NCBI GenBank assembly: GCA_037833965.1
Contig: AP031356.1
Span: 16,018,501 to 16,082,500 of the forward strand
DNA: 64,000 nucleotides
Source: Marchantia polymorpha subsp. ruderalis
Lineage: Eukaryota; Streptophyta; Marchantiopsida; Marchantiales; Marchantiaceae
Reading direction: 5' to 3'
Numbering within the stretch: position 1 is the first letter of the stretch; each line of letters begins with the position of its first letter. The position numbers were made by a program, and so were the translations under genes. Shown in pieces: positions 1 through 64,000 of this stretch. The notes under the pieces were generated by a model. The model did not search any database and was not told the origin of the DNA. It was given only the letters and a program-made list of their open reading frames with translations.

Positions 1-539
1 TAATACGAAGTATGTTCACGGAGCTTTCTCAAAGGGGAATTTTAGCTGATGTGACTAGCACGCTTTGAGACTCAGCTGAATCAAATTCAATAGTCTCTCT
101 TCGGTCACTCACCGACGGCAACTTGCAATCGATTTTGCTCGCATCAACGAGCTGAAGGAAGAGCAAAAGCGGCCCTTTATTGATTGTTGACGCAGAAGAA
201 GACGGATGTATTAGAAGAACAAAGGAACAATGCAGAAAGCCATATCCATACGGTGGGGTCATAGTTATTCTGCCCATCCGTCGCAGCCTCATTGCGCCGT
301 TTGTTTGACAGAACAAGCTCAACAGCTTGTCCTTGAAACTTTCGTCCACTTCGTCGAGTATTCGACAAATCGTTTAGAATGACTCATAAAGCAGAAAAAT
401 GAACAGATTGGCAACTCAAGCTTTAGCTAAAAAGGCCCGCAGTTTCTAAAGAGATGGTGTTCCGGGTACGCTCTCCTCCATCTTGAAATCTCCGTTCACT
501 GCAAGTTGTCTACTGGGATAGAGTAGCGGCTACGAGGTC

Positions 540-762
540 TTGTCTCAGATACGCGTTCATTCAATTGATTTGCTTCAACGAAGCGGCGGACTTTCGAATC
601 TTCGACAATCCAACACATGTACACGTCAAAATTTCAGATCGAGTCAAGCGATTAAAAGGGCCTCCCCTTTCAGCAACGGGGCCACAGGACGCTGCATTAT
701 ACAACATTGGTCCTGGTGCACATCTAGATCAAGTGGAAAGCGCCAATTCTCAGATATGCGAG
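540..762 (+). other. possible upstream non-coding exon
   Basis: An open stretch ends in a strong donor (AG/GTAAGTCC) at 762/763, about 370 bases before the protease start codon. It may be a 5'-UTR exon of the cysteine protease, with its intron ending before 1135. The short frames in it match nothing I recognise. The rest of 1-1134 holds no gene I can support, and a minus-strand frame at 29-349 has no family features. This rests on the splice-like site alone. Confidence 0.25.
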
Positions 763-1134
763 GTAAGTCCAAGCTCAGGAGCAGAGAAGAAGAGATTTGA
801 CAAAGTGACAGCGTTAACTACACATTCATCAGAGTCGGAGACATTTTGCAACACTCGGTGAATCATCCCGACGGCATCACGATCAGAAGAATTTTTACTC
901 CTAAACTTTATTCTCATCGAGGGATCGTCATCAGAGATTGGCGAGTCTTGAGTAGCCGGACCTGTCAGATGGTGGATGATCGTCAGTAGGGCAGAAAGAA
1001 GAAGCGATTGACAGCGTCTCTGTGCCATTGGTTCAAATGAGCTCCAAGTCTCGTACAATTGCTGATGACGGTTCGCGCATTTCGTCTTCCCCGCAAGTGC
1101 AAGCCTACACTGACCTCCGCCAGCTGCGTCGTCA

Positions 1135-2606
1135 ATGATGGCAAGGAGTATTCCCCCTTATATGCTGTCAGTAATATTTCTGACTCTGAGCTTGAGCTGC
1201 ACGAGACGAAGTACTGTCGCCGCAATCCGTCAGTTCGAGGAGGATTCAGAGTCCAGATATAGATCCAGACCATTGAGAATACCGGAGCCCGGAGCACGAT
1301 CCGAAGAGACTGTGCAGAATTTGTTCGAGGAATGGATGGACCGACATTCCAAATCCTACGGTGATACTGTCGAGGAGAGCATACGTTTCATCATCTTCAA
1401 AGACAATCTGAGGCGCATAGACGAGCATAACAGGATGCCGTCTTTGTACAAAATGGGATTGACCAAGTTCGCAGATCTCACCGAGGAGGAGTTCAGAGCT
1501 TTTTACATGAGGACCAGACACCGGAGACATGTCAGGCTCCATCAATCACCGAGCTTCTCGTACTCCAAAGTCGAAGTCGTGGCCAGGACGGTCGATTGGA
1601 GGAAGAAAGGAGCTGTCACGCCCGTCAAGTATCAAGGTCCTTGTGGTAAGCAATATTTGCATGATAGCTTCTTCACCCAAGGTACAACTATGCCATGAAC
1701 TCGTTCTGCCCGGAATGACACAGTCACATTGCTGCAGGGAGCTGCTGGGCTTTCTCCACAATTGCAGCAGTCGAAGGCTTGAATCAGATCAAGACGGGCC
1801 GTTTAGTATCTCTCTCGGAACAGGAGCTTGAGAGTTGTGATACCACTCAGCGTAACCAAGGTTGCAAAGGAGGCCACATGGACTATGGATTCGAGTTCAT
1901 TGTGCAAAATGGGGGCGTAGATTCTGAGAGCGACTATCCTTACACGTCTGCAGATGACTCCTGTAATTATCACAAGGTGCGTTCCTTCCTTTCATGACGA
2001 TCTGATCTGTGATTGCGATCGATGTCTGCAGAGGTGGATTTGGTAGGGAGGCGCAGGGATCTTCGGTCTGTGGGCGGTTGTCGATGTTATATCTGATAGT
2101 GGGTGAAATTTCCATGTGCAGAAGAAGAAGTTTGCTGCAACAATCATGTCTTACGAGGATGTACCAGCAAACAATGAGCGAGATCTGCAAAGGGCAGTGG
2201 CACATCAGCCTGTCAGCGTGGCCATCGATGCCGGAGATGGAGACTTTCAGCTGTACATCAGCGTGAGATGCTGCTCCTCTCAAACCCAGCTGTATGAGCA
2301 AATCTGCCACGGTTCCAGATCTAGAGAAAGCACTCGACAACACGTCGACCGCCACCTGATTTCTGTCAATGGACTGCATGTCTGCAGGGAATCTACGATG
2401 GCGACTGCGGCACGGAATTGGACCACGCAGCTGTTGTTGTAGGGTATGGATCTGATGAAGGGGAGGACTACTGGATACTGAAAAACTCATGGGGAGAAAG
2501 CTGGGGCGAGGATGGCTTTTTCCGTCTGCAGCGCAACATCGATGCAGAAGAGGGAATGTGTGGCATTGCGATGGCGGCTACTTACCCAACCAAGACCAGA
2601 GACTAA
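1135..2606 (+). CDS. papain-like cysteine protease (C1A) with I29 prodomain
   Basis: A secreted or vacuolar endopeptidase made as a zymogen. Exons are 1135-1645, 1738-1976, 2122-2262 and 2388-2606, with GT-AG borders and matching phases, giving 369 residues. The N-terminus has a hydrophobic stretch ([11 protein letters not shown]) fitting a signal peptide. The I29 inhibitor domain follows, with an ERFNIN-like helix and a FADLTEEEF box. The mature enzyme begins near [13 protein letters not shown]. The oxyanion Gln167, catalytic Cys173 (SCWAFS), His310 ([11 protein letters not shown]) and Asn330 ([10 protein letters not shown]) are all present. Length is usual for plant papains without a granulin tail. 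The box before Cys reads YQGPCGSCW instead of the common DQGxCGSCW. The start was chosen as the first ATG giving a signal peptide; Met at 1162 is an alternative. The subfamily (RD21, SAG12 or XCP type) is not resolved. Confidence 0.93.
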
Positions 2607-3700
2607 CCTGACTAAGGCAGATCGCTCGATCTAGTCCAACGTATTTTTCTAGCCTGTTGCATGGACCTTTACGTGACATGCATCAGGATTTGGAACGAAT
2701 CAAGTGATATCGATTCATTGACGGAAAGCAACGGCGGTAAGAGACAATCCTTGGCTGGAATCTCATCAGGGTAGTATGCCAACCTTATCTCCAACCCAAA
2801 ATTCTGTCACTTAAAGCTGTCCCACGTCTATGCAAACTCTTAGTACATTTTTGAGGCTGCAAAGTTTCTCAATCAATGACATGAAGATGACATGAAGGCC
2901 AGAGAGTAAGCTCCTCAAATTTGTGCAAGAAGCTGTAAGCATTGTCTTTAGAATTTGGTGATCGGTCGATGTCCTCTTTTCTGCACGACTCTACGTACAT
3001 AGCATGAGATTGTATGGCGAGGTTTCTACAAATCTGGCCGGTGCACATATGTTTGATTTAGTCCAGATCCAGTCCGTTTGAGCACTCTCACGGCCGCATT
3101 CAACTTCTTGCCAGTACTTGACTCTAAGTTCTTGGACTCTCGGTTCTTCCAGTGTACAATCTGTGTCCTTTCAATGGACTTCAACTCTTCTCTCCCATTC
3201 GTAAAACTATATAAAACGCAGCTCACGGAGAAATTGAGTCGTACCCTTTTAACTTATTTTCATGACTCCATGCTCAAGGTGCTCGTTGAAAGAGAAATGC
3301 TATTCAAGACATGTATCTGCCATTATGATCAGCATTCTGATCTGCGTACAGCAGGATGTCTGCAGAATATAAAGGCTGCAGTCTTTGATTTTGGACTTCA
3401 CTCCAGTTCTGGTAATTTAACGATGTTTGTTTGAGACACTGTCAAGACAAACTAGCGTTGGTGTGAGGGTTTGGCCAGTAGACTTACCCTCGAGGATCCA
3501 AGCCAAATGTGATCGAGAGGTGCCGGAAATTGCTGTCATGCTGCTTGGATGCAGTACATTATGCAGTAATCCTCTTTGTACAGTTTGAACCTGTCGTCGA
3601 GTAGTTGCAATTTTCAGTTCTAGGATTTGCTTCGCATAATCGAACAAGAATACTGAAGTTCATCTGAATCCGCAAAACTAATATGATGACTTTGCCTGTG
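2607..3700 (+). other. 3' flank of protease gene, no gene seen
   Basis: Mixed-composition DNA after the protease stop. Short frames at 3078-3434 (+) and 3417-3647 (-) have no family features. It presumably contains the 3' UTR, but no clear polyadenylation signal could be fixed. Confidence 0.4.
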
Positions 3701-6700
3701 CCGGAAATGTCATTCTTCTATTGGCAACCTAGTGTCCAGTAGTATAATGCTTTTCCTCTACATTTTCTTTTAATTACATTACTATAATACAGTACCTTGC
3801 TTTTATAAGCTTTAAACAAGAATACTTCAAATACTTTACATATAATTATAGAATCCAGATCATTTTTTTGCATTTTTTTTGGAAATACGATATATATATT
3901 GCAATATATTCTTTTCCGTTGAGCTTATGCGTCGGAAGTAGAAATAAAAGCGTGGAGCAGACCAGGTTTGGAGATGTTCTCACACCGTATACATTGTATA
4001 CACTATATATCGTTAATCTTTTAAAAAAATTTGACTGGTGTGGTCTCAACTTTGATCATTAAGATTCACATTGCAGCGCTTGTTTATTACTTTGTCAAAA
4101 TATACTTCACGAAAGCATTGAGGAATCCTGCATGAATTTTCCCTCCGCTATTGTGAGCCTTTATTTCCATTCCCAGAAATTTCACGCTTTCGGCGCTTAT
4201 GTGGGATAGTGGTTAATTTCTCATTGTATTAACTGATTAAGTATTTTCATTAGAGCTACGACTGCTAGAATGGTCTGCAACAGATTTTTCATCAAGCAAA
4301 TATATCTAGTTTTTCTGTTTTTTAATTGATCTACACTTAATTTTACATCAAATTATATTTTACAAGCTAATTATAAATTTGAAAGGTTGAAGTTTTTTCT
4401 TACATGCTTGTAACTAAACATACTCCTACACAATATATCCATTCATCATCGAACACAAAATTTCAAAAACTCTTATATGTATTTTTTTAATAAAATTTTA
4501 CATTAATACAAGAACTTTTACTCATATTTTGTTGAAGTGATTTTATACCTCTTGAATCTATTAATATATTATTAATTATATTAAATTATTACTATTATTA
4601 TGTAAATTCATTTTACTGAGATTAAAATTTCTCGATCAGTTTTTATGAGGATTAAAACATATCAACATGATCTTGATCTAGCTAGTAAATTTTCTAAAAG
4701 TTTTTTTTATCTCCATGTTGAGATAATGACATGACATTTTGAACAATCAACATGTAAAGTATCAATTTGCCAAAAAATTAAATTTATATTTCCTCCAATT
4801 AATCAAATACTTGTATTTAGTTAAAGATATCAAATAATGATTGCACAAAAATTTGTAAAATTTAACACCAAATCTTTGATAAAAGATAAAAGATATGAAA
4901 CTATGATTTCAAACTATAAAAGAAAGTTGTTCATAATTCTTATTGTGTCAGTAAAACTAATGTGAAATCATTTTTTTATTCTATTAAATCAATATGTTTG
5001 TAAAAAATCTAGGTTAATTTTTTGAAATTGATTTACAAATTTTTTTTCATTTTTTTATTTCAAAAAATCTATAAGATTTTCTTGAAAATAACTTAAACAT
5101 GAAAGTTATCAAATGAGGAGTTTGAAAGATCTCCAAGACAAAAGTTCAGGGTGATAACTCGAGAATGATTGCAAGAGTGAAAGAAATAAAAAAAACTACA
5201 AAAAGCAAGCAAAGTTGAACTTAAAGCTCCAATTTACGTCAAACATGCCATGATTGCTGCTTGCTGGCAGCCGAATTTACCTCATTGTTTAGAAATATTT
5301 TCTTTGATCAATAAATACAAGTACCTTGTACAACAAACATGTTGATGATTTTCAAAATTTTCCATTTGTAGTCTGTTTCTTCTATGTATATCACAACATC
5401 AAAACAACATGATGCTGAACATGTATCAAAATACATTTATACATTAAGTGTTTTGGCGAAAGCAGCAGTAGTGTATAAATGTAAGTGTGCATGATGTGTA
5501 AGATTTTCAATCAGATGTTGTTGTCAAAAAAAAGAATGAGACTAAATTCAAAATGAGATTATGAGTTGTTGAAAGCATTTGTTGAATGGGGTTCTGATTA
5601 TGACGATATTCACAGTTTGCTTGTTCTAAATATATACCCATGCTCCAATTGCTTTTTGATCATAGTTTAGTGTTTGTGAAGCAAAGTATTAGAAAATAGT
5701 TAGTTAGTTCACTATAAGCAAAATTTAACTGAGTCATTTTAATGATGATCACGCTGGAGTTTATTGAAAGATATCAGTAGAATGAAAGTATTAGGTTCAT
5801 CATAAAGCAAAATTTGACCTAGCAGAGGCTTGAGATCATTATAATCATAATCATGCTTGAGTTAACTAAAAGAGAAGCAATAGGAACAAGGAGATACGCT
5901 CATTATAAAGCTAATTTTAATGAAGCAGACGCTAAGATTCATATAAACACAATCAAACCCGAGTTAGCTAAAAGAGGTGATTGATACAAGAAGCACAGCA
6001 AATATATAAATGACAGATAACGTAAATTGGAGCTCACATTAGACACATATTAAATTTGTTCCGCATTTCAAAAAACTTGATATCATGTGATGTTAGATAA
6101 TCAAGCATGCAACAATTTTCTTTATTAATTTCATTTTCTCACATTATGGAAGTATGATCTCATAGTATTTTACTTAAAATACCTTGCAAATATTATCATA
6201 GTAAACAATTTGAAGTATTGAATCAGAGGTCTAGCAGAAGTGTTTTCTTTGAAAAAAGGTTTTTTTTTATTTTTCAATTGCTCATGGCAGGATTGATCTT
6301 AAAATCTTCATTTCCTGTTTTCTGTCACAAGATTGAAACGATGATGAAGCTTTAGATGGTAGATGTTCGTATTATTATCTATATAATTAAGAAAAATAAG
6401 ATAATTGAAAGCAGGTTCACAATCCTAAATTTTCATCATTGCGAACTTGGAAAATTCAACTTAATCAAGGACTGATATATAGTGGAGGATAAGCAATGAC
6501 TTAGCTTTCCACTTAACTTTTAATATAGCATTATAAGATTTTGAATTGTTTTTGTTCAAACTGTTTTAAGCATTAACTAATAGATTTTAGTTAAGAAGTT
6601 AAAACAATATGCTACTTATATGATTGAATATTTCACAAAAGAAATAATTAGCAACTAAATTTTGTCGCAGAAACAACTGTCAACAATAGCTGAAACAACA

Positions 6701-9700
6701 ATTTTATCAAAAATAAGAAGATCCTACCCAAATTGTAGAGTGAAAACAAAAATAGCTTGAATTTTTTAAAAAATTAACCCTTATTTTCAAGATTTTATCA
6801 TAAAAAGTCTTTGATTCAAGATTTTATTTTAAATTTTAGTGCAAATATCTTTGCAGGAAAATTTCTACAACATAATGAATCCAATATAAAAAATTGATGG
6901 TATTTTTTAATTAATCCGAATTAATAAAGTTTGAGCAAGGTATTGAGGCTTAAATCATACATCTTCAATCATTAGGACAGAAAAAATCTTCAAGACATAT
7001 GTGTATCATTATACTTATTAGCCAAATTTGATTTTCAATAAAAAAAAAAGAATTTCTTTTTCTACATCATTGAACATTTCTGAGTGATAATTCTATTGCA
7101 AATGTTTTTCGTATTATATATAAGACATCTTGAAATGAATCAATTTTAAAAATAAAAACTATCATTTAAATACCAAATATCACGTTGATGTCTTTTATTA
7201 TCCGGTGATTGATACTTGAAATTTTTGAAAAGTGTTGGATTAAAAAAAAAACTCAATTTATTTTCTGTGAATTATTGTCACATGTTTGGTTTCTTACGTA
7301 GGTATAATTAATAAAGAGATATAAATGATTGTTGACTGATAACTCACCATAAATTATTAAAATGTAATTTCCTTCATTCTCATCCAATACAACACTTAAT
7401 CGTTTATGGAAGGTCATATCTTAGATAAATTCAGTAATAACTTTGGATTTTGACATTGGTTTAAGTTTAAAAGTTAATTTCAACATATAATGATAGCGAA
7501 TTATTTAGATTTAGACTAGAATGATCATTTGAAAAGATTATGTTGTGTGAAGTTCATAAACTTTATTTTTTTTCTAACATAATATGGATAAAGAGTTTGA
7601 TGCCAAAAAAATGTATTTGCTCAACGATGAATCATAGATTGATTGATATGCAGTTCAAAAAAAAGATGTTGGTAATGCAAAAAAATTCTATTTATTAAAG
7701 CTATCAAATGAGAATTTTTAAATATACTTTTTTGTTATAAAGTTCTTTTATTTTTACATGATATGATCAACATGTACCAAAAATATAAATATTTGATTCT
7801 TGTCAAATATTTATATTTAAATCCATATAACTAATTTTTTTATTATTTTTGTCTTGGAATAATATTTTTAAAGTTTTACAAAATGAAATATTTTAGGTGT
7901 TTATTGATGATATGAATTTTATCACTGAATACTAACCCAAGAATCTAAAATGACTAAATGCAATCTCATAAGTGATGAAATCAAATTTTCTAATATTTTA
8001 CTTGAGGTCTTTCATGGGCACTCGAGGATTCCAAGCGACACGCAGTTTTGGTCGAGTATTGTGTCAAGCTGAGAACTTGGGAACATCGTTCAAGACACGA
8101 ATCTGGACCACCTGAACACCACAGGGGGGAGAAAATACTCGGATCGATGTTTGTAGCTCGATCACGACACGCCCATCGACACTCCAACATTGTAGTCTGT
8201 GGACATGCAATAAAACGCGATGTCTTCATGGTATGGGATCAGAAGACAACTGAGTTGCAGATGGGAGCCATAGCTAAATCTGTGACATTGATCACAGTAA
8301 TGATCTCCACAGCATCTGCATTTCGAGTGACATCCGGTTAGAAATTAAAATTAAGCAACAAGATTTATTCTTATATCATTTTATCAATACAAATCTTCAT
8401 TCAAATATTGGAAATGTATTTATCAACCATTTTGTTATACTTTTAATTAATCATTTAATAATTACACAAGAATATCATGAAATTAGATTTCCAATGTAAT
8501 AGAGATTAAAATACAAAACATCCAGAAAAATGCGCTGACAGGTTCTGGTAGATTGAATAGTCTACAATCCCAAACATCTTTTCATTGTTGCAATTAAATA
8601 TTTACATCAACTCAAACTCTTGTATGTCTTACATTGAAAAGAAATTCATGCAATGATTGATTGATATTCAATAAAGTAACATTTTTCACGGATGCCAATG
8701 TTTGATTCATATTTTGTAATCTTTCGTAAGTGTAATTTTGATTGATCATATTTCTAATATGATATTATATATGAGAGATTGTCATAAGTTGTAACTATAC
8801 AACTAATTATTTGGTGGAGAATTACTGATAACATCTTGGGTGGATATTATTGATTCTCTATGTTATTGATTTTCTTTGTAACCCTTAAATAGAAAGAGAT
8901 ATATGTTATATCAAGATGTAATTCATACTTCTATGAATTTAATCAGAAATTGTTGAACATGGTAATGAAAATTTTGTTCTCCCATATATGGTAGATTCAC
9001 TCATATTTTTAATATATCTACAACTTATGTTTTTCAAGTTACAAACTCAACATTCTCAAATAATATGGACGCCAAAGTTGATACCTCTGATTGACTTTCT
9101 CAAAAATGGATCATTAGATAACTCCGGTGGAAAGCTTTGAAGATCTATTGAGTAATGCTAACTATGTAAGAACAAGAGAAGAGATAAAACTCACAAGATC
9201 CATCATTATCTCTAAACTCTTTCTGAAACATCAATTAAAATCTTTTGAAGATTGCATGCTTCACATGTACCATATCTAAGAGTTTTCTAATACTTACCAA
9301 TTATGCATCATAGTTTAATCGTGTGATGATTACAAAAGTATGACGTGAATAAATAAAACGTTACAAATTTTATCCCCAAGTTGCGAAACTGTAACGAAAT
9401 AAAAAATGCACAATCCTATCTTGTCTGTGGCATAAAGTGCATTGACCCTTAGTGCAATACATATCGAGAAATGAATAGCATCTTACAATATTATGGTGCA
9501 AGTGGTACAACGAGGGGAAAACACCAAAATCATACACTATAGAACTGAACATTCGAATAGTTATATAATAGTTTATGCACATGTAGTTTCAATGATTGTC
9601 GAAATGACATGTTTATCACGTTGTGATTGGATAAGTTCATGGAGCATAGTCATGACACGGACGGAGCAGATACGGTTACGGTTAATTCTGAGCAAGTAGA

Positions 9701-9740
9701 CTGTTGACACTGGACGAGGTGGTTAAAGGCTGCCTAAAAT
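3700..9740. other. 6-kb AT-rich gene-free block
   Basis: Strongly AT-rich DNA with many A and T runs, stops in all frames and no coding frame of note, apart from the GC-richer patch near 8.0-8.34 kb described separately. The composition contrasts sharply with the flanking genes (protease and GH31). It may be decayed transposon or organelle-derived DNA, but I see no LTR ends, no terminal repeats and no organelle gene that I recognise. Confidence 0.6.
8002..8340. other. GC-richer island within AT-rich block
   Basis: About 340 bases of balanced composition with fairly sharp edges inside the AT-rich block. One plus-strand frame (8048-8341) is open for 97 codons but resembles no family I know. 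It could be a relic of a gene or transposon, or an inserted fragment. Confidence 0.35.
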
Positions 9741-10612
9741 ATTGTGGTGGTGGCGAGCGAACGTCGAACATGAGGCCTCCATAAGGCCTCCAGCGAGCGC
9801 TTCAATCAGATCGTCGAGAGTGAAGACATCGAGCCAGCGCCAGAAGCCCCCGAAGACTCGTTCTCGGCTTCATCGACGTCCTCGACAAGCTCTCTCAGGT
9901 TCGTGGCCTGCAGTTGTCGTGTAGCACTTCAATTAAGTGATACCAGCTCTGCTTGTCCAAAGTAAGCAGGCTCGTAAATTCATCAGCAGCTCCAGCTCCA
10001 GCTGCTGCTGCTGCTGCCTCTGCGTCTTCCTGCTCTGTAGGCGTGCTGGCTGCTGGTTTGAGATTCTGATCCTGCTCCAGCTGTAGCTTGGACGCTGTGC
10101 ATGTTAGGATCGATTTGCTGGATCAGAGTATGCCTCTACCGAAGACTCTTGCGCAGACATTTGCATTTAGAAGCAATGTAGCTGGGTCCGGTTTGATGTC
10201 TCGGTTCGATCGTCGTGCTTTGGCGCATTCGTCCTGGACTGAGATCGTCGTGCCTCTCACTTTCGATCGCACCTTTTTGGCGAAGGTGGGAGAGTCTAGT
10301 GAGCTCTTGAATTTTGGTCGCAAGTGTCTGTGAGAAGATTCAAGATATCAAAGAAGTCGAGTCGACTTCGTTGTGAGAGTGCTGTTTGCCAGTCTGTCAT
10401 GCAATTCTCTCTCTGTGGGTCTCGTGCGGCTCTGTCTGACTTCCTCTGTTGGAGGGTGCAGCGTAAATTCTCATTCTTGGCTCCTGGAATTTCTGGAATT
10501 AGCGTCTGGCCGAGGCAGGTAGAGTGTGATCTTCCAATCTCCGCAAGCGGCCTCTGTAAACAACGCATTTGAATTCTTCAATCAGGAATCTGATTTTACT
10601 CTGCACTTCTGA
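9740..10612 (+). promoter_or_regulatory. upstream region of GH31 gene
   Basis: Composition returns to genic levels about 870 bases before the first ATG of the GH31 gene. It includes a short GCT/CTG-rich run near 9997-10024. Several short frames exist but none is convincing. One acidic, serine-rich frame near 9790-9950 lacks a start codon. It likely holds the promoter and 5' UTR; no TATA box was assigned. Confidence 0.4.
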
Positions 10613-13600
10613 TTGCACTGTAGTTTGCAGCTCGCAGCATTCTGTAGCAGAGTTGTATTCATAGCCTCTTCACTGACTTTTATCTGCGGGCCTTCTTCTC
10701 TTCACAAGATTCCAGTCCAGCACGGCTGCATACGCCGGCAATTTTGCAGTAGTCGCTCTATCAGAGCCATTGGCAGGGGGCCGGAGGAGAAAGGATCGGA
10801 CCTGATGCCCCCGGCAAAGAAGATGCTATGGGCGCCCATAATTCAAGAAGGTGTCTTCCGGTTCGATGCCAATGAGGGGGCAAAAAAGCAAGCCTGGCCC
10901 TCTGTGTCCTTCGTAAATGGGCAGGATCGAGAGTCGCCCATCACGTTGACAGCCGAGGCCCACATTCGGGAGCCCCTCTACATCCCTCAGTGCAGGACGG
11001 ACAATGGCTCACAGACTATCACTGTGAAAGTAAGCCTCAATTTTCCATCTTTCTGAAGTAAATCGATTTTTGTTTTCACCGATCCCTCATTTTGCACGAT
11101 TGATACCGTTCTGACCACATAATTCTTTTTGCTCAATTCGTTTTACAATTTGGTTGCAGCTGCCTGAAGGCACTTCATTCTATGGTACTGGTGAAGTTAG
11201 TGGGCCCCTTGAGAGAACCGGGAAAAGGGTAAGCTCTATGAATTCTTGCACATTAAGCAGCAGCTGCATTTGAAATGTCGGTGATTGGACTTCGATTTCT
11301 GTCAGGACGAGGGCATCCATCAGTCAACTAGCTTGTATATATGACCTTATAACACTTTGGTTAGATATAAATTGCAGCATTTTACGTGGTGATGATTTTG
11401 TGTAAAACCTTTTCACTCTATGGATGTTCAACTCTACCAGGTCTTCGCTTGGAACACTGATGCATGGGGTTATGGGCCCAGCACAACAGCATTGTATCAG
11501 TCACATCCTTGGGTTCTTGCGCTCCTTCCAGATGGAACTACTTTCGGCGTTTTAGCTGACACCACTCGCCGAGCTGAGGTAATACAATATTTGCTTTTGG
11601 AGAGATGTACCACGGCAACTTGATGTATCTCCAAGTTGCCGATTCAGATGACATTGGGATTCTTAAACTTTCTGATGAGGAAGCAGGGTGTATACTGACA
11701 CAACATAAATACTTGTGGATTTCACTACAGATCGATACCCGAAAGGCGTCTACCATCCGTTTTGTAGCATCTGGATCGTATCCTGTCATAACATTTGGAC
11801 CGTTTTCGTCCCCTGAAGCAGTCCTGACTGCTCTCTCCAAAGCTACAGGTACATTCCAAGAGTCGAAGTCTTGTCAAATATAAGTTTGCTATCGAGGGAC
11901 GGGCAGCAATGCTTTCATTCGTTATGTCATTGAGTTCTTTGTTAGCCTGCCAGATTGTGTACTTCCTGATTATAAAGTATTAAATCCAGTGGTTTTTATT
12001 CCCATGTCGAAATGTTCTCTTTCAGGAACTTTGGCAATGCCGCCAAAGTGGACGCTTGGGTATCAACAGTGCAGGTGGAGTTATGAAACTGCAGACCGAG
12101 TTGTAGAGGTGGGGAAATTTCTGAATGATTCATTCCTATCAACGCTTAGAAAATGTATATTCTATTGAAGTGTCCCTCTCAATTCTCCATCTTTAGAAAG
12201 AAATTGAAGAAGATTTTCTCGACGTGTTGCAGATTGCCACAACATTTCGAGAAAAGAAGATACCTTGTGACGTGATATGGATGGACATTGATTACATGAA
12301 TGCTTGGCGTTGTTTTACGTTCGACCCTGTAAGTTTACTCGTCACCTCTGAAGTTAATAAGAAAGTTCCTCTTCAACGTTGAAATATCTGCGGAGCATGT
12401 CTAGAAATATAAGTCTGAGCCGTCCATTACATGGACTTGTTGTTGCTATGGAATTCACTCATGTCCACGTACAGTGGCGAGAACTGAAGGTTCTTCCCAG
12501 CTTCGAGTTTTATCAATAAATTTCCTGGTGTGTCTGGTTTGTATCCAGTTTATGAATCATGACACCATTGTCGGGCTATGAGATTGCTTTCAGTAACACA
12601 GCATATCGGCTTGCATTCTCATGTGCAGTGTTGCCACAGAGAACTCTTCACGTAATCCAGAGACACATGTTTGTGTATTAGGTTTCAATCTCTCGCTAAT
12701 GGTACAATGATTTGTGGCCCAGGAAACGTTTCCTGAACCAGCCAAGCTCTCCGATTTGCTGCATGAGAAGGGTTTCAAGGGTGTGTGGATGCTTGATCCT
12801 GGCATCAAGCAAGAACCAGGCTGGTCTGTATATGACTCTGGAACGGCTGAGGATGTTTGGGTCCTTCAGGCGAACAAGAAACCTTACGCTGGTAAGACTG
12901 ACTTCAGTCTGTACTGTCGTTCAATGTTTTCTCAGGGCGCTCCATGGAACTGCATAAAACGAGTTTTTTTATGCACGTCTAGAAGTTGTACAAAAATCAA
13001 TGACTTAGATAACCATATGCGCACAAAATTCTCTCGTCTTCGACACTAGTATTCAGATACCATTGAATGGATTGCAATGATGAATAATTATTTAGCCCGT
13101 GAATAATGTGTCTTTGCAGGTGAAGTGTGGCCTGGTCCATGTTGTTTCCCAGATTACACTCAAGCAAAAACTAGGAAATGGTGGGGAGGGCTGGTAAAAG
13201 ACTTTGTCAAGATCGGTGTCGATGGGATTTGGAATGACATGAATGAACCTGCAGTCTTTAAGGTACTCATTTTGCTCTTAAGCTTTGATTCGGTTTTTTG
13301 CACCTTAAAAAGTGTCTTCGGATGAAGTTAATCTCGATATCTCCGTCGTGCGCAGAGTTTGTCAAAGACGATGCCTGATACAAACATTCATAGAGGAGAC
13401 GAAGATCTCGGTGGAAGCCAAAATCACCAGCACTACCACAATGTACCTATCATGCTTTTTTAGAAAGATTTGAATGCATACCGAACTAACGGTCTGCATG
13501 CGTTGCATTTGATTTTTTGAGTCCGCCTTTTTCAAGACTTTTGTTTCACTAATTGATGATTCATGGAACAATCAAGCTAAAAGCTGGAAGAAGTGTTTTG

Positions 13601-16600
13601 ATCACGAGTTGTTGGTGAGATTATTAACTCTGTATATATCGATTCTGAATGGAGCGAGATATCTTCGAAGCAGTTTTCTCACCACTCTAACAAACTATTC
13701 TGGAACTTCATTTGCTCTGTAGGTTTATGGAATGTTGATGGCTAGATCAACCTACGAAGGGATGATCCTTGCTAATCCTGAGAAGAGGCCATTTGTGTTG
13801 ACCAGAGCAGGTCATGTTGGAAGCCAAAGATACGCTGCCACATGGACCGGTGACAATCTTTCAAGTTGGATTCATCTTGAAATGAGTATACCAATGTCAC
13901 TAAACTTGGTACTGTATCCAGTCCCACGCAAGTTTGGAAATGGGGGTTATCAAATGTCACTTCTTTTATGGATTCAGATTCGTGTAGGAAAGTTATGTTG
14001 CACAAGAAACCTTACCTCGAAGGAAAAAGAATGGTAATCAACTAATACCACCATAAACATCTGTTTTTCAGGGTTTAAGTGGACAACCATTCTCCGGGCC
14101 TGATATTGGTGGGTTTGGTGGAAACGCTACACCTCAAATGTTTGCGCGGTGGATGGGTATTGGGGCCATGCTTCCATTTGCACGTGGCCATTCAGAGAAA
14201 GGGACTGTGGATCATGAACCCTGGGAATTTGGGAAAGAGGTAGGCTAATCATTTCATGATGAACCAATCTGTTTGATGTCGATGGTTGAATTTAGTAGGT
14301 CAGGCCTGGATGTGTGCCCTCCCTGCACATTTTGTTAATCTGACTCGTAACAGGGATAGATGAGTAACGGATTTGAAAGTGTACAACTTTGTTTGTGATG
14401 ATTGGAAGGTAACAAACTTCGCAAATGTGGACTCTTTCGCAGTGTGAAGACGTCTGCAGGCAGGCACTGTACAGGAGATATCGGATACTGCCGCACCTAT
14501 ATACTCTATTTTACAAGGCACATACGACAGGAGTTCCGATAATGTCTCCTTTGTTCTTTGCTGGTTAGTTTCAAGCCGACTCTAGTACTCCCAGAGAGCA
14601 AGAATTTTATCGATGTGTTGGATCTATACTGGCCGTAATTGGACTTTATACTAAAAGTTTTGAAAACATATGTTACAGATCCTAAAGATGAGAAACTTCG
14701 TAAGGTGGAAGACAGTTTTCTTCTGGGACCTCTCCTTGTTGCTGCATGGTCAGAACCCTCTACACTTTGCTAAGAAAGAAGAAAGCTATTAAAGTTGAAA
14801 TGATCGAATTTTGTTTTGAATCTGAAGTATATGCTGAACAAAAGGTAGTACTGTTCAAGAAAGCAGAGGTTGTTCAAGTGTCAGTATATTTTTCTTCGCT
14901 GAAATCATATTGGTGCATGTGCAGTACTAAGGCTGGCAAGAAACCTGATCCAAAGAAGACTGTCCTACCTAGTGGGTTGTGGCAGCTCTTTGATTTTGAT
15001 GACTCACATCCGGTGAGTTAACGTTTAACTGAAACCGGGACGGGAAGACCTGATTTTTTATTATATGATCTTACGCAGTGTGCAGTGTTCACAGGACTGA
15101 AAGTCTCGTAGACTGTCAGATGGTTTCATGCTGTGTACGAAACTACCTAGGCATGCTCGTAATGAAAAAATACATTGTCATGTTTAATTGCTCAGCCATC
15201 AAGGGACTGTTTCTTCCAGCATCTTCTGACAAAAATTTTAACCTGCCATTTTGAATCGAGATGATATCCGTAGAACGTGTTGATGTGAAAGAACAATGTA
15301 TGTAATACACATAGCAGCACGTACGTGTCTTTCACTTCTTTCAGAAATTTATTTGTGACTTGTTTTCAATTCAATTTCAGGATTTACCGTTACTGTTCCT
15401 CAAGGGAGGATCTATCATCCCGACTGGTCAGGTTTCACAGAACACTGGTGATGTCAGTGAGAATGATCCCATCACCCTCATCATAGCTCTTGATGAAGAA
15501 GGTTAGTGGTCCGAGATTCTGATGTTATTCTAATAGGTGCTTCAATTACATGCACGCACGTTTCTCTTTTCGGTGATTATTGCATCTAGAACTACTGATA
15601 CATATGCATGCAGAAGACCAAATCTTCCAGTGAACTTCGTCTAGGCTTGATACATATATCACATGAACTGCATATCGGCAAGGCTTTACATTCTCAGCTA
15701 TAATTTGCTGATATGCTTGAGTTGTTGATTGTTGACTTGCAGGAAAAGCAGAAGGGACACTCTACGAGGATGATGGAGATAGTTTTGAATATAAAAAAGG
15801 ACAGTTCTTGCTTACTCGTTACTCTGCTGCCCTGGTCTCCAGCTCCACCGGAGGTTCAAGTGGAAAAAAGATCGTCATCAAAATCACCCAGTCGGATGGT
15901 TATCTTAGCAGGCCCAAGCGTCCTCTCAAAGTGCGCATTTTGCTCGCAAATAAAGCGGAGGTAAGCTATGTATCATTGCTTTACTTGGCATGAGACCGTC
16001 AATCCTCGACGAATAACTGGAGACATTTGTGGGGACAGCTGTAAAAGAATATTTTGAAGAGAATCGAAGGAAAACTTGTGAATGAACAGCTTCTGAAATA
16101 TCTGTTAACGAGTGTTTTCACTTTCTTGGCCGCAGCTTGAGGGTGAAGGTGTCGATGGCGAGGAATTGACTGTCGACCTGCCTTCACGTTTCGACATGGC
16201 CCAGATCACGACTCTCATCCAACAGCAGGATCTGCCAAAGGAAGGTTGTTCATATAAGCTCGTCATTGTATTTAAAGTTTTTCTCACAGTTGTGGGCTTC
16301 AGCGTGGTGATTTTTCATTTTCAAGAAACTTATGGAGGACTGAAGAGACTCCGGTAGCTCAAGGGTGATATGTTCTGCCGCTCAGACGCTGTGGAAAACT
16401 CTCCTAGTGTTGCATTTGTGACTCAGAGCAGATGTAACTCCTATTACTCGTGAAAACTCCATAATTGCAGATGATGAGAATATTCCAGATGAAGCCGATC
16501 ACGAGACCTCAGAGAGCCTTGCAGTTCCTCCAACGACTCTCCTGGATCTGAAAATTGGTGACTGGTCTCTAAAAGTGGCGCCCTGGATTGGTGGTCGGAT

Positions 16601-17868
16601 TGTTTCTATGATCCACGAGCCCACAGGTACAAACACTATGAAGTTTTCTACTTTTGTGAATTTTTTTTAGTAAGCTAAAATTTCGAGCTCCTCTAATTTG
16701 ATCCTGCAATTCAAGGATACATACACTTACAAATGCATTCATTCCAATACAGAGACCGAATGGCTGGAAGGAAAACTGGAGCATGGAGCGTATGAAGAGT
16801 ACAGTGGGGTCGAATATCGATCTCCTGGCTGTGTGGAGCAGTATGATGTCAAGTAAGGAATCAAAACCATGCTGTAAAGTAGAAAATATTCTTGTACACC
16901 TTGATTGCTTCCTGGATTAATTCGTCGAACGATATACATCTAAGCCTCTACATGCGTCTGAGCAGAAAGGAGCAGTCAGATATTGAAGGAACAGACGGAG
17001 TAGTTATGGAAGGTGACATTGGTGGAGGATTGGTGATGTGTCGTCAAATTGGCGGCAAGGGAGCTGATTCGAAAATAGTACAGATAAGCTCCTCAATTGA
17101 GGCTAGATCTGTTGGTGCTGGTTCAGGTGGATTTTCTAGGTAAGTTTGCTCATTGTCCTATTCCGCAAATCATCTTGTCTTTTAATTGTTTAGTGTTCAT
17201 GTGAGCCCGGCATGTACGTCACACTTAACTCTAACAGTAGTGGGATGGAGGCAGAAAAACGGGCAGGTGGTGTGGAAAAGGGCGGAATTATTGAGCTTCC
17301 ACCTCATTTAGTTTTAACACATTCTTTGTCATTCAGGTTGGTGTGTTTGCGGGTGCATCCATCTTTCAAAGTTGCCAACTATGAACTGGCATTGGTGAAG
17401 TTCACATCCATCAGTGGAGAAGCTCGAGAAATAGTCCCGAAGCCCGGCGATATAATGTTGACAGCAGACGACCGACCAAATGGTGAGTCTTGGCCCCCAC
17501 TCCTGCCACACCTTAAAACAAGTTGCAATATCGTGTGCATCATAAATTTCCTAGATCTGACGCAGTAGTACTACTTACAGCGGTTGATACTAAAGGAACG
17601 AAGTCTCACCAATATCTAGAAGCTCCTGACACGCGCCTGTTGCATGGATGCAGGAGAGTGGGCATTCTTAGACAAAGAGAACGGAGTGGCCATCGTGAAC
17701 AGATTCAACCCAGAGCAGGTGTTCACGTGTGTAATCCACTGGTCAGCAGGCATTTGCAACTTGGAGCTTTGGTCTGAGGAGAGGCCCGTTTCCAAGGAAA
17801 CACCTCTTCAGATATGCCATGAATATGAGACTGTCAGTGAGCAGGAGCTGCTTCAGTCTCAGCCTTGA
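10613..17868 (+). CDS. HGL1: GH31 alpha-glucosidase, heteroglycan glucosidase type
   Basis: Retaining alpha-glucosidase of glycoside hydrolase family 31, orthologous in type to plant heteroglycan glucosidase 1. Exon ends: 11029, 11160-11228, 11441-11578, 11731-11848, 12026-12108, 12233-12328, 12723-12891, 13120-13262, 13356-13442, 13723-13908, 14072-14239, 14443-14563, 14679-14748, 14925-15012, 15381-15501, 15743-15960, 16136-16244, 16471-16626, 16753-16852, 16966-17139, 17337-17482, 17654-17868. All phases join. From the inner ATG at 10805 it is 999 residues. In that numbering the nucleophile is Asp339 (GIWNDMNEP) and the acid/base is Asp420 (TWTGDN). N-terminal galactose-mutarotase-like, barrel and C-terminal beta domains are all covered. 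The outer ATG at 10613 adds 64 residues rich in Ser, Arg and Cys with no acidic residue for about 56, like an organelle transit peptide. Exon 13 ends in a weak donor (ATG/GTCAGA) and is the least certain. Confidence 0.93.
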
Positions 17869-19096
17869 GCGTGGTGGGCTCCACGGTTTCCTGACTCTTG
17901 TTCTATGGGAAGGTTTGAGAGCCGACCTGATCGTTCTGCCCGGATCAAGTTGTGTCGTGGTATCAAGCCTGTCAATTGTTGACGAGCTTGACTGTTAACA
18001 GGCTTGAGCAAATAGCATAATTCTGTACAGCTGTACACCGTTGGAATGTAAATCAAGAAATATTCTTTGCAGTAAAATTCTCAAAATTCTAAATTCTCAT
18101 CGTCTCCAGTTTCTGGTGATCTGAAAGACATGATCGATCCTGCTTCCTGTTAGATATGCTTTGTCATGGAAATAACCGCGGAGAGATCACACATGTGAGT
18201 TGTTGATGGATGACTAAGATGTGAGGGTGGTGATAATCTACTTGAAGGGTGTTATTGGGTGTAAGCAAAGTATGACGAGTGTAAGACATTTCGGATGATT
18301 CGTAGACTTAATGAAACACCATTTGGAAGTGCAAACACCGTTTCATTGCAATTGCAGAAACATAACATATGGTTAGTTCTCAAAGGAGCGAAGTAGTGGA
18401 CGAAGATCTCATATTCTAATTTCCATTGGACTTGAAGTGGGATTAATCGTGATCAAGTCTTTCTAATCGCGCTGGGGTTCGCTGATGTTATCAGATGCGG
18501 ACACAACCCCGTGCACTTGGGGCATCTCAACAGAGACCAGAGACCGCAAACCAAGCTATGCCACGTTCTGTAGCTGTAACTATTCCTATGAACCATTAAG
18601 TTCAAGCTTTCCTTGCCACTGAAGTCAACGAAGATCAAGATGCTCAAGACGTCTGCATGCGGAAGATATCCAAAGTTGCACCAGAAAATAGATCTGCGCT
18701 CACTGCTGCCATGATCAGGACCACAACCATCCTCTTTAGAGACCCTTCCATCTATCCATTCATAAGACGCAGAATCATTCTTTCTCTTTCTCTCTTTTCT
18801 CTCTCTCTCTTCTCTCCAGGATATAGAAATCAAACGCCCTCTGGAACGAGTCTTCGCTTCGGTCGTCACCGCGTCCGGAGAGCAAGCCAGGAGATGTGCA
18901 TCGGCAGGTCTTTTCCCGAATTGGAGGAGCTCGATGTCAGAGGAGACGCCGGGCTGGTCATTTAGCGATCTAGTCGTCCGAGTTCAGATGATGAAGATCA
19001 GTGTGGACCGGCTTAACTTTATGGGAATCACGTAGTTCTCAGCGTCGTGCACTGCTGGGCTAGCTAGCTGTCTCGCAAGTTCACGATGCATGGAGA
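17869..19096. other. intergenic region, GH31 to LRR gene
   Basis: No coding frame with family features. It presumably holds the 3' UTR of the GH31 gene and the promoter and 5' UTR of the LRR gene. A pyrimidine tract near 18778-18820 is the only clear pattern. Confidence 0.45.
18778..18821 (+). repeat. CT-rich tract upstream of LRR gene
   Basis: An almost pure pyrimidine run of TCTCT and TTTCT units about 280 bases before the first LRR-gene ATG. Such tracts are common in plant 5' UTRs and core promoters; a role here is inference. Confidence 0.6.
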
Positions 19097-22000
19097 TTGA
19101 GGAGTACATGGAGAATTGAGTTTTATGTTTCTCTGGAGGTGGACACCATGCACTTACTCAGAAGATCTACAGGTCGGGCATCGGTCGTTTCCTCTCCTGA
19201 TCTGCCCGCTCTCCGCGGACGATTGAGGATGCTGGTGATTCTGGTTCTGTGTTGCCTCCAGCTCGGTGCTTGCGCCGTTGGTCAAGAGGATACCACCTTC
19301 GGAGAAATAAGCAGAATCGAGACTCTTGATGAGACTCTCCAGGATCCAGATTTCGATGCACGTGCAGAATCGGCCGGGAAAGAGCATGGCAGCATCAACA
19401 TCGAGAGTGGACTTCCTCCGGCTTCCTCCGTCGAAGCGCATATGGGCCAGCAACAAGCACACGGCGGTCCCTGGAGCCAGCGAGAGCTGCAGCAGTTTGG
19501 ACTTCAGGACCAAGCCGTCGACACTTCGTTAACGAATCGTCATGAGCCTCTCCATCGTTTTCAGGAGGAATCTGCACGCTGCAGAGGAATATCACGCGCT
19601 TTGCTCCAAGACAGCTTCGGGTAAGTGACATTTAGCAGCAAGATATCATCTGATAGAGAAGTGCACAATTCTGCACCTGTGGCTTGTGTCCTTCGTCCGA
19701 GCATGTGCACAGCAATGCGCATGCTCGGACGAGTGAGTGAAATTCATCTCTAACGCCATACGAGTCCAATGTGTTGCCACTGTCGCAGGGAGGCCGATGC
19801 GCTCCTGCAATTCAAGGCCGAAATTGAAAGCTACACTGACAACGCTTTGGATGGATGGACAACGGGGAATCGCTCCACCTACTGCTCGTGGACGAGGGTC
19901 ATCTGCGACGATGAGCTGCACGTGATCTCCTCAACTTCTCCGGGCTCAAGATGAACGGCACTTTGGGTCCTTCGTTGAGCAAGCTCGAATACCTTGCGGA
20001 CCTCGATCTGAGCCACAATTTCCTGTTGAGCGAGCTTCCAGTGGAATGGGGCCGGCTGCAGAGGCTGCAGACCTTGGACGTCCACGACAATTTTCTCTTC
20101 GGTGGAGTTCCTGCAGAGTACGGCAACATGTCGAGCCTACGAGTCCTCTACATCGGAGCACAGGGCGAGTTCTTCAATGGGTTCATTTCGGAGGAGCTGG
20201 GTTTGCTTTCTGAGCTCGAGGTTCTGGTCCTGAGCACCCTCTTCAATGGCGGGTTCTTCAATGGGTTCGACTCCATTGAGGACTACTACCCTTTCCGGTC
20301 GAACGAGATGAGAGGCCCCATTCCCAAGTCCATCGCCAACTGCACGAAGCTGTGGTACTTGGATTTCTCCGGCAACAACAAATTGACGGGTCCCATTCCG
20401 AGAGAGTACGGCCAGCTCGTGAATCTAGAGTATCTGAGCTTCGAGCGGAACAATTTCACAGGCTCCATCCCATCCGAGCTGGGCAACCTGACGAAGATCA
20501 AGTATCTGCACTTGGGAAACAATGCCCTGGAGGGAGAGTTCCCCGTGGAGCTGGCGTCGCTGTCGGAGCTCGAGTTTCTGAACGTGGGGAACAACTTCCT
20601 GAGGGGGAGTTTTCTGAAAGTGAAATCCACTTCGTGGAATCGGCTCGAAAAGCTCTTCATCGACGGGAACAACTTTCGTGGCGGCTTTCCCAGAGCTGTG
20701 ACGGCCATGACGGCCCTGACGGAGTTCTACATGTTCGACAACGAGTTCACCGGCGGCCTCCCCGAGAACCTGGGACAGCTGGCCAACCTCCAGGTTTTCA
20801 GCTTCAGCAGCAACCGGCTGGACGGGGAATTGCCCGACAGCCTCAACAACTGCACGCAGCTCCAATCGCTGGAAGCAGCGAGGAACAACCTCACGGGCAC
20901 GCTGGACCCGCTGAGAAACCACTCGCATCTCGTTTTACTGATCGCAAGTAACAACAATCTCACGGGCACGCTGGACCCGCTGAGAAACCTGGACGGCATC
21001 ATGTTCTTGATCCTGAACGACAACGACTTCCGAGGCCACATTCCCGCCGAGCTCGGCAAGCTGCCGGATTTGGTACTCCTCTTCCTGCACAATAACCGGC
21101 TGTCGGGGCCCATACCCACCAGCTTGGCCGACCTGAAGAGCATCGGAGACATCAATCTGAGCAACAATTTTCTGACAGGAGAAATCCCCCCGGAGTTCGG
21201 AGGTCTGGAGTATTTGGGGTACTTGAGCCTGCATGTCAACAGGCTGACAGGCGGAATCCCTCCAGAGCTGGGGCGACTGCAGAATATGGTGTATCTTATC
21301 CTCGACAGCAACAAGCTCACGGGAACCATTCCCGCGTCTCTGGCGAACTGCAGCTCGCTGACAATCATCAGGCTGAGCAACAACAAGCTCACGGGCACAG
21401 TCACTCAGATTGACTTCTTGCAGCTGCGATCCCTCGAGAGCTTCTCTGTCAAAGGGAACCAGCTGGGCGGAGAGTTTCCCGTGAGCGTGTACAACTGCAC
21501 GAATCTGAAGCTCCCGGACCTGAGCAGCAATCAATTCTCAGAGGAGCTCCCGGACAACTACGAGTACTCTCAGCCAGTGCTGCGCGAATTGCGAGTATTG
21601 AAATTAGCATCCAACAAATTCGGCGGCCGCGTGCCCGGCTGGATCTGGAAGCTTCCGGATCTGCAAGTGCTCGACTTGTCGCACAACTCATTCACGGGAG
21701 TCTGGCCCACCAATCTCTCAGGGTTGGAAGGCTTTAGTCGCCTCGAAGCGTCGCCAGACGACGCCGGGGGAGACATCAATAGCATCATCCCCGAACGGGT
21801 GGAGGTGAAGGGGAACAAATTGCTCGAGCAAATCTCCATTGAGGCCAAAGGTTCGAGACTCGAACTCGAGTACGTCCTTGAGACTTTGTTCTCCATCGAC
21901 CTGTCATATAACCAGCTCTCCGGGAGGCTCCCGTACGCGCTTGGAGAGCTGCGCGGGTTGACGTACTTGAATCTGGCGCACAATAATTTCTCGGGCAAAA

Positions 22001-22482
22001 TCCCTCAGGAGCTTGGAGATCTGCCGCGTCTGCAGTCACTGGATTTGTCGGCCAACTATCTCACGGGGAAGATTCCTGCGGTGCTCAGCAGGCTCAGCTT
22101 GAGCTATCTGAATCTCTCCTACAACTTCCTCGAGGGCGAGATCCCCACGGCGGATGCTTTCTCCACGAGGTATGCCAATTCGTCCTTCAAACCCGGGAAC
22201 GATAAGCTCTGCGGGCCCCCGCTCGAGACCACTTGTGTGGCGCAAGACAGCAACGCAAGCGGAAGGTCGGCCAAACTCGGAGCTCCGTCGTCCGAGCTCC
22301 TGGATGGTACATTCTGGCGAGCCTTCGAGATCGGAACGGCGATCGGGGTCGTAATTGTGATCGGGGTCGTGATCGGAACGCTGAGAACAATGCCCTGCGC
22401 ACGACACTGGCTACTGCATAATCATAATTTTGCTCGCCATTTGAAACACAGTAGATACGGAGTGTTCAACGAACCGACATAG
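19097..22482 (+). CDS. LRR receptor-like protein with apparent 1-base frameshift
   Basis: A cell-surface receptor without a kinase, built like plant RLPs that signal through partner kinases. Exon 1 (19097-19620) holds a hydrophobic signal sequence just after Met 19229 (MLVILVLCCLQL), which may be the real start. Intron 19621-19788. Exon 2 opens with an LRRNT-type cap (EADALLQFKAEIES...WTRVICDD), then more than 20 plant-type LRRs (LxxLxxLxLxxNxLxGxIP). A non-LRR island precedes the last repeats (residues near ISIEAKGSRLELEYVL), then an LCGPPL cap, one membrane helix at about 22315-22387 and a short basic tail. Between the cap frame and the LRR frame (843 codons from 19951) the reading shifts by one base near 19927-19936, as if one C were missing. 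This may be a true lesion (a pseudogene) or an assembly error. Ligand unknown. Confidence 0.85.
19693..19732. repeat. perfect 13-bp inverted repeat in LRR-gene intron
   Basis: Arms TCGTCCGAGCATG (19693-19705) and CATGCTCGGACGA (19720-19732) with a 14-base loop, lying inside the only intron of the LRR gene. It could fold in the pre-mRNA or be a footprint of a small inverted-repeat element. Confidence 0.85.
20890..20989 (+). repeat. 69-bp internal LRR duplication
   Basis: A run of about 31 near-identical bases begins at 20890 and again at 20959, a period of 69 bases (23 residues, one LRR). Protein motif LTGTLDPLRN occurs twice. This is a recent in-frame repeat gain inside the ectodomain. Confidence 0.85.
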
Positions 22483-22581
22483 ACCGAATCATTCAAGAGC
22501 TGACTGCTCGCTTTGCACCCGGCTGGACCCCGGGGTCCAGCCGGGGCTTACGAGATTCCGCATGAATGGGGACTCGTTGTC

Positions 22582-22750
22582 CGCCATACACATGTGCTAC
22601 TGCTGCTGGGCCTCTAGATAGCACAGCGTTGTCTGCACTGAGTTGTTCCAATTGGACTGTGTAAAGTAGAGCTAGATTCCACGACGATTCATGATTGCAG
22701 GAGTACTCCCCTTGGAAGCTTTTGCCTCCGGATTGGAGAAGCTTCATTGT
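22582..22750 (+). repeat. direct repeat copy 1 (downstream of LRR gene)
   Basis: About 170 bases, starting at CGCCATACA, repeated at 23572-23755 in the same direction. It sits just past the LRR stop codon, so it may be the 3' UTR of that gene. It differs from copy 2 by small indels, including a GCTGCT gain and loss of about 10 bases. Confidence 0.85.
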
Positions 22751-23571
22751 AATTACTTGATGGGACTGCGGGAGACTCAAATCACTTGATAGCCCCCACC
22801 ATGTTTCATTTTATATGATAGGACCACACTTGACTGCAATGCATGTCACGTTCAACATTGTTTCAATAACAATTTTTATAACCTGATAATTTACATTATA
22901 GTGTGAAGAGTTTATGCCCTTTGTTGGGCCAAAATATTGTTTCTCGAGAATAATTTGGCAGCGATGAAATGATTTTTACAATGCTGGAAAGAGTTGAAAG
23001 CGTCTTGCTGCCACTTGACGAGCCTTCTGAACCTCTCTCTTTCAACCCCGAGACGACCGGCACCACGAGCAGAAGAGAACCGTAAAGAATCGGTCTATCA
23101 AAACTGCAAGTCGATTCATGCGTAGAAATGCCTCCCGCTTCCGACGATGATGAGCACGCGGACATTCGGATCGGCATCGAGAGAAGGTACGGCGGCAAGA
23201 ATTTATCGGAACATCGCAGCATTCAGTGTGTTCGATTGCTTTGGTAGATTCAAAACCAGCCGAGCGAAGCCTGCAAAATCTGGCCCTCAACCGCCACGAA
23301 ATGCTTACGTCGTACTTCATCTTCATATACACTACGAACTAGTACCAGAAATACGAGGGCACCATGATTCTGAAATACTCTCTATAGAGTCTTGCCATAA
23401 CTGCATCCGGAAAAAAAAACATTACCGAAATAATCCCATATCGTATTTGAACATCTGCGACTATGGCCGTCGAGGGTTACCATAGGGTAAAATGAAACCC
23501 TTTGGGTCCTATCAAATAAATCATTAAGATTTTTTTTTGGTCATCATGGGTTTTTTTGAGGAATCATTGTG
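22751..23571. other. spacer between direct repeats, no gene recognised
   Basis: About 820 bases between the two repeat copies. Frames on both strands (22896-23222 and 23042-23332 minus, 23147-23485 plus) overlap each other and show no known domain. If the repeats mark a tandem duplication, this is where a second gene copy would have been, but no LRR remnant was seen. Confidence 0.35.
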
Positions 23572-23755
23572 CGCCATACAAATGTGCTACTGGGCCTCTA
23601 GATAGCAGAGCGTTGTCTGCACGGAGTTGTTCCAATTGGACTGAGTAAAGTAGAGCGCTCGGAAGGCCAGATTCCACGACAATTCATGATTGCAGGATAT
23701 CACACTCCCCTTGGAAGCTTTTGTCTCAAGATGGGAGTAGCGTCATTTTAATATA
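23572..23755 (+). repeat. direct repeat copy 2
   Basis: Second copy of the 22582-22750 sequence, about 990 bases downstream, followed at once by AT-rich DNA. Confidence 0.85.
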
Positions 23756-24184
23756 AAGGCTCAGAGCTTTGAGTAGATGCCACGTCCAGTTTGTTCGACG
23801 CATCTCCTTGTAAATACATTTAGTATATATGTTTTATTGAGTATTTATACTTATGACTAAACATGATTTGTATTCTACAGATCATTCAATCCATGATTTA
23901 ATATAAATTATAATTGATATAATGTAATGAAAATTCACGACAGGAGATGAACATAATCTCACAGGATCACAAAATTAATTATTGAGCGCGATAAGCATAC
24001 TAGTCTAGCTAAATATTTCAATAAAAGCACAACCAAAATCCTAAAACGACTGTTCTAGTAAATTCAACCCACGGTCACCTAAGAACTGTCCAAATTGACA
24101 GTGGGTTGATTGATAAATCAAAAGATTGTATTAAGGATCGTAGAAGACATATTACATAAATTTCTGAAGTGAAAGTGTGGAGGT

Positions 24185-25143
24185 ATGTTCAAACATGCTA
24201 AAGTGTGTTTTCTAAAGATGAAAAAACAAACTGGACATCATTGTTCTTCAGATTTGTTGCTAATGGACAATGTACTTGGACACTTTAAGGCTTTTGAATG
24301 CCACAATGTTAGGATAGTTTTTTTTTCTGCAAATTTCACAAGTTGGAAACAACCTTGCAATATGGACATAATCGCAGCTCCAAAAAAAAAGTTCAAATAT
24401 CTTTATCTCAAGTATGTTCTTGACTTTTATGAAATGGATGAGGAGAAAAAAATTTAATTAAGAACGCAGAGATAGAAATTGAAACGTGATATTGCTGGAT
24501 TTGCATACAAATGCCCAACTCACTTGCTTGATGGTACAAATTATGTCAAACAAGCTTGGCAATATGTGTCATCCAACTATATCAAAAATGCATTTGTTAA
24601 AACAAAAATAATGATATTAGAAGCCGATCAGTAAGTTGTGAACGAGATGGAACATTAAGTGACTGAAGTTACACAAGATATTGCAACTTTAAATCTTTCA
24701 ATTGGACAAGAAGAGCTTGAAGCATTTCCTCATGTTTACGATGAAAAAAATGAAGTATTTACAATTGAAGATATGGAAGAAGTTGAAGAGCTTTTGGAGA
24801 CTATGAAACTTGGAGAAGAAAACCTAGATGATAGAAAAAATTATAAACTTTTTGACTCTCAATTTTCATATTTAGGTTCAGAAAGTAGCTTTGTATGTAA
24901 GTAATTTGAATCACTTTATAAGGAGGTGGTTGATATAAAGTATCAGTTGCTGTGCTCAGAATATCATAAAGAGCCAAAGTAACATCTTGATGCTCTTAGA
25001 CATTTGTTTGAATCTTTTCATAGCAAGATCACGTTTGTCACTATTAAAGCAACTAGAGAATTTACACCAAAGGTTAATTCACAACATGTTGAAAAAATAA
25101 ACTTGATCCGTGTTTTGTTAGAAAAACAATGCATACTTATCTG
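24185..25143 (+). pseudogene. Tigger/pogo-type DDE transposase relic
   Basis: Decayed C-terminal half of a Tc1/mariner-superfamily transposase. The frame 24185-24457 has LLLMDNVLGHF, the LLxxDNxxxH block with the second catalytic Asp. It is followed by the spaced pattern VRIVFFSANFTS...QP.N.DIIA...KKKF, which fits the family consensus VxxxFLPPNTTSxxQPxDxGII. After a stop, a second piece (about 24498-24632) reads LLDGTNYVKQAWQYVSSNYI, the helical segment that follows the DDE domain in Tigger/jerky-like proteins. An acidic frame at 24659-24904 and text up to a stop near 25143 may be the C-terminal tail. The first catalytic Asp and the DNA-binding domain are missing. Terminal repeats were not identified. 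Confidence 0.7.
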
Positions 25144-25164
25144 AGTTGCGTATATAAACGCGTG

Positions 25165-25222
25165 GTTATTTAACTGAGAGGTTACTGTACCAAAGTACCG
25201 CTCTCATCTATATTTAAATAAC
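25165..25222. repeat. imperfect inverted repeat 3' of transposase relic
   Basis: GTTATTTAA at 25165-25173 is mirrored by TTAAATAAC at 25214-25222, and the inner parts GAGAG and CTCTC and GTAC pairs also match. It could be a leftover element terminus or a chance hairpin in AT-rich DNA. Confidence 0.45.
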
Positions 25223-26860
25223 AGCGCAGGAGTACTCGAGATCATAGTGATATTGCACTACAGGACTCGTGGGCTGGTATACAAGAGCATCATAGTAAAA
25301 CCTCGTTGTCCGCAAGAATACTAGTCATCGCGTTCAATACAGAAGAACGGTTCTCAGCGGCATCAGCCACCATCGAGAGCCTCAGCCAGATCTTGATTGC
25401 AGCCAGCACCAAGTTGCATGGGGTCAGCAACGTCCTGCTAAACGTAAACCATGCCATAGCACTCAAATTCTCCTGCAGAAAAAAGAACAAGTTGGAGAGT
25501 ATTATAGACGGTGAGCAATACCTTGGTTCTACTCTGACATGTATAATCAACAATTGACAACATCTTGCAGATTTTTTCATGAAAAAATCTGTATTATGTC
25601 AAAAGCATAATATAAAATGTAATTTGCATACACATGAGATGATAAATAAAGTGATATTTTTGTCAAAATAATTTAAAACTTACTATTAACGTAATTTTTT
25701 CATACAGATATTGTCTAAAGTATAATGATATGTATGGTAGGGGATTGTGTGTGGGGCTGTTTATGCAACTCTATCATAGTTCTTTATCTTTAGGATTCAA
25801 AATCTGCCAAAAAAGGATATTGGTGATATGGAATGATTAAGATCATCAAAAGAGTGTATATATGTACAAGATGTTTTTATTTTATGGGCTTAGATCATTT
25901 GCATAACTCTTGGTGTTGATCTAACATGGAGATAAATTTATTAATGAGTTTCATGTTTTCTGTGGTTTAGCAGCAACTTACCTTTGAAGATGATCACGTG
26001 GCTAAACTCTTTTCACAATTATTTTTCAAGAAAAATACTAAAAAAATCATTTAAAAACTTTTGACTCAAAAGAAATATACTTTTCATTAGAATATGAGAG
26101 CTTTAGGTTTTGAGTTGATTTTAATGATGTGATTTGAAGGTTGTGATGTGTGTAATTTTACGTCACATTAATTTCTCAAAATTGATGCTTTTAAATTTGT
26201 TCAAATATCTTAATTGATGCTTATGCATATGATCCATTTAACATTTGATGAATCAACAATTATGTAGATTGTGGATATTGTGCAATAGCAAAAGTTCTGG
26301 ATGAGTTTCAAAGTATACTTAGCAGAGCGCACGAGTAAATTACTCATCTAAGTCATGTGGTCAAAATTAATTCATATTTGCTATAGTATTCACACACAAT
26401 TATCATATTTAAGATCATTACCAAGTATTGGAGCAATATTGATTGAAATTCTCCATGGAGTAAATATGGGATGAGCCAAATAGATGATATGCTTAGCCAC
26501 TACAGCAGTATATGATAGTGATTATATGATATAGATATGTCTTCTCTTACTTCCATGTTGTAGCTATCTATATGAACATGTAGAGACCATGGGGCAACTT
26601 TTGGTTTCCTAGATGCATTGTACAGCTATTTATCTTCTGAGTTGTCAAATGACACAATTAGAATTTATCCATTTTTCAAGTTTTAGGTCACTCATTTCAC
26701 GTTGGTTTATAAGTACATGATGATTGTTATTAGCAATTTAGCTAACAAGATTTTATAAATAAACATACGTTCTCAGACTTACTTGATGGGAGTCCTCAGA
26801 AAAGCAACACACTTTGGATTCAACATGTTTCATTTTACAGGATGGAACAATCTCTTAAAC
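25223..26860. other. AT-rich intergenic DNA, no gene seen
   Basis: A GC-richer patch at about 25262-25545 has a short open frame (25306-25557) with no known family. The remainder is AT-rich without coding features. Confidence 0.4.
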
Positions 26861-27164
26861 GTAAAATCAAGAATCATTCAAGCAAGTACAAACACACGAG
26901 ACACTCATATAACGTGGTTCACCGTCAAGGCCTATGTCAACGGTTGAAACACACGAGAAGATTTACTAACAACTGAATACTCAATGCACATCCGAATAGA
27001 AGCCTTAGGGGAATATCTATATCCAAAGTGAGTGACAAACTTGGCTAAAAATAGCCATGACCTTAAATTACTCCTTAATAGGAGTTAAACTCAACCATCT
27101 CCCCTTTAGCTTGTGTTAAAGAAAAAGTAACCTCTGTAACCTATATTATTATTCAATGGGAAAT

Positions 27165-27430
27165 TCTAGAAAGAAATCTAACACAACGCCTCTCTTTACG
27201 CGAGAGTTAACTAGAACTAGAGAGTAGCCATAACACAATAGAGTAATAATATAAAGAGGTAAATAAAAAACCTGTTTGCATAGAAGGATCAGAGATCTTA
27301 TAGTCTGTTTAATTATTCCACGGTAAGTTCTAGAAAGAAACTTAATATAAGCTCCTTGTTTACACAAGAATTAATTAGAGTTAAAACCGTAGCCATCACA
27401 TGATAGAGTAAATATATAAAGAGATAATTG
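27165..27430 (-). repeat. diverged ~163-bp tandem duplication (possible copia LTR)
   Basis: Two related blocks, about 27165-27262 and 27328-27427, share the order TCTAGAAAGAAA..., GAGTTAA or AATTAA..., GTAGCCAT and AGAGTAA..TATAAAGAG. They lie just 3' (minus sense) of a copia RNase H end, where a 3' LTR is expected. LTR ends were not fixed. Confidence 0.5.
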
Positions 27431-27451
27431 AAGTTACTATGCTAGCAGATT

Positions 27452-27560
27452 CTACATGTGCTCCCCATGCACAACCTGCATTGTAGCATAGTGTCGTCTA
27501 AAACTTTCCAAAGGAATAATTTTGGTCAAAGCATCAACTCGATTGAATTTACCGTTGATC
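27452..27560 (-). pseudogene. 3' end of Ty1/copia pol (RNase H)
   Basis: The minus-strand frame reads VDALTKIIPLESFRRH then YATMQVVHG. This fits the typical C-terminal end of copia RNase H (the 'ADxLTK' motif followed by a basic helix). Nothing upstream in the pol frame is preserved, so this is a truncated relic. It supports an old minus-strand copia insertion ending near 26.9-27.5 kb. Confidence 0.6.
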
Positions 27561-28229
27561 TATAACACCGGATGTTACATGTGTACTAAGTTGTAAAATT
27601 AGCCAGGTGATTAATGATGATTAGCCAAGACATATCTAAGTCTAGCTAGTTATGACTAAACTAGTTAGTTATAACTAACTTTAGCTATAATGTCTATAGT
27701 TGGCGGAATAATTAGCAGAGTTCTAGAAGAGTAGAGTGAGCACTTCTATTTTTTCTTCTACAAAGTTCTAGATTTCAACAGATTAGATAGTTGACTCTAA
27801 GCTTGGATTTGATTGGTTTGACTAAATTTATGAAAGATTATTAACTAGAATAAGTCTAATGTTGACTTAGTGGCCAAGAAGCTTCTAGAAGTTTTAAAGC
27901 TTCCAATGGCATGTTGCCACTTCAATGTCGAATTCCAAAAACTTCTAGAAGGTTTAGATAGACCAATAACATGTTTTCACGTATAGTGGGTTAGTCAAAC
28001 TTACCTAGGGAGAAGTAAATTAGGAGAAATAACCACATGTTACTATGATAACTTCTCAAATAGTATAAATAGAGAGTTAGAGTAACACCTCTCAAGCAAG
28101 TTTGGAGATTTCATATGTAGAGACTTGTTTCATATTTGAAAGAGTGACGATTTTCAGTACCTTGGAGTGTCGATGTGTGTGTGTGAGTTGAAATGATACA
28201 TTAAGGGATTGTGTGAGAGTGTGTTTGGG
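27561..28229. other. unassigned DNA with TATA-like LTR-type promoter
   Basis: AT-rich DNA with GTATAAATAGAGAG near 28059 and repeated TAGTTAGTT text, in the style of an LTR promoter and R region, plus a short GT run near 28176-28188. It could be a truncated LTR adjoining the inverted gag fragment, but no ends or TSD could be found. Confidence 0.3.
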
Positions 28230-28935
28230 CTATACCATCAACTCTTTTTGAATTCTATCCTTCAAGCCTTGTTTCAACACGTCCAAGGCCTCACCTCCAC
28301 TCATATCCATGATAGATACTTGAAGATCACGAAATTCTTCAATGTACTCATGAATAACTCCTTTCTTCTTAAGATCCCACAATTTCATTTTTGCAATTTG
28401 AAGAGAGTCCACCGCTTGAAAATTTTACAGAAATTCTTCCTACATTCCACTCCACAAAATGGTAGCACCTCGTTCTGAAAACATTCTCTCCCGTATTATG
28501 TACCATGTGAGAGCTTTATCCGTAAGATAAGATCTCATGAACATTCCTACAATGTAATCAAAAACATGAAAATGGGATAAATGAAAATTCATCGTCATTA
28601 TCCATCCCTCTACTCCCTTTGTAAGTTTCCACCTTACAAGATTTTTCCATTTGAAGCAAAAGATTTGCTTGGTCTTCAATCTCTTGAAGACGTCTCCTAT
28701 TTGCCTTTGTTACATCAATAGGAGTTGCTTGTGGCTGAACTCGGGAAGCTTGAACTTGAGGTTCAACTTTCATCTCTCCAACTCTTTCTCTTTTCTACTT
28801 TCTCACTCTCCAATGCAAAAATTTTATCTTCCATGGCTTGCTACTTGGTATGCCCATCTACTAGCGCTTTTCTCAACTCCTTCATCTCCGCCATGAATGC
28901 GTTGAGAACCTCACCCATATTGATTGATGTTCCCA
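28230..28935 (-). pseudogene. gag of element A', broken
   Basis: Minus-strand frames at 28558-28773, 28440-28679 and 28230-28412 correspond piece by piece to the gag of element A (for example IHEYIEEFRDL and SYLTDKALTW). The frames are shifted relative to one another, so the gene is dead, and it is cut off after the KDRIQKELMV segment. Retrotransposon gag (capsid) domain. Confidence 0.75.
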
Positions 28936-29166
28936 TGCTTTCTCTCACTCATTCTAATACAAAGTGAGTATAATCACTAAATGACCTCTCAATAAAGATA
29001 CTACAAAAGTTATAGGTGTTTCTATCCCAGCTCTATAGTAATCTTTCGCATAATTTTCACAAGAAAATCTCTCCGCAATCTCTTATGTCGGTATACTGTT
29101 CTAATCTCTACATAAGTGTTGAATCAAACCGGGACGGGTGGTTCGCGATTCAAATCCATGAAACAT

Positions 29167-29433
29167 TCAGTAAAAAATGTATATGGTACAATCCCAAGTC
29201 TCTCCATAAGTAACTATTGGAAGAATCAGTGGCACTCTCGACTTCATCACTCTAGTCATAAAATCTGCACTCCAACAAGCGGCAAGGTACATCAAAAAAT
29301 GATGTTTCTCCATGCAACAAAGGTGAATATTGAATAGATTAGGAATTGGCCAATGCGGTACTGGATTCCCGTCAATCCCGTCCAAATCTGCAAAACCACA
29401 ATTTCCCCTCCTTCCACCTCTCTCTACATGCAA
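29167..29433 (-). other. leader ORF of A' (homologous to A leader ORF)
   Basis: An 88-codon frame between PBS and gag, matched by the plus-strand frame 30108-30374 in A (shared motifs PIPNLF.IHL, CMEKHHF, ADFMTRVM). No known domain. Conservation may simply reflect DNA similarity between two copies of one family. Confidence 0.45.
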
Positions 29434-29534
29434 ATCAATGACCTTTGCCAGCCTCTATACACTCTCAAAACTTCACTCTATCATCACTCACTTGCTATTC
29501 TATGAAAGGTAATCTACACTCAAGAAAAGAGCAA

Positions 29535-29550
29535 GGTCGCTCTGATACCA
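29535..29550 (-). promoter_or_regulatory. primer binding site of A' (tRNA-Met-i type)
   Basis: The minus strand reads TGGTATCAGAGCGACC, the classic plant retroelement PBS complementary to the 3' end of initiator tRNA-Met. Confidence 0.85.
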
Positions 29551-29638
29551 TTGTGTAACCATCTTTAGTTAGTTAGAACTAAAGTAGAGGTTACTCTAAA
29601 TATTGATGAAGATACTTTAGTGTGCACTAGTCATAGTT

Positions 29639-29809
29639 GCCACGTCAGCGATCCGCGCACTTGGTAGCTAAAGAGTGGATGTGTTAGTTGACAGTGCCAC
29701 GTCAGCAATCCGTGTGCTTGTAGGTAAGAATTGAGTGTGTTAGTTTGTGTGTTAGTTGGGTGCGCCACGTCAGCGATCCGTGTACTTGTTAGGGTTATCC
29801 ACCACGTCA
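29639..29809 (+). promoter_or_regulatory. four bZIP/UPRE-like sites in LTR U3
   Basis: GCCACGTCA at 29639-29647, 29696-29704 and 29764-29772, and CCACGTCA at 29802-29809. Read on the other strand this is TGACGTGG, the C/G-hybrid box bound by plant bZIP factors, and it also fits the unfolded-protein response element TGACGTGR. The first three sit in repeats with AGCRATCCG after the site. Confidence 0.7.
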
Positions 29810-29877
29810 TCCATCCACTAGGAGTGGGATGGATGGTGGGGATTAGATCTTATCTCCTTGTACTTGTTGGTGAGAGC

Positions 29878-29885
29878 TATATAAG
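29878..29885 (+). promoter_or_regulatory. TATA box of LTR A
   Basis: TATATAAG about 90 bases before the LTR end, the usual place for a plant LTR promoter; the R region would start about 30 bases further on. Confidence 0.7.
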
Positions 29886-29974
29886 GGATAGGAGAATCAT
29901 TGTTGGTATCTCTCATCTTCAGAGTTTACGTTTCTATCTTCGAGTGAGATTCTCTCTAAACCCTAGTGTTACAA

Positions 29975-29990
29975 TGGTATAAGAGCGACC
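29975..29990 (+). promoter_or_regulatory. primer binding site of A
   Basis: TGGTATAAGAGCGACC, one base after the LTR end. It is the initiator tRNA-Met PBS with one change (C to A) relative to the copy in A'. Confidence 0.85.
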
Positions 29991-30107
29991 TTGCTCTTTC
30001 CTTGAATGTGGATTACCCCTCATGGAATAGCAAATGAGTGATGATGGAGTGTAGCCTTGAGAGTGTATAGAGGCTGGCAGAGGTCATTCATCTGCATGTA
30101 GAGAGAG

Positions 30108-30374
30108 GTGGAAGAGGGAAATTGTGATTTTGCAGATATGGACGGGATTGATAGGAATCCAGTACCGCTCTTGCCAATTCCTAACCTATTCGACATTCAC
30201 CTTCGTTGCATGGAAAAACATCATTTTCGGATGTACCTTGTGGCTTGTTGGGGTGCAGATTTTATGACTAGAGTGATGGAGTCGAGAGTGCCACTTATTT
30301 TTCCAATAGTTTACTTATGGAGAGACTTGGGATTGTACTATATACATTCTATACTGAAGGTTTCATGGATTTGA
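30108..30374 (+). other. leader ORF between PBS and gag of A
   Basis: An 88-codon frame with motifs PIPNLFDIHL, CMEKHHF and ADFMTRVM, matched by the A' copy on the other strand. Not a known domain. It could be an upstream ORF or untranslated leader. Confidence 0.45.
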
Positions 30375-30588
30375 ATCGCAAACCACCTGTCCCGGTTCGA
30401 TTCAGCATTTATGTAGAGATTAGAACAATATAAATACAAAAGAGGATATGGAGAGATTTTCTTGTGAGGAATTATGGAGAGGAGTACTATAGAGCTGTGA
30501 TAGAATCATCTGCACCTTTTGTGACTCCTTTGTTGAGAGGTCACATAGTGATTATACTCACTTTGTATTAGAGTGAGTGTGAGAAAGC

Positions 30589-31217
30589 ATGAGGACATCA
30601 ATTGATATAGTTGAGGTTTTCAATGCAATCATGGCGGAGATGAAGGAGTTGAGAAAAGCGAAAGTAGATGGGCATACCAAGCAGCAAGCCATGGAAGATA
30701 AAATCTTCGCATTGGAGAGTGAGAAAGTAGAGAGAGAGAGAGTTGGAGAGATGGAAGTTGAACCTCAAGTTCAAGCTTCCCAAGTTCGGCCAGAATCAAC
30801 TCCTATTGATGCAGCAGAGGCAAATAGGAGGCGTCTTCAAGAGATTGAACATCAATCAAATCTTTTGTTTCGAATGGGAAAATCTTGTAAGGTGGAAGCT
30901 TACAAAGGGAGTAGAGCAATGGGAGTGTTAGAGGGATGGATTATGAGGATGAATATTCATTTATCCCATTTTCATGTTTCTGATTATATTGCAGGAATGT
31001 TCATGAGATCTTATCTTACGGATAAGGCTCTCACATGTTATACAACATGGGAGAGAATGCTTTCAGAACAAGGTGCTACCATTTCGTGGAGTGGAATGCA
31101 GGAAGGATTTCTGCAAAATTTTCAAGCGGTGGATTCTCTTCAAACTGCAAGAATGAAGTTGTGCGATCTGAAGCAGAAAGGAGGTATTCATGAGTACATT
31201 GAAGAATTTCGTGATCT
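30589..31217 (+). pseudogene. gag of element A, part 1 (split by insertion B)
   Basis: Starts MRTSIDIVEVFNAIMAEMKE. A charged N-terminal helix is followed by a retrotransposon gag domain (segments EGWIMRMNIHLSHF, SYLTDKALTCY, IHEYIEEFRDL). The frame is cut at codon RDL by the LTR B insertion and resumes in the matching phase at 40374. Capsid-like structural protein of the virus-like particle. Confidence 0.85.
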
Positions 31218-31241
31218 TGTGAGCACAAAACTGTGCTCACA
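31218..31241. repeat. terminal hairpin of LTR B
   Basis: Perfect arms TGTGAGCACA and TGTGCTCACA with a 4-base AAAC loop at the very start of the LTR. The same structure is at 48403-48426 in B'. The LTR 3' end (GCTCACA) also pairs with the outer arm. Confidence 0.9.
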
Positions 31242-31689
31242 TGTCTTTTTACCCTTATGAGAGTTGAAATTTTGGATTTAAGCTCTTGCAAAATTATGCT
31301 TGGGGTTTTCTGAAAGTTTTGGCAAGATTAGGAGTTGGTGTGATGGCTAGGGGGCAAAAGGTGCGAAAGGGGGCCTTCGGGGCAAGATCTTCGGCGAAGT
31401 GCCTTCGGTGAAGTCCCTTCGGGGAAAGGCCTTCGGCGAAACAATGAAACCCTCATAACGTTTTCAATGTGTCACACCTTGTGGTAACCCACTTTTTGTT
31501 TTTTTTCGGAACTAAAACATTTTTGAATAGTAAGTACCGCGGCAGCAGCTGTAAATAATAATCGGTACGCGAAACCAGAGTAAAAAGAGGATCGAGGACA
31601 GTCAAGGGGTTTTGGGCTTAGGCCACAGTGGGACGCTTGGGACGGAACGGGCGGTTCATGCTGCAGGATCCGCTTCGAGCACCTTCGGC

Positions 31690-32740
31690 GGTAGATCATT
31701 CATAACTTTTTCAATTCGTAACGCTTTGAGTTGCTTTGGGTCTTGTTGGAAAGAACTCAACGCGTTGGTTCTAACGAGCCCAAGACCTTGTGAAACGAAT
31801 GAGAGGTCACTGAGTTATGAGTGTCGGAAGTTACTGATGGGGGGCCTTCGGCGGTAGAGCGACTTTGGCGGTACGCCTTCGGCGGAAGAGCCGCCGGAAG
31901 ATGCGCCTTCGGCGGTAGACACCTTCGGGTCAACGCCTTCGGCCATGCGGGAGAGTCCATTCGGCGGAAGAGTGAATCCCTCATAACTTTCTCAATTCGC
32001 AATGCCTTGACTTGGTTGGAGCTCGACACGCTTGTTCTAACGAGCCCAAGAAGGCCTGGAACGGATGAGGACACAGGGAGTTGTGACTGTCGAAAGATGC
32101 GAAGGAGAGCGCCTACGGATAGGCGGAAGGAGTTCGAGGTGGGCGGGTAGTCTGCTGGGAAATTTGCCTTCGGCGGAAGGAATTCGCCTGCGTGTAGGCA
32201 CTTCGCCATCGGCGGAATATCCGCCTTCGGCCCTAGATGTTCGCCTTCGGGTCAACGCCTTCGGCGATGCGGGAGAGTGCATTCGGCGGAAGAGTGAATC
32301 CCTTATAACTTTCTCAATTCGTAACGCCTTGACTCAGTTAAGGTTTTGTTGGAAAGAACTCGCGACGCTCGTTCCAACGAGACCAAGAACTCTTGAAACG
32401 GATAAGGCGTCACTGAGTTATGAGCGTCGGAAGCGGCTGTCATGGTTAGGAGAGAGGCCTTCGACGTTAACAGTTAGAGGGGCCTTCGGCCCAAGGTGGC
32501 CTGCGAGTAGGAGGCTTGCGACGCGGACGCGGACGCCTGCGAGTAGGCGGCCTACTTGTAGGACGCCTGTGCAAAGGCAAACGCCTTTGGCGGAAGAGTA
32601 AAACCGTCATAACTTTCTCAATTCTTAACGGTTTGACTTAGTTAGGGTCTTCTTGGAAAGAACACAACCCGCTTGTTTCAACGAGCCTAAGAACGTTTCA
32701 AACGAAGCAGGGATCTGTGAGTTATGAGCGACAGGGGTGA
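31690..32740. repeat. tandem ~125-bp imperfect palindrome modules
   Basis: Units near 31699-31826, 31981-32090, 32305-32430 and 32609-32730. Each runs from (T)CATAACTTTYTCAATTC through TTGGAAAGA..TTCCAAC to GAGTTATGA. Outer arms (TCATAACT/AGTTATGA) and inner arms (GTTGGAA/TTCCAAC, with GGTCT/AGACC in part) pair, so each unit can fold as a long hairpin. Further units lie near 33900, 38565, 38930, 42918, 43545, 48642, 48884, 49135, 49495 and 51960, and on the minus strand near 58042, 58513 and 58798. The gaps hold short CCTTCGGCG-type palindromes. Confidence 0.8.
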
Positions 32741-33231
32741 CTGTTATAGATAGGCGACTCCATGCAGACGGGAGACTGCCTGCGCATAGGCGAGCGCCTA
32801 CGCATAGGCGAGACTCACCTCCGGTGCAGCGCAGGAAAGGAAAGGAGCCGGCGGAAGATCCGCCTTCGGCTCAAGGGACTTCGGTGCCACGTGGCAGAAG
32901 ATTCCCGATGGCGGAAGTTGGTGGGATTATGTCAAGTGTGAGACGCAGAACGGCGGGGCCCATATCTTTGCGATGGACAGTCGGATGGATCTGAAATTTT
33001 GTGGAGCCGTTGATCTCGACCGGCCACGCATGCGTGCAAATTTTCAGCCTCAGATCTTGGATGGAAAGGCGCTGGCGGCTCTGTACAGTAGGCTTAGGAT
33101 TCAGATTTAGGGTTAGGGTTAGATTTAGGTTGTAAGTTAGAGGGGAAGGCAGCCGCCGACTCCTCAGGTGTAGGATCTGTTGCGGCTCGCACCATGGCAT
33201 TGCAGTGTAGTGTTAGTTAGGACTTAGAAGG

Positions 33232-33238
33232 TATAAAG
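33232..33238 (+). promoter_or_regulatory. TATA box of LTR C
   Basis: TATAAAG in the conserved stretch GGACTTAGAAGGTATAAAG, followed about 10 bases on by a CAAGGC/GCCTTG hairpin. The same block recurs at 36980, 47144 and, on the minus strand, at 57568 and 59496. Confidence 0.7.
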
Positions 33239-34825
33239 TAGTTCAAGGCGTCTTGCCTTGTGATCTTTCCCAACATCAGAAGTGCAGATCAGGAACTCAT
33301 TTTCTCTGCGTGTTTGTGTCCTTAGTTCTGTCACCACGCAAGAGGAGCTACAACTTGGCGTTCCGCATTTTGTAGCTGAAGGCCTTCGGCTGAATGTTCA
33401 CAGCTAGTACATTGGTTAGAGACTTGAGTAGTTCGGATCTACACCCGCGGGTGATTGCCGATGCTCAGAGCCAGTGACTAGTTAGATACTTGAATAGTTT
33501 CGCCCCTACATCTTCGAGTGTTTGTTCCTGATTGTACTCCGTCGGGATTTTTCCCCTTAATGCCAAAGTGAAGTTTTGCTACTTCGTGTAAGCCTTGGTT
33601 GTAAATTCAGGTTGTGGTACCCCACTTTTGGTAATTTTGAGGAAATTAAAACATTTTTGGAAAACTGTACCCCAACAGCAATGTAAATAGCCTTCGGTGC
33701 ATCAAAACAGAGTGAATTCGGAAGATTGCAGAGATTCTCGAGGGACCTCGTAGAATCTAGGAGTTGGGTGCAGCGGTAAGGACGGGCACCACCCTCCCTA
33801 CGGGCTCTGCAGTTAGGATCCCTACGGCGCAAGGCGCAAAACCCGCCTTCGGCGCTACGTCCGCGGCGGTAGGGATATCCTTCATATTTAGGTCAACCCC
33901 CAAACTTCTTGACTTTGTTTGGGTCTCGTTGAAAAGAGCTTGATGCGCTGATTCCAACGAGCCCAAGAACGCCAACAACGGATGAGGACTCCGGGAGTTA
34001 TGAAGGTTGTAAGATACTCAGCTCTTCGCCTACGCACAGGCGGAGAAGTTTTGTCCTATGCGCGGACGAAGGAAGTCCGCCTGCGCACAGGCGAAATAGG
34101 GTTTTGAGGTAGGCGCGAAGCTCGCCTACGCACAGGCGTGCGCCTGTGCACCGGCGCTTCGGCGTCGGCGGGAAATCCGCCTTGGGCCCTAGAAATGCAC
34201 CTTGTGAGGTAGAAATTGTACGGCGCCTTATGCGCCAGCGCAACGCCGCGGACGAGCAAGGAGCCGCCAGAATAGTAAAATCCGTACGGACCGTGCGGAC
34301 TGTACGGACGGGACGGATGGATGCGCTCTTGGACGGACGGAGTTGCGGCGGCGAGAGCGCCGACGGAGAGACAAGGAACGGACAGTCTGGACGGAGTCGG
34401 TTGACCGCGGTCAATGCCTTCCGCGCCAGCGCATCGCCGCGGACGGACTTCGCTTGCGTGCAGGCGAGCGCCTGTGCACAGGAGGGTGAAGTTCCGCGCC
34501 GGCGGAGAATCCGCCGAGGAGTCCGCCTGCGCGCAGGCGGGAGTTGAACTTTTGTCCGACATGCGGACAAGCGCACCGAGGCAGAAGAGGATTGGCTGAG
34601 GAGCGGTACGAACGAGTGTACCGCGCAAGGCGGAAAATCCGCCTTCGGCGTTGCGCACCCATGTCCGCGGCGTAGTACGCTCGCGGAGTTCAAATTCGCC
34701 AATTCGAGCGTGAGAGTTTAATCGGCGACGGCGGAGCGTGAAGCCGCGCGTGAGAGCAGAGACCGTTTCAGCGTAGAGCCGGCGCGGCCATCAATTGAGT
34801 CGTCCTCCACGAGCAAGAGCCGACC

Positions 34826-36763
34826 ATGACCTTCGACCGGGAGGCGGAGAGCGTCCCATTCTTGAATTCGCGATTCCATTCTCTAGTGCGAGCTGCGCGC
34901 GTCCATCTGCTGGCTGCTAAGCATTCTCGACATCGCCGCGCAGAGGATTTCTTGGTGATTGAGGGAGAAGTGAGTGCGCGTGATTTGGAATTGAGGGCGA
35001 TTAGAGTTTGCCGAGGAAGAAAGGAGCTCGAGCGGAGCGGAAGTAGAATGAGCGAGCGGGCGAACTCCAAGAACGCAATGACGAGACCGGGCCGATTGCG
35101 GATGTTGCCGCTCCGTCTATCACAGAACGGGCTACGCGCTTTCGAGGAGCGCCTGATAGCAAGAAAGCTCGATTTCTTGCTATGGGGATGGAACTACATC
35201 TGTGGGGATATGGTGCGCGAGTGGCAAGAGCCACAGGGACCGCCTTCGCGCGGATTGCGTCCGCATGTTGATCGGTGGACGGTCCAAGATTGGGCGCAGG
35301 CATTGGGGAGATGTGCCGGCATGCCAGGGCACCTCCTCTTCGATAGTGAGAGCGTCAAGGTGACCAAGCAGGAAGAGGCACAATTCGTGGAGCTGTTCAA
35401 GAAGGGGAAGTCTACCAAGAATGGGTACAAGACCCGCGATTACAAGGATCGATTCCGCCGGACTTTGTCCGCGGCGCTGCTGCAATTACTACAGCCACAC
35501 CGCGCCTGCTACATCACATTGTGGCAGGTCTCTTTTGTGGAGTGTATCATCGAGGGAACTCCAATTCACTGGGCGAGCATCCTGCACAGGGTGATGCGAC
35601 AGCACGCTTTTGAGGAGAAGGGGGGGAACTCTAAACCATCTCTCTCCTTTCCTCATCAATTTTTATCGACAGCGGAATTGTTTGACAGCGGCGGAGCTTG
35701 CGCGTTTTCCGCCGTTGTCCGTCGACCATCCCGGGAGGTATGTGCGGGAGAATGAGGTCGACACTGATGCAGAGGAGTCACCGACTTCTACTCCGTCAAG
35801 GAGGAGGGACGAAGGGAGGAATACTCCTGCAGCACGAGGGCCGCGGAAGCGGCGATGGAGAGAGGAGTCCGAAGAAGAGCAGCATTAAGAACCCTCTGCT
35901 CCCATTCGACCGCGGCCGTTGTACGAATCGTACAGCCGGCCGAAGCAGAAGGCGCGCAGGCTGGTGTTACCAGCCAACAGCGCGGACACGGCGACGATTG
36001 CCACAGAGAAAGGAAGTGCGTCGCTAGAGAAGAACGAGGGAGCGCGGACGTCCGCAGGAGCAACGGACCACGCTGCAGCCTCGACGGACGGGAGGCCGCC
36101 TACGGGCCAAGGGCCTCCGGAGTTACCACGTGCGTTGCGCACAGGTGTTCCGTCTGCGCACAGGCGAGCCTCCGCGGACGGACGACCACAAGCGGACGTG
36201 GACCTACGCGTGGGAAGGAGCAGTTCGCTTGTGCAAAGGTCACCTCCACACGTGCCGCCTGTGCAAAGGCAAGAATCACCCCCGTTCCAACGTAGGAAGG
36301 GGAAGGAGCCGGCGGAAGATCCGCCTACGAGACACCGGCCTTCGGGGCCAGACCCTCCGGCGCACAACGCGCCGCGATTTGCGCCTTCGGCGCCAGGGCC
36401 TTCGGGCCGAGGAGATGCGAGCAGAGAGCGTGCGGAGGCCGCACCATCGGCGGGTAATCCGCCGGTAGATGCGCCTTTGGCGGTAGGGCCTCAGGGCCAA
36501 GGGACATCGGGCGAGCGGCCCCCGGCCATGTCGCCTTTGGCGATGGACGTCCGCGGCGCTGCGCCTGCGGCGGACAAGGCGCCGGCATTTGCGCCTGCGC
36601 ACAGGCCAAGCACAGCCCCCGCGGACCGATCGAGGGAGAAGCAATTGACAGAGGAGCGGACTGACTGTCGGTGGGACGAGATTTCGGTGCGCGATGCGCA
36701 ATCGAACCTCGCGCAGACACCCTCCGCTCGATCGCCTTATGCGGCGGCTGTCGGTGGCTGAGA
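34826..36763 (+). pseudogene. LTR-embedded protein of F (N-terminal domain plus Pro-rich part)
   Basis: ATG at 34826 in the context GACCATGACC, as in E. The N-terminal domain of about 260 residues has LLWGWNY, HVDRWTVQDWAQALGRC, GYKTRDYKDRFRR and a C-terminal helix block, with general similarity to 'putative plant transposon protein' domains of non-autonomous plant retroelements (a loose comparison). A +1 frameshift in a G run near 35620-35627 moves the frame, which continues to a TAA at 35886. It reopens in the same frame as a Pro/Ala/Arg-rich segment to 36761. The coiled-coil part present in J and E is deleted. Inactive copy. Confidence 0.75.
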
Positions 36764-36979
36764 GGATACGGTTGAAGGTCCACCCTCGAAGTGGAGGTGT
36801 CCGCGGCGTTGCAGCGGTTGGGACTGCGTAGTTGAGCGGAAGACTGGCAGGGTAGGGAGTTAGTGCGCGGCAGTCCGTCGCGCAGGAGACGTAGCACAGG
36901 TTCCGCGGCGTGTAGTGTAGCGTGGTTCCGTGCAGGCGTGTAGCGTAGTGCAGTGTAGTGCTAGTTAGGACTTAGAAGG

Positions 36980-36986
36980 TATAAAA
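36980..36986 (+). promoter_or_regulatory. TATA box of F
   Basis: TATAAAA in the same conserved block as LTR C, about 980 bases before the element end and downstream of the ORF. Confidence 0.65.
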
Positions 36987-37358
36987 TAGTTCAAGGCGTT
37001 TTGCCTTGGGTTCTTTCCCAAGCTCAGAAGTGCAGATCAGGAGTCCATTTCCTCTGCGTGTTTGTGTCCTTAAGTTCTGTCACCACGCATGAGGAGTTAC
37101 AACTTAGCGTTCCGCATTTTGTAGCTGAAGGCCTTCGGCCGAATGTTCAGAGCTAGCACATTGGTTAGAGACTTGAGTAGTTCGGATCAGCACCTGCGGG
37201 TGACTGCCGATGCTCAGAGCCAGTGACTAGTTAGATACTTGAACAGTTTCGCCCCTACACCTTCGAGTGTTTCTTTCTAATTGTACTCCTTCGGGATTTT
37301 TCCCCTGAATGCCAAAGTGAAGTTTTGCTACTTCGTGTAAGCCTTGGTTGTAAATTCA

Positions 37359-38556
37359 GGTTACGCTGCAGCAGGTGCCTTTGAGGTAACCCCTGTAGTA
37401 TTTCTGGGAATGACAAGTGCCTGAGAATTCAAACTCTTCAATAGACTGTTGTTGTGTTACTGGAATGTTTCTCAGTGAGTCCTTTAGTGCGGACCTGTGT
37501 TCTCTGCGTGTTTTGTGAGTTGAGAGTGTTGTTCACCGCGTATGAGTGACTTCGATCCGAAGTAGGCAGTCCAACCCGGGTTTCCTACGCTAGCAGCAAG
37601 CTAGCGGAAGTGTTGTAAAAGCCGGAGTTGGGAGTCACTACCCGCAGCTTCGTTGAGTGCACTCGCGAGAGACTTTCCCTCCCTGAAATCTTCAGTAGAG
37701 GTCCTAACGGATCTCTGGGTTGTGTTTCTGTAGTTTCAGGTGTGTGTGTGTGTGTGTGTTACGCTGCACTGTGCGACCTCCGAGTGCGCTCCGAGTGGAC
37801 ACTTGCAGTATTTCTCGGAGTGACAGTCGCCTGAGAATTCAAACTCCTCAATAGTCTGTTAAACGTGACACTTTGTACCCTGTGTGTTCCTCTGTCCCTA
37901 TGGGTTCGACCTTTCTACCACTATATTGCAGTTTTAGCCTTTAGTGGGTTATTACACAGGTTACGCTGCAGCAGGTGCCTTTGGGGTAACCCCTGTAGTA
38001 TTTCTGGGAATGGCAAGTGCCTAAGAATTCAAACTCTTCAATAGACTGTTATTGTGTTACTGGAATGTTTCTCAGTGAGTCCTTCTGTGCGGACCTGTGT
38101 TCTCTGCGCGTTTTGTGAGTTCAGAGTGTTGTTTACCGCGTATGAGTGACTTCGATCCGAAGTAGGCAGTCCAAACCGGGTTTCCTACGCTAGCAGCAAG
38201 CTAGTGGAAGTGTTGTAAAAGCCGGAGTTGGGAGTCACTACCTGCAGCTTCGCTGAGTGTACTCTTGAGAGACCTTCCCCCTGAAATCTTGAGTAGAGGT
38301 CCTAACGGATCTCTGGGTTGTGTTTCTGTAGTTTCAGGTGTGTGTGTGTGTGTGTGTGTTACGCTGCACTGTGCGACCTCCGAGTGCGCTCCGAGTGGAC
38401 ACTTGCAGTATTTCTAGGAGTAACAGTCGCCTGAGAATTCAAACTCCTCAATAGTCTGTTAAACGTGACACTTTGTACCCTGTGTGTTCCTCTGTCCTTG
38501 TGGGTTTGACCTTTCTACCACTATATTGCAGTTTTAGCCTTTAGTGGGTTATTACA
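37359..38556 (+). repeat. two direct copies of a 600-bp LTR terminal segment
   Basis: Copies at 37359-37956 (end of F) and 37959-38556 (end of C), period 600. The tandem look is a by-product of F inserting into C at this point. Each copy has GT microsatellites (near 37739 and 38338) and two related halves: TTACGCTGCA...GAGAATTCAAACTC occurs twice within each unit. Confidence 0.85.
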
Positions 38557-38694
38557 CACCTTGACTCAATTAGTGTCTTGTTGGAAAGAGCTCGAGCTGC
38601 TTGTTCCAACGAGACCAAGAACTCTTCAAACGGATAAGGCATCACTGAGTTATGAGTGTCGGAAGTTACTGATGGGAATGGTTTAGGCGAGTTC

Positions 38695-38872
38695 GGCGAC
38701 TGACGTCTTCGGCAAACTTCGAACCGACGAACTTAGAATTGGCAAACATCGAGCCGGCGAACTTCGCGTAGGCGAACTTCGAACCGGCGAACTTCGCGTC
38801 GGCAAACTGCCAACAGGCGAACTTCGAACCGGCGAACATCGAGCCGGCGAACATCGTGCGGGCGCCTTCGGC
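38695..38872 (-). repeat. 15-bp minisatellite (GGCGAACTTCGAACC-type)
   Basis: Roughly a dozen diverged 15-base units within LTR B. Read on the minus strand one frame gives five-residue units (FAGSK and similar). This pattern recalls pentapeptide repeats but is more likely a chance result of the period. Confidence 0.7.
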
Positions 38873-39059
38873 GATAACAAATAACAAGCCTTCGGCTGTG
38901 TGCCTTTGGCGAAGGGTAAAACCAGCATAACTTTTTCAATTCATAACGGTTTGACTCAATTAGGGTTTCGTTGAAAAGAGCTCAACCTGCTCGTTCCAAC
39001 GAGGCCAAGAACTCTTGAAACGAATCAAGGATCAGTGAGTTATGGGTGTCGGGAGTGAC

Positions 39060-40310
39060 TGTTACAGATAGGCAAAGGTGCGGAAGTGCGTCTTCGGCGG
39101 GTGCATGCCTTCGGCGGTGCGCGGAAGAAGATTCCCTCCAGCGGAGATCGGGTGGTCATGAATGCAGAATGTACAAGTGTGGCAGCGGCGGCGGCGTGAA
39201 GTCAAGCGGGGGAGGCAAGACGGCGGTGCATGAAGTCGCGCTTGGGAAGCAGGCGGTTACCCATCATTGCGGGAACGGCATTTAGGCGGGCTGTGGGTGT
39301 CTCGGCCTTGGACTTCGCAGTGGGGAGTTTGGCCTGGGAACGGAGAGCTTGTGGTGTGCCAAGGTGTGGAGACGGAGGTGGGATCGGTCGTAGGATAGAG
39401 TGTGGATGTGAGTGATTTTTCGCAGGGAAGTGGTGAGAATCAGGAGGGGAGTGTGGAGAGTTCGAAGTAGGAGGAAGCAAACTCTCGTGGGTGGAGAGTC
39501 GTATCTGAGAGTGAAATTAAATTGAGATCTGAGATTGAAGTGTAAAATCTGTGAGTGGGAGCTGAAATCAACGTGGAAGATCTGAGAATGGGAGCTGATA
39601 TTGAAGTGAAATCTGAGACTGAAATCTGACAGTCAGGATCTGAATTTGAAACTGAACAAAGAGAGTTGAATCTGAGAGAGAAATCTGGTGGGGTCTGAAG
39701 GTGGAAGCTGAGAAGTCGACACTGAACTCTGAGTAGGAACTGGAAGTGGGACTGAGATCGAAGGTGGGTACCAAGGGTGTGAGACGAAAATCTGACACTC
39801 GACATTGTGGGTGGAATCTGATAGGAGGGGAAAATCCCTGAGAGCGAGGGTGTTGAAAGTGTGGAGTTGCTGAGAGTGTTGCCGGAGGGCTGAGTGAAGG
39901 ATGTGTGTAAGGGCCGAGTGGATCGCTGGGCTGTGAGTGAGTTGATCACTAAGAGGAAAAATCGAGCGAAGTGTTGATAGTAAAATCGTGTTCCCTGGCT
40001 GTGAAGAGTGCTATTAGGAGGGGTGTCACCTTGTGCTGCTGGTGTGTCACATGAATTAGTCCGAGGCAGTGTGTCCGAGGTGTGGCACTCATTCTAGGAT
40101 AGGCCCACAGCGGCTGTGGTATTGAGAAAGTCACCCAGAGTTGGGTTAGATCTTTATGTAACAAAGAGCTTGTCCGATGCTCTTGTGAAAATAGTAGGCA
40201 GCAGGTGTTAGTTTCAGTTCCGGACAATTTGTCTGTGGAAGAGCAAGTGTTTATAATCTCATTGTCTTGAATACACTGTGAGTACATGGCTTGTGATAAG
40301 AAAAGTTAGA
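39060..40310 (+). other. 3' part of LTR B, non-coding
   Basis: Sequence shared with 49640-50690 of B'. It includes purine-rich GAGTGGGAGCTGAAATC-like units near 39490-39620 (expanded to 64-bp repeats in B') and a block ending in CTCATTGTCTTGAATACAC. The minus-strand frames here come from the low-complexity repeat and are not genes. Confidence 0.55.
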
Positions 40311-40373
40311 TTATGGGAGCTCGAACCCCCACCTGGACTACAAACGTTGAAGGGTGGGAAGGTTTGGCTCACA

Positions 40374-40838
40374 GATCTTCAAGTATCTATCATGGATATG
40401 AGTGGAGCTGAAGCCTTGGACGTGTTCAAACGAGGCTTGAAGGATCGAATTCAAAAGGAGGTGATGGTAAGCAATCCATCTACTGTGAATGAAGCAATCA
40501 CAATTGCTCAACGAATTTCGGGTGCTTTTGGTGTCACACACGGTGAACCAGTAAGCAATTTTTGAGATCCATCTGGTCTAACACCGATGGAGTTGGGAAA
40601 TCTTCGACGTAGAGAAGGTTTTGCACTAACAAGAGTACCACCACCAAGATTTGGAGGTGAGATTCGGCGACCAGGAGTTCCAAATTTGCAAGAAGGTTAT
40701 GCAAATAACGGAATGGTTCGAGGAGGAGCTGGAGTTCGTGACAATCGTCAATGCTATGCATGTGGACGAATGGGTCACATTGCCAAGTTTTGTCGAGTTC
40801 GGCCGACACAACAAGGAGGACGGCCCATGCAGCGATGA
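40374..40838 (+). pseudogene. gag of element A, part 2 with zinc knuckle
   Basis: Continues the gag frame after insertion B (VSIMDMSGAEALDVF). A TGA at 40563-40565 breaks it. The same frame then holds the nucleocapsid CCHC knuckle CYACGRMGHIAKFC (about 40755-40796), which binds RNA. It ends at 40838. Confidence 0.85.
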
Positions 40839-40915
40839 CCGTTCAACAATATGGAGGGGATAGAGTATGAAGAGGTGAAGGAAGCAGTTTCGGGAAACGA
40901 AGATCACCAGGAATC

Positions 40916-41365
40916 TTGCCTTGCGGCCTTACTGGTTCTACAAAGCAAAGAAAAGGCGAGGTTGGAAGAAGGCAATGGTTGGGAGCTCATGGAAGGAGTA
41001 AGAAGCAAGCTCAACTCATTGTCACTGATGGTTTCATAGAAGGACATAAGGTGAGAGTTCTAATTGATCCTGGAGCAACTGAGAATTTTCTATCAAGGAG
41101 TGTTGCTATGAAGTTAGGTTTGATGTTGATGAAGGACGTGAGTGAAGAAGTTGAATTGTCAAACGGGAAAACTGAAGTGATAGAAACACTACCACGGAGT
41201 GTAGAATTATCCATAGGTAGATACAAGGAGAGCATTGAATGGAGAGTAATTCGTTTAGCTCGATATGATGTCATCCTTGGAATGCCATGGATGGAGCAAT
41301 ATAATCCAAAGGTAGATTGGAGAAGAAAAGTGATTACAAGTAGTGGATGGAATCTATGGAAATAG
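40916..41365 (+). pseudogene. aspartic protease region of A
   Basis: Frame shifted relative to gag. The active-site triad reads LIDPGATENFLS, with Pro in place of the usual Ser or Thr of D-S/T-G. The second conserved block is YDVILGMPWMEQYNPKVDW. A stop at 41363 separates it from RT, which is in another frame. Confidence 0.8.
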
Positions 41366-41399
41366 AATTAGATCTTAGAATAGGAATTTACCCCTCTTT

Positions 41400-42569
41400 G
41401 TGATGGGTACAACATCCATTTATAGAGATAATGTATGTTTCCTTGGACTTATAAGAGATATTGGGTCCACAGATAAACCTTACATCCTGGAGTCCTTGAA
41501 CGACATTTTTATGGAGTATAAAGATATTTTTCCAGATGATCTACCTGCAGGATTACCACCAAAGAGGCGAGTAGATCACAAGATTGAGGTGATATCTGGA
41601 AGTACACCAACTTGCAAAGCTCCGTATCGTTTGGCTCCAAACGAATTGGAAGAATGCAAAGCTCAAGTGGAGGAGATGTTGAGCAAGGGATTCATTCAAC
41701 CAAGTGTTTCACCTTATGGAGCTCCAGTGCTCTTTGTGAAGAAGAAGGATGGATCCATGAGACTATGTATCGATTATCGCGGGTTGAATCAGCAAACGGT
41801 GAAAAATAAATATCCATTACCTCGTATGGATGATTTGTTTGATCAACTTCAAGGAGCGAAGTACTTCACCAAGCTAGATTTGAGAAGCGGCTACAATCAA
41901 ATTTGAATTGCAGATGAAGATGTTCACAAGACAACTTTTTGTACTATGTATGGACACTTTGAGTATCTAGTGATGCCTTTTGGTCTCACTATTGCACCAG
42001 CTACATTCATGGGATTGATGAACGATATCTTTCGCCCTTATCTAGATAAATCTGTCATTGTTTTTCTAGATAATATATTGGTGTATAGCAAAACTTTGAG
42101 TGATCATAGAAGTCATTTACGAGAGGTACTTTAAGTTTTAAGAGTCAATCAATTGTATGCCAAAGCTTCAAAATGTGAATTTGGCAAGTTAGAAGTAGAT
42201 TACTTGGGTCATAAAGTTACAACTACAGGAATCCAAGTGATGAGTGAGAAGATAGATGCCATTCAGAAATGGATAGCACCTGAGTATCAAACTCAATTGA
42301 AGAGTTTTCTAGGGCTCACTGGATTCTATCGTAGATTTGTAAAAGGTTTTGCTCGCCTAGCTCATGCCTTGACTTCCATGTTAGGGAAAGGTCAAAAATG
42401 GAGATGGGGAACAGCTCAAGAGTTAGCTTTTCAAGCATTGAAAGATGCTTTGTTACACGCACCTATTCTCAAGTGGTATGATCCTAACCGTTCTATCAAG
42501 TTGGCCACTGACGCATCAGGTACAACAGTAGGTGGCATACTTCAGCAAGAATGGGAGGATGGATGGCAT
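41400..42569 (+). pseudogene. reverse transcriptase and start of RNase H of A
   Basis: RT motifs in order: [73 protein letters not shown]. The catalytic YxDD box reads FLDN (Asn codon at 42072-42074), so the second Asp is lost. Stops at 41904-41906 and 42132-42134 fit CGA-to-TGA and CAA-to-TAA changes. RNase H begins (KLATDASGTTVGGIL) and is cut at 42569 by insertion H. Confidence 0.9.
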
Positions 42570-43284
42570 TGTGGTAACCCGCTTTTTGTTTTTTCGCGAA
42601 ATTAAAACAATTTTGGAAAATGAGTACCGCAGCAGCATCTGTAATTAGTAAATGGTACATTAAATATACTGAAATGAGGGGATCGCGGGTCACGGAGAAT
42701 CACGGAGTTGGGCGCAACGGCGCCAAGTGCCTTCGGCAACAGCTCCTTTGCTAAGGTGTCTTCGGCAACGCGCCTTCTGCGCATATGGAAGGTACGCCTC
42801 CGGCACAGACAACTCCAAAGGAGATGTCGCTGAGGACGTCAGAAACCTACGAGACAGCCGATCACATCCCTAGATATGCGCCTTCGGCAATGCGCCGTTG
42901 GCGTAGGAGAGAATCCTTCATAACGTTCCGGATTCGCGATACCTTGGTTTGATTAAGTCTCATTGAAAAGAGCTCGACACGCTTTTTCTAACGAGCCCAA
43001 GAACTCTTGAGATGGATCAAGGACGAGAGAGTTATGGGCATCGGCAACTCGCCTTTGGCGATGCGCTGTTCGCGCTAGGGTTCGCCTTCGGGAAGGACAT
43101 CCATACGCCTTCGGCGATGCGCTTCCGCCGGGACCACGCGCTCATGAAGGGAGGACACGTCGGCGGCGGGAGCGCCTGCGGCAGATATACGGCGGATGGA
43201 AGCGCCGACATGATAAGCACGCCTTCGACGTTGCGCGGGAGGACAGACGCGCCGGCGTAATTCGCGTCGGCATTACGGACGCCT
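42570..43284 (+). mobile_element. element H, 5' LTR portion
   Basis: Begins TGTGGTAACCCGCTTTTTG in the RNase H of A (left flank GGCAT). It has a palindrome module near 42918-43037 and CCTTCGGCG-type repeats. Interrupted at 43285 by J; the rest of H is not identified in the window. Its first 150 bases resemble the 3' LTR of G. Confidence 0.7.
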
Positions 43285-44293
43285 TGTGGTAACCCACTTT
43301 TTGGTTTTGTGTGGAATTTAAAACATTTTTGGAAAACAGTAGCACATCAACAGTGTAAATAGTAAGCGGTACATTTAAATAGAGTAAATATGGATAATCG
43401 CGGGTCTCGCATGATCTCGTAGAATCCAGGAGTTGGGCGCAATGTCCGGAACAGGCCCCTGGCCCGAACGATCGATTCTGAAGGGAACCCCCTTCAGCGC
43501 AAGGCGCATAATCCGCCTTCGGCGCTAGGGAAATTCCTCAGAGCTTATTCAATTCACAACGCCTGGACTTGGTTAGGGTTCCGTTGGAAAGAGCTCGACG
43601 CGCTCGATCCAACAAGCCCAAGAACGCTTGAAACGAATAAGGAATCAAGGAGTTATGATTGTTGGAAGATACTGAGAGGGAGTGCCTTTGGCGGAAGGGC
43701 TAGGTTGACGGACGAGCCGCCTTCGGCTCAGTCGCCTTCGGGCCTAGGTCAACGCCTTCAGGGGTGAACTGCTTCGTACTGCGCCTTCGGCGCCAGCGCA
43801 TCAAGATTAGGGATCGCCTTTGGGGGTAGCGGCTCCGTACGATCCCCCCTTCGGCCCAACGCCTTCGGCGGTACGGACATGTGCGCCTTCGGCGGAACGG
43901 AACTCCTGCGGCAAAAGCGCCTTCGGGGGAACAAGAGGGATCAACAAAAAAGACAAGACCCGTTGACTGCGGTCAACGCCTTCGGCACAGTCGCCTTCGG
44001 CGCTGCGGGTCAATGCCTTCGGCGGAAGGAGTTTGCCTTCGGCGGTATGCTCACGGCGGAACGCCTTCGGTGGTGCGGGATAAGGCATAGCTGCAAGTCG
44101 GCGATGGCGAAGGCCTCAGTCGCCGCGCTTGCACGTCCACGGCAAAGTATGATTACAAAATCAAATTCAAGGTTTGAGCGTGCGAGTCTGCACAACGGCG
44201 GAGCGTGAAAGCGAGCGTGCGAGAGGAGGGCCGTTACACCTCCAAGTCAGCGCGGCCATCAAGTGAGTCGACACTCACGACCAAGCGTCGACG

Positions 44294-47105
44294 ATGAAAT
44301 CTTCTGAGCCGAAGGCGGGCGACTCATTCTTGAATTGGCGATTTAGATTTCTAGTGAGAGCTGCGCGCGTGCACATTCTGGCAGAGAGAAATTGGATGAG
44401 AAGGCGACGCGCAGAGACGTGCAATTTAGAAGAGGAAGTATTGAGTGCGCGATCGCGGGAATTGAGTGAGAGTGGAGATTGCAGGAGGATTGCATCCGCG
44501 GGCAAGAAGCTTGGGCCTAGCAGAGGAGAGGTTGCGAGGTGCAATTTCAAGAACGCGATGGCGAAGGCATCTCAGCTACGGATGATTCCGCTGAAGCTTC
44601 CGCAGATTGGGCTGCGCGCTTTCCAGCATCAGCTGTCTGCGGTGAAGCTCGATTTCCTTCTGTGGGGATGGAATTATGTGTGCTAGGACATGGTGCGCGA
44701 ATGGCAGAAGGAGAGAGATCAGCCTACGCGCGGGTTTCGACCGCATGTAGAGCGATGGACCGTCCAGGACTGAAAGCAGGTGTTGGGAAGATGTGTGGGA
44801 GAGGACGGACATCTCATATTCGATATCGAGAGCATCAAGGTCACAAAGGAGGAGGAGATTTCCTTCGTGACCCTGTTCAAGAGTGCGAAGTCCAGCAAGA
44901 ACGGGTACAAGACGCGAGACTACAAGGATCGCTATCGAAGAAATGTTGCGGTAGCACTCCTCCAACTCTTGCAGCCGCACAAAACCACCTACATCACTTC
45001 TTGGCAGGTGTCCTTCGTGGAGCTGGCGTTGGTCGGAGCTCCAATTCATTGGGCGCGCATCTTATGGAAGATAACGCGGCAGCATGCGTTTGAGGAGAAG
45101 GGGGGATCGATCAATCACCTCTCCCCCTTCTTGATCAATTTTTATCGATCGATGGGTTGTCTAACCGCGACCGAGCGGGTTCAGTTTCCATTGCTGTCGC
45201 ACAGCAATCTCGGGCGGTATGTGAAGGATGTCGAAGTCGACACTGACGAGGAGGAGACTCCTGACTCCACACCCCCAGCCCAACCGAGAGCAGAGGAAGA
45301 ATCACTCGCAGCGCGAGTGCCGCGGAAGCGGAGATGGAAGTAAGACGCAGAAAAGAGTCAGCATCGCAATTCGAGTGCTCTCAAGCGGAAGCGGCCACTG
45401 CATGAGCTCTACAGTCCGCCAAAGCAGAAAGCACGCAGGCTAGTGTTGCCTGCAAGTAGCGCGGAGACAGGGCGTGCCGCCAGAGGGAAGGAGACACCAT
45501 CCTCGGAGGAGGATGGGGACATACGGACGGTAGAGAGGTCAGCGGACCTCCCTACTCCGAAGGCACGGACGCCTTCGGCAGAAGCAAGACGGCCTTCGAG
45601 CCAAGAGAGACGAAACGCGGCACCTACGAGGGTGCCGACAACGAATAGATGTTCCGCGCGTGCACCGTTCGCGGAGCCGCCTTCGGGGCTGGAACCTTCG
45701 GCGCAGTCGCCTACGGCGCAGCGGAGAAAGGGAAAGGAGCCGTGGGAAAATGCGCCATCGGCTCAAGGGCCTTCGGCTCAGCCGCCTTCGGCGCTATGCC
45801 TTCGGCGGAAGTGGCGCCGGCAGACGCGCATTCGGCGGGGGCACCTTTGGAGCATGACCTATCGAAGGAGCAGGACGACACGCAGAAGGGGGAGGCACGT
45901 GAGCATTCCGCACAGTTGCCTTCCGCACAAATGCCTTCGGCGGTGGACGCCTTCGGCGATGCGGAGTTGGTAGTAGCAGGCCGGGCGAGCGGTGCGAACT
46001 GGCCGCAACCTGCATCCCCCACCGCCTTAGACATTTTGGCCGGGAGCAGTGAAGCAGCAGCGGCCTCAGCAGCAGCAGACGCACAGACGCTACGCAGCCC
46101 AACTCACAAGAATCACCAAGGAATTCAGTGGCGACCGAAATCCTCAATTCGGAGGATGACGAAGAAGGAGAATCGGGATCAGCCGAGGAGGCGGAGCAGT
46201 CGGTGGCAGGCACGCCGACGGCTGCACTTTGCGAGCAGGTGGTACCTCTGCTGAGGTATCTTGATCGCAAGGTGACGGAGTACGTGGACCCCTGCAAGCC
46301 TGGGTCCTACGTTGAGTTAGTACGCAGGCGGACTCGCACTAAAGTCCGCACCAGCAAGTTGTTGGTACGCTTGGATGGGACCATTAAAGATCTGCGGGCG
46401 AAGAATGAGTGCCTGCAGGGACACATTGTTCTTACGCGGAAGGTGCAGCAGGCCGTAGACAAAGTGCGCGATGAGCAGTTTGAAGAGGCGAAGAAGGAGT
46501 TCGCCAAGGAGAAAGCGAAGCTCGCAGAGGAGCTGGATTCTGAGCAGACTCAGAATCAAATTTTGTCAGAGGAGCTCGTGCGGCAGACACGGTTGCTGGA
46601 GCAGTGTCAGCTCTTACGCCAGGCGGATGAAGAGTTAATCCGCAAACTGCAATTGGAGTGCGGGGAATTGAGAGCGCAGCGTGCGGATGCAGAGTTGCAG
46701 TTAGTAGTGGGTGAAGACGATCGCCGGCGGGAGGCAGATCGCACGAAGGAAGAGTTGGTGAGGCGAGTCAACCACTGTCTCAGAAGTTACATTCACAAGG
46801 AAGTGGCTGCGCAGGAGAAACTCACATTGCACGAGTTAGAGCTTCGTGCGGCGGGTTTGATGTCGGGTGACAGTCGGAGCCGGCGGCGAGTGGCTAAGAA
46901 GTTAGATTCGTTTCTGTCAAGGTCGCGGGACGCGATGGCAACCCTTGAGACGGAGGTGACTGCGGTGTTGTGGCGGCTGGGCTTGCGCAGCCAAGCTGAA
47001 GACTGGGCGGGTAGGGAGTTAGTGTGCAGCAGTCCGTCGCGCAGAAGGCGCAATATAGGATCTGCAGCGTGCAGCAGCGTAGCTTGGTTTCGTGCAGGCG
47101 TTTAG
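44294..47105 (+). pseudogene. LTR-embedded protein of J (full domain set, broken frame)
   Basis: N-terminal domain 44294-45343 with in-frame stops TAG 44684 and TGA 44771 (TGG in relatives) and a TAA at 45341. The Pro/Ala-rich middle passes through the frames of 45443-45973 and 45649-46254. The C-terminal domain 46128-47105 (325 codons) is intact and alpha-helical: ALCEQVVPLLRYLD, then a long heptad-rich coiled coil (AKKEFAKEKAKLAEELDSE and similar), ending near SSVAWFRAGV. It reads like a multimerising structural protein, perhaps gag-like; no zinc knuckle, protease or RT is present. Function unknown. Confidence 0.7.
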
Positions 47106-47143
47106 AGTAGCAGGTAGTGTAGTGTTAGTTAGGACTTAGAGGG

Positions 47144-47150
47144 TATAAAG
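47144..47150 (+). promoter_or_regulatory. TATA box of J
   Basis: TATAAAG in the conserved GGACTTAGAGGGTATAAAG block, just after the ORF end. Confidence 0.65.
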
Positions 47151-48046
47151 TAGTTCAAGGCGTCTTGCCTTGGGATTTTTCCAGTTTCGGAAGTACAGAA
47201 CAGGAACTCATTTTCTCTGCGTGTTTGTTTGCTTAGTTCTATCACCACGCGAGAGGAGCTACAGCTTGACAAAGATACCGCATTTTGTAGCTGAAGGCCT
47301 TCGGCTGAATGTTAAGAGCTAGTGTACTGGTTAGAGACTTGAGTAGTTCGGATCTACACCTGCGGGTGGTTGCCGATGCTCAAAGCTAGTCACTAGTTAG
47401 ATACTTGAACAGTTTCCCCCTTACACTTTCGAGTGATTGTTCCTGATTGTACTCCTTCGGGATTTTTCCCCTAAATGCCAAAGTGAAGTTTTGCTACTTC
47501 GAGTAAGACTTGGTTGTAATTCAGGTTACGCTGCAGCAGGTGCCTTCAGGGCAACCCCTGTAGTATTTCTGGGAATGACAAGTGCCTAAGAATTCAAACT
47601 CTTCAATAGACTGTTATGGTGTGCTACTGAATCGTTTCTCAGTTGAGTCTCTCAGTTCGGACCTGTGTTCTCTGCGCGTTTTGTGAGTTGAGAGTGTTGT
47701 TCACCGCGTGTGAGTGACTTTGATCCGAAGTAGGAAGTTCAACCCGGGTTCCCTGCGCTAGCAAAAACTAGCGAGTGGGTTGTAAAAGCCGGAGTTGGGA
47801 GTCACTACCTGCAGATCCGCTGAGGGTACTCGTGAGAGACTTACCCCCTGAAATCTTGAGTAGAGGTCCTAACCGACCTCTGAGTTGTGTTTCTATAGTT
47901 TCAGGTGTGTGTGTGTGTTGAGTGAACTACGCTACACTGTGCGACCTCCGAGTGAGCTCCGAGTGAACACTTGCAGTATTTCTGGGAGTGACAGTCGCCT
48001 GAGAATTCAAACTCTTCAATATTCTGTTAAATGTGACACTTTGTAC

Positions 48047-48402
48047 TCAGATACGTGAAGGATGTTGAGGTGGACACGGATACAGAAGAAGATCGTGCCG
48101 GCACTCCACTTGTGCGGACCTAGAGGAGGACGAGCCACGAAGAGAGCGCGAACCGCGCAAGAGGAGGTGGGATGCGGGACCCGACCAGAGTCCGCATGAC
48201 ATGCCCCCTGCTCCAGTCAGGCGGCGCACCAGCCAAGAACCTTTCAGCTGGCCAAAGCAGAAGGCTCGTAAGCTCGTGCTGCCGACAAACAACATAGACA
48301 CAGGACGAGTTGCGGGGATCCAACCTTCTCCTTTGAGAGAAGAAGTGATAGCTCGGATTCTCGGGAGGTCAGCAGGCTTTCCCACATCGGAGGCTCAGAC
48401 GC
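48047..48402 (+). mobile_element. fragment K, part 1
   Basis: Homologous to the end of the N-terminal domain and the start of the Pro-rich part of the J/E protein (RYVKDVEVDTD, then KQKARKLVLP). It is fused directly to truncated J at 48046, pointing to a deletion between two family members. B' is inserted at its end (TSD GACGC). Confidence 0.65.
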
Positions 48403-50744
48403 TGTGAGCACAAAACTGTGCTCACATGTCTTTTTACCCTTATGAGAGTTAGAAGTTTGGATTTAAGCTCTTGCAAAATTATGCTTGCGGTTTTCTGGAA
48501 GTTTCTGCAAGATTAGGAGTTGGTGTGATGGTTAGGGGGCAAGAGGTGCGGAAGGAGGCCTTCGGGGCAAGGTCTTCGGCGAAGTGCCTTCGGTGAAATC
48601 CCTTCGGGGAAAGGCCTTCGGCGAAGGAGTGAAACTCTCATAACGTTTTCAATGTGTGACGCCTTGACTCACTTAGGGTCTTGTTAGAAAAGGCTCGCGA
48701 CGCTCCTTCCAACGAGACCAAGAACTCTTGAAACGGATAAGGCAGCACCGAGTTAGGAGCGGCGGAAGTTTATGATATGGAAGGCCTTCGGCGGCCTATG
48801 CGTAGGCGGGTTGTGCGTAGGCGGCCTGCGCGTAGGCGGCCTGTGCACAGGCAAATGCCTTCGGCGGAAGGGTAAAATCGTGATAACGTTTTCAATTCTT
48901 AACGGTTTGCATTGATTAGGGTCTCGTTGGAAAGAGCTCGACACGCTTGTTCTAACGAGCCCAAGAATCCTTGAAACGGATGACGACTTAGGGAGTTATG
49001 ACTATCGGAAGATACGTAGACGTTCGCCTTCCGCGTAAGCGGGAATTCCGCCTACGCGCAAGGGAGTTCAACTTTTGTCCTATGCGCGGACGGACGCCTT
49101 CGGCGGTTGTAGGCCTTCAGCGAAGCAGTAAAACCGACATATCTTTTTCAATTCTTAACGGTTTGACTTGATTCGGATCTCGTTGAAAAGAACTCAACGA
49201 GTTGGTTCCAAGGAGACCAAAATCTCTTGAAACGGATCAGTTATCAATGAGTTATGAGCGTCGAAAGCGGCTGTCATGGTTAGGCGTGAGGCCTTTGGCG
49301 TTAACAGTTAGAGGGGCCTTCGGCTTTAACATATAGAGGGGCCTTTGGCCCAAGGACGGCCTGTGGATAGGTTGACGGCCTGTGGATAGGCGGGCGGCCT
49401 GTGGATAGGCGGACGCCTGTGGATAGGCGGCCTGCGGGTAGGACGCGGACGCCTGCGGATAGGCGAACGCCTTCGGCGGAAGAGTAAAAACCGTCATAAC
49501 TTTCTCAATTCTTATCGATTTGACTTAGTTAGGGGCTCGTTGGAAAGAGCACAACACGGTTGTTCCAACGAGACCAAGAACGTTGCAAACGAAGCAGGGA
49601 TCCGTGAGTTATGAGCGTCGGGGTGACTGTTATAGATAGGCAAAGGTGGAGAAGAGTGTCTTCGGCGGGGGTATGCCTTCGGCGGTGCGCGGAAGACAAT
49701 TTCGGACGGCAGATGTTGACGTGATCATAAATTAAGACTGTACAGGTGTGGCAGCGTGGGGCATGAAGTTGCACATGGGAGCCATGCCGTTGCCCATCAT
49801 CGCGGGCTGTGGGTGACTCGGCCCTTGAACGTTGGAGAGGAATTTTCGGCCTGGGGATAGAGATCGTGTGGTGTGCCATTGTGTGGAGCTGCTGGTTGGA
49901 TCAGTAGGAGGATAGAGTGTGGATGTGAGTGATTTTTGCAGGGAAGTGGTGAGGATTAGGAGGGGAGTGTGGAGAGTTCGAAGTAGGAGAAAGCAACCTC
50001 TCGTGAGTGGGAGCTGAAATCTGAGTGGAAGATCTGAGAGTGGGATCTGAGATTGAAGTGTAATCTGTGAGTGGGAGCTGAAATCTGAGTGGAAGATCTG
50101 AGAGTGGGATCTGAGATTGAAGTGTAATCTGTGAGTGGGAGCTGAAATCTGAGTGGAAGATCTGAGAGTGGGATGTGAGATTGAAGTGTAGTCTGTGAGT
50201 GGGAGCTGAAATCCGAGTGGAAGATCTGAGAGTGGGATCTGAGATTGAAGTGTAGTCTGTGAGTGGGAGCTGAAATCCGAGTGGAAGACCTGAGAATGGG
50301 AGCTGAGAGTGAAGCGAAATCTGAGACTGAAATCTGACAGTCGGGATCTGAAATTGAAACTGAAAAGGGAGAGTTGCATCTGAGAGAGTAATCTGGTGGG
50401 TTCTGAAGGTGGAAGCTGAGAAATCGACACTGAAATCCGAGTAGGAATTGGGAGTGGAACTCGGAGCTAGGATAGACCACAGCGGCTGTGGTATTGAGAA
50501 GTCACCCAGAGTTGGGTTAGATCTTTATGTAACAAAGAGCTTGTCTGCTGCTCTTGTGGAGATAGCAGACAGCAAGTTATTATTTTCAGTTCTGGATAAT
50601 TCGTCTGTGAGAGAGCAAGTGTCTATGATCTCATTGTCTTGAATACACATTGACCACATGGTTGAGATCAGAGAAGTTAGATTATGGGAGCTCGAACCCC
50701 CACCTGGACTACAAACGCTGAAGGGTGGGGAGTTTAGGCTCACA
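48403..50744 (+). mobile_element. solo LTR B' (2342 bp)
   Basis: Ends TGTGAGCACA...TAGGCTCACA with perfect 5-bp TSD GACGC (48398-48402 and 50745-50749). Intact relative of B without nested elements, so it gives the true unit length. Contains terminal hairpin, several palindrome modules and a 64-bp tandem array. No coding frame. Confidence 0.88.
50003..50290 (+). repeat. 64-bp tandem array in B'
   Basis: Unit starts (GTGAGTGGGAGCTGAAATC) at 50003, 50067, 50131, 50195 and 50259, exactly 64 apart. LTR B has only about one unit, which accounts for most of the length difference between B and B'. The period is not a multiple of 3, so the minus-strand frames across it are not real proteins. Confidence 0.92.
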
Positions 50745-51162
50745 GACGCCTTCAGAGGAAGCAGTCAGGCCTTAAGGCCAGCAGGAACATCATGTGGCAC
50801 TTGGCAGTGTGCCGGCGGAAGACACAGGAGACGCCTTCGGCGATGCGGCCGTGGCGAAAGAGAAGTGTGCAGAGGAGCCTTCGGACCGGTTGTCGGCAGG
50901 ACGTACGCCTTTGGCGATAGACGCCTTCGGCGCTACGCTTCCGCCGCAGGTTCTGCTTACGGAACCCGCGGAGAGTGAAGGTCATGCAGAACAAGGTCAT
51001 GCAGGCCACACCCGTGAGCCTGTGGCACATACGCCTTCGGCGATATTAGACCAGGCAGTAGGAGCGCACCCGACGGAAGCAAGGTCTCCCACTCCGTTGG
51101 AGATCTTGGCAGGAAGTGGAGCGGCAGTCGCGGCGGAAGCTGCCACGCGACATAATTCGAGA
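50745..51162 (+). mobile_element. fragment K, part 2
   Basis: Continues the Pro/Ala-rich middle of the family protein (AFGDA, PLEILAGSGAAVAAEAA) after B'. It ends within this segment at about 51160 and joins inverted U5-like sequence. Confidence 0.6.
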
Positions 51163-51723
51163 CAACACAGGTCCGCACTGAAGGACTCACTGAGAAACAT
51201 TCCAGTAACACACCATAACAGTCTATTGAAGAGTTTGAATTCTCAGGCACTTGTCATTCCCAGAAATACTACAAGGGCTACCCTGAACGCACCTGCTGCA
51301 GCGTAACTTGAAGGTCGACTCCACAGGGACAGAGGAACACACAGGGTACAAAGTGTCACGTTTAACAAACTATTGAGGAGTTTGAATTCTCAGGCGACTG
51401 TCACTCCCAGAAATACTGCAAGTGTCCACTCGGAGCGCACTCGGAGGTCGCACAGTGCAGCGTATCACACACACACACACACACTTGAAACTACAGAAAC
51501 ACAACCTAGAGATCCGTTAGAACCTCTACTCAAGATTTCAGGGGGAAAAAGTCTCTCGCGAGTACTCAGCGAAGCTGCGGGTAGTGACTCCCAACTCCGG
51601 CTTTTACAACACTTCCACTAGCTTGCTGCTAGCGTAGGAAACCCGGTTTGGACTGCCTACTTCGGATCGAAGTCACTCAGACGCGGTGAACAACACTCTC
51701 AACTCACAAAATGCGTAGAGAAC
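51163..51723 (-). repeat. rearranged minus-strand 600-bp LTR terminal segment
   Basis: Minus-orientation pieces of the 600-bp unit in permuted order. The part that is normally last (51163 to about 51305, ending at GCAGCGTAAC) comes first, then the normally first part (about 51306-51723, with CA microsatellite). This fits a nested C/F-like pair with an internal deletion. E is inserted at 51724. Confidence 0.65.
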
Positions 51724-54700
51724 TGTGGTATCCCACTTTTGGTATTTTTAAGGAAATTAAAACATTTTTGGAAAACTGTACCGCGGCAGCAATGTAAATA
51801 GCCATCGGTGCATCAAAATAGAGTGAAATTGAAATATCGCAGAGAATCTCGAGAAAACTCGTAGAATCCAGGAGTTGGGTGCAACGTCAAGGACGGACAC
51901 CACCCTACATGCGGGATCTGAAGGAAATCCGCCTTCGGCGCTAGAGGAATTCTTCAAATGTTGGTCAATTCCCAAACGTCTCGACTTGGTTAGGGTCTTG
52001 TTGGAAAGAGCTCAACGCGCTGATTCTAACGAGCCCAAGAACGCCACGAACGGATGAGGACTCCGGGAGTTATGAAGGTCGCAAGATACTCAGCTTCTCG
52101 CCTGCGAGTAGGCGAGGAAAGTTTGTCCTATGCGCGGACGAAGGCAGTTCGCCTACGCGTAGGCGAAATAGGGTTTGACGTCGGCGAGATGGCCGCCGCG
52201 AATGTCGCCTACTCGTACGCGGGGAGGATTAAAACCTCTGCGCAGGCGGACGAGCAAGCTCGCCTACGCAAAGGCGCTTCGGCGTCGGCGGGAAATCCGC
52301 CTTCGGCCCTAGAAATGCGCCTTCGGGGTTGTAATTGTACGGCGCCTTCGGCGCCAGCGCGGACGGGCGAGGACCGAACGGAGTAGTAAAATCCGTACGG
52401 ACTGTACGGACGTAACGGATGAGTGCGCCTTCGGCCGGACGAGGTTACGGCGACAAGAGCGCCGACGGAGAGGCGAGAGAAATGGACAGACTGGACGGAG
52501 TCCGTCGACCGCGGTCAACGCCTTCGGCGCCAGCGCAGCAGCGCGGACAAACATTTGATAGGCGGACGGAATTCGCCTACGCGTAGGCGAGCGCCTACGC
52601 ACAGGCAGATGAAGTTCCGCGCCGGCGCAGATTCCGCCGGGGATTCCGCCTACGTAGAAGGGAGTTCAACTTTTGTCCGATGCGCGGACGATCGCCTTCG
52701 GCGGAGAAGGATTGGCCAGAGATTAGTACGAACGAGTGTAGCGCGCAAGGTGAGAAATCCGCCTTCGGCGCTGCGCATCCCTGTCCGCGGCGTAGTACGC
52801 CAGCGGAGTTCAAATTGCCAATTCGAACGTGTGAGTTAAGTCGGCGTTGGCGGAGCGTGAAGCCGCGTGTGAGAGAGGAGGCCGTTATAGCGCGGAGCCG
52901 GCGCGGCCATCAAGTGATTCGACCTTCACGACAGAGAGCCGACCATGACCTTCGACCAGGAGACGGAGGACGCCCCATTCTTGAATTCGCGATTTCACTT
53001 TCTAGTGCGAGCTGCGCGCGTTCACCTGCTAGCTGTTAAACATTCTAGACATCGCCGCGCGGAGGATTACTTGGTGATTGAGAGAGAATTGAGTGCGCGC
53101 GATTTGGAATTGAGGGAGATTAGAATTTGCAGAGGGAGCAAGAAGCTCGAGCGGAGCAGAGAGAGAGTTGTTGCGCAAGCTAATTTCAAGAACGCGATGT
53201 CAAGATTGAACAGGTTGCGGATGCTGCCGCTCCGGCTTCCACAGAACGGGTTGCGTGCTTTCGAGGAGCGGTTGATTGCAAGAAAGCTTGATTTCTTGCT
53301 GTGGGGATGGAATTACATTTGTGTAGACATGGTGCGCGAATGGCTGGATGCGGAGCGACCACCTACGCGCGGATTGCGTCCGCACGTAGATCGGTGGACC
53401 GTCCACGATTGGGCGCAGGCATTGGGGAGGTGTGCCGGCACCGACGAGTACCTCCTCTTTGATAGTGAGAGCGTCAAGGTGACGAAGCAGGACGAGGCGC
53501 AATTTGTGGAATTGTTCAAGCGGGAGAGGTCTACCAAGAAAGGGTACAAGACCCGCGACTACAAAGATCGCTTCCGCCAAACTGTAGCGGCGGCGCTGCT
53601 GCAATTGCTGCAGCCACACCGCACCTCATACATCACCTTGTGGCAGGTTTCTTTTGTGGAGCTCATCTTGGCCGGAGCTCCAGTTCACTTGGCGAGCATA
53701 CTGCATAGAGTGATGCGACAGCACGCCTTCGAGGAGAAGGGGGGTACGCTCAATCACCTCTCCCCTTTCTTGATAAACTTCTATCGGCAGAGGAACTGGT
53801 TGACCGCGGCGGAGCTCGCTCGCTTTCCGCCATTGTCCATCGACCATCCCGGGAAGTATGTGCGGGATAACGAGGTCGACACCGATGTAGAGGATTCACC
53901 AGCTTCTACTCCGCCGACCCGGCGGGACGATGGAAGAAGCACACCCGCAGCAAGAGTGCCGCGGAAGCGGAGATGGAGAGAGGAACCAGAGGAGGAGCAG
54001 CATCGAGAACCCACTGCTCCCATACGACAGCGGCCACTACACGAAGTGTGCAGCCGGCCGAAGTAGAAAGCGCGCAGGCTTGTGTTACCAGCTAGCAGCG
54101 CGGACGTGGCGACGATCGCCACGGAGAAGGGAAGTGCGTCACCGGAGAGGATCGAGAGAGCGCGGACGTCCGCAGGAGCGGCGGACCACGCTACACCTCC
54201 GGCGGAGGAGAGGCGGCCTTCGGGCCAAGGGCCTCCGGAGTTACCACGTGCGATGCGGACGAGTGTTCCGCCTACGCACAGGCGATTTCCAGCGGATAGG
54301 CGACCTCAAGCAGACGTGGACCTCTGCCTACGCGTAGGCAGAGAAAGTTCGCCTACGCACAGGCGGCCGCCTACGAGTAGGCAGGATTCACCCCCGGTAC
54401 AATGTAGGAAGAGGAAGGAGCCGGCGGAAGATCCGCCTTCGGGTCAAGGGCCTTCGAGACCAGACCCTCCAACGTATAACGCGCCGCGATTTGCGCCTTC
54501 GGCGCCAGGGCCTTCGGGCCAACGAGTTTTTAGCAGGGAGCGTGCGGAGACCGCACCTTCGGCGGGTAATCCGCCGGCAGATGCCGCCTTCGGCGGTAGG
54601 GCCTTCGGGGCCAGGTACATCGGGCGAGCGGCCTTCGGCTCTGTCGCCTTCGGCGGACCAGGCGCCGGTAATTGCGCCTACGCGCAGGCCAGACGTAGGA

Positions 54701-55975
54701 CTCGCGCAGGACCTAACGGAGGAGCGGATTGTCTGTCCGCGGGACAAAATTCGGGTGCGCGATGCGCAATTACACCCCGCGCAGACACATTCCGCTCGAT
54801 CGCCTTCGGCCACGGACGTCGGCGGCGAAGAGGAGACGATCGACGATCGGCAGGCGGATGATGGGGATGTAGCACGGCCACATTCACCCACCGCCTTGAA
54901 CATTTTAGCGGGGAGCAGCAAAGCTGCAGGAGTGCCATCGGCGGCAGCACCTGCAGACCACTCGCAACCCCACTCGGGCCAGTCGCCAACGCAATCAATG
55001 GCGATCGAAATCCTTCCCTTAGACGATGACGAAGGAGGATCCACGGAAGCAATGTCGGGATCGCAAGACACCGAGGAGGAGGAGGAAATCGTTGGAGCGC
55101 CGGCGGCGGCGCTCTGTGAGCAGGTAGTACCTCTGCTGAGGTACTTGGATTGCAAATTTGATAAACACGCAGATCCTCTCCAGCTTGGGTCCTACGTCGA
55201 GTTAGTGCGCAAGCGGACTTGCACTAAAGTCCACACCAGCAAGCTGCTAGCTCGGATGGACCGGGAACTTAAGGATTTGCGGGAGAAGCATGAATGCTTG
55301 TGGGGACAGTATAACCTCGTGCGGAAGTCGCACACCCACTACGACACATTGAAGAAGGCGAGACTGGAAGAGCTCACCAGGGATGTGGTGAAGACCACAG
55401 AAGAACTGATTTCTGAGAAGACTCAGAATCAGGTTCTGTCAGAGGAGCTCGTGCGACAGACGCGGTTGTTGGCGGAGTGTCAGCTCGCACGACAGGCGGA
55501 TGAGGATTTGATCTTCAGGCTACAGTTGGAGTGCAGGGAATTGAGAGCTCAGCGTGCGGAGGCCCAATCGCAGTTGGTAGTAATTGAAGATGATCGCAGG
55601 CGAGAGGCAGATCGCACGAAGGAAGAGATGGCGAGGCGCGTCTCCCACTGTCTCAAGGGCTACGCCCACTGGGAAGTGGCGGCGCAGGAGAAACTCACAC
55701 TGCGTGAGTTAGAGCTTCGTGCAGCCGGGTTGTTGGCAGGTGACAGTAGGAGTCGGCGGCGAGTAGCGAAGAAGTTAGATTCCTTTCTGTCGAAGGCGCG
55801 GGATACCATGTCCACCCTCGTATCGCCGCGGAGGTGTCCGCGGCGTTGCAGCGTTTGGGACTGCGCAGTCGAGCAGAAGACTGGCAGGGTAGGGAGTTAG
55901 TGCGCGGCAGTCCGTCGCGCAGGAGGCGAAGCACAGGTTCTGCGGAGTGTAGTGTAGCGTGGTTCCGTGCAGGCG
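51724..55975 (+). mobile_element. element E: ORF-bearing LTR-like unit
   Basis: Starts TGTGGTATCCCACTTTTGG, with left flank AGAAC. Same layout as F, with 1.2 kb of modules before the ORF at 52945. It is interrupted at 55976 by D (minus strand) just before the expected TATA block. It carries the most complete copy of the LTR-embedded protein. Confidence 0.75.
52945..55900 (+). pseudogene. LTR-embedded protein of E (most complete copy)
   Basis: About 980 codons if the lesions are ignored. The N-terminal domain (52945-54063) has LLWGWNYICVDMVREW, HVDRWTVHDWAQALGRC, YKTRDYKDRFRQTVAAALLQLLQ and HLSPFLINFYRQRN. TAG at 54064-54066 replaces the CAG seen in F, J and K. The same frame then continues through the Pro/Ala-rich middle to about 54580. 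An extra base there (GATGCCGCC versus GATGCGCC in F) shifts into the frame of 54491-55900, which holds the coiled-coil domain (ALCEQVVPLLRYLD to KKLDSFLS). A last shift alters the tail. So the original gene was one long ORF. No enzyme motif is visible. Confidence 0.75.
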
Positions 55976-56159
55976 TGTAATAACCCACTAAAGGCTAAAA
56001 CTGCAACATAGTGGTAGAAAGGTCGAACCCACAAGGACAGAGGAACACACAGGGTACAAAGTGTCACCTTTTAACAGACTATTGAGGAGTTTGAATTCTT
56101 AGGCGACTGTCACTCCCAGAAGTACTGCAAGTGTCCACTCGGAGGTCGCACAGTGCAGC

Positions 56160-56194
<35 letters not shown>

Positions 56195-56594
56195 GAAACT
56201 ACAGAAACACAACCCATAGATCCGTTAGGACCTCTACTCAAGATTTCAGGGGGAAGGTCTCTCAAGAGTACACTCAGCGAAGCTACGGGTAGTGACTCCC
56301 AACTCCGGCTTTTACAACACTTCCACTAGCTTGCTGCTAGCGTAGGAACCCCGGTTTGGACTGCCTACTTTGGATCGAGGTCACTCATACGCGGTGAACA
56401 ACACTCTCAACTCACAAAACGCGCAGAGAACACAGGTCCGCACTGAAGGACTCACTGAGAAACATTCCAGTAACACACCATAACAGTCTATTGAAGAGTT
56501 TGAATTCTCAGGCACTTGTCATTCCCAGAAATACTACAGGGGTTACCCCAAAGGCACCTGCTGCAGCGTAACCTGAATTTACAACCAAGGCTTG

Positions 56595-56787
56595 TGTAAT
56601 AACCCACTAAAGGCTAAAACTGCAATATAGTGGTAGAAAGGTCGAACCCACAGGGACAGAGGAACACACAGGGTACAAAGTGTCACGTTTAACAGACTAT
56701 TGATGAGTTTGAATTCTCAGGCGACTGTCACTCCCAGAAATACTGCAAGTGTCCACTCGGAGCGCACTCGGAGGTCGCACAGTGCAG

Positions 56788-56818
<31 letters not shown>

Positions 56819-59140
56819 CTGAAACTACATAAACACAACCCAGAGATCCGTTAGGACCTCTACTTCAGGATTTCAGGGGGAAAGTCTCTCACGAGCACAC
56901 TCAGCGAAGCTGCGGGCAGTGGCTTCCAACTCCGGCTTTTACAACACTTCCACTAGCTTGCTGCTAGTGTAGGAAACCCGGTTTGGACTGCCTACTTCGG
57001 ATTGAAGTCACTCCTACGCGGTGAACAACACTCTCAACTCACAAAACGCCCAGAGAACACAGGTCCGCACTGAAGGACTCACTGTGAAACATTCCAGTAA
57101 CACAACAACAGTCTATTGAAGAGTTTGAATTCTCAGGCACGTGTCATTCCCAGAAATACTACAGGGGTTACCCTCAAGGCACCTGCTGCAGCGTAACCTG
57201 AATTTACAACCAAGGCTTACACGAAGTAGCAAAACTTCACTTTGGCATTCAGGGGAAAAATCCCAAGGGAGTACAATCAGAAAGAAACACTCGAAGGTGT
57301 AGGGGCGAAACTGTTCAAGTATCTAACTAGTCACTGGCTCTGAGCATCGGCAGTCACCCGCAGGTACAGATCCGAACTACTCAAGTCTCTAACCAATGTA
57401 CTAGCTCTGAACATTCGGCCGAAGGCCTTCAGCTACAAAATGCGGAACGCTAAGTTGTAACTCCTCGTGCGTGGTGACAGAACTCAAGGACACAAACACG
57501 CAAAGGAAATGGGTTCCTGATCTGCACTTTTGATGGGAAAGAACCCCAGGCAAAACGCCTGGAACTATTTTATACCTTCTAAGTCCTACCTAACACTACA
57601 CTGCACTACCATGGTGCGAGCCGCAACAGATCCTACACCTGAGGAGTCGGCGGCTGCCTTCCCCTCTAACTTACAACCTAAAACTAACCCTAACCCTAAA
57701 TCTGAATCCTAAGCCTACTGTACAGAGCCGCCAGCGCCTCCCATCCAAGATCTGAGGCTGAAAATTTGCAGGCATGCGTGGCCGGCCGAGATCAACGGCC
57801 CCACGAAATTTCAGATCCATCCAACCGTCCATCGCAAAGATATGGGCCCCGCAAGATCTCTGAACCTAGGCCAAAATTCCTTCTCCAAAATCCGAGGACT
57901 GTGGGTCCCACGCGTCCTACACGCAAGCCGCCTACTCGCGGGCCGCCTTGGGCCGAAGGCCCCCTCTAACTGTTAACGCCGAAGGCTCCTCTATATGTTA
58001 ACGCCGAAGGCCTCTCTCCTAACCAAGACAGCCGCTTTCAACGCTCATAACTCCTTGACGCCTTATCCGTTTCAAGAGATCTTGGTCTCGTTGGAACCAA
58101 CTCGTCGAGTTCTTTCCAACGAGACCCGAATCAAGTCAAACCGCTAAGAATTGAGAAAGTTATGTTGGTTTTACTCTTTCGCCGAAGGCGTTCGCCTATC
58201 CACAGTCCGTCCGCGGCGATGACCTGGCTGTCCGCGGCGCTGAGCTGTCCGTCCGCGGCGCTGAGCTGTCCGTCTGCGGCGTTGTCCTGGCCGTCCACGG
58301 CGCTGACCTGGCCGTCCGCGGCGCTGCGCTGGCGCAGAAGACGCCGTACACTTTCTACCTCACAAGGCGCATTTCTAGGGCCCAAGGCGGATTTCCCGCC
58401 GACGCCGAAGCGCCTGTGCACAGGCGAACGCCTGTGCGCAGGCGAACTTCCTTCGTCCGCGCATAGGACAAAACTTTCTTCGCCTGTGCGTAGGCGGAAA
58501 GGTGAGTATCTTGCGACCTTCATAACTCCCGGAATTCTCCTCCGTTCGTGGCGTTCTTGGGCTCGTTAGAATCAGCGCGTCGAGCTCTTTCCAACGAGAC
58601 CCTAACCAAGTCGAGGTGTAGCGAATTGAGAAAGTTATGAGGGATTCACTCTTCCGCCGAATTCACGCTCCCGCATCGCCGAAGGCGTTGACCGAAGGCG
58701 TCTACCGCCCAAGGCGCATCTTCCGGCGGTTCTTCCGCCGAAGGAGTACCGCCAAAGTCGCTCTACCGCCGAAGGCCCCCCATCAGTAACTTCCGACACT
58801 CATAACTCAGTGATCTCTCATCCGTTTCACAAGTTCTTGGGCTCGTTAGAACCAGCGCGTTGAGCTCTTTCCAACGAAACCCTAAGCATTTCAAAGCGTT
58901 ACGAATTGAGAAAGTTATGAGTGATCTACCGCCGAAGGTGCTCGAAGCGGATCCTGCAGCATGAACCGCCCGTTCCGTCCCAAGCGTCCCACTGTGGCCT
59001 AAGCCCAAAACCCCTTGACTGTCCTCGATCCTCTTTTTACTCTGGTTTCGCGTACCGATTACTATTTACAGCTGCTACCGCGGTACTTACTATTCAAAAA
59101 TGTTTTAGTTCCGACAAAAAACAAAAAGTGGGTTACCACA
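56595..59140 (-). mobile_element. solo LTR C2 (2546 bp, minus)
   Basis: Ends TGTGGTAACCCACTTTTTG...TTATTACA in minus sense, with perfect TSD GCTTG at 56590-56594 and 59141-59145. It shows the full ORF-less LTR: palindrome modules (minus; near 58798, 58513 and 58042), TATA near 57568-57574, U5 tail, 600-bp segment with a CA microsatellite near 56792-56818. Confidence 0.88.
58207..58332 (-). repeat. 21-bp minisatellite with GTCCGCGGCG core
   Basis: Several 21-base units (with 18-base variants nearby). On the minus strand they give seven-residue units such as SAADGQL. Located inside solo LTR C2, so a protein role is unlikely. Confidence 0.7.
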
Positions 59141-59554
59141 GCTTGCACGAAGTAGCAAAACTTAACTTTGGCATTCAGGGGAAAAATCCCGAAGGAGTAC
59201 AATCAGGAACAGTCACTCGAAGGTGTAGGGGCCAAACTATTCAAGTATCTAACTCGTCATTGGCTCTTAGCATCGGCAATCACCCGTAGGTGTAGATCCG
59301 AACTACTCAAGTCTCTAACCAATGTACTAGCTCTGAACATTCGGCCGAAAGCCTTCAGCTACACGATGCGGATCGCTAAGATGTAGCTCCTCTTGCGTGG
59401 TGACAGAACTAAGGACACAAACACGCAGAGAAAATGAGTTCCTGATGTGCACTTCCGAAATTGGGAAAGAACCCAAGGCAAGACGCCTTGAACTACTTTA
59501 TACCTTCTAGGTCCTAACTAGCACTACACTGCACTACGCTACACGCCGGCACGG

Positions 59555-59676
59555 AACCACGCTACACTACACTCCCCAGAACCTGTGCTTCGCCTTCTGC
59601 GCGACGGACTGCCGCGCACTAACTCCCTACCCTGCCAGTCTTCCGCTCAACTGCGCAGTCCCAACCGCTGCAACGC
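59555..59676 (-). pseudogene. C-terminal end of LTR-embedded protein in D
   Basis: Minus-strand match to the last ~40 codons of the J/E protein and its 3' flank (homologous to 36840-36930 and 55850-55975). Cut off at 59676 by G. Confidence 0.6.
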
Positions 59677-59744
59677 TGTGGTAACACACTTTTTGTTTTT
59701 TTGCAAAATTTAAACAATTTAGAAAAGAAGTACCGAAGCAGTGT
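59677..59744 (+). repeat. truncated 5' LTR of G
   Basis: 68 bases identical to 63802-63869 apart from one A/G difference, then an abrupt switch to internal sequence (GCAGGAAGAAGTGC). Confidence 0.85.
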
Positions 59745-59972
59745 GCAGGAAGAAGTGCAGGTCATCCAGGTAGACCTGGGCCCGGACCCAACTGAAGAGG
59801 ACGAAGTATGGCCGGAGGAAGAAGTGATGTGCGGACGGGTAGAGACTGAGGTTCGAAGAGGAGGGGAGAGGACCACGAGGACACTCGCCGACTCGACCGT
59901 AAGGAAGAGAGAAGGAAGTCTAAAGAAGAGGAGAAGTCTAGCCGAAGCAAACCACTGGGTACACCTCCGGCG

Positions 59973-60923
59973 ATGCGGAACATCCAGTCGGCGCTTAACT
60001 CGGAGAAGGCGGACAAGACCTCAGACGAGTTCCGGACCCGAGACTACCTTCCGGACATCAAAGATGAGGTGAGCCACCTCATCAAGGAAGCACTGAGCGC
60101 CGGAGCGATATCCGACGACCGGAAGGCGGCTAGGTCCTATACACCACTTCCGACCGCGACTACAGAGAGGGTGGCGGCTGTGACTTCAAACACTTCCTAC
60201 GACATAGTGGAGGACATAGGGAGTTAGAGGGCAAATATTTCCTTCCACCAGCTGCTGGAGGATAATAAGACGTACCGAAAGATGCTGATGCTTTCGTTGC
60301 GCCGACCGCGCAAACCCCGAAAAGGGAAACTTCCGGCTGTGTACAGAGTGGAAGGAGGAGACCTAGGACCTTCGGAGATCGAAGTAGAGATCGGAGGCTG
60401 CGTCATACAGAAGGTACCAGTGGACTCCGGTTCGGGCGTGAACATCATGACGGAGGAAACAGCGAACTCATTGGGGTTCCAGACCTTCGAGCCTACAACC
60501 AGAGTGTTGCGGCTGGCCGATCAGACGCGCAGAATGCCGCTGGGCATGTTGAGCAATGTGAGAACCAACATTGGAGGAGTGGACTTTCAACTATCATATA
60601 TAATATTGCAGCCCCTGATGAAGAAAGGTTATAATGTGCTGCTTGGCAGACCGTGGCTATACGATGCCAAGGCCAGGTGTGATTGGAGGAGGAAGAGATT
60701 GCAGTTCCGAAACCCTTCGGACCCTCCGACTGTCATTACCGTACCATGGACCAAGGTACCACACGAGGGCGAAACACCGTCGACCACCTCCGGTTACACG
60801 ACTGGAGGGGAGACCAGCTTGTCGTACCCTTCAGATACAGAAATGTCGGATGAGTTTGTGGGTTACGTCACTTGCTGCTCCATTGAGGAGGAAGGGGACG
60901 ATGTGCATCCGGACGACGAATAG
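59973..60923 (+). pseudogene. gag remnant and aspartic protease of G
   Basis: One frame from 59973 to 60923, with a TAG at 60225-60227 inside it. The part after 60228 (SFHQLLEDNK...) leads into a retropepsin-like domain with PVDSGSGVNIM (catalytic DSG) and YNVLLGRPWLYDAKARCDW. The frame stops at TAG 60921-60923 and pol follows in the same frame. An upstream piece in another frame (59745-60072) is a shifted gag remnant. Confidence 0.8.
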
Positions 60924-60929
60924 CAACTA
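60921..60929 (+). promoter_or_regulatory. candidate stop-codon readthrough signal (UAG CAA CUA)
   Basis: The stop between protease and pol reads TAG CAA CTA, a perfect match to the UAG-CAR-YYA motif known to promote leaky termination in plant viral RNAs. Pol continues in the same frame with no further stop to 63764. The other in-frame TAG (60225) lacks this context. Confidence 0.65.
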
Positions 60930-63764
60930 ACAGTGGGACTGGGCAGAAGCGAGATCAGTCACACAGAAGGGATTGTTGACCCAAGTGACTGTTGTGAACT
61001 GCAGCTCAGTCCAGACAAAGGCTTGAAGGTGTCAAGCCAGGTACAAGGAGAAGAATTGAAGAGGGTACAGGCGTTTCTTCAACAGTATGAGGATGTCTTC
61101 GCATGGAAGATTGAAGATATGAAGGGCATACCTGCAAAGTATGGAGAGCACCTGATTGACTTGTTGGACGATGCAGTTCCGGTTCGCCAACGCCAATACA
61201 GGCTCAACCCGAAATATTCATTGTTGATAAAGGACGATATCGATAAGTACCTGAGCGCAGGGATCATCTACCCGGTACTCAGTAGCGAGTGGGTGTCGCC
61301 AATTGTAATCGTGCCCAAGAAACTGACAGGTAAGATCCGGGTGTGCCAGGACTTCCGAAAGCTAAACGCAGCAACACGGAAGGACCATCACCCTCTCCCT
61401 TTTACGGACTCTATTTTGGATCATGTCGCAGGGCATGAATGCTACAGTTTCCTAGACGGGTTCTCCGGCTACAACCAGGTGTCCATCAGAGAACAGGACA
61501 AGGACAAGACAACCTTCACGACCGACTGGGGAACCTACGCTTACCACAAGATGCCTTTCGGGCTGTGCAACGCGCCAGCGACGTTCCAGCGGATGATGAC
61601 AAACATCTTCCAAGAGCAGCTGAGAAAGTTCCTGGAAATTTTCATCAATGACTTTTGTGTCTTCGGTAAGAGGTCGGAGCACCTTAACCACCTTCGGCAG
61701 ACGTTTGACAGATGTCGGGAAAGCAGCTTGTCCTTACACCCTGAGAAGTGTTTTTTCTTTATGACCAGCGGGATCCTGCTGGGGCACAGAGTTTCGTCCG
61801 ACGGCATTGCGGTGGATGTCGAGAAGGTAAAGATTATTCTCGAACTTCAGCCGCCGACGAACCTGCGCGAGTTGAGAGCCTTTCTTGGCCATGTGGGCTA
61901 TTACAGAAGGTTCATAAATATGTACGCCATCTTGGCAGCCGATCTAACAAAGCTGCTTAAGAAGGAGGAGCCCTATGTGTGGGGCAAGGAGCAACAGCTA
62001 GCCTTTGAAACACTCAAAGCTAAACTGACGACTGCTCCGGTTCTGAGGAGCCCAGATTGGAACAGACCCTTCCATGTGTATGTAGACACGTCGGCATTTG
62101 CAATCGGAGTGGTTCTCAGTCAGAAGGACGACAACAAGAAGGACTACCCGATTTACTTCGCGAGCCGTCAGTTGTCAGTAGCAGAGAAGAAGTACACAAG
62201 AACTGAGAGGGAGGCGTTGGGAATGGTATACTCCTGTAAGAAGTTCAGACATTATTTGATCTGCTATGAGTTCATGTTTCATGTGGATCATTACGCATTA
62301 CAACACCTAGTGAAGAAGGCGGATCTGTCCGGACGTATTGCCAGGTGGGTACTACTGCTGCAGGAATTCACCTACACTGTGCAGACTAGGAAGGGCGTTC
62401 ACCACGAGAACGCAGACTACCTCTCCAGACTATGGACCGAACCCATAGAAGAGGAAGTAGTGGATGATTTCCCCGACGAACAACTTTTTCAGTTGTCCGC
62501 CAGCCATGAGTCTAGGTATGCGGACCTGTACATGTTTCTGCTCACACTCCAATGTCCGGAAGGATTGGATGTGGAGCAGCGAACAGTCTTCGTGCATAAA
62601 GCTGGACCTTACCACCTCCAACAGGGGGTCTTATTCAAGAAGATGGCAGATGAGAGGCTGTGCAGATGCTTAGAGGAGTCCGAAGTTCCGCGAGTTGTTA
62701 AAGCCATGCACACAGAAGACGCTGGTGGTCATTACGCCACCAGGAATACGGTGACCAAAATTGTGAATGCAGGATACTGGTGGCCGACGATGTTTAAAGA
62801 TGTACACGACTACATTCGCAAATGTGATAGTTGCCAGAGGACGGGAAGACCGACTCCGACCACGAGATGGCCTCTTACACCGATCATGCCCTTGGCACCA
62901 TTTGAAAAATGGGAAATTGACTTCGTGGGACCAATACAACCTGTCACTAAAAGCACTCGCAGGCGCTACATATTGGTAGCAACGGACTATGCGACCAAGA
63001 TGGTGGAGGCAGAGGCTACAAGGCACGACGACGCAGCAACAGTAGCAAGGTTCTTATTCAAATCGATCATCACACGCTACGGGTGTCCACTAGAAATAGT
63101 CAGTGACAGAGGAACGCACTTTTTGAATCAAGTGATAGAGAATCTGACTCGGCACTTCCAGATTAAGCATTGGAAGACTACCCCATACAATCCCAAGGCG
63201 AATGGTCTGACAGAGAAATCCAATGGATTGCTCTGCAAGATACTACTCAAGGTGACTGTGAACCATGCGCACGACTGGGACACAAAGTTACCAGCCGCAT
63301 TATGGGCATACAGAACTGCAGAGAAAGTCACCACCAGACAAACGCCTTACTTTCTGGTTTATGGGCAGCATCCGATCTTACCTATCGAATTTGAGATACC
63401 CACAAAGAGGACCTTAGATCAGAGGAGGCTGGATGCGGAAGAAAGTCAGATCTATCGACTGCAAGAAGTCATGGCACTGGAAGAAAGACGTCAAGAGGCG
63501 GAAGATCGAACAACACAACTACAGCTCAGGCGGAAGGAGAAGTACGATCGGAGACTCAAACCAGTACTACTCGAGAAGGGCGACTTGGCCCTGCTCTATG
63601 ATAGCAGACATGCACGATTTCCAGGCAAGCTACACTTGAGATGGATGGGGCCCTACAAGGTGATCGAAGTTTTCTCCAATGGCTCGATCCAGCTCGCAGA
63701 ATTGACAGGGGAATGGCTAGGCACCCGCGTGAACGGGTGGCGTCTGAAGAAATACCACGTGTAA
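60924..63764 (+). CDS. pol polyprotein of G: RT, RNase H, integrase
   Basis: About 946 codons open after the UAG; there is no ATG at the front, so it is probably made by readthrough. RT: VSPIVIVPKK, KIRVCQDFRKLN, DHHPLPFTDSILD, SFLDGFSGYNQV, MPFGLCNAPATFQR. The YxDD box reads FIND, with Asn (codon AAT 61647-61649) in place of the first Asp, so the copy is probably inactive. RNase H: VYVDTSAFAIGVVLSQ, TEREALGMVYSC, NADYLSRL. Integrase: HHCC zinc finger (HTEDAGGH ... CDSC), then D (WEIDFVGPI), D (SDRGTHF) and E (GLTEKSN). C-terminal GPY-type module (RWMGPYKVIEV) and no chromodomain. Confidence 0.92.
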   Translation, partial: QLTVGLGRSEISHTEGIVDPSDCCELQLSPDKGLKVSSQVQGEELKRVQAFLQQYEDVFAWKIEDMKGIPAKYGEHLIDLLDDAVPVRQRQYRLNPKYSLLIKDDIDKYLSAGIIYPVLSSEWVSPIVIVPKKLTGKIRVCQDFRKLNAATRKDHHPLPFTDSILDHVAGHECYSFLDGFSGYNQVSIREQDKDKTTFTTDWGTYAYHKMPFGLCNAPATFQRMMTNIFQEQLRKFLEIFINDFCVFGKRSEHLNHLRQTFDRCRESSLSLHPEKCFFFMTSGILLGHRVSSDGIAVDVEKVKIILELQPPTNLRELRAFLGHVGYYRRFINMYAILAADLTKLLKKEEPYVWGKEQQLAFETLKAKLTTAPVLRSPDWNRPFHVYVDTSAFAIGVVLSQKDDNKKDYPIYFASRQLSVAEKKYTRTEREALGMVYSCKKFRHYLICYEFMFHVDHYALQHLVKKADLSGRIARWVLLLQEFTYTVQTRKGVHHENADYLSRLWTEPIEEEVVDDFPDEQLFQLSASHESRYADLYMFLLTLQCPEGLDVEQRTVFVHKAGPYHLQQGVLFKKMADERLCRCLEESEVPRVVKAMHTEDAGGHYATRNTVTKIVNAGYWWPTMFKDVHDYIRKCDSCQRTGRPTPTTRWPLTPIMPLAPFEKWEIDFVGPIQPVTKSTRRRYILVATDYATKMVEAEATRHDDAATVARFLFKSIITRYGCPLEIVSDRGTHFLNQVIENLTRHFQIKHWKTTPYNPKANGLTEKSNGLLCKILLKVTVNHAHDWDTKLPAALWAYRTAEKVTTRQTPYFLVYGQHPILPIEFEIPTKRTLDQRRLDAEESQIYRLQEVMALEERRQEAEDRTTQLQLRRKEKYDRRLKPVLLEKGDLALLYDSRHARFPGKLHLRWMGPYKVIEVFSNGSIQLAELTGEWLGTRVNGWRLKKYHV

Positions 63765-63788
63765 ATGTTCGCGTGGGCGCTCACAATT

Positions 63789-63799
63789 GAGGAGGGGGG
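63789..63799 (+). promoter_or_regulatory. polypurine tract of G
   Basis: GAGGAGGGGGG two bases before the 3' LTR start, the expected plus-strand primer site. Confidence 0.85.
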
Positions 63800-63801
63800 C
63801 A

Positions 63802-64000
63802 TGTGGTAACACACTTTTTGTTTTTTTGCAGAATTTAAACAATTTAGAAAAGAAGTACCGAAGCAGTGTCTGTAGTTAGGATTTGGTACGTTAAATAGAG
63901 TGGATTGAGGAGATTGTCACGAGGTCACGAAGAATCGCGAAGTTGGACGTACCAGCGCCAAATGCCTTCGGCGCCTTCGGCAAGATCTCCTTTACTGAGG
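63802..64000 (+). repeat. start of 3' LTR of G
   Basis: Begins TGTGGTAACACACTTTTTG and continues with GTACCGAAGCAGTGTCTG and then CCTTCGGCGCCTTCGGC-type repeats, closely following H (42570 on). It runs off the window end. Confidence 0.88.

What the first reader, a model, noticed from the sequence alone, without database searches (positions are those of the whole stretch)
33613..37956. A giant LTR family that carries a long protein gene inside its U3
F is bounded by a 5-bp TSD (CAGGT) and has the same start (TGTGGTA..CCCAC) and end (GTGGGTTATTACA) as the ORF-less solo LTRs C and C2, which have their own TSDs. In F, J and E a ~980-codon gene lies between the LTR start and the LTR TATA box, with no LTR end or TATA before it. 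Three copies with one layout argue against an accident. LTR-borne genes are rare (MMTV sag is the classic animal case). The protein has an unknown N-terminal domain, a Pro-rich linker and a coiled coil.
Basis: partly seen in the sequence, partly recalled or inferred. Interest (0 to 1): 0.88.

Follow-up and report, generated by a model that had tools for sequence, protein, structure and literature searches.

The report
Liverwort retrotransposon with gene-bearing LTRs
A jumping element of a liverwort (Marchantia) carries a conserved extra protein gene inside the repeats at its own two ends, an arrangement otherwise best known from a mouse tumour virus, so the gene is doubled at every jump and stays behind when the rest of the element is lost.

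Summary
The finding holds up. The window lies in a 241-Mb genome whose proteins mark it as Marchantia. F (33613-37956) is a complete LTR (TSD CAGGT) nested in an ORF-less LTR; it and its relatives carry an ORF between LTR start and LTR TATA box. Past the window end, element G (59677-68742, TSD AACGC) has pol, a polypurine tract and a 4,941-bp 3' LTR holding the ORF (with stops). Young relatives settle it: one element (TSD GATTT) has two 99.98%-identical LTRs of about 4.4 kb, both with a long open frame; a tandem unit has two 4,868-bp LTRs (5 differences), each with an intact 851-codon ORF ending 33 nt before the TATA box. A solo LTR with its own TSD also carries it. The genome holds 1,141 exact polypurine-tract/LTR junctions; of 30 inspected, integrase precedes 30 and the ORF start follows in 24. 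dN/dS is 0.10 in the N-terminal domain in the best-resolved pair. The protein (N-domain, P/S/T/A-rich linker, probable coiled coil, basic clusters, no transmembrane-like segment) has no convincing family match; every named homologue is Marchantia. Location in the LTR is near certain; function (a nuclear accessory factor) is inference.

The parts
33613..37956 (+). F: complete ORF-bearing solo LTR (4,344 bp), nested in C
   Evidence: TSD CAGGT; empty site aligns without gap; 39 other scored copies with 5' ends 95-97% identical (best 40 of 3,169 candidates scored); 2 of the 30 fetched loci are 3' LTRs behind integrase and PPT
34826..35755 (+). F: first open piece of the LTR-borne ORF (309 codons, N-terminal domain)
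35889..36758 (+). F: second stop-free piece (290 codons, other frame)
36980..36989 (+). F: LTR TATA box (TATAAAATAG), downstream of the ORF
31480..33612 (+). C: ORF-less LTR, 5' part (TSD CACCT)
37957..38556 (+). C: ORF-less LTR, 3' part, split from the 5' part by F
43285..48046 (+). J: third ORF-bearing LTR subfamily, 3' end missing; TATA at 47144
   Evidence: no LTR end found
51724..55979 (+). E: ORF-bearing LTR, 5' part; continues at 75264-76283 (outside the window), TSD AGAAC
52945..55900 (+). E: LTR-borne ORF, broken by a stop at 54064 and a frame change
55976..56594 (-). K: 3' end of an ORF-bearing LTR on the minus strand (start at 75263 outside the window; TSD CGCCT), inserted in E
56595..59140 (-). 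C2: ORF-less LTR, TSD CAAGC, inserted in K
59141..59676 (-). K: further part, between C2 and G
59677..59744 (+). G: remaining first 68 bp of its 5' LTR (98.5% identical to its 3' LTR start), TSD AACGC
60282..60923 (+). G: aspartic protease region
   Evidence: PF13650, E 1.4e-5
61119..63764 (+). G: pol (RT, RNase H, integrase), 881 aa
63789..63801 (+). G: polypurine tract GAGGAGGGGGGCA
63802..64000 (+). G: start of the 3' LTR (ends at 68742 of the extended contig; 4,941 bp; ORF, then TATA at LTR position 4004)

Best explanation
SHOWN: this is a large group of Ty3/gypsy LTR retrotransposons of a Marchantia liverwort (LTRs about 4.3-5.4 kb, internal part about 5.8 kb with gag, protease, RT, RNase H, integrase) whose U3 carries a conserved protein-coding gene, present in both LTRs of young elements and in solo LTRs. 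The gene starts about 1.0-1.35 kb after the LTR start in the F, E, J and G subfamilies and in the intact copies stops 33 nt before the TATA box. INFERRED: because U3 enters the genomic RNA only at its 3' end, the gene is the last cistron (gag-pol-PPT-gene-R), would share the R poly(A) site, and would need a spliced or internally started mRNA, as described for MMTV sag. Reverse transcription copies the single 3' U3 into both LTRs, so the gene is duplicated at each round and left behind in each solo LTR. INFERRED, weak: the product is a nuclear, self-associating accessory factor (basic clusters, probable coiled coil, no transmembrane-like segment) acting in trans on the element's nuclear phase: its transcription, release from silencing, or choice of integration site. 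The confidence below is for location, inheritance and coding constraint; the nuclear-factor role alone I put at about 0.3.
For: Full element with TSD GATTT, frame open in both LTRs, LTRs 99.98% identical. Tandem unit with two 4,868-bp LTRs, 5 differences, 851-codon ORF in each. Solo LTR L041:3833-8708 with TSD AGTGC inside an RT gene and a 679-codon ORF; joined flanks match pol without a gap over 400 bp. G: TSD AACGC, PPT, ORF-bearing 3' LTR. 1,141 PPT/LTR and 1,238 LTR/PBS junctions, reversed-pattern controls 0. Of 30 inspected PPT junctions 30 have integrase upstream and 24 the ORF start within 1.5 kb. Constraint: third-position excess in 6 of 7 pairs tested, e.g. L046/G3 88/76/200 differences at codon positions 1/2/3, p 1.8e-17; L046/G3 dN/dS 0.10 (N-domain), 0.26 (linker), 0.28 (C-terminal); 0.12-0.27 over all 28 pairs of eight copies, 0.17-0.26 between subfamilies, on up to 372 N-terminal codons; pol 0.03-0.09 in 7 of 8 unsaturated pairs. 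An LTR deletion in L047/L048 leaves a 786-codon stop-free frame.
Against: No transcript or protein evidence. No TATAAA or TATATAA upstream of the ORF in the seven ORF-bearing LTRs scanned, so an internal promoter has no support; splice sites were not tested. ORF-less LTRs (C, C2) are common and evidently transposed, so the gene is not needed in cis. Many copies are broken. Six of 30 junction loci show no ORF start within 1.5 kb. Total DNA divergence of the ORF is no lower than that of the upstream U3 in most pairs (e.g. L046/G3 0.143 against 0.149; L046/L048 0.026 against 0.011), so the constraint shows only by codon position; the pair F/L042 shows no significant excess (7/5/12, p 0.2); linker and C-terminal dN/dS reach 0.33-0.45 in close pairs. 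Structure predictions were poor (pLDDT 55.7 and 53.9). The coiled-coil reading rests on inspection and a simple periodicity count with mixed results.
Confidence: 0.93

Rival explanations
1. The ORF lies between pol and a separate, smaller true 3' LTR (env-like position), and the apparent LTR start is only a repeat.
For: In some plant LTR retrotransposons extra ORFs lie after pol (recalled). The R-U5 part aligns well between subfamilies while the 5' part of U3 hardly does, which could look like a small LTR.
Against: The whole 4.4-4.9 kb, ORF included, is repeated at both ends with 99.9-99.98% identity, in L047/L048 with a TSD outside; the polypurine tract abuts the start and the PBS follows the end; units F, E, K and the L041 solo LTR have TSDs exactly at these ends.
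Confidence: 0.01
2. F-type units are TIR DNA transposons with a transposase-like ORF.
For: Termini form an imperfect 13-bp inverted repeat (TGTGGTA.CCCAC / GTGGGTTATTACA) and there is a long ORF.
Against: The same unit occurs as a 3' LTR directly after integrase and PPT (L015, L025; 30 of 30 junctions of the group) and 5' copies precede a tRNA-complementary PBS; no convincing transposase domain in Pfam.
Confidence: 0.01
3. The ORF is a passenger: a sequence once captured in U3, kept open by chance or by GC-rich composition, with no role.
For: ORF-less LTRs are common; many copies are broken; no expression data; F's own 318-codon frame is within chance; ORF DNA as a whole is no more conserved than upstream U3 in most close pairs.
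Against: The 886-codon open frame exceeds all 500 simulations (maximum 367). Third-position excess in 6 of 7 pairs and N-domain dN/dS 0.07-0.12 in the three G-type pairs. The ORF is in F, E, J, G and a more divergent lineage (L077, ORF about 51-56% identical), whose pol synonymous sites are saturated against G's, so it has been kept through long divergence.
Confidence: 0.12
4. The long U3 is kept as DNA or RNA (enhancer, structured RNA) and the ORF is incidental.
For: U3 is normally regulatory; within subfamilies upstream U3 is about as conserved as the ORF.
Against: Constraint has codon periodicity; between F and G the 5' 1.2 kb of U3 gives only a 60-bp match while the ORF aligns over 868 columns; no Rfam match in L046.
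Confidence: 0.05

Closest known systems
MMTV sag (betaretrovirus superantigen gene)
   Same: Most of the gene lies in U3 of the LTR, with transcripts from several promoters, and most sag copies found in mammal genomes were solo LTRs (PMC4667437; passages seen; that paper calls LTRs 'ordinarily non-coding').
   Different: No shared Pfam family; no transmembrane-like segment (best 19-residue hydropathy 1.22); the host is a plant and the element Ty3/gypsy; the protein is much longer (sag length recalled).
[not shown]
   Same: Possibly the same broad clade: no chromodomain and no second RNase H in the Pfam scan of pol; PBS complementary to a tRNA-like 3' end.
   Different: The passages seen mention no gene in the LTR; the separate ORFs they describe lie upstream of gag or of pol. 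Clade membership was not tested by a tree.
Lentiviral nef and foamy-virus bel genes (recalled, no call)
   Same: Accessory genes near the 3' end reaching into U3.
   Different: They overlap U3 only partly; here the whole gene lies inside the LTR.
Plant extra-ORF retrotransposons such as Ogre or Grande (recalled, no call)
   Same: Extra protein of unknown function in a Ty3/gypsy element.
   Different: Extra ORF in the internal region, not in the LTR.
Genes embedded in maize LTR retrotransposons, e.g. Fie2 (PMC1560396; passages seen)
   Same: A gene within an LTR retrotransposon.
   Different: A host gene in particular insertions, not a family-wide LTR component.

Membership tests
LTR retrotransposon, Ty3/gypsy | Two near-identical LTRs with TG...CA ends and a 5-bp TSD | tested here: met
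   L047/L048: 99.98%, TSD GATTT
LTR retrotransposon, Ty3/gypsy | gag, PR, then RT-RNase H-integrase in this order | tested here: met
   PF03732, zf-CCHC, PF13650 in L045 (the last 23.7 bits, just under its cut-off 24.3; gag in two frames) and PF13650, PF00078, PF17917/PF17919, PF00665 in G
LTR retrotransposon, Ty3/gypsy | PPT before the 3' LTR and PBS after the 5' LTR | tested here: met
   The PBS lies 22 nt from the LTR end; compared by eye, its 18 nt equal the complement of CCA plus a 15-nt end found at 29 genomic places. That these are tRNA-Asp genes is recalled and was not tested
Tat/Athila clade | RT/IN phylogenetic placement | not tested
   No reference sequences were aligned; a guess from the missing chromodomain, the PBS and PMC10508981
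Retroelement with an LTR-borne gene (sag-like layout) | Complete gene inside U3 in both LTRs | tested here: met
   L045:3059-5614 and L046:1517-4072
MMTV sag family | Sequence homology to sag | tested here: not met
   No sag family among the Pfam matches of the ORF proteins (one search showed 25 of 26 families)
MMTV sag family | Membrane-anchored protein (recalled feature) | tested here: not met
   Highest 19-residue Kyte-Doolittle mean 1.22 in the L046 protein
MMTV sag family | Expression from spliced or internally started mRNA | not testable with these tools
   No RNA data
TIR DNA transposon | Transposase and no association with reverse transcriptase | tested here: not met
Transposase_32 (PF20167, plant transposon protein) | HMM match | tested here: inconclusive
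   1 of 31 members at E 0.21, cut-off not reached; no match in the genome, but the 14 controls also gave none

The most novel reading that the evidence does not exclude
A plant Ty3/gypsy lineage has moved a trans-acting regulator, possibly an anti-silencing or targeting factor, into its U3. Each jump doubles the gene and LTR-LTR recombination leaves it behind, so solo LTRs build a dispersed, self-seeding reservoir of the regulator that could serve autonomous and ORF-less relatives alike. As far as the ten literature searches made here show, it would be the first known plant counterpart of sag-type LTR coding.
Probability: 0.25. Interest if true: 0.88.

Novelty: new variant of a known kind. Interest (0 to 1): 0.74.

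Why it matters
LTRs are normally treated as non-coding. Here a whole group of plant retrotransposons carries a conserved gene there, with over a thousand exact LTR junctions of the group in one genome and near-identical young copies. It shows U3 coding outside retroviruses, accounts for dozens of 'hypothetical protein' gene models of Marchantia, and means that solo-LTR formation does not remove this part of the element's coding capacity. Marchantia is a tractable haploid model, so the accessory protein's role can be tested directly.

Tried and rejected
Rejected readings: ORF outside the LTR; DNA transposon; ORF derived from gag (hhalign probability 0.2%). Known domains were sought in Pfam, NCBIfam, PHROGs, PDB sequences and, for the DNA of L046 only, Rfam, without a convincing match. 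PF20167 was followed as a lead and left inconclusive. A genome-wide tally of intact ORFs could not be had. Literature: ten searches of the held open-access library were answered. No listed title or abstract start described a gene carried in a plant LTR; I saw listings, not whole papers, and subscription journals and preprints are not covered.
Full report
WHAT WAS CLAIMED AND CHECKED. The window is C7:16018501-16082500 of a 241-Mb genome in nine contigs. Homologues of the ORF place it in Marchantia: the best is Mp_8g15400 at 94% identity over 48% of the query. The exact species is not settled.

BOUNDARIES. Perfect 5-bp TSDs flank F (CAGGT), C (CACCT), G (AACGC), C2 (CAAGC), K (CGCCT) and E (AGAAC). 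The units form a nest: F in C; G and C2 in K; K in E; E in another minus-strand copy (M2). Flanks joined minus one TSD copy align across the junction to homologous LTR sequence: F in C 397 columns, 0 gaps; C2 in K 397, 2 gaps; E in M2 399, 4 gaps; K in E 363, 6 gaps; G in K 229, 0 gaps, but only 28 bp past the junction. J starts properly but its end was not found.

THE DECISIVE TEST. Past base 64000, G has its integrase end, the polypurine tract GAGGAGGGGGGCA, then an LTR of 4,941 bp (63802-68742) ending in TTACA and followed by the same AACGC that precedes the 68-bp remnant of its 5' LTR at 59677. This LTR holds the ORF in one frame broken by two stops (stop-free pieces of 308, 276 and 255 codons) and then the TATA box at LTR position 4004.

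YOUNG RELATIVES. The pol search scored 52 of 4,866 first-look candidates; all 52 (the window's own copy included) cover the 881 aa without a stop, and nearly all of the others have almost the same score. I fetched pieces of two. L047/L048: TSD GATTT outside, LTRs of 4,446 and 4,445 bp at 99.98% identity, each with a 786-codon stop-free frame despite a deletion relative to G. L045/L046: a tandem unit whose two 4,868-bp LTRs differ at 5 positions, each with an intact 851-codon ORF at LTR 1355-3910; TATA at 3944, 33 nt after the stop. L041:3833-8708 is a lone LTR of this type in the RT gene of an F-type element, with TSD AGTGC and a 679-codon ORF. F-type LTRs directly follow integrase and PPT at L015 and L025, 2 of the 30 F-type loci fetched.

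SCALE. Exact PPT/LTR junctions: 1,141; exact LTR/PBS junctions: 1,238; reversed-pattern controls 0 and 0. Of the first 30 listed PPT junctions, all on contig C1 and some evidently copies of one another, 30 have integrase upstream and 24 have the ORF start within 1.5 kb; in the other six it is missing, interrupted or further on. From the C1/C2 rows of the capped lists (77 PPT, 93 PBS), 49 internal regions could be paired and 46 of them measure 5,767-5,802 bp; 8 of 77 LTR starts lie in tandem arrays with LTR lengths of 4,861-5,385 bp. Whether the ORF is open in those arrays was not checked.

CODING CONSTRAINT. DNA alignments of seven pairs: third codon positions differ most in 7 of 7 and significantly in 6 of 7: L046/G3 88/76/200, p 1.8e-17; L046/solo041 14/18/38; L046/L048 11/12/34; E/F 50/36/107; E/M2 14/14/40; E/J 91/98/159; F/L042 7/5/12, p 0.2, not significant. 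Nei-Gojobori dN/dS for L046/G3 is 0.10 (N-domain), 0.26 (linker), 0.28 (C-terminal part); in the closer pairs L046/L048 and L046/solo041 0.12 and 0.07 (N-domain) but 0.33-0.45 elsewhere. Over the N-terminal part, 28 pairs of eight copies give 0.12-0.27, the between-subfamily pairs 0.17-0.26, with synonymous sites near saturation in the distant ones, so those ratios are rough. Pol for comparison: 0.03-0.09 in 7 of 8 unsaturated pairs, 0.20 in one; all six F/E-type against G comparisons saturated. AGAINST: total divergence of the ORF is no lower than that of the upstream U3 in most of these pairs (L046/G3 0.143 against 0.149, L046/L048 0.026 against 0.011, E/J 0.312 against 0.306; lower in E/M2 and F/L042), so the constraint shows by codon position, not by overall conservation. 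Between F and G the ORF is near saturation at synonymous sites (pS 0.67-0.71) as pol is, so the ORF does not look recently swapped in. Neutral decay of dead copies inflates all these ratios.

THE PROTEIN. N-domain of about 235 residues, linker of about 325 (48% P/S/T/A), C-terminal part of about 290 residues with probable coiled coil (by inspection; periodicity count mixed); basic clusters (RRSERIPRKRK at 251, RRRR at 827); no transmembrane-like stretch. In 31 aligned members the Pfam matches were scattered over one or two members each: gag families in one gene model that runs on into gag, otherwise Extensin_1 (E 1.9e-4, 1 of 31), SKG6 (0.0016, 1), CENP-K (0.0018, 2), as expected for low-complexity and coiled-coil stretches. 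Nothing in PDB sequences, NCBIfam or PHROGs. Database homologues: 29 (28 named, all Marchantia polymorpha), 97 (81 named, all M. polymorpha; 16 unnamed), 14 of 14 M. polymorpha. These searches need shared 5-residue words, score a capped candidate list, and many liverwort genomes may be absent, so 'Marchantia only' is provisional. Many are AXG93 gene models, so annotation has counted pieces of this LTR as host genes.

HOW IT PROBABLY WORKS. Shown: the gene is inside U3, replicates with the LTR and is constrained. Follows from retroviral replication (established knowledge): U3 is copied from the 3' end of the genomic RNA into both LTRs, so one gene per RNA becomes two per insertion and one per solo LTR. 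Inferred: the gene is read as the last cistron of the genomic RNA, with the R poly(A) site, through splicing or an internal start; only one TATAAA/TATATAA was found in each of the nine LTRs scanned (seven with ORF). Inferred and weaker: a nuclear accessory factor. The ORF-less LTRs C and C2, whose last 1 kb is 94-95% identical to F's but whose U3 holds a repeat array, look like derivatives that may rely on factors given in trans.

Noticed in passing
G000 C2:31345316-31384681 and others: Tandem arrays of LTR-internal-LTR-internal units sharing LTRs, e.g. four PPT junctions with an exact 11,184-bp period; 8 of 77 listed C1/C2 LTR starts are of this kind.
   Followed up: partly
window 31480-59744 with L009, L041, L047: Strong self-nesting: F, E, K, G, C2, the L041 solo LTR and the L047 element are each inserted in another member of the same group; it may reflect targeting or simply a retrotransposon-rich region.
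   Followed up: partly
window 31480-33612 and 56595-59140: The ORF-less LTRs C and C2 carry repeat units of roughly 200-300 bp where the ORF would be; C-type copies are abundant (3,212 first-look candidates; the 40 scored are 96-100% identical).
   Followed up: partly
L045:6573-6612: The primer binding site starts 22 nt after the LTR end rather than at it; by eye it matches the 15-nt end found at 29 genomic places plus CCA.
   Followed up: partly
L077: A divergent lineage with LTR start TGTGGTAGTGCAG, integrase 65-75% and ORF 51-56% identical, the ORF only about 580 bp into the LTR; perhaps the clade of P0028, P0045 and P0090.
   Followed up: no
P0077, P0090 (database proteins): Marchantia gene models that seem to join this ORF's domain and integrase pieces in one protein (judged by eye), as expected if gene finders read across pol and the LTR.
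   Followed up: no
LTR termini of the group: Imperfect 13-bp terminal inverted repeat (TGTGGTA.CCCAC / GTGGGTTATTACA), longer than the usual TG...CA.
   Followed up: no
window 40115, window 50487, L010:774: Another repeat holding CTGTGGTATTGAGAA, three copies seen; a 206-bp repeat at 39548 and 50256 lies close by two of them.
   Followed up: no
window 19951-22482: Open 843-aa leucine-rich-repeat protein gene with a probable C-terminal membrane segment, outside the nest (membrane segment judged by eye).
   Followed up: no
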